Source: a virus. From it: DNA of 31,540 nucleotides. Below the pieces are notes generated by a model. The model was not told the origin of the DNA, made no database searches, and saw only the letters and a list, made by a program, of their open reading frames with translations. Position 1 is the first letter of the stretch. Each line of letters starts with the position of its first letter. The translations under genes were made by a program, and so were the position numbers. The stretch spans positions 1 through 31,540 of the IMG/VR virus record IMGVR_UViG_3300028553_001227; one strand, written 5' to 3'. Below, piece after piece: positions 1 through 31,540 of this stretch.

Positions 1-2339
1 ATATTTCTAGCTTCTGTTGTTCCGACAAGATTAATAATATCACTTTTTTCAGGACTGTTAATTAATCTACCAAAGTTTGTATAGTAAGAATATATGGATT
101 GTCTTTCATACATCTCATACAAATATTTTATTTGGTTTTTGTTTTGAAACGCTAAATTTGAATATGGAAATAAAATTGCATTTATATTAATTCTACGTGT
201 AAGTGAATTCTCGTTATCTTGTGGTGGTGTTGAAATAGGTGGTTGATACTTTTGAGTGACACCTTTTAGATATTCCTCCAAAAATTCTACTTCAGGCCAT
301 TTGTCATATAGATAGCCCTTTGTTAAGTTAACAATAGATGGGTCACCCGGATATGCTAATTCATATTTAGCCTTTTCAGGGTCGGTATTTTCAACAAAAA
401 CTTGTGGCCACGGATATACATCTAATTCAGTATTATCCGCAACTTGTTGATTAACATTTGTACCATACTGAACACTAAATTTGTTATCAGGGTTTGGAGC
501 AGTGATTGATGGATTTAAAATAACGTTTCTTCTTACAGGGTCTCTTCTTACATCCCAAGCCTTTGAATGAACGTCATTCATTAATCTGATGAATGCCTCT
601 GTAGATGCCATTATAACCGCCAAAACATTTCTAACATTCGGAATGAATCCAATACCAGTTGTTGGTGATGAAATCGTTTTTTGGAGTTTTTCCGAAATTT
701 CCAACTCAATAGTATTTTGTTTTGTATTGAGTTGTCCTTCCATATCTTTTATCAAACTTTCAAACCTACCGGGTCCATCAAAGGTAAAGAACGGTAGTTT
801 CACTTCTTTAATACCTTCTTGTGTAACCTCACCTCTAACACCCCATTTTAATATTTCAGATGCTTGGAATTGAGATATCTGAACCGCAGTTGGGTTTACA
901 ATGCCTGTTTGAGCAATGAAGGTGCGTCTCCAATCAATATCTAATGGTTGAAATATTGTAAACGTGTTGTAAGTTATTTGATTTGTAATTTTATAATTAG
1001 CTGTTCCTTTTATAGAACCAAAAGTAGCATTTTCATTCAAGGCGGTATTACCTTCAAGAACCAAAGATTTTAATTTACTCTCACCTCTTTTGATAAAACT
1101 TATTTCATTTTGTTTAAATGTATAAACCCTATTATCAGAATTAATTAAATAATAAGGATTTTGACCCATATATTCCGCAAACCATGAAGTTTTGGAACCT
1201 CTTACTTTTTCATAATAACCTAACAACGCCTTTCTATAATCTTCAGCATCAGTTAGTGGTTGTAAATCGGCTTTATCTTTGTAAACATCCAAGATTGTTT
1301 GTTCCAACTTCATCAATTTATATTGAAGTTGTGCCACAGTATATCTTGGGAAGTCTGCTGGTATTAACTGTTTTGCAACATATTCTGAATATACTTCATT
1401 AATTTTTTGTAGTCCACGAGCATCAATCGTATCAATACTAATTGTTGAGTTTAATTGTGTTGACGATGATATATTCTGTGCAGTATTAGTTACTTGTGTT
1501 TCCGAGTTAGCATTTAAAGTTGTTTCACCACCAATTGTTTTGGAGAAATTAAATGCCGTTTCATACATGTGTGGAACCGCAACTAAGTGTCCCATCGAAA
1601 TCTCATTAAGGATATTATATTTGTAACCAAAAAACTGAAGGGTAACCAAGTAGTTGCCACTAATAGAGTTAAAGTCCGCACTAAATTTGTGTAAGTTTAA
1701 TTGATATCTAATTGCTTGACCATAATACCCTTTCATCGTTAAATAAAAGACAGGATATGGTAAATTGAAAAATGCAGCGTAAGGTGATTGGTCTCCAAGT
1801 TCAAACAAAGCTCTACCCTGAACATCTTCTAATCTTATCGTTACCTCAGGAATAAACGATAGATTTGTTCTGGCCTCAATACTTGTAATACCCAATAACC
1901 CTGGGTCAACAGTACCCCCTAAATTAGTTTGAAATCTTTGTTTGAAATATTTTTTTCCATCAGTGGTATCCACTAAATCTTCATATCTCTGTAGTCTAGC
2001 TTTCTTTTCTGTTGAACCTAAACCTGTTAAATCATCGTAATATCCCGTATTTAGATAGTCTTCATCATTAGGACGAAGAAAATTAATCTTCGCTAGCGAT
2101 ACTGTTCTAATATTATCTTGTGGGCTTGAACCCAATGCCAACTTTGTTCTTGGAAGAATTTCAGCTTCAAGATTAGCATACATCACCAAGTTTTCATGGT
2201 CAACTAATCTTTCTTCAACAACTTGTTGCCCATTAGACGCAATACGCCATGTTTTGTTAGGGTCAACTAATATAACATTGTTATATGCAGCCTCAACAAA
2301 AATGTTTCCTGAGTTGTCTGATAAACCATTACCTACCAT
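1..2339 (-). CDS. Large structural (probable baseplate) protein, C-terminus beyond the left edge
   Basis: This reading frame starts at ATG 2339 and stays open to base 1, giving at least 779 residues; it is truncated by the window edge. The N-terminus reads MVGNGLSDNSGNIFVEAAYN and is followed by a segment with VDHENLVMYANLEAEILPRT. No enzymatic motif is visible. The composition, rich in N, T, Y and Q with many beta-like stretches, is that of a virion structural protein. Its start overlaps the stop of the upstream gp53-like gene by 11 bases, so the two are translationally coupled and belong to the baseplate operon that starts with the 1681-residue protein. I infer a baseplate or tail-tip role from position only; no T4 gene can be assigned. 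No Shine-Dalgarno sequence precedes the ATG. Confidence 0.75.
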   Translation of the reverse strand, partial: MVGNGLSDNSGNIFVEAAYNNVILVDPNKTWRIASNGQQVVEERLVDHENLVMYANLEAEILPRTKLALGSSPQDNIRTVSLAKINFLRPNDEDYLNTGYYDDLTGLGSTEKKARLQRYEDLVDTTDGKKYFKQRFQTNLGGTVDPGLLGITSIEARTNLSFIPEVTIRLEDVQGRALFELGDQSPYAAFFNLPYPVFYLTMKGYYGQAIRYQLNLHKFSADFNSISGNYLVTLQFFGYKYNILNEISMGHLVAVPHMYETAFNFSKTIGGETTLNANSETQVTNTAQNISSSTQLNSTISIDTIDARGLQKINEVYSEYVAKQLIPADFPRYTVAQLQYKLMKLEQTILDVYKDKADLQPLTDAEDYRKALLGYYEKVRGSKTSWFAEYMGQNPYYLINSDNRVYTFKQNEISFIKRGESKLKSLVLEGNTALNENATFGSIKGTANYKITNQITYNTFTIFQPLDIDWRRTFIAQTGIVNPTAVQISQFQASEILKWGVRGEVTQEGIKEVKLPFFTFDGPGRFESLIKDMEGQLNTKQNTIELEISEKLQKTISSPTTGIGFIPNVRNVLAVIMASTEAFIRLMNDVHSKAWDVRRDPVRRNVILNPSITAPNPDNKFSVQYGTNVNQQVADNTELDVYPWPQVFVENTDPEKAKYELAYPGDPSIVNLTKGYLYDKWPEVEFLEEYLKGVTQKYQPPISTPPQDNENSLTRRININAILFPYSNLAFQNKNQIKYLYEMYERQSIYSYYTNFGRLINSPEKSDIINLVGTTEARN

Positions 2340-2652
2340 AATAAAAGAAGTGTGCCTCTACAGCCGATTTATAATCTTGTAATGAAGTTACTAAAGGATA
2401 CGGAATACTCAATATAGCACCGTCAAATATATTATTTTCCATACCACTATATTGAGGATTTGCTTGTAATATCAACCAACCGAAGAATGGTGTACCATAA
2501 TATTCTTGAGAAACTTTATCTAATCTACTCACACCAACTTTATAAACATAAACCTTATCTGAAGGTTTTGTAGGTATTGCAACATAAGGAACAACAGTTT
2601 GTTCACCATTTATGTAAAAAAGATTGTATCTGTTATAATATCCTAACGCCAT
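2329..2652 (-). CDS. gp53-like baseplate wedge protein (LysM-like)
   Basis: This 107-residue protein contains a LysM-like stretch at about residues 30-88: a tract ending YKVGVSRLDKVSQEYYGTP, then WLILQAN and later FDGAILSIPYP. This is the pattern (recurrence through a YYG turn, a W/N pair, and an I-x-IP ending) seen in T4 gp53-type wedge proteins and in tail protein X. In T4, gp53 helps close the six wedges round the hub; whether the domain here binds peptidoglycan or only packs in the baseplate cannot be read from sequence. The ATG overlaps the last base of the stop of the 1681-residue gene, and its own stop overlaps the next start by 11 bases, which argues for translational coupling. It is shorter than T4 gp53, so the name is by analogy. 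Confidence 0.6.
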   Translation of the reverse strand: MALGYYNRYNLFYINGEQTVVPYVAIPTKPSDKVYVYKVGVSRLDKVSQEYYGTPFFGWLILQANPQYSGMENNIFDGAILSIPYPLVTSLQDYKSAVEAHFFYYGR

Positions 2653-5600
2653 TACAGTAATTCCACTTTAGTTGTTATAACACTTCCGTTTATGGTCGCC
2701 CACTTAGATGTATCCGTATTAGTATTATTTTTTAACCCTAAATCTTTGATGTATGTTTTTTGTTCAGTCGTTGGGGTTGATGAAACTTCATATGTGAAGA
2801 CTCTTTTCTTGTCCAATGGGAATGGTGTGTAGTTCAAATAGTTTGTCATTTGAGATTTTTCAAATTCATTAATCCAAGCTTTTGTAACCTCATCTTCTTT
2901 AGAATATACTCTACGAGAATCTTTTTGCCAATAATTTCTAAATTTATTTTGAAAATCATCTTTACCATCGCCAACTAAATCTTTATTGGTTATAATATTA
3001 CCGATAATTGCATTTTCAAACGATTCATAAAGTTTTTGGTCAATAACATCTTTTGATAATATCGCATATTCCCTACGTTTTGAATTTTCATCCCACCAAA
3101 TATCATCTGTAAATGGTACAAAAACGTTTTGTGTTACTTGGTTAGCTTGGAGTGGGTCGGTGACAAACATACCGGTATAAGCAACACCATTAATTGTTGT
3201 TTGAAAATCAATCTGACAAGCATCGTCAAACGCCTCCAAATTATTGGCAATTTTTTCAAAATCAGCACTTATTTCTTCATACGTGTTTGTAACACCAACT
3301 GATGAACTGTGAATTGCAGTTGTGCCCGAAATATTATAAATTACTTCAAGTCCATTTGTTTGTTGATATCCGTCAGTACCTTCACTTGCAGATAATGGAT
3401 TGTATGTAATAACATTTGTTCTTGCAAGTAATTGTATGTATTGTGTTTGTGCATTTGTTATACTCTGAATAATTGTTGATAATGGATTAACAAAACTATT
3501 CTGTTTTTCTGTAACAAATGTTTTCATATTTTGTTTCAATTGTCTCAATGCTTTTTTTGAGAAATTGAATTCGGTAGTATTCATATACCCAACAAAACCA
3601 TTTTCAGAATCTATATCACTAATATATTGAGAAAATAAATCATCAACAGTTTTTTGGAAATTAATTGGTTTACCGTAAATGTTTACAATGTCATTTGAAC
3701 TATAAGCCAATATGTAACCATCAGTATAATTTCTTTGTATTGGGAACAATTGTCTAATTGCGTTGTTATATTGACTATTAACATCTTTAGTTTTATTGAC
3801 GATTGTTGCAAAATAATTTTGGGTGTTCCCAACTAATTGGGTCATTAATGTTTTATATTCAATCGTTCCGTATTGAACACCGTTCTCATCTGTTTCAGTT
3901 GTTAAAACCTTACCAATAGTCTCTAAGTTAGATTGTGGTCTTGTATTCTCAACTTGGTTAATCGTTGGTGGTGGTACTTCTAATCCTAAATTCTTTACAA
4001 ATTGTTGGTCTAAAATTTTATAACTGTCATCAGTTGCGTCCGCCCTATCATCATAAATTTCTGTGTTACCGTAGAAGTTAAATGTTAATGCGTTTTGTAG
4101 TTTGTCTACAGCACTTTTTAAACCTTGTCCACCAACAAAACTAAATGATAAAGTGACGTTAGCAATCATAGGTTGAACCCCAATACCTTCAGGGTTTAAA
4201 TCCAAACCTTCATAAGTTAGTGAAAGGTTGTCTGGAATAATTTTAGAGTGGAAAAAGTCACCAACTCTTAAAACCAATACTGGAGGTGCACCAAATGCGG
4301 TGTTAATGGCGTTATTATATTCTAATTGTCCTTCAGAATTGACTGTTGGTATTGTATCACCAGGTCTCATACATTGTTGTAAAAATGTAAGTCTACTGTT
4401 TAATCCTTCAGGTGTAATTGAGTGGAATGATGGGTGAAAGAATTTTAATTTTTCTTTTAAGTTATCGTACACCATTGGTGTCTCTTGTTTAATAACCTCA
4501 AAATAATCACACTCAGATAATAAACTTCTTAAAACTCTCTTAGTAATGTTGTCCCTAAGAACAGTTTCTTCTGTTATAACTTGTTGAACAACAGTTTTGG
4601 AATCAACAACTGTTGTTAATTGTTCTTGAACCCTTGGTTGTGTAGGGTCAATCTTTGATGGTTGTTGGACAGGTACTGGCGTTTTGTCGTTAACAGTAAG
4701 TTTTACTCTTCTACACGCCATGGCACTTGTTGAATAAATTTTATCGTTACCCGTTAAATTCTGCGTACAATTTACCGAATCAAAAATGTTAACAACATCA
4801 CCAATTTCAGATTCAGGAATTACGATAGTTTCACCATCAGGTATTTCTACAAAAGTTATTTGTTTGTTATCCAAATAAGTTTGAAGACCTAATGTTTCTA
4901 AGAAATATTTCTTTACAGCATTTATTCTTCTTTGAGATAGAGCATCGTTATATGTTGTTGTTTGAGGAGAAGATGCACTACCAACTAAAACCATCTCAAT
5001 GATACCACCTTGTGATAATTTTTGTTTCATTAAATTAACTTTAGAATCAATTTTAATTTTATTTGATTCTATAATACTTGTATAAAAAGTTTTAATAGGT
5101 TCTCTTTCATCAGTATTCGCTTGTGATTGATACCTATTTTTAGTTGTCTGTGAAGTGTATGCTGAGTAATATGTTAAATAACTTTCAACAGGAATACTTG
5201 GTAATGGAATATCATTATCAAAATATAATGCACCAATATCACCCGTAAAATTTTCACTTGAATTACCTGTTTGTGTGGTATTACCATCATTAACTTGTAC
5301 ACCGGCACCATTTCCACCCCCACCAGTAGTTGCATCATTACCTGTTTGAATGGTGTTTGTCAAATAACGAACCTCTTCAGTTGTAACATTTTTAGTTGAT
5401 AATTTTTGTTGTATTTCAAAAATGTCTCGTGGGTTGATAGTATAATATTTTTGAGCCAATTCATAGAGGTCATATTTTCTACAACCTGCAAAGAATGACT
5501 CTAATATACCATCCACTCTACTCTTAAGAACTTCGTTTGATAATACTCTATTGACCAACATGTTTAATACAGATGGGTGGTCAACAACAATCTTCCAAGT

Positions 5601-7697
5601 TAATTGACCCGTTCTTGAAGTATTATTGTAAGTGTATACAGGTTCAGGACGACCAATGAAATCAGTCGTTTTAAAACCAGCTCTGGTTGATTCGTTAAAT
5701 GTTAAACCATATGGTGGGAACCACATTACTCTACCTCCATTCGGACCACGTTCACACGCAGGCAAATCTTGGACAGATAATCCCGGTCTGTTTGATGTTC
5801 TCCATGCCAAATTCTCCAACGAGAACATATATTTCTTGGCATAGAACCCACCACCAAATGGATATCCACCCACTATGTTAGTAGAGTCTTGTCCACCTTC
5901 TCTTTTGTTTGGTGCGATGTTTAAGTTATATGTGTTATCAAACACGGAATAAGCAAACTTTCTACCCTGTGTGGTAATACCATCGGTTTTCTGCAAGTCA
6001 TTAAACTGAAGGTATGGAGTATCTTTGGTAAAGATTCTACAATACTCAGCACCTCTTTCTTGACCGATTTCACCAACATAACGAACAACTTTTGAACCTT
6101 TGGTAATCTCTTTATACCCATCGTTGAATACCTTGGATACTTGGTCGATAGCGTTTCCTACGTGTTGGAATCTCTTACCCCCTCTTGGTTGCGAATCAAT
6201 GATACGTTGGGTTTCATCCAAGATAGAACCTTGTCTGAAGGTGTAGTTTGTTGATTCAGTTGGACCGTATCCTGCAGGTCCAAAGTCAGGGTCTTCACTT
6301 GTTGGGTCTCCACCAGGACTTACATACTTACCAGCGTTCCCTCTAAACTTTGGTGATACCCAAGTGAAACCACCTTCAATACCCCCACCACTACTGTATG
6401 TCGGTCCGTTAGCCCCAAGTCTAAGAGCTTTACCAGGTCCTTCATAAAGTTGTGAAAGTTCTGACGGTCCGTAAACAGGTGCTTTAACCTCTCTTCCAAA
6501 TTGGTCGGTTGGCACATCACCAACGGGTGAGAATATATTACTTGGTTCTGAAGTCTCTGAACCAACATAATAAAACCCTGCGTTTTCTGTTGCGGGTCTT
6601 AGAACTCCTGCAACTCTATCAAAAATAGTTTTTGAATAGTTTGGTCTATAAATGTTGTATTCTAAGTTTTTAAATAATATAGACTTTTGACCAGCTCCGG
6701 TGTTTTCCAAAAATAACACCGAACCTGTCTTAGGTGAACCAAAAAGTCTACCGAAGAATCTTCCAATTCCCGATGCCAAGTTAGCCCCTGCATAAGCCCC
6801 AAACAATTGCTGTGTGGTTCCCTGATTTTGTGGGTTAATACTTGGGTCAAAGTAACTTCCTGGTATTGTTGATAGTGGAACATAAGTTCCTGAAACCCTA
6901 TTTAATAAATCGGCTGACGCTCCCAACAATGATGTTGGTTGTGTAATAGTGTAGTTTGGTTCTATAATTGGAACCCTACCTGTTAAAATATTGAGGATAT
7001 TTGCTCCTCCGTTGACGTTAAGGAAGTTTGCTCTTCCTAATGTGTTTCGTCTTATTTCTCTTGCAGAGTTGAATAAGAACTGTTCCTTGTAGAAACCAGC
7101 ACTGATTTTTGCTAAATAAGAGTCACTTGATAACAAACCATCCGAACCTTGGGGGTCGGGGTTTATAATAAGTGATGATGCTCTATAGGATGAAGGATTA
7201 AATGTATTTGGATATGGTTGGTTATTGGAACCTCTACCATGTCTGTTTTGTAAAATTTCTAATTGGGTAAAGAACAATCCTGAATCGTATAGCTGATTCT
7301 GAGTGTTTGTCCCACCAAATGGGTTCAGTGGTAACCAAGCACCTTGAATACCAGGAAAACCTGTACGAGCAGCCTGTTGAGCTTCGTTTAGGATTGTTGC
7401 ATCGCTGTAATCGTATTCCCCCTCGTTTGAGTTTGTATTCTTAAGGGTGTTAACATCCGGTACTTGGATGTATCCACCATCTCTACCATATTGGTTAAGT
7501 GGATATACTTGGTTAGCAAAAACAGATGTGTCAATTAACGCATCATTACTGTCCGTAGGAGCCATATCCCTAAGGATTGTCTCATAGTTAATCGGAGGGG
7601 TAATACTTGATGGCGACTTTTTGTATGGCACAAGGTTCCTAACAATAAGTTTTTTTCTAAAAACCTCGGAACTAGGAAAATCTAATGAACTTGGCAT
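2652..7697 (-). CDS. Giant baseplate protein with internal OmpA-like domain
   Basis: This 1681-residue structural protein lies directly after the tape measure. Residues about 1-800 contain repeated G/N/P-rich segments and the block VMWFPPYGLTFNES followed by FIGRPEPVYTYNNTSRTG, a pattern I associate with phage baseplate proteins. Residues about 820-960 look like an OmpA/MotB C-terminal domain: LYFDNDIPLP at its start, then MVLVGSASS and YNDALSQRRINAVKKYF, matching the G-x-(A/T)-(D/S) ... YN-x-x-LS-x-x-R-(A/I)-x-x-V core. The C-terminal third includes VGDFFHSKIIPDNLSLTYEG, a tail-hub-like beta tract. OmpA-like domains bind peptidoglycan, so I infer that this protein contacts the cell wall during tail contraction. 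It leads a transcription unit with a TATTTAT box 13 bases before the ATG. No lysozyme motif was recognised. Confidence 0.7.
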   Translation of the reverse strand: MPSSLDFPSSEVFRKKLIVRNLVPYKKSPSSITPPINYETILRDMAPTDSNDALIDTSVFANQVYPLNQYGRDGGYIQVPDVNTLKNTNSNEGEYDYSDATILNEAQQAARTGFPGIQGAWLPLNPFGGTNTQNQLYDSGLFFTQLEILQNRHGRGSNNQPYPNTFNPSSYRASSLIINPDPQGSDGLLSSDSYLAKISAGFYKEQFLFNSAREIRRNTLGRANFLNVNGGANILNILTGRVPIIEPNYTITQPTSLLGASADLLNRVSGTYVPLSTIPGSYFDPSINPQNQGTTQQLFGAYAGANLASGIGRFFGRLFGSPKTGSVLFLENTGAGQKSILFKNLEYNIYRPNYSKTIFDRVAGVLRPATENAGFYYVGSETSEPSNIFSPVGDVPTDQFGREVKAPVYGPSELSQLYEGPGKALRLGANGPTYSSGGGIEGGFTWVSPKFRGNAGKYVSPGGDPTSEDPDFGPAGYGPTESTNYTFRQGSILDETQRIIDSQPRGGKRFQHVGNAIDQVSKVFNDGYKEITKGSKVVRYVGEIGQERGAEYCRIFTKDTPYLQFNDLQKTDGITTQGRKFAYSVFDNTYNLNIAPNKREGGQDSTNIVGGYPFGGGFYAKKYMFSLENLAWRTSNRPGLSVQDLPACERGPNGGRVMWFPPYGLTFNESTRAGFKTTDFIGRPEPVYTYNNTSRTGQLTWKIVVDHPSVLNMLVNRVLSNEVLKSRVDGILESFFAGCRKYDLYELAQKYYTINPRDIFEIQQKLSTKNVTTEEVRYLTNTIQTGNDATTGGGGNGAGVQVNDGNTTQTGNSSENFTGDIGALYFDNDIPLPSIPVESYLTYYSAYTSQTTKNRYQSQANTDEREPIKTFYTSIIESNKIKIDSKVNLMKQKLSQGGIIEMVLVGSASSPQTTTYNDALSQRRINAVKKYFLETLGLQTYLDNKQITFVEIPDGETIVIPESEIGDVVNIFDSVNCTQNLTGNDKIYSTSAMACRRVKLTVNDKTPVPVQQPSKIDPTQPRVQEQLTTVVDSKTVVQQVITEETVLRDNITKRVLRSLLSECDYFEVIKQETPMVYDNLKEKLKFFHPSFHSITPEGLNSRLTFLQQCMRPGDTIPTVNSEGQLEYNNAINTAFGAPPVLVLRVGDFFHSKIIPDNLSLTYEGLDLNPEGIGVQPMIANVTLSFSFVGGQGLKSAVDKLQNALTFNFYGNTEIYDDRADATDDSYKILDQQFVKNLGLEVPPPTINQVENTRPQSNLETIGKVLTTETDENGVQYGTIEYKTLMTQLVGNTQNYFATIVNKTKDVNSQYNNAIRQLFPIQRNYTDGYILAYSSNDIVNIYGKPINFQKTVDDLFSQYISDIDSENGFVGYMNTTEFNFSKKALRQLKQNMKTFVTEKQNSFVNPLSTIIQSITNAQTQYIQLLARTNVITYNPLSASEGTDGYQQTNGLEVIYNISGTTAIHSSSVGVTNTYEEISADFEKIANNLEAFDDACQIDFQTTINGVAYTGMFVTDPLQANQVTQNVFVPFTDDIWWDENSKRREYAILSKDVIDQKLYESFENAIIGNIITNKDLVGDGKDDFQNKFRNYWQKDSRRVYSKEDEVTKAWINEFEKSQMTNYLNYTPFPLDKKRVFTYEVSSTPTTEQKTYIKDLGLKNNTNTDTSKWATINGSVITTKVELL

Positions 7698-7710
7698 ACT
7701 ATTTTATTCT

Positions 7711-7718
7711 ATAAATAC
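7711..7718 (-). promoter_or_regulatory. GTATTTAT box before the 1681-residue baseplate gene
   Basis: The sense strand reads GTATTTAT and ends 13 bases before the ATG at 7697. It is one of eleven sense-oriented (N)TATTTAT boxes that precede leading genes in this window. The 13-base spacing is identical to that before the tape-measure gene. It is a candidate late promoter element or other gene-start signal; the function is inferred. Confidence 0.45.
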
Positions 7719-7731
7719 AGATATCAAAATT

Positions 7732-9471
7732 TTATTTTCTTGATGAAAGTGGTTTAGTACCATTTTCATCTATTTCACCAAGAACTTTTACTAAAGCATT
7801 TCTAAATTCTGGACTTTGAACATATTGTGTAAGTCTGGCGGTATCAACACCAACAGGGGCATCAATTACAAATCTTACTTGACCATTAATATTAACATCT
7901 TTTTGTTGATTTACTTCAACATCTTTAGCCATGCTTTTCTTAGCCCTATCAACAGCGGAAGTAATCTTTTCATTATAAAGACTTTCTTCACTACTTCTTG
8001 GTTTTTCAATACCAAGTTGAGATGCAAGATTCATAAATTTACTAACAACACTACTATTAAGTTCATTTGATTTCTCTTCAACTCTTTTTGTAGCTTCATT
8101 AAGAGCGTTCACGTCACCTCTTGCCGCTTTTTCTAATAAATCTTTAAAGTCATCACCCACAGTTTCAAAGAATTTTCTTGTATCTTCACCACTACCTAAA
8201 ACTCCTTCAGAATATAAGGCACCTGCTATATCGTCACCAGCTCTTTTAAGTGCTTCAGCGCCTCTAATAATCGCCGATTGTCCACCGATAGCATATCCAA
8301 TTTGGATTGGTAATGCCGCAAAATCTCTTTGTATTGTTTCCAAAACACCAAGTTGAGACCTTTGTATATCTTCAACTGTTTTTGGTGCACTTTCTTGGAT
8401 TTCCCTTAATTTTTGGAATTCTTCTGATTGTAGGTCACTTAACCTTTTTGTTTGGTCCTTACCTTCATCGTCTTTAATCTGAACAACATAATCACCCTTA
8501 AAAGCTCCCGTACCCATCTTAGCCATGTTAGCAACCAACATTTTTTCTTCTTCAGTTGCATTGATTCCAAGATTAATCTGACCAAGTCTTCTGTCCATGT
8601 CAGCTGCGGATAGTGCGGTTTTTGTAAATTCAGCCGCGGTCATTCCCGCAGCTTCGGCAATTTCTTTAATTTGTCTTTGTGCACCCGGTGCAATTTTAAA
8701 TGATTGAGTCTTCTCATCAAATATCGTAAATTGCTTGGTAAGATTGATTAAACTATCTTGAAGTCCTGCAGGGTCGTTAATTGATTTATCCATTAACACA
8801 AACGGGTCAACCAAATCACCCGCCATAACACCCAATCTTTGGAACGCAGATGCCATTTCAATAGCACCTTGTGGATTCATAACACTGTCAGCGAATTTGG
8901 CGGTGGTTGCCATATCAAATCGTAACATAGATGCCTGTGCCGCCATTTTTGTTAATCCAACAACACCATCAGAAAAATTAAACCTATTCATGTATTCCAT
9001 GCTATTGACAACGTCTTGCATGATTTTTCTTGAATTAAGTCCTAAACTTTGAACATATCCAATGGATTCTGCGACTGTCTCCCCAACTTGTGATATTTCG
9101 TATCCAGCTGCTTGGAAATTTTCAACAAGTCTTGCAGGGTCCGCTTGTTGACCAATAAGTTGTGCCGCAGCATAAATTTCAGTAATTGTATCTGTAGTTT
9201 CAATTACATTTCTACGAGCACCTTCACTGATAGATATAATTGTTGAATCAATGTCATCAAGAGAAGCACCAACACGGACTAAACTTGATGCAGAATCACT
9301 AATAGCATTCGAAAACTCAACAGCTCTTAATCTACTGTCTCCAAAAGACTTATTAATATTATTAATTCCCGTATAGATTTTATCTATGGTATCTTTAAAG
9401 TTCAAGGTGTCTTGATACGCCTTGAAAACATCACCCATACTATTAAAATCATTCGGATTGTTGTTAGCCAT
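7732..9471 (-). CDS. Tail tape measure protein (gp29-like)
   Basis: This 579-residue, largely alpha-helical protein is rich in A, S, Q and charged residues and has long heptad-like stretches (residues about 40-300 and 380-480). It lies downstream of the tube and gp26-type genes and upstream of the baseplate genes, as T4 gene 29 and other tape measures do. The length is close to the 590 residues of T4 gp29, so a tail of about T4 length is expected. Helical segments containing MANMAKMGTGAF and ADMDRRLGQINLGI fit a tape-measure core. It starts at ATG 9471, with a TATTTAT box 13 bases upstream and no Shine-Dalgarno sequence. I see no peptidoglycan hydrolase domain, unlike in many siphophage tape measures. 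Confidence 0.75.
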   Translation of the reverse strand: MANNNPNDFNSMGDVFKAYQDTLNFKDTIDKIYTGINNINKSFGDSRLRAVEFSNAISDSASSLVRVGASLDDIDSTIISISEGARRNVIETTDTITEIYAAAQLIGQQADPARLVENFQAAGYEISQVGETVAESIGYVQSLGLNSRKIMQDVVNSMEYMNRFNFSDGVVGLTKMAAQASMLRFDMATTAKFADSVMNPQGAIEMASAFQRLGVMAGDLVDPFVLMDKSINDPAGLQDSLINLTKQFTIFDEKTQSFKIAPGAQRQIKEIAEAAGMTAAEFTKTALSAADMDRRLGQINLGINATEEEKMLVANMAKMGTGAFKGDYVVQIKDDEGKDQTKRLSDLQSEEFQKLREIQESAPKTVEDIQRSQLGVLETIQRDFAALPIQIGYAIGGQSAIIRGAEALKRAGDDIAGALYSEGVLGSGEDTRKFFETVGDDFKDLLEKAARGDVNALNEATKRVEEKSNELNSSVVSKFMNLASQLGIEKPRSSEESLYNEKITSAVDRAKKSMAKDVEVNQQKDVNINGQVRFVIDAPVGVDTARLTQYVQSPEFRNALVKVLGEIDENGTKPLSSRK

Positions 9472-9484
9472 GTTGAATTTCTAA

Positions 9485-9492
9485 ATAAATAG
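9485..9492 (-). promoter_or_regulatory. CTATTTAT box before the tape-measure gene
   Basis: The sense strand reads CTATTTAT and ends 13 bases before ATG 9471. It sits in the short gap between the small chaperone-like ORF (stop at 9502) and the tape-measure gene. Confidence 0.45.
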
Positions 9493-9501
9493 ATTCTTTT
9501 G

Positions 9502-9681
9502 TTATTTTTGAGATTTATCTTCAATCCATTTATTCAAAAGATACTTCCTAATAAAGATAGGCATAATCAAAAATTCTTGGTATGAAACACCAAGTAACGT
9601 CTTCAAATAATAAAATTCGTCTATTTGAGACTTTCTATATTCAGAAGAAAGGACGAAAAAATTCGACCCCAAACCCAACAT
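9502..9681 (-). CDS. Small tail chaperone-like ORF overlapping the gp26-type gene (possible frameshift product)
   Basis: This ORF encodes 59 residues, from ATG 9681 to TAA 9502. The core reads SEYRKSQIDEFYYLKTLLG and then SYQEFLIMPIFIRKYLLNKW. It overlaps the 3' end of the gp26-type gene by 41 bases in the +1 frame and is followed by the tape-measure gene. A small overlapping frame directly before the tape measure is the arrangement of tail assembly chaperones (lambda G/GT, Mu 41/41'), in which the second frame is reached by ribosomal frameshift. The upstream frame contains TTT TTT C at 9661-9655, where a +1 (or -2) shift would join the frames and give a fusion of about 292 residues. Alternatively, it is translated from its own ATG. 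In T4 this position is occupied by gp51, a hub assembly factor. Confidence 0.6.
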   Translation of the reverse strand: MLGLGSNFFVLSSEYRKSQIDEFYYLKTLLGVSYQEFLIMPIFIRKYLLNKWIEDKSQK

Positions 9682-10381
9682 TCACTGTGAGTTTTTCTCC
9701 TGACGGGGCCATAACAATTCTTTCCATATCCAATCTTGGTTCATTTTCATTCATAAATTTTTTAATGAATTTAGAGTCAGCTATTGGCATCTGCTCTACA
9801 AATTTTGTTATTTCACCCTTATCAGTGTTTCCATTAATACTTTGAATTTCTTTTACTAATCTCATCGTAACTCTTGGAACAACCCTACCTTGTGGGTACG
9901 ATTCAAATATTTTTCTAAGTTCTAAACCATCACCATAAGTAAGTGGTTTTAATTTAACTTGAACACCTGATACAGGTAAAGTTGCTGAAAATGTACCATC
10001 AGTATCAGGTTCAGCCCCTTTATTGATGTTTAACTCATCCAACAAAACTTGTGTTTTGAATTCATTACCAGTTACTGGGTCTTTTAAAGACATTTCCATT
10101 TCAGGTCCGAAAGAGGTATTTCTTAAGAAAATTAAAATTGCCTCAATATCACCCTCCAACAACTCTTCAGGTTTCATACCGGGTTCATACAATTTATTTC
10201 TAAGAAGTTGCATAGTAACATCGTCACTTCTTCCCATCAAAATGTTTTCATCCGCAGCGGTTAGGTATCCTACCTTGACAGAACTTTTTTTGTTTTTATA
10301 AAAAATACCTCTTGAAGGTAATTGAACCACGTCATGTGGCATTGAGAAATTTTCTTGTCCGTATTGTGATATATCTTCCAT
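9641..10381 (-). CDS. gp26-type baseplate/tail assembly protein
   Basis: This 246-residue protein begins MEDISQYGQENFSMP and continues with LPSRGIFYKN, then LTAADENILMGRSDDVTMQLL. This LPSKG-x-FY plus DE-x-x-L arrangement is the signature of the T4 baseplate gp26 family. In T4, gp26 belongs to the central hub pathway with gp29 and gp51. By position (after the tube gene, before the tape measure) it corresponds to the tape-measure chaperones of other tails. The 3' end overlaps the 59-residue ORF in another frame. The leader carries a GTAGA/TCTAC hairpin followed by seven T residues only four bases before the ATG, which may dampen expression relative to the tube gene. It is somewhat longer than T4 gp26 (208 residues). 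Confidence 0.75.
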   Translation of the reverse strand: MEDISQYGQENFSMPHDVVQLPSRGIFYKNKKSSVKVGYLTAADENILMGRSDDVTMQLLRNKLYEPGMKPEELLEGDIEAILIFLRNTSFGPEMEMSLKDPVTGNEFKTQVLLDELNINKGAEPDTDGTFSATLPVSGVQVKLKPLTYGDGLELRKIFESYPQGRVVPRVTMRLVKEIQSINGNTDKGEITKFVEQMPIADSKFIKKFMNENEPRLDMERIVMAPSGEKLTVNVGFGVEFFRPFF

Positions 10382-10384
10382 AAT

Positions 10385-10410
10385 AAAAAAACCGTAGAGT
10401 TTGGTTCTAC
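10385..10410 (-). terminator. Hairpin plus T7 tract between tube and gp26-type genes (terminator or attenuator)
   Basis: On the minus strand, GTAGA (10410-10406), a seven-base loop and TCTAC (10398-10394) are followed by GG and seven T residues (10391-10385), ending just before the ATG at 10381. This has the form of a weak intrinsic terminator. Its position inside the gp26 leader suggests it ends most transcripts coming from the highly expressed tube gene. Confidence 0.4.
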
Positions 10411-10438
10411 TGTTAAATATATTGATTTAAAAAAGTAA

Positions 10439-10446
10439 ATAAATAG
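10439..10446 (-). promoter_or_regulatory. CTATTTAT box between tube and gp26-type genes
   Basis: The sense strand reads CTATTTAT, just after the tube stop codon at 10450 and 57 bases before ATG 10381. It is the most distant of the boxes from its gene, and the hairpin at 10385-10410 lies between box and gene. Confidence 0.35.
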
Positions 10447-10449
10447 AAA

Positions 10450-10938
10450 TTAGTAAATTAAAACACAACGGTCAGGTCTTAGACTACAAGTAATTGTAGC
10501 TAATCCATCTTGGGAATAGTTAAGGGTTTGAAAATCTACATTTGTTAGGAATGTTCCGTACAAAATCCATTTTTCAACAACAACACCTGTTGGGTCTACC
10601 ATCTCAAGGTCAATATCTTTTTTATAACCCGCAGCGTAACCCATACGACCTGTCACTGATTCGGCATGTAAACGAACCCACTCCATAAGAGCTTGAGCAG
10701 CAGATGGACCAATTGGGTCACGGAAGGTAACCGGAATTTCATCCCAGTTAAATCTACCTGCAACAAATGTTGATGTATTCAAAAACTGAATCTCAGTTGA
10801 ATTAATTTTAATTGATGGACGTTTTGTTGATTCAACAAACCATTCGTTAATACCTAACGAAGAAGGAAACCTTAGGATAAAGCGGTTTTGACGCTTCGGT
10901 TCGTAAGGTATGGGCATTTTCATTAATAAATCAGCCAT
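10450..10938 (-). CDS. Tail tube protein (gp19-like)
   Basis: This 162-residue protein is nearly the same length as T4 gp19 (163). The middle reads FVAGRFNWDEIPVTFRDP and ALMEWVRLH, followed by YKKDIDLEMVDPTG and then WILYGTFLTNVDF. These match the gp19 pattern (NVAG-x-x-x-(F/W)DDWxVTxxND, an aromatic helix, K-x-x-I-x-x, and a G-x-x-P-T-NVG-type strand). It forms the stacked hexameric inner tube around the tape measure. It has its own leader with a TATTTAT box 36 bases upstream and no Shine-Dalgarno sequence, as expected for a strongly expressed late gene. A separate terminator-like hairpin follows it. Confidence 0.85.
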   Translation of the reverse strand: MADLLMKMPIPYEPKRQNRFILRFPSSLGINEWFVESTKRPSIKINSTEIQFLNTSTFVAGRFNWDEIPVTFRDPIGPSAAQALMEWVRLHAESVTGRMGYAAGYKKDIDLEMVDPTGVVVEKWILYGTFLTNVDFQTLNYSQDGLATITCSLRPDRCVLIY

Positions 10939-10974
10939 GTTGTTTTAATTTCTTTAAATTTTTTATCTTTTATT

Positions 10975-10982
10975 ATAAATAC
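10975..10982 (-). promoter_or_regulatory. GTATTTAT box before the tube gene
   Basis: The sense strand reads GTATTTAT, 36 bases before ATG 10938. The spacing matches that before the sheath gene (35 bases); both encode the most abundant tail proteins. Confidence 0.45.
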
Positions 10983-11048
10983 TACCTGTGTGAAAATTTT
11001 TCCCTTTACTTTGTTTTTGAAAAAACTATATCTTCACTAGGTCTAGTT

Positions 11049-11864
11049 CTAGTATTCTTTTTTAATTCCTCCTTTAGTAGAATATACCTTAATTGGTTCT
11101 TTGATTTTATCAAAATGTTTCTTCATTACATCTACATTCTTAATATCATCATCTGAAAAGCCTATTAAAGGTACTCTAGGAGAAAATTTATTGGCAATAT
11201 CTTTTTTAAGTATTGCACTTTTTTGTAAAAGTGCCGCCATGGATTTCACATATCTCACAAAATCTTCCATAGCCGTAACCTTAAGTTCTTCAGGGTTTGC
11301 CGCGGAACCCTCACCAAAACTTACCGGATTATATTTGTTGAGTTCTAAGTAAGAACGAATCAATTCTTCATCCGTCATTTCTTCTTCACCAACAAAATCA
11401 CGATATTTTTTTAAGTTTTTTAATAACGTTTTTTTATCAATACCTTCAAAGTTATTAATAATGTAATTGTATACACCCTCTTTGATGATTTTTGGGTTGT
11501 GACCCCTTGCAGTGATTATCGCAAAAATGGAACCGTTGTTGATTGCTTCTTTAAAGTCATCCCAAGCCGGACCTGGTTTTGCTCTCATAGCATCTATCAA
11601 AAATTGTTTATCACCTTCCACTCTAAAATTTCTAAAAGGATTGTTAGCATAACCTTTGATTGTTCTGCCCATATAATCAAATGGTTCGTTTCCAATTCTA
11701 TCTCTAAAAGTTGCAAAGTCTTCAGTTGACATTTCTATTTCATCACCTGAAGTATCTTCCAAAACTATCTTGGTTGGCATGTGAACGATGTTGTCATCCC
11801 AATCAAAGGCATAGTATTTTAAATCTGGTGCCTTACCTTCAAAACCTTCTTTAATTCTATTCAT
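11049..11864 (-). CDS. HAD-superfamily hydrolase-like protein within the tail operon
   Basis: This 271-residue protein has HAD-like motifs. Motif I is AFDWDDNIVHMPT, with D21 as candidate nucleophile and D23 as acid/base. Motif II is FAIITARGH with T118. Motif IV is probably GFSDDDIKN at residues 235-243. The cap region lies between motifs I and II and includes PGPAWDDFKEAINNGS. The family hydrolyses phosphate esters, but the substrate cannot be told. It sits between sheath and tube genes, where T4 has no gene, and is separated from the sheath by a strong hairpin terminator. Its leader reads TTTATAAATAATG. The Asn after DWDD is unusual for a classical phosphatase (DxDxT/V), so a non-catalytic or kinase/phosphatase role in nucleotide or RNA-end metabolism is possible. 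Confidence 0.65.
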   Translation of the reverse strand: MNRIKEGFEGKAPDLKYYAFDWDDNIVHMPTKIVLEDTSGDEIEMSTEDFATFRDRIGNEPFDYMGRTIKGYANNPFRNFRVEGDKQFLIDAMRAKPGPAWDDFKEAINNGSIFAIITARGHNPKIIKEGVYNYIINNFEGIDKKTLLKNLKKYRDFVGEEEMTDEELIRSYLELNKYNPVSFGEGSAANPEELKVTAMEDFVRYVKSMAALLQKSAILKKDIANKFSPRVPLIGFSDDDIKNVDVMKKHFDKIKEPIKVYSTKGGIKKEY

Positions 11865-11879
11865 TATTTATAAACGGCT

Positions 11880-11905
11880 AAAAAGTGGGGCCGAAACCCC
11901 ACTTT
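11880..11905 (-). terminator. Strong intrinsic terminator after the sheath gene (bidirectional)
   Basis: A perfect 9-base stem (AAAGTGGGG/CCCCACTTT, 11882-11890 and 11897-11905) with a six-base loop is followed on the minus strand by a T run (11884-11880). It begins nine bases after the sheath stop codon, and a T run on the other side makes it potentially bidirectional. It would isolate the sheath transcript from the HAD-like gene. Confidence 0.8.
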
Positions 11906-11913
11906 GTTTTTTA

Positions 11914-14900
11914 TTAGATATTTTCAAACGAAGCCCCACTTGGAGTGATGAAGAATTCAATATCAATGAATTCAAGAGCTTTCGTAGGTTTTAAGTAAAT
12001 TTTACCTGTTAATGTGTTTCTATCCAAATCTTCAGGTGAAGAACTTACTGTTACACGGAAGTCATAAAGACCTCTGTCTCTTCTGATTGAGTCAAGGATA
12101 GGGTTAACCGAATCCAAGAACTGTTGTCTTACGATTTCGTCATTTTGTTCAAACAACAATCTAACTGCCACCGCTGAAATCAACTTACGAGCTTGTAACA
12201 ACAATCTTCTTACGTTCAATCTGTTAAGAGCTGAATCTTTAACTTGAAGAGTTTTGTTACCCCAAATTACAGTTCCAACATCAGAGAAGGTTGCAATTGG
12301 GTTGATACGACCTTGATACAAGGTGTCTCTATCTTCTTGTGTAAGTTTCAATCTCGCCTTAACTGAGTTAACAAGACCTCTTGTGTAACCCGCCGATGCG
12401 AACCATGGGAATGAAATGTTATCAGTCAACGCTAAGTTTCTACAAACTTGACCTGTTGGTGGTAAGTAGATTTGAGTGTTGTTAACAGTATCTCTTTCCA
12501 AAATCCATGGGTAGTAAGTTGCTGTGTATGATGAATCAATTCCTGTATCATCCAAATTGTCAACCGCCTCTTGTGGGTAAATGATTTCGTATTGAGAACC
12601 ACCGTCTGAAGTGTACATGTTGTAGTCAGGGGTTGTCACGATGTAAACCGAGTCAGCCCTTTCATTTTCAATCATACCAATTGCACTTTCACACAAGTTA
12701 GAGTTGTTAATGTAATCAATACTTGAAGTTGCGAATACGTTGATGTTTGTTGATTCAGGGTTATTGAATGACAAGATACCAAGTAAGTAAGCGTAGTAGT
12801 CGGTGTTTGCAAAATCTTGTGTATTGTTCGCCACAACGATTCTCTTGAACGTACCGTCACCAGATGCTGTCGGATATCTTTGAGTAGGTGTAGAACCTTG
12901 TAAGTACCCTGATGCACCCAACATAAATCTGTCTTGGTTAGTTCTAAACTCTCTGTAGTTATCCCATCCATCAAATCCACCTTGGAAACAGAATGTATAT
13001 TTTCTTGAGTATAAGAAATAATATGGATTATCTTGAGTTGTTGGTTCACCATCAAAATTTGCAACACCACAAACAAACGCTGGTGTACCACTTGTAACTT
13101 GAGCATTACCGATAGTAACAACTGTAGCACCTGAGTCCATGTGGAAACCTTGAGTTAGGTAATTCCAAGGTTCTGATTCAGTTGCTGTATCCCAACCTAC
13201 AACAGGGTTCTTTTTACCCTTATATTGTAACAAGTCAGAGTCAACACCAAATTGTGAAGACATACCAAGGTAAGTTCTTCTTACAACGTCACCACTTGAA
13301 GACACGATGTTTGTTCCACCGTATGTACTTCCAAATGGGGGGTCAAAGATTGTTTCACCTGGGAAGAAGTATTTGTTTTTGATTATAGGGAATGGTGAAG
13401 GATTTGATACACTATCGTATACTCTTTCTTCAAAACCACGGAAACCACAAGGTAATGCGTCTATTGGTGCCTCATCAGAAAGTTCAATCATGATGTAAGC
13501 AGATACTAATGGAAACTCACCATTAGAAGAACCAATCTTTTTAGCGACAAAACTGTTAGAACCTGGGTCCATAGTACAGTTTGTATATTTTTCATAAACA
13601 ACAGGATTTGCGTCTGTATCAAAGAAATCTCTAACTAAAACATCAAAAGTTTGATTTGAGAATGAAATGTTAGCGATTGAAATTTTAACTTCTGTGTTTG
13701 CAGAACCACCATCTGAAATTGATACAAATTTAAATAAGTTATAAACCTTGTTACCTCTTAATTCAGATACAACAAATGGAGTCTTTGGTGTTTGATATTT
13801 GTCCAAGAACCAAGCAATAGAAGTTGTTGAAGTTTTATCTCTTGCTTCAGGTAAAGCAATTAACTCACAGTTTAATCCTCTAATATATCCTTTGTTATAT
13901 GCATAATTTAATAGACCTGGGTAGGACTCTTCAACATAAATAGGAACCTCAGTTCTTGATTTTGAGAAGTTAGTGATACCAAGAACCTTTGTGATGTAAT
14001 TAGCATCAACACTACCAAATGAAGTTTCAAATTGGAATGTTTTATTTTCATAAGTAACACCACTCAATAAGAATGTTGAGAACGGACTATTTGTAACTCC
14101 TGAATATGCTCCTGTACAAATCATATCCAAGTCAGTCAATCCTGTTACTTGATAAACAGGACCATGATTGTTAGCGTCATATACTGAAATACCTCTTGAA
14201 CGAAGAGTCGCAACAACTAAGTCATTGTACTCTGTGTAAGCAGTTCCACTGTAGTAATAAACAGTACCTGATAAAGTTACATCAAAATTTCCAGTTCCAC
14301 CTGTGGTGAAATCCGTAACCGCATAATCCCAAGAAAAACCTGAGTAACTATTATTAGAATAATTTGTAAAAGTTGCATAATACCAAGGGTCATTAACAGA
14401 ATCTGTTAAATCGTTAAACGCTAAGTTCATACTATCAACACTGAATACGTTACGCAAAGTTGTGTATTGAGCAGACAAGTCATTGTATTCTGTTTCAGGA
14501 ATTGAACCATAAACATTCAATGTAGTACCTGTAATATTTGTATTACCTGAAACACCTAAAATAAAATTAAAAATATCATTATTGTAAGTGCTTGTTGAAC
14601 CATTGTTTAACAAGTATTGAATGTTAAGGTTGTCAGCAATAACGTCAGGTAATGGAGTTGTAAAGTTTAAAACATTACTTACACCTGTGTTACCGGTTAC
14701 TACTGCGGTAAAGTTTAGTGCCACAACATCAGTATCTACTCCGATTGTTGTACCATCTACGTTAGCGGTCACTCTAATAGACCAAGAAGGACCCGCATCA
14801 TAACCTGATAAACCAAGTACTCTTGTTACGAATAATTGGTTAGATTGTTGTAGATATGCCTTTGCAATATATGCGGCTTCATATTTAGGGATTTGCGTTC

Positions 14901-15114
14901 CAATGAATTTTTCAGGAACGGTACCTCCGAAGAATGTTTGAAATTCGTCAAAGTTGGTTATAAAAATAGGTTCAAATGCTGGACCCTTTAATGTTTCACC
15001 AACTAGACCCAAAGTAGTTACACCTACGCTTTGGGCCACGAAAGACAAATCGGTTTCCGAAGTGTAAACACCTGGAGATACAAATACTTTCTGATTAGCT
15101 TGTGCTGTTGCCAT
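11914..15114 (-). CDS. Contractile tail sheath protein (gp18-like), enlarged
   Basis: This 1066-residue protein has the conserved sheath ends. The N-terminal block has VSPGVYTSETDLSF, then VGVTTLGLVGETLKGPAFEP and FDEFQTFFGG (residues about 10-65). The C-terminal block has TLQVKDSALNRLNVRRLL, RDRGLYDFRVT and GKIYLKPTKALEFIDIEF (residues about 950-1055), the part that makes the inter-subunit handshake. T4 gp18 has 659 residues; the extra length lies in the middle (about 110-880), where surface-exposed protease-resistant domains sit in T4. The sheath contracts to drive the tube into the cell. It starts at ATG 15114 (MATAQANQK) with a TATTTAT box 35 bases upstream and no Shine-Dalgarno sequence, and it ends at a strong terminator. 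Confidence 0.9.
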   Translation of the reverse strand: MATAQANQKVFVSPGVYTSETDLSFVAQSVGVTTLGLVGETLKGPAFEPIFITNFDEFQTFFGGTVPEKFIGTQIPKYEAAYIAKAYLQQSNQLFVTRVLGLSGYDAGPSWSIRVTANVDGTTIGVDTDVVALNFTAVVTGNTGVSNVLNFTTPLPDVIADNLNIQYLLNNGSTSTYNNDIFNFILGVSGNTNITGTTLNVYGSIPETEYNDLSAQYTTLRNVFSVDSMNLAFNDLTDSVNDPWYYATFTNYSNNSYSGFSWDYAVTDFTTGGTGNFDVTLSGTVYYYSGTAYTEYNDLVVATLRSRGISVYDANNHGPVYQVTGLTDLDMICTGAYSGVTNSPFSTFLLSGVTYENKTFQFETSFGSVDANYITKVLGITNFSKSRTEVPIYVEESYPGLLNYAYNKGYIRGLNCELIALPEARDKTSTTSIAWFLDKYQTPKTPFVVSELRGNKVYNLFKFVSISDGGSANTEVKISIANISFSNQTFDVLVRDFFDTDANPVVYEKYTNCTMDPGSNSFVAKKIGSSNGEFPLVSAYIMIELSDEAPIDALPCGFRGFEERVYDSVSNPSPFPIIKNKYFFPGETIFDPPFGSTYGGTNIVSSSGDVVRRTYLGMSSQFGVDSDLLQYKGKKNPVVGWDTATESEPWNYLTQGFHMDSGATVVTIGNAQVTSGTPAFVCGVANFDGEPTTQDNPYYFLYSRKYTFCFQGGFDGWDNYREFRTNQDRFMLGASGYLQGSTPTQRYPTASGDGTFKRIVVANNTQDFANTDYYAYLLGILSFNNPESTNINVFATSSIDYINNSNLCESAIGMIENERADSVYIVTTPDYNMYTSDGGSQYEIIYPQEAVDNLDDTGIDSSYTATYYPWILERDTVNNTQIYLPPTGQVCRNLALTDNISFPWFASAGYTRGLVNSVKARLKLTQEDRDTLYQGRINPIATFSDVGTVIWGNKTLQVKDSALNRLNVRRLLLQARKLISAVAVRLLFEQNDEIVRQQFLDSVNPILDSIRRDRGLYDFRVTVSSSPEDLDRNTLTGKIYLKPTKALEFIDIEFFITPSGASFENI

Positions 15115-15149
15115 TGATTAATTTTTTCTTGTGCGGTTTTATTTTATAG

Positions 15150-15157
15150 ATAAATAT
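15150..15157 (-). promoter_or_regulatory. ATATTTAT box before the sheath gene
   Basis: The sense strand reads ATATTTAT, 35 bases before ATG 15114, in the divergent region shared with the small RHH-like gene on the plus strand. The rest of 15115-15237 is A/T-rich leader without further recognisable sites. Confidence 0.45.
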
Positions 15158-15237
15158 TCATTTCAAATACAAAAAACTTGACTTTTAAATATGTATTAAT
15201 AAACTGGCAGATTTTTTTCTCCCTTTTTTCATACTTT

Positions 15238-15402
15238 ATGAAAACTAACCATGACAATATCAAGAACCTAAAAATATCTGAAAAGGCACATACTGTATTA
15301 AAAAAGTATTGTGAGGATAATGGTTTGAAAATTCATAAATTTGTTGAGAAACTCATCTACGACAATTGCCAAGTGAAAAAAGACATTTACGGAGAGGATT
15401 AA
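15238..15402 (+). CDS. Small ribbon-helix-helix-like protein A
   Basis: This ORF encodes 54 residues from ATG 15238; a further-upstream ATG at 15178 would add a hydrophobic leader that looks like translated leader DNA, so I prefer the internal start. The sequence NLKISEKAHTVLKKYC, then GLKIHKFVEKLIYDNC, has the form of a ribbon-helix-helix fold: a short N-terminal strand (LKIS), helix (EKAHTVLKKYCEDNG), turn and second helix. Such proteins are DNA-binding dimers and often repressors or activators of nearby genes. It is divergent from the sheath gene and convergent with the gp15-position gene, sharing a four-base TTAA with that gene's stop. It could regulate late genes, but that is inference from position and fold. 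Confidence 0.6.
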   Translation: MKTNHDNIKNLKISEKAHTVLKKYCEDNGLKIHKFVEKLIYDNCQVKKDIYGED

Positions 15403-16445
15403 ACTAGTTTGGCATTGTATAAAATTAACGCCTCTTCACCTACAGTATCTTTTGTAATATCCACCTGTAAAATGTCACCGGTATTCAATTGAATGGTATC
15501 TAAATTACTTCCATAAAAATCTCCATTAATTGTAACATCCCAACCACTAACGTTGTTTGTTGACACCAATTTTAAATTAATTCTATAATCAACTTGGTTA
15601 TCAATCAAGGTTGTGTTACCCGAAGTGTAGAATAAACGATATTCAAATTCGTTAGGATTTGGTGGAAATGTTTCGGCTCTCCTACCCTTAGCAACATTAA
15701 CATCGGTCTCAAATAATTGAACGACACGAGCCACTGCAGGTTTTACTTGAAATTCTTCTTCATCAATTAAGTAACCCAACATAGTGAAGTCGTAACTTTG
15801 AATATAATATTGTCTTCTCTCAACTTCAGTTACTGACTCATCAGTTATGTTATTCATAATGATTGGTACATACTGACCCTTGATAAAAGTATATGCTTGA
15901 CGAGATGAAAAAGTTTGAAGAACATTTTTGTTAAATGTATTCAACTCTCTCATTCTGTTACACATAATTTTTACTTGAAAATTTAAATCAACAGGAACAG
16001 GTTGTGGAATTGTATAAACATCAAACCCTTTTTGGTTTCCATTCCAAGTAGGAACCGTCGCATAATAAAATTGTTTTCTATTTGGAATAGTATATTGGGT
16101 TGAGGGATTGGTTCCGTATTTTACTTCAGGTTGACGAACCAACGTTATAAAAGGAAGTTGTACGTTAAAGTCAGGGTCTTTGAAATTCCAAGTTTCTGTA
16201 AATTGAGACCATCTTTGGTTAGTTATAATCTTGTCAACAACATTAATATCTTTTCCTGATACTGTAGTTTTTAATTTTTCCTTCACAAACTCCAACATAC
16301 CTAAATCCAAATCAGCATGTAAAACACTTTGTGGAAGGTAGGTCCCGTCTTTGTTGATAAACTCCAATAATTGTTCCCTCCTTGCCGAAAGAGTTTTCGG
16401 TGGAACTAAATCAATATTTGGTTTAATTTGTTTTGGAAATGCCAT
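15399..16445 (-). CDS. Tail completion / sheath stabiliser-like protein (gp15 position)
   Basis: This 348-residue protein lies between the neck-like gene and the sheath, where T4 has gp15, which caps the tail and stabilises the sheath. Visible blocks are VDLNFQVKIMCNRMRELNTF, FSSRQAYTFIKGQYVPIIM, and ERRQYYIQSYDFTMLGYLID, which give a mixed alpha/beta capping domain at about residues 150-235. The C-terminal hundred residues form a beta-rich region (IDNQVDYRINLKLVSTNN ... SGWDVTINGDFYGS) that T4 gp15 lacks as far as I recall. Its ATG overlaps the last base of the upstream stop codon. The assignment rests on gene order plus general character, so confidence in the exact name is moderate. Confidence 0.5.
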   Translation of the reverse strand: MAFPKQIKPNIDLVPPKTLSARREQLLEFINKDGTYLPQSVLHADLDLGMLEFVKEKLKTTVSGKDINVVDKIITNQRWSQFTETWNFKDPDFNVQLPFITLVRQPEVKYGTNPSTQYTIPNRKQFYYATVPTWNGNQKGFDVYTIPQPVPVDLNFQVKIMCNRMRELNTFNKNVLQTFSSRQAYTFIKGQYVPIIMNNITDESVTEVERRQYYIQSYDFTMLGYLIDEEEFQVKPAVARVVQLFETDVNVAKGRRAETFPPNPNEFEYRLFYTSGNTTLIDNQVDYRINLKLVSTNNVSGWDVTINGDFYGSNLDTIQLNTGDILQVDITKDTVGEEALILYNAKLV

Positions 16446-16960
16446 TACGTACCAAAGAATTCATTTTGACTCACAGGTGTTGCAATAATAGTCCTGTAAA
16501 ATGGTTTATAACCTCCATAAGTATGACGATTGTCTGAAACGACCCTTCCGTCATCGGCTACTGAATAGTATCTAACTTTACTTTCAGTTTCATAATAACC
16601 CAAGTAATCCCCCATTTGAATTTCAACCTGTAGTTCATCCAAATAAGATTGGTAAATAGAAAACTTCATATTACCTGGTTCATTTTGTTCAATTCTACTT
16701 GTACCTAACTTTTGTGCTGTAGGAGCTAAGATTTGAACCAATCCTTTAATTTCTACAGGAGCAAGAAATTGGATACCTCCTTCGGGTACCTCCCCATATA
16801 CATCGTCCTGTAGAGTTTTATATCTATCTATTCTGTAGAGAATGACTGTAAAATTCATATCCCCTTCAAGCCATTCTGAACCCATGGCGACATCCAAAGA
16901 ATAATCTTCACCACCAAAGAATTTACCTAATCTTGTAATAGGGACTAACTTATCTGACAT
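16445..16960 (-). CDS. Neck / head-tail connector-like protein (gp14 position)
   Basis: This 171-residue protein starts MSDKLVPITRLGKFFGGEDY. The C-terminal part has EIQMGDYLGYYETESKVRYY followed by SVADDGRVVSDNRHTYGG and FYRTIIATPV, a beta-rich block of the kind found in phage head-closure and neck proteins. It heads the minus-strand neck/tail unit and overlaps the next ATG by one base. T4 gene 14 lies at this place and encodes a neck protein of 256 residues, so this one would be shorter; the name is positional. A TATTTAT box lies only six bases before the ATG, and the divergent helicase unit starts at 17034. Confidence 0.5.
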   Translation of the reverse strand: MSDKLVPITRLGKFFGGEDYSLDVAMGSEWLEGDMNFTVILYRIDRYKTLQDDVYGEVPEGGIQFLAPVEIKGLVQILAPTAQKLGTSRIEQNEPGNMKFSIYQSYLDELQVEIQMGDYLGYYETESKVRYYSVADDGRVVSDNRHTYGGYKPFYRTIIATPVSQNEFFGT

Positions 16961-16966
16961 ATATTG

Positions 16967-16974
16967 ATAAATAC
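16967..16974 (-). promoter_or_regulatory. GTATTTAT box before the gp14-position gene
   Basis: The sense strand reads GTATTTAT, six bases before ATG 16960. The short spacing would make a transcript from a conventional -10 element nearly leaderless. It lies in the 73-base divergent region with the helicase gene. Confidence 0.45.
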
Positions 16975-16978
16975 ATTC

Positions 16979-16986
16979 TTATTTAT
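16979..16986 (+). promoter_or_regulatory. TTATTTAT box before the helicase gene
   Basis: The sense strand reads TTATTTAT, 47 bases before ATG 17034, back to back with the minus-strand box at 16967-16974. The pair forms a compact divergent control region. Confidence 0.4.
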
Positions 16987-17033
16987 TATATTTAATTTGT
17001 TTGTGTATAAACCTACGTACCAATAAATACGAG

Positions 17034-19895
17034 ATGGGAATTAGTCTTACAATAGAATCCAAAGCAATTACAGCACTTGAAAGTTATGACGGCGCAAATA
17101 ACTATATTTTTAACCTAAAACACAAACTTCAATTAAATCCTAAGTTTTATCCAACAAGGGCTCAATCAGAATATATTTTAACCAACAAAGACAAGACCCC
17201 CAAGGTTGCGAAAAAGTGGGTGGTTCTTGATTCATACTTTGCAAACAAACTCGCCAACGATAAATTTCTTCTTCAGATTCCTGAGAGGATTTGGGTTGAA
17301 AAACTCTTGGCTGAAAAAGACAAAGCCTATCATGTGTGGGGTAAGTTTTTTGAAACGGATTCATTTACCGATTTTTGGATTCCCAAAGCATCTTTGATTA
17401 AAGACAATAAAGTTGAAATTAAAGAAATTGATTATTCTAAGTATTCACACCGTCCTCCGTTAGACCACCAAAAAGTTGCCATAGAAGAACTCTTAAAAAA
17501 TAAAAAGTTTATTTTGGCAGACGATATGGGACTCGGGAAATGCGAACCAAAAAATAACAGGGTATTTACCCCATTTGGTAGAAAAAATATTGGGGATATT
17601 AAAGTTGGGGATAAGGTTATTGGTCGTGATGGCAAACCTCATAATGTAATTGGTGTATTTCCACAAGGCGTAAAAGAAACTTATAGAATAACATTTAATG
17701 ATGGATTTTCAATTTTAACGGGAGACGAACATCTATGGTCAGTTTTATCACCTAATTATGGTAAAAATACAAAAAACGATAGACGAAAAAAATCTTTAGT
17801 TCTTTCGACAAAGCAAATGTATGAGGGTGGTAAAATTAAAGTTAAAGGTATTGATTATAATAAAGATAAGGAATATGAGATTGAAACTTATTACAAATCA
17901 CCAAATAGTAACAATAAATGGCAAATCCCTATTGTAGAACCGATTCAATTTGAACGTAACGACAATCTTCCAATTAATCCTTATTTTTTAGGATTGATTT
18001 TAGGGGATGGACATATAAATAAATCATCCTGTGTTTTTACAGTACACTGTGACGATTATGATGAACTATTTGATAGTTTTGGTTTGAATGAAAATAAAAA
18101 AATTAAAAATCAGAGAAAAGGAATTAAATTAATCGGTAGGGATGTGTTGAACGGACTCAAACTAAACGAAACACGTTCCCATAACAAATTTATTCCAGAA
18201 ATATACAAATATTCATCAGTTGAAAATAGACTGTCAATACTACAAGGACTAATGGACACTGACGGTCATTGTATGTTTAATGGTGGTGGAAAGTTTTTAG
18301 GAACTGAATTTAGTACCATTTCAAAACAACTATGTGATGACGTTGTTGAAATTGTACAAACATTAGGTGGTATTGCAAGAGTAAAAACTCGTATTCCAAC
18401 CTATACTTATAATGGTGAAAAAAAGAAAGGTAAGTTAGCCTATAGGGTTAATATTAAATTACCAAAAGGAATGAACCCATTTAAATTAAAAAGAAAGGCA
18501 AATAAATATATTGAACCAAAAAAATACCCAACAGGTAGGTATATTAAAAATATTGAGAAAGTTGGTTTTGAAGATAGTGTTTGTATATCGGTGGATTCTC
18601 CTGATAAGTTATATGTAACTGAACATTGTATTGTTACACATAACACAACATCAACAATCATCGCTGCGTTGGAGACGGGGTCTAAAAAGATTTTAATTAT
18701 TTGTCCGGCAACTCTTAAGATTAACTGGCAAAGAGAATTCTTATTGTATTCTGATAAGACAAGTTATGTTTGTGATGGTAAGAACTTTTCTGAGAATCAC
18801 GACATTTTGATAATGAACTACGATATCATCAAAAATTTCCACGATACAAAAGACAACGAGAAATCTTTGATTTTTAAATCAAAGTTTGATTTGGTTATCA
18901 TTGATGAGGCTCACTATGTTCAAAACGTCCAAGCTCAAAGAACCAAACTAATTAATGATTTGGTTAAGAACGTGGATAGACTATGGTTGTTAACGGGTAC
19001 TCCTATGACCTCACGACCCATCAATTACTTCAATCTATTGTCATTGGTGGATTCACCCGTGGCAAAGAATTGGATGGCTTACGTGGTTCGTTATTGCTCG
19101 GGTTACCAATTCAAAGTTGGAAATAGAAAAGTATGGAATGTCATGGGAGCATCAAACTTGGAGGAACTCCGAGACAGAACTGGTTCAACAATATTAAGAC
19201 GCCTAAAAGATGATGTGTTGGATTTGCCAGAGAAGATTATCACCCCAGTTTATTTGAGATTGCGGTCCAAGAACTACGAAGAGCTAATGGGTGAATACTA
19301 TAACTGGTATGAAAAAAACCCGGAGGAAAGTAAAAACCTTTCAATCCAATTTACAAAATTGATTCAAGTGCGTCAGTTGATTGCCGATGAAAAAACTCAG
19401 CACACCATCGAACTTGCCGAAAACATCATCGAGCAAGGAAAGAAGGTTATTATCTTTTGCAACTTTACCCATTCCCTTGAAATCATTTACAATCACTTTG
19501 GAAAAGCTGCGGTTCGTTTGGATGGGTCGATGAGCAAAACACAACGTCAGGATGCTGTGGATAGGTTCCAGGAAGATGAAAAGGTAAAAGTTTTTGTGGG
19601 TAATATAAAGGCTTCAGGAACCGGAATCACTCTAACCGCCGGTGAAGCTGTTATAATGAATGATTTATCATTTTTACCTTCAGATATGGCACAAGCTGAG
19701 GATAGGGCCTACCGATACGGACAAAAGAACAATGTTCTCGTATATTACCCATTGTATGAAAATACTTTAGAGATGATAATTTATAACATTGTGAATTCAA
19801 AAAAGAAAATTATATCAACTGTAATGGGGGATGTGAATAACGCAACAGATGCCGCCGAAGAAATTCTGAAAAGAATTTATGAAATGAAAAAATAA
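17034..19895 (+). CDS. SNF2-type DNA helicase/translocase interrupted by an intein
   Basis: This is a 953-residue precursor (extein 585, intein 368). I chose ATG 17034 (MGISLTIESKAI); an in-frame ATG at 17001 adds eleven residues that look like leader. Superfamily 2 motifs of the SNF2/SMARCAL1 type are seen: FILADDMGLGK joined across the intein to TTSTIIAAL (Walker A), VIIDEAHYVQN (DEAH box), WLLTGTPM (motif III), then after about 200 residues VIIFCNFTHSLEIIYNHF, VRLDGSMSKTQRQDAVDRF, ASGTGITLTAGEAVIM, and AEDRAYRYGQKNNVLVYY (motif VI). Such ATPases anneal, fork-regress or remodel DNA during replication and recombination; T4 has UvsW, Dda and gp41 in this general role. The intein sits between the Lys and Thr of GKT, so an unspliced protein should lack ATPase activity. 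A terminator hairpin follows. Confidence 0.85.
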   Translation: MGISLTIESKAITALESYDGANNYIFNLKHKLQLNPKFYPTRAQSEYILTNKDKTPKVAKKWVVLDSYFANKLANDKFLLQIPERIWVEKLLAEKDKAYHVWGKFFETDSFTDFWIPKASLIKDNKVEIKEIDYSKYSHRPPLDHQKVAIEELLKNKKFILADDMGLGKCEPKNNRVFTPFGRKNIGDIKVGDKVIGRDGKPHNVIGVFPQGVKETYRITFNDGFSILTGDEHLWSVLSPNYGKNTKNDRRKKSLVLSTKQMYEGGKIKVKGIDYNKDKEYEIETYYKSPNSNNKWQIPIVEPIQFERNDNLPINPYFLGLILGDGHINKSSCVFTVHCDDYDELFDSFGLNENKKIKNQRKGIKLIGRDVLNGLKLNETRSHNKFIPEIYKYSSVENRLSILQGLMDTDGHCMFNGGGKFLGTEFSTISKQLCDDVVEIVQTLGGIARVKTRIPTYTYNGEKKKGKLAYRVNIKLPKGMNPFKLKRKANKYIEPKKYPTGRYIKNIEKVGFEDSVCISVDSPDKLYVTEHCIVTHNTTSTIIAALETGSKKILIICPATLKINWQREFLLYSDKTSYVCDGKNFSENHDILIMNYDIIKNFHDTKDNEKSLIFKSKFDLVIIDEAHYVQNVQAQRTKLINDLVKNVDRLWLLTGTPMTSRPINYFNLLSLVDSPVAKNWMAYVVRYCSGYQFKVGNRKVWNVMGASNLEELRDRTGSTILRRLKDDVLDLPEKIITPVYLRLRSKNYEELMGEYYNWYEKNPEESKNLSIQFTKLIQVRQLIADEKTQHTIELAENIIEQGKKVIIFCNFTHSLEIIYNHFGKAAVRLDGSMSKTQRQDAVDRFQEDEKVKVFVGNIKASGTGITLTAGEAVIMNDLSFLPSDMAQAEDRAYRYGQKNNVLVYYPLYENTLEMIIYNIVNSKKKIISTVMGDVNNATDAAEEILKRIYEMKK
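17541..18644 (+). mobile_element. Intein with LAGLIDADG homing endonuclease in the helicase Walker A motif
   Basis: The 368-residue in-frame insertion begins with Cys (codon 17541) and ends with His-Asn (18639-18644) before the extein Thr. Block A is CEPKNNRVFTPFGRKNIGDI; block B contains LTGDEHLWSV with its His; the C-terminal blocks read YIKNIEKVGFEDSVCISVD and then YVTEHCIVTHN. Two LAGLIDADG-type motifs are present, YFLGLILGDGHI and ILQGLMDTDGH, each with an Asp in the catalytic place (GD and TD), so the homing endonuclease looks intact. The insertion site, within the P-loop of a helicase, is a favourite intein site because it is conserved at the DNA level. The coding is more A/T-rich than that of the flanking exteins, which agrees with acquisition by transfer. 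Confidence 0.92.
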
Positions 19896-19898
19896 AAT

Positions 19899-19920
19899 TG
19901 TGAATATTCACACTTTTTTA
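19899..19920 (+). terminator. Terminator after the helicase gene
   Basis: The palindrome TGTGAATATTCACA at 19899-19912 gives a five-base stem with a four-base loop and is followed by CTTTTTTA. It starts four bases after the helicase stop codon. Only moderately stable, but placed as an intrinsic terminator should be. Confidence 0.55.
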
Positions 19921-19929
19921 TAATTGCAA

Positions 19930-19937
19930 ATATTTAT
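19930..19937 (+). promoter_or_regulatory. ATATTTAT box before RHH-like gene B
   Basis: The sense strand reads ATATTTAT, five bases before ATG 19943 and just after the helicase terminator, so a new transcription unit probably starts here. Confidence 0.4.
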
Positions 19938-19942
19938 TTATT

Positions 19943-20104
19943 ATGGGAAGAAAAATTAAAGCTGAAGATGAAAAAAAAACAAAAGTATCTATTGCCCTAG
20001 ATAGAGAACTTTTAAATCATTATAGAACCCTTCATGTGAATTTGTCTTCTTTAGTTAATAAATTGCTGAAAGATTACCGAGATGAAGGAAACAAAAAAAT
20101 GTAA
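19943..20104 (+). CDS. Small ribbon-helix-helix-like protein B
   Basis: This ORF encodes 53 residues from ATG 19943. The sequence has a basic N-terminus (MGRKIKAEDEKKTK), then VSIALDRELLNHYRTLHVNL and SSLVNKLLKDYRDEG. That is a clear ribbon-helix-helix (CopG/Arc-like) layout: strand (KVSIAL), helix 1 (DRELLNHYRTL), turn, helix 2 (SSLVNKLLKDY). It should be a DNA-binding dimer. It overlaps the next small gene by 23 bases. A second small protein of the same kind lies at 15238; the two are not close in sequence. A regulatory role in late or middle expression is possible but not shown. Confidence 0.7.
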   Translation: MGRKIKAEDEKKTKVSIALDRELLNHYRTLHVNLSSLVNKLLKDYRDEGNKKM

Positions 20105-20330
20105 TAAATGTAAAATTGAAAAACTAATTTGTGAATTCGGAAATAGGGCAAAATCCAGCGATGGTAAAAGAAGCTCTTGCAAGACCTGTGATGCTGAAGA
20201 CACCAGGAAGTGGAGAAAAAATAACAAGGAAAAAGTTTGTGAACATAAAAAAAATTACGAAAAAAAATACCCAGAAAAAAAAATAGAAAAAGATAATTTA
20301 AGAAAATCCAACAAAGCTGATTATTTATAA
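20082..20330 (+). CDS. Zinc-ribbon protein, probable remnant of an HNH-type homing endonuclease
   Basis: This ORF encodes 82 residues. It carries a four-cysteine zinc ribbon, KCNKCKIEKLICEFGN followed by SCKTCDAEDTRKWR, a pattern that opens many phage HNH and GIY-YIG homing endonucleases and small phage zinc-ribbon proteins. No HNH motif (His-Asn-His) follows: the rest is a lysine-rich tail (ENNKEKVCEH-type). It may be a truncated free-standing endonuclease or an independent nucleic-acid-binding protein. It starts inside the end of RHH gene B and ends 15 bases before the SOD-fusion gene, so the three are probably cotranscribed. Confidence 0.5.
   Translation: MKETKKCNKCKIEKLICEFGNRAKSSDGKRSSCKTCDAEDTRKWRKNNKEKVCEHKKNYEKKYPEKKIEKDNLRKSNKADYL
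20321..20328 (+). promoter_or_regulatory. TTATTTAT box before the SOD-fusion gene
   Basis: The sense strand reads TTATTTAT, 17 bases before ATG 20346, inside a palindrome-like GATTATTTATAATC. It overlaps the 3' end of the zinc-ribbon gene. Confidence 0.4.
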
Positions 20331-20345
20331 TCAAACAATAAGACC

Positions 20346-21872
20346 ATGGAACATATACAAGAGCAAGTCAATAAAATACAAGAGCAAATAGTCCACGAAC
20401 AAAAAAAAGAAGAGGTTAAAGTTCTAATCAAAGAAATGAAAAAAATCGGAATTGAGAAACTTCCGTACGCCTATTCAGCCATCAGTAGATTTATTGACCC
20501 CGAAACAATGGATGTTCATTACAACAAACATTACAAGGGTTACGTTAACAAATTAAATCAACTACTGAAGAAAAGAAAAGGTGACCAAGACCTTGAAAAA
20601 ATAATCAGAAACATTTCTCGTTATCCAAAAGGTATCAGAGATAACGCAGGTGGTGCATTTAACCACGCTTTGTTTTGGAATATGTTAACACCAAAACAAA
20701 TGAAGATTACCACAGAGTTGGAAGATATTATCAAGAAAGACTTTGGCACCTATGAAAAATTCAAACAACAATTTGAAACCGTTGCAAAAGAAAGATTCGG
20801 TTCAGGTTGGGTGTGGTTGGTATTAACCAACAAAGGGACACTAAAAATTATGTCCACCCCAAACCAAGACAATCCACTGATGAACATTATTGAAGGTGGG
20901 GGTTATCCGTTGTTAGGATTAGATGTTTGGGAACATGCTTATTATCTCAAATATAAAAATAAGAGAGATGAATACGTTAAAAACTTTTGGTCTGTAATTA
21001 ATTGGGATTTTGTCACTAACTTGTACAAAATGAAAACTGAAACCTCATTATTAGAATCTGTAGAAATGGGAAAATTTTTGAATGAAACAAAATCCGAAGG
21101 ATGTTCACGAGAAGACATTGAAACTTATCGTGTTCTATTTAACGTGAACAAAAACGCAAGAAACATCTACAAAAACACAATCATCAAAGTTCAACAAAAA
21201 GTTTTTGCTGACAAGTATCACACCAAAAGAGAAGATGGTGAAATACCTGGTGTTTACAATTTAGAAAAACCAGGTCGTTCAGTTATCAACTATATGAACA
21301 CAAACTACTCGGTTTTCTGTATCATGGTTAATGATTTAAATAAAGTTATTCAAGGTAAGATGGGTCAAGAACCAATATCTTTTGAATTGAAGACTCCCGC
21401 TGAACAGATTATTGAAATGAAGAGAATGTGTAACTACATTGAAAAGTTCCAAGATAGAATTTTCTCAAAAACATCACACACATTTAAGAATATTATGGCA
21501 ACTCTCAAAGAAAAAGATTCCATCGGAATTAAACGAGAAGAGATGGCAAAAAAAGTTTTGGAAACTAAATTACCTGAAACTACCGTTGAAATTGTCGCGG
21601 GTGCGGGTAAAGAGAAAGATGCTTACAAGAAAATTGATTTAGAAATTATTCACAAAGGAAGAAAAATTACCGCACAGGTAAAAGGTTTTGATGAACTTAT
21701 TCCCGAGGATGAAAAGTTAGTTGTCACAAAAACAGGAGAAATTGACAAATATAAAGTTGATTGGATGGTTTTTATTCGTGGTAAAAATGTTTTAGTCTTT
21801 AGAAACCGACCTGAAATAGTTCTTGGTCAGTATGTATTTGACAAGAACGACTTATTATACCACATTAAGTAA
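20346..21872 (+). CDS. Mn-type superoxide dismutase fused to a C-terminal nuclease-like region
   Basis: This 508-residue protein has an N-terminal coiled stretch (1-37) and an Fe/Mn-SOD domain at about 38-225. Blocks seen are EKLPYAYSAISRFIDP, MDVHYNKHYKGYVNKLNQLL, FNHALFWNML, FGSGWVWLVL, and GLDVWEHAYYLKYKNKRDEY with FWSVINWDFV. All four metal ligands are present: H58, H107, D193, H197; the gateway Tyr is Y66. Gly103 and Gln174 (PNQD) are the MnSOD combination, not the Gln/Ala pair of FeSOD. The domain therefore looks active, converting superoxide to oxygen and hydrogen peroxide. Residues 230-508 are not SOD. At 395-480 a pattern KKIDLEII ... KITAQVKG resembles a PD-(D/E)XK nuclease core (D431, Q444, K446, with Gln in place of the usual Glu/Asp); this part is inference. 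The next gene is the gp13-like neck gene. Confidence 0.85.
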   Translation: MEHIQEQVNKIQEQIVHEQKKEEVKVLIKEMKKIGIEKLPYAYSAISRFIDPETMDVHYNKHYKGYVNKLNQLLKKRKGDQDLEKIIRNISRYPKGIRDNAGGAFNHALFWNMLTPKQMKITTELEDIIKKDFGTYEKFKQQFETVAKERFGSGWVWLVLTNKGTLKIMSTPNQDNPLMNIIEGGGYPLLGLDVWEHAYYLKYKNKRDEYVKNFWSVINWDFVTNLYKMKTETSLLESVEMGKFLNETKSEGCSREDIETYRVLFNVNKNARNIYKNTIIKVQQKVFADKYHTKREDGEIPGVYNLEKPGRSVINYMNTNYSVFCIMVNDLNKVIQGKMGQEPISFELKTPAEQIIEMKRMCNYIEKFQDRIFSKTSHTFKNIMATLKEKDSIGIKREEMAKKVLETKLPETTVEIVAGAGKEKDAYKKIDLEIIHKGRKITAQVKGFDELIPEDEKLVVTKTGEIDKYKVDWMVFIRGKNVLVFRNRPEIVLGQYVFDKNDLLYHIK

Positions 21873-21879
21873 TTTTAAA

Positions 21880-21887
21880 GTATTTAT
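21880..21887 (+). promoter_or_regulatory. GTATTTAT box before the gp13-like gene
   Basis: The sense strand reads GTATTTAT, only four bases before ATG 21892. With so short a spacing, a transcription start from it would leave no 5' leader; the box may act at another level or the message may be leaderless. Confidence 0.4.
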
Positions 21888-21891
21888 AGGT

Positions 21892-23010
21892 ATGCCAGTA
21901 ATACCCGAACCAGAAAGAAGTAAAATCTATACAAGGATTAAACACCAATTAGGTGCTCCCCTTAGAAGTGTAGAACTTGAGGATGAAATGTTAGATTCCT
22001 TAATGGAACTATCTGTTCAAGATTATGAACAATATACCCTTGATTGGTTAATTGAATCTAATTGGGTTAACTTAGTTAACTTGAACATGAGTGAGAAATC
22101 AGTTGCGCAAGCTTTGATTACACGTACCATGAATTTAGAAGACCAATTTTCGTATTCATATTCAAAAATTGTTGGATTACAAACAAAAGGTCCTTGGGTT
22201 TTAAAGAAGGATTATTTCATTTTAAGTGCTAATACACAAACCTATGAGATTCCTGCTGGTAGGGAAGTTAATGAACTATTGTGGTTCTCAAACCAATCTT
22301 CACAAAGTTTGGCCTTGTTTGGTGGTATAGGTGGTGGATTTGGTGGTGTTGGATTAGGAGCATCTCAAGCTGGTTATGCTCAGTTTGGTAATGTTGGTTC
22401 ATACTTTATGATGAGTGGTTTTGACTATCTATTAAGGGCTCAAGAAGCAAACATTTTGAATAGAATTTTAGGTGGTTCATTAACTTATCGTATCACAGGT
22501 TTACCTGATGGTAAGAGATTAATTCACTTATACAATACCCCAGGAGGAAGATTCAATTGGAATAACTACTCATTATATGCAGGTAAAGCTGTTTGGTATT
22601 GGTATTACGAAACAACACCTGATAGTAGGGCAGATTGTTTAAGAGACAATCCTGACGTTATTAAATTACCTTCAGATGTTCCCATTCAAGACTTGACATG
22701 GGAAGAGTTAAATGCACCTGCTCAACAGTGGGTTAGACGTTGGTTCACCGCCTATGCTAAAGAAACTTTAGCTCGTGTTAGAGGAAAATATAGTGGAAAC
22801 TTAAAAACTCCTGACACAGAAATTGTTATGGATTACCAATCCCTATTAACAGAAGCTAAAGACGAAAAAACAAAATTAGAGGAAGAATTGAAATTACGAT
22901 TAGAGAGACTGCGTCCTGAAAACCAAATGAAGAAGGAAGCTGAAATTGCAGAAAATCTTAATAAACAAATGAAATTCCGTGCGGCACCAAGACAAATATA
23001 TGTAATATAA
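21892..23010 (+). CDS. Neck protein (gp13-like)
   Basis: This 372-residue protein starts at ATG 21892 (MPVIPEPERSKIYTRIKHQL); an upstream in-frame ATG at 21823 lies within the SOD-fusion gene and is rejected. The C-terminal part carries WVRRWFTAYAKETLARVRGK and then a tract ending DYQSLLTEAKDEKTKLEEEL, and a long charged helix. This arrangement (helix-rich Arg/Lys segment, LLTEA, then a coiled coil) resembles T4-like gp13 neck proteins, which with gp14 form the connector between head and tail. A glycine-rich insertion (GGIGGGFGGVGLGASQAG) at about 145-165 is unusual and may be a flexible loop. The gp14-position partner lies about 5 kb away on the other strand. Confidence 0.65.
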   Translation: MPVIPEPERSKIYTRIKHQLGAPLRSVELEDEMLDSLMELSVQDYEQYTLDWLIESNWVNLVNLNMSEKSVAQALITRTMNLEDQFSYSYSKIVGLQTKGPWVLKKDYFILSANTQTYEIPAGREVNELLWFSNQSSQSLALFGGIGGGFGGVGLGASQAGYAQFGNVGSYFMMSGFDYLLRAQEANILNRILGGSLTYRITGLPDGKRLIHLYNTPGGRFNWNNYSLYAGKAVWYWYYETTPDSRADCLRDNPDVIKLPSDVPIQDLTWEELNAPAQQWVRRWFTAYAKETLARVRGKYSGNLKTPDTEIVMDYQSLLTEAKDEKTKLEEELKLRLERLRPENQMKKEAEIAENLNKQMKFRAAPRQIYVI

Positions 23011-23013
23011 TTT

Positions 23014-23349
23014 ATGTCCATTATAAAAAGCACACCAGCGCAAAGAGTAATTAACGGAAAATTAATAACAACCTCAGAAGTATCCGTTGTCAGTGAATCA
23101 TTTTATGAAACAAATGGTGAGGCTTGTGTCGTAATACGAGGTATTGACCAATGTAAAGTTAAGTTAAATGCAATAACCACAGACCATACTGTGATTAAAG
23201 CGATGACAAACGTAACAATTGTTCCCGACCGAGGATGGATTGATGAAGAATTTGACGAACTTGTTATAGGTCGTGGAGCCTGTGTTGAATTTAGATTCTG
23301 TGCGGGTACTTGGTATATTATATCATCTGACGGTCTTAAGAATTCGTAA
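23014..23349 (+). CDS. Hypothetical small protein following the gp13-like gene
   Basis: This ORF encodes 111 residues and starts three bases after the stop of the gp13-like gene, so it is cotranscribed. I do not recognise the family. The sequence is beta-rich: CVVIRGIDQCKVKLNAITTD, VIKAMTNVTIVPD, ELVIGRGACVEFRF and TWYIISSDGLKNS. No membrane segment or enzymatic motif is seen. The form suits a small virion protein such as a decoration or fibre-tip domain; this is a guess from composition and position. It ends convergently with the specificity-like gene, overlapping by 14 bases. Confidence 0.6.
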   Translation: MSIIKSTPAQRVINGKLITTSEVSVVSESFYETNGEACVVIRGIDQCKVKLNAITTDHTVIKAMTNVTIVPDRGWIDEEFDELVIGRGACVEFRFCAGTWYIISSDGLKNS

Positions 23350-23623
23350 TAGAGATATTCTCTAAATCACGAATTTTAATATTCTTTAATCCAGTTGTTC
23401 CGTGAGATAACTCAGCAATCTTACCTTGGTTTGCAAGATATTCAAACACATAGTAAAGATAGTCGGGTAAAACCAAATCAGGACGTGTAACAGTAACCCC
23501 AATATGTTCAGGAGAAAATTCACGAGTGGGTCTTCCAACAGTAGTTTCACCACCTTTACGGATTAACCAAAAATTGGCGTCGGGATTGTTAACACTAAAA
23601 TCAACTAGGTGTTTCAACTTCAT
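23336..23623 (-). CDS. Orphan type I restriction specificity (S subunit)-like domain
   Basis: This ORF encodes 95 residues from ATG 23623 (MKLKHLVDFSVNNPDANFWL). An in-frame ATG at 23713 would lie inside the polymerase gene, and the AGTATATTTACA box stands four bases before 23623, so the shorter form is preferred. The segment DYLYYVFEYLANQGKIAELS, then HGTTGLKNIKIRDLENISI, has the pattern of a type I restriction S subunit target-recognition half (YLYY-L, a Q, a G-T-G motif, then an I-x-x-L-x-x-I-x-I ending). Full S subunits have about 400 residues, so this is a single small half without partner M or R genes. It could compete with host S subunits (anti-restriction) or be a DNA-binding protein of other use. 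It overlaps the polymerase end by 23 bases. Confidence 0.5.
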   Translation of the reverse strand: MKLKHLVDFSVNNPDANFWLIRKGGETTVGRPTREFSPEHIGVTVTRPDLVLPDYLYYVFEYLANQGKIAELSHGTTGLKNIKIRDLENISITNS

Positions 23624-26411
23624 AACTGTAAATATACTGCTCCCAACCTTCTTCCGCCAAATCATACATATAATTTGGGGATAAACCTCGTTTATTCCAA
23701 TAAGAAACTTCACCTTCTGACATATTCATAACCTCATCAAGTTCATCTTGGTCACCTTGTCCCATAGGTAATCCATTGATTAATTCACACTGAGCCTTGG
23801 TAAAAATACCACGATTACTTGGGTCATCAACAATTAATTCCTTACGAACATCTTGTTTGAAACATACCAACAAAGGTTCAATACGTTTGTTAAAAGTGGT
23901 GATTGCTCTTGGTACATTATATTCACCTGTTAAGTCAGGATTGTTTTCCAAATCATCAGGACTAAGAATATAACAATTTAATCTAATCATAGATGTCATA
24001 GACTCGTCAGGTTCTTTACCATTATTCAAAACATAATACTCCAAATCTTCTTTTCTCCAACCACTCTTTAGTTTGTTAACTTTTTGAACATCACCATAAG
24101 ACGCTTTCAGACCGTTGTTAACATACATAATAACATCTCCCAAGTTTACGTTCATCTTGTGGTGAAGTGCCAATTCCATGTGAGCTTGTCTTGCCATCAA
24201 GGAACCCGCTTTGGTGGTCTGTGTACAACGATACTTGTAATCTGATAGTGTTTGTTTCACTTTCGCCCTTTGAGCGATTTGAGCAAGTGGAATTTGTTTG
24301 TCATAAATCTTCTGAATGTATTCATAATAATATTCTACAAACTCTTGACCCTTACCCTCTAACAACATCTTAATTCCTTTGTCCAAGAATTTTTCAATAT
24401 AACCAGGTAGTTTCTTTGACTTAATGGAGTTACCTGTAAGTTTAATCTTACCCTTATAATCCATAACCGCATAGTTCTTACGGGCAAGGTTAATACAGCT
24501 CGGCCATACACCATCCGTATCAAGAGCCATCTCACCCCTCATGAAGATATCGTTGTATTCGGCAACATCCGACTCAGCACCTTCATAAACCTTACCATCT
24601 TTTACTTTCCAGTTCAGTCCACGACCAACATATTTTCTTTCATTGACACCATCAGGAAGTGAGAAGTTCACACCGTCCGTATCCATTACAAGTGGAGTGT
24701 ATCCACGAGACATGAAGAACTTAATCATCTGACGGAGATATTGTCTACCCGTACAGGTAATCTGTTCACCCATAAACATGTCACCCCATGCATAAACTTG
24801 AGGTGCCGAAAGTGCACCGAACATGGAGTTGATAAAGATTTTAATTGGTAACTGTTTGTTGTTATAGGTCGCCGCTTTATTTGGGTCGGTAGTATAACAA
24901 TCCTCAGCTAACTCTTTGTATTTGATACGAGTGTCACGGAAATACTTCAACATCCCTTTCATCGCACCTGTCACGTCACATTGGGGGAACACATCGTGTA
25001 CCAACTGAATTGAAGGGTATAGTGACGAAAAGTCAAGTTTGAGTACGTCTTTTGAATATCCAACTTTAAGTAGTCGTGATAATCCACCAACAAAGTCTGT
25101 TTTACCTTGTTTTGCTGGAATAGCCAAATTGTGTTTGTAACTCCAAGCCAACATTAACATTTTCCAAAGAGTGGCGGTACCCATGGTAGATACCCTTTCA
25201 TATGTTGTTGGAATCATTGATGCAAGAAGGAACGAACCTTGGTTAAATTCTTTATCAACTTTTAAGGTTTCTTCCAAGTCATCTTGGAGGTATCGTTCAA
25301 CAATTTCAGAACCTGTTGTGAGAATATATGTATCGGGAAACTTTTTATCCAAATCAACAAAATCACCTTTTTTTCTATACTCACCATTTTTGATATTCAA
25401 CCAATACTCTTGGTTTTCGGTGTACATCTTACCGATACTGTCATGACCAATGTATACACGGTCTTCTTCTTTTACATTGATGAATTCTGCAATATACTTC
25501 AAACCCGCAGATTTGATTGATGAGTTAATTGCTTGTGCTCTACGAACCGCGTGAATAATATCAATTACATTGTAACCCCAAATGGAAGTCTGCATAAAGT
25601 CTTCCACTTCGTTTGCGAGTTTAAGAATTGTCTTCTTTTGAGTTATTGAATGTTGAGGGTGTAATGAACGACACACCTTTCTGATATCAATACCCAATAT
25701 TTTACAACGTTCAAATATCCAATACCAGTCAAAGTTTGCGGAGTTGTAACCACCGATGATACTTGGTTTTAATTCGTTAATTACGTTGAAGAACTCTAAT
25801 ATTCCTTTCTTTTCATCTTCCTCATTAATACACTCAATAATTCTGTTGAACCCTTTATTGGTTCTAATACCTATCATGAATATACGACCGTGCTTTGGTT
25901 CAAGTGAGGTCGTCTCCAAGTCATATACCAATCGGGTTACCTCATCATAATCCTCGTAACCTTTGAATAGACGTTTTTCTTTGGAAATAAAATATTGTTC
26001 TACGGGAGGTAGAATCATAATCTTGTCTTTAAACTTTTCACCCCAAGGGTCTGCGCCACCATCACGGAAAAACTGAATTAAGTGTCTATAACCTTTCAGT
26101 GACTTAACCATATAGGTAAGCCCATTCTCCATACGTTCATCACCGTGGGTTTGAAGTTTCTCAATCACAATACCGTGATTTGTCATAGCTTCTTTCTGAG
26201 CCCCTTTTGAGTTACCATAAAAGTTCAAACCTTTAAGGTCTCCAACCCAACAAAAAGGAATAAAAGTGTCTTTTCTAATTTCTTTACCCTTACCAGGTAT
26301 CTCTTTGATTTTGTAGACTGAATCTGAGGCGTAGTCAAATTCACAGGCCACAATAAATTCTTCGGGGTCATTACCCTCTAAGAACAATTTAATTTCGTTT
26401 GCGTCTATCAT
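23601..26411 (-). CDS. Family B DNA polymerase (gp43-like)
   Basis: This 936-residue replicative polymerase starts at ATG 26411 (MIDANEIKLFLEG). Exonuclease motif I is LVYDLETTSLEP (D164, E166); motif II is GGYNSANFDWYWIFE (D228). Polymerase motif A is LKLDFSSLYPSIQ (about residue 459), motif B is KIFINSMFGALSAP, and motif C is LVMDTDGVNF (about residue 577), with Gly in place of the usual Ser of DTDS. The exonuclease and both catalytic carboxylates are intact, so it should be active with proofreading. No intein or split is present, unlike in some phage polymerases. The leader carries a six-base hairpin 26-40 bases before the ATG and an AGTATATTTACA box 65 bases before it. The gene is flanked by non-replication genes. 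Confidence 0.93.
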   Translation of the reverse strand: MIDANEIKLFLEGNDPEEFIVACEFDYASDSVYKIKEIPGKGKEIRKDTFIPFCWVGDLKGLNFYGNSKGAQKEAMTNHGIVIEKLQTHGDERMENGLTYMVKSLKGYRHLIQFFRDGGADPWGEKFKDKIMILPPVEQYFISKEKRLFKGYEDYDEVTRLVYDLETTSLEPKHGRIFMIGIRTNKGFNRIIECINEEDEKKGILEFFNVINELKPSIIGGYNSANFDWYWIFERCKILGIDIRKVCRSLHPQHSITQKKTILKLANEVEDFMQTSIWGYNVIDIIHAVRRAQAINSSIKSAGLKYIAEFINVKEEDRVYIGHDSIGKMYTENQEYWLNIKNGEYRKKGDFVDLDKKFPDTYILTTGSEIVERYLQDDLEETLKVDKEFNQGSFLLASMIPTTYERVSTMGTATLWKMLMLAWSYKHNLAIPAKQGKTDFVGGLSRLLKVGYSKDVLKLDFSSLYPSIQLVHDVFPQCDVTGAMKGMLKYFRDTRIKYKELAEDCYTTDPNKAATYNNKQLPIKIFINSMFGALSAPQVYAWGDMFMGEQITCTGRQYLRQMIKFFMSRGYTPLVMDTDGVNFSLPDGVNERKYVGRGLNWKVKDGKVYEGAESDVAEYNDIFMRGEMALDTDGVWPSCINLARKNYAVMDYKGKIKLTGNSIKSKKLPGYIEKFLDKGIKMLLEGKGQEFVEYYYEYIQKIYDKQIPLAQIAQRAKVKQTLSDYKYRCTQTTKAGSLMARQAHMELALHHKMNVNLGDVIMYVNNGLKASYGDVQKVNKLKSGWRKEDLEYYVLNNGKEPDESMTSMIRLNCYILSPDDLENNPDLTGEYNVPRAITTFNKRIEPLLVCFKQDVRKELIVDDPSNRGIFTKAQCELINGLPMGQGDQDELDEVMNMSEGEVSYWNKRGLSPNYMYDLAEEGWEQYIYSYEVETPS
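23628..23639 (-). promoter_or_regulatory. AGTATATTTACA box before the specificity-like gene
   Basis: The sense strand reads AGTATATTTACA, four bases before ATG 23623 and inside the polymerase 3' end. The same 12 bases occur only once more in the window as far as I can see, at 26476-26487 before the polymerase. It is a candidate promoter of a class other than the TATTTAT boxes. Confidence 0.4.
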
Positions 26412-26441
26412 AATTACAATTTACCGAGTGACACATTATCT

Positions 26442-26456
26442 TCCACACCTTGTGGA
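26442..26456 (-). promoter_or_regulatory. Hairpin in the polymerase mRNA leader (possible operator)
   Basis: A perfect six-base stem (TCCACA/TGTGGA) with a three-base loop lies 31-45 bases before the polymerase ATG. T4 gp43 represses its own translation by binding a leader hairpin; this hairpin could do the same, although its stem and loop differ from the T4 operator and no similarity to that sequence is claimed. Confidence 0.3.
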
Positions 26457-26475
26457 GTTTGTCTTCTCATTCAAT

Positions 26476-26487
26476 TGTAAATATACT
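26476..26487 (-). promoter_or_regulatory. AGTATATTTACA box before the polymerase gene
   Basis: The sense strand reads AGTATATTTACA, 64 bases before ATG 26411, immediately downstream of the terminator that ends the glycan operon. This is the natural place for the polymerase promoter. Confidence 0.45.
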
Positions 26488-26491
26488 AAGG

Positions 26492-26513
26492 AAAATTGAT
26501 TTGTCAAAATCAA
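26492..26513 (-). terminator. Terminator at the end of the glycan operon
   Basis: On the minus strand, TTGATTT (26513-26507), the four-base loop TGAC and AAATCAA (26502-26496) are followed by TTTT. It overlaps the stop of the 125-residue gene. The seven-base A/T-rich stem makes it of modest strength. Confidence 0.5.
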
Positions 26514-26887
26514 CAACAAGCAGTTTCAGAAATAAAACTGTCTTCCACATTGACATATAACTCTTCTCTAATTGGGACAATTAAGTTACCTTGTTCGTTC
26601 TTGATTAAGAATTGCCCTTGATATCTACCCGGCGTATTAGTGTCTCGTGCGGTGAATCTATAGTAGATGTAATATTCTGTGGTTGCACCATCGGCAAGAA
26701 TCAAACTTACGATTTGACAAGGTGCTGAAACAATCTTAGGAATACCTGTTGAAACATTTATCATTGTAAAATAGATAGTCGCAGTTTCCAAGTCATTCAT
26801 TAACTCAAGATAACCACCACGACCATCTTTTACAACTTGCATTTTCAACAAGGGTAAAGTGGCATTTTTTCTGATAAAGAATTCCAT
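26510..26887 (-). CDS. Hypothetical phage protein, probable virion component
   Basis: This ORF encodes 125 residues from ATG 26887. I do not recognise an enzyme. The sequence MEFFIRKNATLPLLKMQVVK, then IYFTMINVSTGIPKIVSAPC and YYIYYRFTARDT with GRYQGQFLIKN, has the alternation of a small Ig-like or beta-sandwich domain of the type found in phage upper-baseplate and fibre proteins. It ends in Cys-Cys. A TATTTAT box lies six bases upstream of the ATG, so it can be expressed apart from the glycan genes, whose last stop codon lies 19 bases upstream. Confidence 0.6.
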   Translation of the reverse strand: MEFFIRKNATLPLLKMQVVKDGRGGYLELMNDLETATIYFTMINVSTGIPKIVSAPCQIVSLILADGATTEYYIYYRFTARDTNTPGRYQGQFLIKNEQGNLIVPIREELYVNVEDSFISETACC

Positions 26888-26893
26888 ACAAAG

Positions 26894-26901
26894 ATAAATA
26901 C
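26894..26901 (-). promoter_or_regulatory. GTATTTAT box before the 125-residue gene
   Basis: The sense strand reads GTATTTAT, six bases before ATG 26887 in an 18-base gap after the glycosyltransferase gene. This implies late expression of the 125-residue protein. Confidence 0.4.
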
Positions 26902-26905
26902 TTTG

Positions 26906-28579
26906 TTAGGACTCTTTTCTCAATTTACCATCGTAGAAATCAAATCTATCGTGCTCTGTTGGTGTCATTAACAACATTGCAGGTTTGATATTACCCTTAA
27001 TTGTTTCTTGGAAAATATAACTCATCCATGTTTGTTCAAATGGGTGAGCCCATTTTTCAGTTAAGAACATTTTTCTATTACCATGTTTTGTAACCACTTG
27101 AGGCCAATTACAATAATAAATTTCACCATCAATAAATGAAACTCCTTGATGTGTTCTAATGTGATTAAATTTGCTTCTTGGTGCGTTTGGGTCAATACCT
27201 TGTACGGGTAGTTTTGATTTGTCAGGCCAATGTTGTTCTCTGAATGATTGTGGTACGTTATACCAAGACCACTGAACACCATTGTCACCATAGAACTCAG
27301 AATAATTCATTTTCAGAAAGTCATACTGATATTTTTTTGTAATTGTTAATGTCTTGTGGTATAAATCGTTTGTATATCTGTTGAAACCATTTCTACAAAC
27401 ATCACCTTTCTTTGGATAGAAAAACATATCATCCTCAAAGAAAAAATAGAAATCAAATTCGTTTTCTTCTGAGTGTTCCGCAATCCATTGTCTACCACCA
27501 CAGATACCTAAATTATCTTTTTTGATGTGTTCAAAACCATGTTGTTCACATAATTCTTTGTATCTATCAGTAGTTGTTAAATCAGATGAATTATCCAATA
27601 AAAACTTTTTAGGTTTACTCAAGAAGTTAGAATCATATTGATTCATTGATTCAATCAAAGTCTCAAATTGTTTTGGACTATTAAATGTTATAACATATAG
27701 AGCGGCGTTATTTACATCTAAATCATCACTTGGAGATAATAAATTTTCTTTGTTTTTTCTAACTAAACTATCGTTCTTTAAATCTTCAAAAAACTTACCA
27801 AACAATCCATTAGAATCTATTTCAAAATAATCTACCATGTCAGCATGTTTGTAGACCATAATTGAAAAGATACTTTCTTCGGTACCCATTAAATCCTGAG
27901 AAAGGGTGGATTGTAAAATGTTATAATAAATTGAGTTAATATCACCAATGGTATTTTTAGGTCCACCAAAGAATCCACCTCTACCGACTAACTCAACTTT
28001 AGTACCCGCAATATTATTTATTTCAGAAAATTTAAACCCATGAATTTCGTTATTTGCCTCGTATGGAAAACAAACAAATGAAAATTTATTAATGTATTTT
28101 GGTAATTTATCCAAAACCTTATCGTGGGTAAAATATCCTTGATGTACCGTGTTTGTTAGACCTGCATCAATCCAAAACATGTGTTCTGAATCAAATGGGT
28201 CAAATATTTTTGCATCGTGTAATAAAAATACCTTTGACATGACCAAAGGATTATACATCTCAAGTCTTGCTTGTGTGGATTCACTTAACCAACCTGATTG
28301 TGAATACCATTTTTCATCGGTTCTGATTTTTTGTATCTTATCAAAAAACTCATTCTTAAACCAATCGGTAGACCTTGAGATAAACAATGTATTATCTTTT
28401 GAACGTCTTTGAAAAACAAACTCCTCCAAAGAACTATCCCCAAAAATAATCATATTATTATCAACTTTCAGAAGTTGGTCAAACTTCTCTAAATAATGTT
28501 CAAAAGAACGAGACCAACCTTCACCAAGTTCATCTCTTTTAATATTCCAAAGTCCAGTGACAAGTGTTAATTTAGACAT
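26906..28579 (-). CDS. Two-domain glycosyltransferase: HtrL/YibB-like plus GT-A domain
   Basis: This 557-residue protein appears to have two domains. Residues about 1-260 look like the HtrL/YibB (WlaTC) family: LTLVTGLWNIKRDE, an IIFGD block, YNPLVMSKVFLLHDAK and MFWIDAGLTNTVH. Residues about 275-557 look like a GT-A glycosyltransferase: NAALYVITFNSPKQFETLIE, a KKFLLDNSSD tract, NLGICGGRQWIAEHS and FYFFFEDDMFF, where the EDD is the probable metal- and nucleotide-sugar-binding DxD. The acceptor is unknown. The ATG overlaps the upstream sulfotransferase-like stop by eight bases (ATGTCTAA), which indicates coupling. Fusion of two sugar-transfer modules suggests successive additions to one glycan. 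Confidence 0.7.
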   Translation of the reverse strand: MSKLTLVTGLWNIKRDELGEGWSRSFEHYLEKFDQLLKVDNNMIIFGDSSLEEFVFQRRSKDNTLFISRSTDWFKNEFFDKIQKIRTDEKWYSQSGWLSESTQARLEMYNPLVMSKVFLLHDAKIFDPFDSEHMFWIDAGLTNTVHQGYFTHDKVLDKLPKYINKFSFVCFPYEANNEIHGFKFSEINNIAGTKVELVGRGGFFGGPKNTIGDINSIYYNILQSTLSQDLMGTEESIFSIMVYKHADMVDYFEIDSNGLFGKFFEDLKNDSLVRKNKENLLSPSDDLDVNNAALYVITFNSPKQFETLIESMNQYDSNFLSKPKKFLLDNSSDLTTTDRYKELCEQHGFEHIKKDNLGICGGRQWIAEHSEENEFDFYFFFEDDMFFYPKKGDVCRNGFNRYTNDLYHKTLTITKKYQYDFLKMNYSEFYGDNGVQWSWYNVPQSFREQHWPDKSKLPVQGIDPNAPRSKFNHIRTHQGVSFIDGEIYYCNWPQVVTKHGNRKMFLTEKWAHPFEQTWMSYIFQETIKGNIKPAMLLMTPTEHDRFDFYDGKLRKES

Positions 28580-29264
28580 AATATTCTTTTACTTTTTCTT
28601 TTAATTTTAATTTGAATTCTTCATCAATGATTTTATCAATCATTTCTATTTCTTCAATAGTTAAATCACGAGGTTTTTCATTTAAATAATATTCACCTCT
28701 TTCGTGACTATAATCTTTAGATAATGGGATTGTACCTGGTTCTGAATTTAACCAATTATTTGGAGAATCCCAATTAAATTTCTCACCTATAATACCAAGA
28801 ATTTTATTTCTTTTTTCTTCAATTAATAAATCCTCATACGATATCACAAATAAATTATTTTGTTTTGGAAAGTTTAAAATCCAATTTTCATGAAACTGTC
28901 TGTATATGTTTAACAATCTTTCAAAACTAATTTTACCATCATAGTAAGATAAATCACTATCAGTTTTGATATATCTATTTTCATCAACATAGTGTGGTAG
29001 ATATTTTGATGCCAACATAATATTGTGACCATCATCTTGTTTTCTCTTAATAATTGATTCAACCCAAGTATATGGATTTTTATAGATTACAAAAGTTGGA
29101 TAATCACCAATAGTTGAATCAACCACAACGGAGTGTTTCCATAGTGGTTGATAATTGTTATTGATATTTTTCTCGTGGATTTTACCAAAATTACTATTCA
29201 GTAAATTCATGAGATAATTTGTCCCACTTCTATGAATCCCAAAAATGTATATTGGTTTTATCAT
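28572..29264 (-). CDS. Sulfotransferase-like protein
   Basis: This 230-residue protein begins MIKPIYIFGIHRSGTNYLMN, which contains the phosphosulfate-binding loop (G-x-x-R-S-G-T-x-x-L) of PAPS-dependent sulfotransferases. The second nucleotide-binding region is FVIYKNPYTWVESIIKRK, equivalent to the R/K-(N/D)-P-x-x-x-x-x-S 3'-phosphate-binding motif. A later block is NLFVISYEDLL. The length is at the short end for the family. It would transfer sulfate from PAPS to a sugar or other acceptor; PAPS must come from the host because no PAPS synthase is seen here. The start overlaps the upstream methyltransferase stop by four bases (ATGA). A few nucleotide kinases share the loop, but the 3'-phosphate motif favours sulfotransferase. 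Confidence 0.7.
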   Translation of the reverse strand: MIKPIYIFGIHRSGTNYLMNLLNSNFGKIHEKNINNNYQPLWKHSVVVDSTIGDYPTFVIYKNPYTWVESIIKRKQDDGHNIMLASKYLPHYVDENRYIKTDSDLSYYDGKISFERLLNIYRQFHENWILNFPKQNNLFVISYEDLLIEEKRNKILGIIGEKFNWDSPNNWLNSEPGTIPLSKDYSHERGEYYLNEKPRDLTIEEIEMIDKIIDEEFKLKLKEKVKEYYV

Positions 29265-29947
29265 AATTTGTTAATATACAATTTTTGTCTACCATCAAAC
29301 AATAGGATGTAACCTAATGAAAGTAAGTGTGGTGACAAATAAGCATCTTTACCTGTATCTTCAATATCAAAGTCGGTATCATCAATCAAGATTAAGTGAG
29401 TGTCAGCAAGTTTTGGTTTTGCAACTTCAAAACATTCTAAGTGTTTTTCTCTATACAAATGAGTAGCAGTGTCCCATCCATCCAAAAATAACACATCTAT
29501 GGTTCCTTGGAATTCTTGAAGAAATTCAATACCGTCTTTTGGAATATTCAAATGAAGGTTGTCAGGAAAAGGTCTTCTAATATTTTCAAAAGACCAAAGA
29601 GCTTGTGTTTTACAATTTGGGTCAATATCAACTGAGTGAGTGTCAAAACCTTCTAACGCCCAAACGATACCTCCGTGACCATCAGCACAACATGGTGGTG
29701 ATAAAAATGGGTCCATTTCACTTTCGTAATATTCCAAACATTGATTTGCAAACGCTAATCTTGTTGCACCAATTTCAACCACTGTTTTCATACCAAGTAA
29801 ACGAGCCACTTGAGCGGCAGTCTTTAGATATGGACCTGGTTTACTACGTCTAATATCATGGTCTTCACCTGTTAATGACAATGTAGTCCAATACTTTTTA
29901 GGTATTTTATTAAATTCTTCTGTAATTTTTAAAATTTCTTCTTTCAT
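29261..29947 (-). CDS. SAM-dependent methyltransferase
   Basis: This 228-residue class I methyltransferase has motif I as KTVVEIGATRLAFANQCLEYY, the acidic residue that ends strand 2 in FDTHSVDIDP, and the catalytic-face strand VLFLDGWDTATH followed by LILIDDTDF. The DDT and LDG-W-x-x-A-T-H blocks resemble the Methyltransf_24 group, which includes sugar and small-molecule O-methyltransferases. It probably methylates a sugar in the same glycan as its neighbours. It is joined to both neighbours by four-base ATGA overlaps. Confidence 0.75.
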   Translation of the reverse strand: MKEEILKITEEFNKIPKKYWTTLSLTGEDHDIRRSKPGPYLKTAAQVARLLGMKTVVEIGATRLAFANQCLEYYESEMDPFLSPPCCADGHGGIVWALEGFDTHSVDIDPNCKTQALWSFENIRRPFPDNLHLNIPKDGIEFLQEFQGTIDVLFLDGWDTATHLYREKHLECFEVAKPKLADTHLILIDDTDFDIEDTGKDAYLSPHLLSLGYILLFDGRQKLYINKL

Positions 29948-30618
29948 TGTTTTGGTTTAATAAATGAGTCACCGAATAACGCATCAAAGTTTATTGTTTC
30001 ATAACCACAAGTTTCGGTAAAATCAATCAATATTTGTCTAGCCTCTTCCTCAGGAATTGAGTTTTGATAATTGTTTTCAAATAAAATAAATGGTTTTTTA
30101 TTTAAACGAGAAATAATTGGTTGTATAGACCGAAGTATTTGATAATCTTGTGTTTCAGTGTCAATTTTAATAAAGTCAAATGATTCTAAGTCATTAACAT
30201 ATTGGTCAAAGAAATCATACCCACTAACCATTTGAACTTCATATCCTTCACTTTTGTGAATTTGGGATACACCCATGTTAATATGGTCAGGTGTTGAATG
30301 TTCAATTGAATGTGTTTGAAAATATGTTTTACCTGACCTATCTGAAATTGCAAAGTCGTGTAATACACAGTTAGGTGTTGTACCAAATTTTTCTGTTAAA
30401 TAGTCAAATAACTGAGGTGCGGGTTCCACCATGATAACTTGTTTAATTGAATAATCTCTTGATAATACATCGTAGAATTTTCCAACGTTTGCTCCAATAT
30501 CAATATAACTTAATTCAGTTAAGTTTTTAGGACCAAAATAATCTTTTAAGTAGTTAATCTCAATACCAATATTTCTTTCAATTAACTCATCATCCCAAAT
30601 TTTTATTAAATCTTTCAT
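29944..30618 (-). CDS. FkbM-family methyltransferase
   Basis: This 224-residue protein shows the FkbM signature: LSYIDIGANVGKFYDVLS (motif I), IMVEPAPQLFDYL (motif II region), ISDRSGKTYFQT and DFIKIDTETQDYQIL. FkbM-type enzymes methylate hydroxyls of sugars and polyketides and are common in polysaccharide gene clusters. With the second methyltransferase, sulfotransferase and glycosyltransferases it forms a decoration set. The start and end overlap the neighbours by ATGA. Confidence 0.85.
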   Translation of the reverse strand: MKDLIKIWDDELIERNIGIEINYLKDYFGPKNLTELSYIDIGANVGKFYDVLSRDYSIKQVIMVEPAPQLFDYLTEKFGTTPNCVLHDFAISDRSGKTYFQTHSIEHSTPDHINMGVSQIHKSEGYEVQMVSGYDFFDQYVNDLESFDFIKIDTETQDYQILRSIQPIISRLNKKPFILFENNYQNSIPEEEARQILIDFTETCGYETINFDALFGDSFIKPKQ

Positions 30619-31424
30619 TCAAATACGTAGTCTATTTTTTTAAATTCATCCGGTATAAAAAACTTTGGTTGAACCTTTAGTGTGTCAGGATGGTTACATC
30701 CTGTGTGCATTAATCCGTTTGTATGTCTTAACACGGGAAATGTTGTTACTCCTTGAAATTCATACCATCCTTGATAAGAACTAACTTTTTCAATTTCAGG
30801 TTCGTAAGGAACAACAAACATTTTAATTTTTTTATGTTTAAAATAGTATGACATTAATACGTCATCTGATAGAGTTTTACCTAAGAAATCTGTAAAGAAA
30901 TCTTGCTCAAAATACCTAACAAAATAAGAACAAGATTTGTAATGTTGAAGTTCTTTAACTCTTGAAATTTCACTAACAGTAAGAACCCAAGAATCTCTTA
31001 AGTCACCCCATTTTGCTGGTACCAAACTTCTACCGTCATACAATACAACAGCATCGGTTAGTTGTGTTTGGTATTTAACGTGTTCATTAATCATATCAGG
31101 ATGATAAACTAAATCATCATCAGCAACAATTAATAGAGTGTTTGGTGTTTCTCTTTGAATAGTTGGGACAACTTTAGTTGGTGGTCCCATATCTTCCATT
31201 CTAAAAACTTTGAGATGTGGGTATTGGGATTGGTAATCCTCAATCCACTGAGGGATTACATACTCTTCACCTGTAACATTATATTTGTGAGGAAGGTTTA
31301 GATGTACCTCATACGAGTCATGGTTTTGTTCACACAAAGATTTTAAACAAAGTTTAAATCCATCTTCAGGTTCAAAACTTAATCGTTGTGGAACAGTTGT
31401 TAATGTAATTACGATTTTATCCAT
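30615..31424 (-). CDS. GT-A glycosyltransferase
   Basis: This ORF encodes 269 residues from ATG 31424 (MDKIVITLTTVPQRLSFEPE). A further in-frame ATG at 31436 is possible, but the 8-base overlap of 31424 with the upstream stop (ATGGATAA) matches the style of this operon. ITLTTVPQRL at the start, LLIVADDDLVYHPDMI with the DDD as the DxD metal-binding motif, and a C-terminal acceptor-side region (LSDDVLMSYYF) show a GT-A fold glycosyltransferase. Its N-terminal signature and central ADDD motif are those of phage- and bacterial surface-glycan transferases whose sugar specificity cannot be read here. Confidence 0.75.
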   Translation of the reverse strand: MDKIVITLTTVPQRLSFEPEDGFKLCLKSLCEQNHDSYEVHLNLPHKYNVTGEEYVIPQWIEDYQSQYPHLKVFRMEDMGPPTKVVPTIQRETPNTLLIVADDDLVYHPDMINEHVKYQTQLTDAVVLYDGRSLVPAKWGDLRDSWVLTVSEISRVKELQHYKSCSYFVRYFEQDFFTDFLGKTLSDDVLMSYYFKHKKIKMFVVPYEPEIEKVSSYQGWYEFQGVTTFPVLRHTNGLMHTGCNHPDTLKVQPKFFIPDEFKKIDYVFE

Positions 31425-31540
31425 TTGAACTAGCATGATTCATTTTAATGTCTTTATATCCTTCACCAAAAACCTCAACAACATCGTTTTTGTATCCAAC
31501 ACGGATTTTATTGAATTCTCTGATTTTAATTGCTCTACGA
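31417..31540 (-). CDS. Partial CDS, C-terminal end of an unidentified protein
   Basis: An open frame enters from the right edge and ends at TAA 31417-31419, overlapping the next ATG by eight bases. Only 40 residues are visible, including REFNKIRVGYKNDVVEVFGE. It keeps the tight overlaps of the cassette and so belongs to the same operon. The family is not recognisable from so little; a glycan-related enzyme is likely from context. Confidence 0.6.
   Translation of the reverse strand, partial: RRAIKIREFNKIRVGYKNDVVEVFGEGYKDIKMNHASSNG

Follow-up and report, generated by a model that had tools for sequence, protein, structure and literature searches.

An OmpA-like domain is embedded in a giant tail protein of an uncultured phage family, and the pocket with which domains of this kind hold the peptidoglycan stem peptide is, to judge from the aligned homologues, kept as a unit with one fixed substitution: a serine replaces the aspartate that contacts the amino group of diaminopimelate (DAP). 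The same serine is found in a cellular sub-family of OmpA domains from Bacteroidota, the phylum that this phage family probably infects. The domain appears to interrupt a putative tail-tube initiator. The window, that is, the whole stretch of DNA that was analysed, is the 31,540-base IMG/VR record IMGVR_UViG_3300028553_001227; since this short stretch is the entire record, it is probably a fragment of a phage genome. The open reading frame singled out by the original prediction is real and lies on the minus strand, which had not been stated (Table 1).

The gene belongs to a T4-type tail module that runs leftward through the sheath, the tube, a gp26-like hub protein, a 579-residue protein, the giant protein, a gp53-like wedge protein and a large tail gene. 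This order is common to the window, Flavobacterium phage immuto and Microcystis phage Mel-JY01, and the sheath, tube, gp26-like and gp53-like proteins of both phages match their counterparts in the window. Searches of Pfam and PHROGs gave no family match for the 579-residue protein, which takes the place of the tape measure. Placed between the tape-measure position and gp53, the giant gene has the position of an initiator-type gene. The tail setting assumed in the earlier proposal of an embedded OmpA-type domain is supported by the flanking sheath, tube, gp26-like hub and gp53-like genes.

Table 1. Position of the tail genes in the window and of the domains and residues discussed within the giant protein.
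Feature	Position	Strand	Basis
Large tail gene after the gp53-like gene, cut by the window end	3..2339	-	
gp53-like baseplate wedge protein, adjoining the giant gene	2329..2652	-	phrog_7145, E 1.2e-4
Giant tail protein, 1681 aa	2652..7697	-	ORF and translation
Putative tube-initiator domain, second half (residues about 1110-1190)	4128..4370	-	Conserved block, same structural matches as the first half
OmpA-like domain (residues 819-1009), with helical insertion after strand 1	4671..5243	-	AlphaFold2 model, PDB comparison, profile matches
Cys pair C977 and C995 (CRR motif), probable disulfide	4713..4769	-	Each in 149/150 homologues
Y916, N917, L920, R924 (PorE Tyr583, Asn584, Ile587, Arg591)	4926..4952	-	
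S909, at the DAP-contact Asp position (PorE Asp576, TagL Asp486, A. baumannii OmpA Asp271)	4971..4973	-	
F826, equivalent of PorE Phe541 (contact with DAP and L-Ala)	5220..5222	-	
Putative tube-initiator domain, first half (residues about 616-770)	5388..5852	-	Conserved block, model, shared motif
579-aa protein at the tape-measure position	7732..9471	-	Position only
T4 gp26-like baseplate hub protein	9641..10381	-	PF12322, E 1.5e-9; phrog_150, E 5.6e-15
Tail tube protein	10450..10938	-	phrog_4542, E 2.8e-24
Tail sheath protein	11914..15114	-	phrog_23, E 9.4e-56

Relatives of the giant protein were confirmed in 557 IMG/VR stretches, while tblastn of the whole protein against 50,697 GenBank phage records gave no match. 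The alignment of 60 nearly complete homologues defines a conserved core (residues 480-1240) and, within it, a variable part (799-1038); the OmpA-like domain was found in all of the 150 homologues compared. For the core, PHROGs yielded nothing beyond a weak match, seen in 16 of 36 members, to one uncharacterised family. A HMMER profile of the whole protein found nothing in immuto, Mel-JY01 and LR756508 at default filters and, with the filters off, a sole notable match among the three, the 716-residue protein of immuto (E 0.0022). Two divergent members of the family sit in Bacteroidales MAGs (L164 and L165). The one from the rumen Paludibacteraceae MAG (L165:8879-12400, plus strand) has a degenerate OmpA region, with the arginine retained, the asparagine lost and a shortened loop. 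The alignment of distant members also reveals several invariant cysteines in the core outside the OmpA domain, which is unusual for a tail protein. Two groups of candidates from phage records were rejected: MT835758, labelled as a phage and weakly matched, resembles Bacteroides chromosomal DNA, and the ordinary OmpA domains in GenBank phage records look bacterial and mostly carry cellular gene names (ompA, yiaD, pal, yfiB).

The fold of the domain can be considered settled. Residues 819-1009 are modelled as a beta-alpha-beta OmpA C-terminal domain of the OmpA/Pal/MotB type. An OmpA/MotB-type core had been proposed for residues of about 820-960 on the basis of two segments, LYFDNDIPLP and YNDALSQRRINAVKKYF, which begin at residues 824 and 916 of the giant protein; this core is present, and the full domain reaches to about residue 1009. 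The window protein alone matches the Pfam OmpA family (PF00691) weakly, with an E of 0.0032 that lies under the gathering score. Individually, 25 of 35 homologous domains match the family (best 3.1e-6, counting E up to 0.1), and the gathering cut-off is exceeded in two of 13 large relatives. When the profile of the 35 domains was compared with the PDB, almost only OmpA-family chains were recovered (best E 9.5e-6). Structure prediction, the check recommended originally, led to the same fold: the AlphaFold2 model of residues 808-1049 (pLDDT 84.1, pTM 0.77) superimposes on TagL (7bba; Z 11.0, 2.3 A over 110 residues) and on peptidoglycan-bound A. baumannii OmpA, a stem-peptide complex (3td5; Z 10.7), and every one of its top PDB structural matches is OmpA-like. 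The paired cysteines at 977 and 995 probably form a disulfide; the pair is conserved in the phage family, and no cysteine follows the pocket arginine in 22 cellular relatives. Beside strand 1, residues 830 and 833 (about 5199-5210) are each cysteine in 21 of the 150 homologues, possibly as a second disulfide or a metal site.

The contacts between OmpA-like domains and DAP have been described in several proteins. In PorE, a relative at the level of domain architecture, a stem peptide occupies the same pocket: Arg591 and two backbone amides bind the DAP carboxylate, Asp576 (through its side chain and backbone) and Asn584 bind the DAP amine, and Phe541, Tyr583 and Ile587 give hydrophobic contacts (PMC7192894). 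The corresponding contacts of TagL are Asp486, Asn494, Leu497 and Arg501 (PMC8253398), and for A. baumannii OmpA the variants D271A and R286A served as evidence that DAP association depends critically on these two residues (PMC6572160). Counted from the Asp position, the Asn, Leu/Ile and Arg contacts lie at +8, +11 and +15 (PMC8253398, PMC7192894), and the phage domain retains these three at the exact spacing. Among the 150 homologues, N917 and R924 are invariant, position 920 is leucine in 142 and isoleucine in eight, and Y916 is tyrosine in 144. F826 is phenylalanine in 144 as well, with conservation rank 14 of 184. The canonical aspartate that contacts the DAP amino group is absent from the phage domain: the position of S909, aligned to aspartate in the PDB profile comparison, is serine in 149 of the 150 homologues and in all 85 non-redundant ones. 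In the original prediction, a loss of the Asp/Arg contacts was to count as a refutation of peptidoglycan binding. The arginine is there, together with the asparagine, and the aspartate is not, which counts against canonical binding; it is no clear refutation of binding, because the Bacteroidota cellular sub-family has the same serine.

The six side-chain positions of the pocket have a mean entropy of 0.11 bit, compared with 2.09 for the domain (85 non-redundant members), a value as low as which was not reached by any of 100,000 random draws of six positions. It is important to note that positions of a fold can stay conserved for structural reasons; read with this caution, the conservation of the pocket argues for a putative ligand.

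The nearest relatives of the phage domain, as judged by profile and tree comparison, are the TPR-propeller-OmpA proteins of Bacteroidota, paralogues of PorE and CHU_0125. The phage-domain profile matches these cellular proteins with E of 1e-20 to 1e-33, while ordinary OmpA domains are matched at about 1e-8 and weaker. Matches of 1e-22 to 1e-33 occur in 15 of 60 genomes from the order of one MAG with the phage gene, and six of 296 genomes drawn from the phylum Bacteroidota have matches down to 1e-25. Of the seven cellular proteins examined, most have TPR repeats or resemble PorE/CHU_0125 in their N-terminal part (E 1e-28 to 1e-53, short of the family cut-offs); a TonB-C fusion is also among them, and the OmpA sub-type is the same in all seven. 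All 21 cellular relatives that could be read at the Asp position have serine there. For comparison, the ordinary OmpA domains of the two Bacteroidales MAGs have aspartate in 17 of 19 readable cases and serine, within a GYASPEG motif, in the other two.

The PorE and CHU_0125 families, which are TPR-PD40-OmpA envelope proteins, likewise contain an OmpA domain, at the C terminus. Their Ser-type paralogues share with it the strand-1 motif LYFxNDxPxP, the helical insertion and the serine, whereas PorE itself has Asp576. The phage protein differs from all of them in that it lacks TPR repeats and propeller, has its domain embedded in a tail protein and contains the extra Cys pair. In a maximum-likelihood tree, the Ser-type domains of phages and cells group together (100/100) to the exclusion of the ordinary OmpA domains; within this clade, a cellular group (100/97) and a phage group (81/87) are sisters. 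The change from Asp to Ser was first viewed as decay that would refute binding, a view that was dropped once the same serine was seen in the cellular relatives. Because these relatives share the serine and the clade, and because the pocket is highly conserved in a variable domain, the Ser-type pocket looks like a shared and probably host-derived ligand pocket that has been retained, and not like decay. Transfer from host to phage is the simplest story that we infer, since OmpA domains are otherwise cellular; the tree does not give the direction, as the phage and cellular groups are sisters.

The regions that surround the OmpA-like domain may resemble baseplate proteins of contractile systems. 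Once OmpA-like chains are set aside, the structural matches to the model of residues 470-1265, which is of low confidence outside the OmpA domain (mean pLDDT 52), are 13 baseplate chains of such systems (Z 8.4-9.8, 122-150 residues aligned). They come from PVC, AFP, diffocin, pyocin R2, phage A-1(L) (baseplate initiators), phi812, Bas63, phiCD508, AlgoCIS and the Anabaena and Streptomyces systems. All 13 alignments span both flanking blocks (model residues 137-735), starting before the OmpA domain and ending past it. In most rows, residues of about 2-156 of initiators such as those of PVC, AFP, A-1(L), phi812 and AlgoCIS align to both phage blocks. Since the alignments begin before and end after the OmpA domain, the model, together with synteny, suggests, with fair but not final support, that this domain is a loop insertion splitting one tube-initiator/hub domain. 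The flanks had been described as baseplate beta domains; in the low-confidence model they are apparently two halves of a single domain and not separate ones. Compared with each other by hhalign as a candidate duplication, the two blocks gave no match; neither did hhalign match them to T4 gp5, gp27, gp48, gp53 or gp54.

The syntenic proteins of immuto and Mel-JY01, of 716 and 2255 residues, contain the conserved motif of the first half as well; hhalign gives E of 5.7e-4 and 2.2e-4, respectively, compared with 0.043 or worse in 20 shuffles. These counterparts have the same place beside the tape measure. No OmpA match was found in them, and an OmpA insert would not fit, because just about 110-180 residues remain past the motif; the window protein has 1681. 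The putative identity of the giant protein as a tail-tube initiator/hub subunit of a contractile-tailed phage is supported by the low-confidence model and by synteny, more weakly than the OmpA fold.

In T4-like tails, the initiator ring moves with the tube on sheath contraction. On this basis, a mechanism can be proposed in which an initiator loop would have been enlarged by an OmpA-like domain of the type that ends the Bacteroidota TPR-propeller-OmpA envelope proteins, most simply acquired from the host. The domain keeps the stem-peptide pocket, save for the serine in place of the aspartate that holds the DAP amino group. When the sheath contracts, the ring would cross the outer membrane together with the tube tip and would carry the domain into the periplasm, the usual workplace of OmpA domains; there its copies would bind to the wall and keep the tip in place during DNA passage. 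Such a wall-docking role of the tube tip is the preferred reading, with chances about equal for and against. Peptidoglycan would be the likeliest ligand, since the clamp for the carboxylate is preserved, as is most of the pocket; this ligand, the delivery into the periplasm and the copy number are what we infer. A related arrangement is found in type VI secretion, where TagL, the closest solved fold by Z, likewise places an OmpA domain on a contractile machine. TagL, however, is located in the attacker's own envelope and keeps the aspartate, whereas the phage domain belongs to the device that is injected and would be turned towards the wall of the target.

Against wall docking, the equivalent of D271 of A. 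baumannii OmpA, reported to be critical for DAP binding on the basis of D271A (PMC6572160), is missing here. The absence of this aspartate also fits a different and rather unlikely explanation, namely that a folded block was recruited for contacts inside the virion, with initiator subunits or with wedge or tape-measure proteins, and that its pocket holds a neighbouring chain or merely preserves the fold. In the same direction, the Cys pair is family-wide and absent from the cellular relatives, which suggests adaptation to the virion, and the domain is present without exception in the 150 members compared, which is not what a host-range module would show. Nonetheless, the domain is the most variable part of the conserved core and yet its pocket is nearly invariant, while a purely structural role would rather predict conserved interfaces.

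It seems improbable to a further degree that wall docking is replaced by binding of an envelope component other than peptidoglycan, for instance the C-terminal carboxylate of a protein or the partner of the Ser-type proteins (to our knowledge, none has been described), in a kind of receptor contact or mimicry. The Ser state, the strand-1 motif and the helix insertion are common to the phage and cellular sub-families, and the combination of a kept Arg and Asn with a lost amino-group-binding Asp would suit a carboxylate with no free amine. On the other hand, backbone amides and the asparagine also hold the DAP amine in PorE (PMC7192894), so that serine may suffice for peptidoglycan.

Concerning the lysozyme, no hydrolase family was found in the giant protein by Pfam or PHROGs. 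The lack of a lysozyme in the window says nothing, because the window ends inside the next tail gene. In many relatives this gene is complete (e.g., L003:8614-15843), encodes mostly 2100-2450 residues and is essentially without a Pfam match. In the phage immuto, which lacks the OmpA insert, the corresponding gene ends in a VanY carboxypeptidase domain. Among the 13 large relatives, Amidase_2 is present in nine, M23 in three, an SLT match in three and the phage lysozyme domain (PF00959) in one; the amidase, about 50-60 kb from the giant gene in those relatives where both could be placed, may be the endolysin. The original idea that wall anchoring replaces the T4 gp5 tail lysozyme found no support and is very improbable: four complete next tail genes with no Pfam hydrolase and the scarcity of PF00959 speak for it, but most of the large relatives encode a separate amidase and some have M23 or SLT domains, divergent hydrolases are possible in the giant tail genes, and immuto is a single contrast that makes no pattern.

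Phage-encoded OmpA-like folds are also found in stand-alone proteins, such as R9ZWT8 of Cellulophaga phage phi17:2 and the protein of virus sp. ctML55; these are separate proteins of 327-338 residues, with a weaker structural match, and do not lie inside a tail protein. A literature search, in which subscription journals were thinly covered, found no earlier paper that describes a phage tail protein with an OmpA-like domain. A broader reading, possible but doubtful in our opinion, is that a widespread clade of Bacteroidota phages would carry at the tube tip a Ser-type OmpA domain shared with its hosts, by which the injection device would dock to the wall on the periplasmic side. This would be a wall-gripping step undescribed for contractile tails, and the altered DAP pocket would represent a new binding class, present also in the hosts. 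The passage of a tail tip through peptidoglycan is known mainly for contractile tails with a lysozyme spike, and a conserved wall-type pocket in a large uncultured family (>550 IMG/VR matches) offers a direct handle on this step. It also points to an uncharacterised sub-family of Bacteroidota OmpA domains with Ser for Asp, so that the phage and host domains can be compared for the same ligand.

Some other genes of the window deserve mention. At 20346-21872 (plus strand), a phage protein of 508 residues includes an entire iron/manganese superoxide dismutase (Sod_Fe_N, E 1.3e-20; Sod_Fe_C, E 1.2e-40); the roughly 280 residues that come after it match no Pfam family. At 17001-19895 (plus strand), an intein with Hint and LAGLIDADG homing-endonuclease domains interrupts a SNF2/UvsW-type helicase at its nucleotide-binding motif (GLGK/C...HN/T). 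Finally, the region 26906-31436 (minus strand) encodes sugar and methyl transfer functions: an HtrL/YibB-like protein, an FkbM methyltransferase, a second methyltransferase and a family-2 glycosyltransferase.
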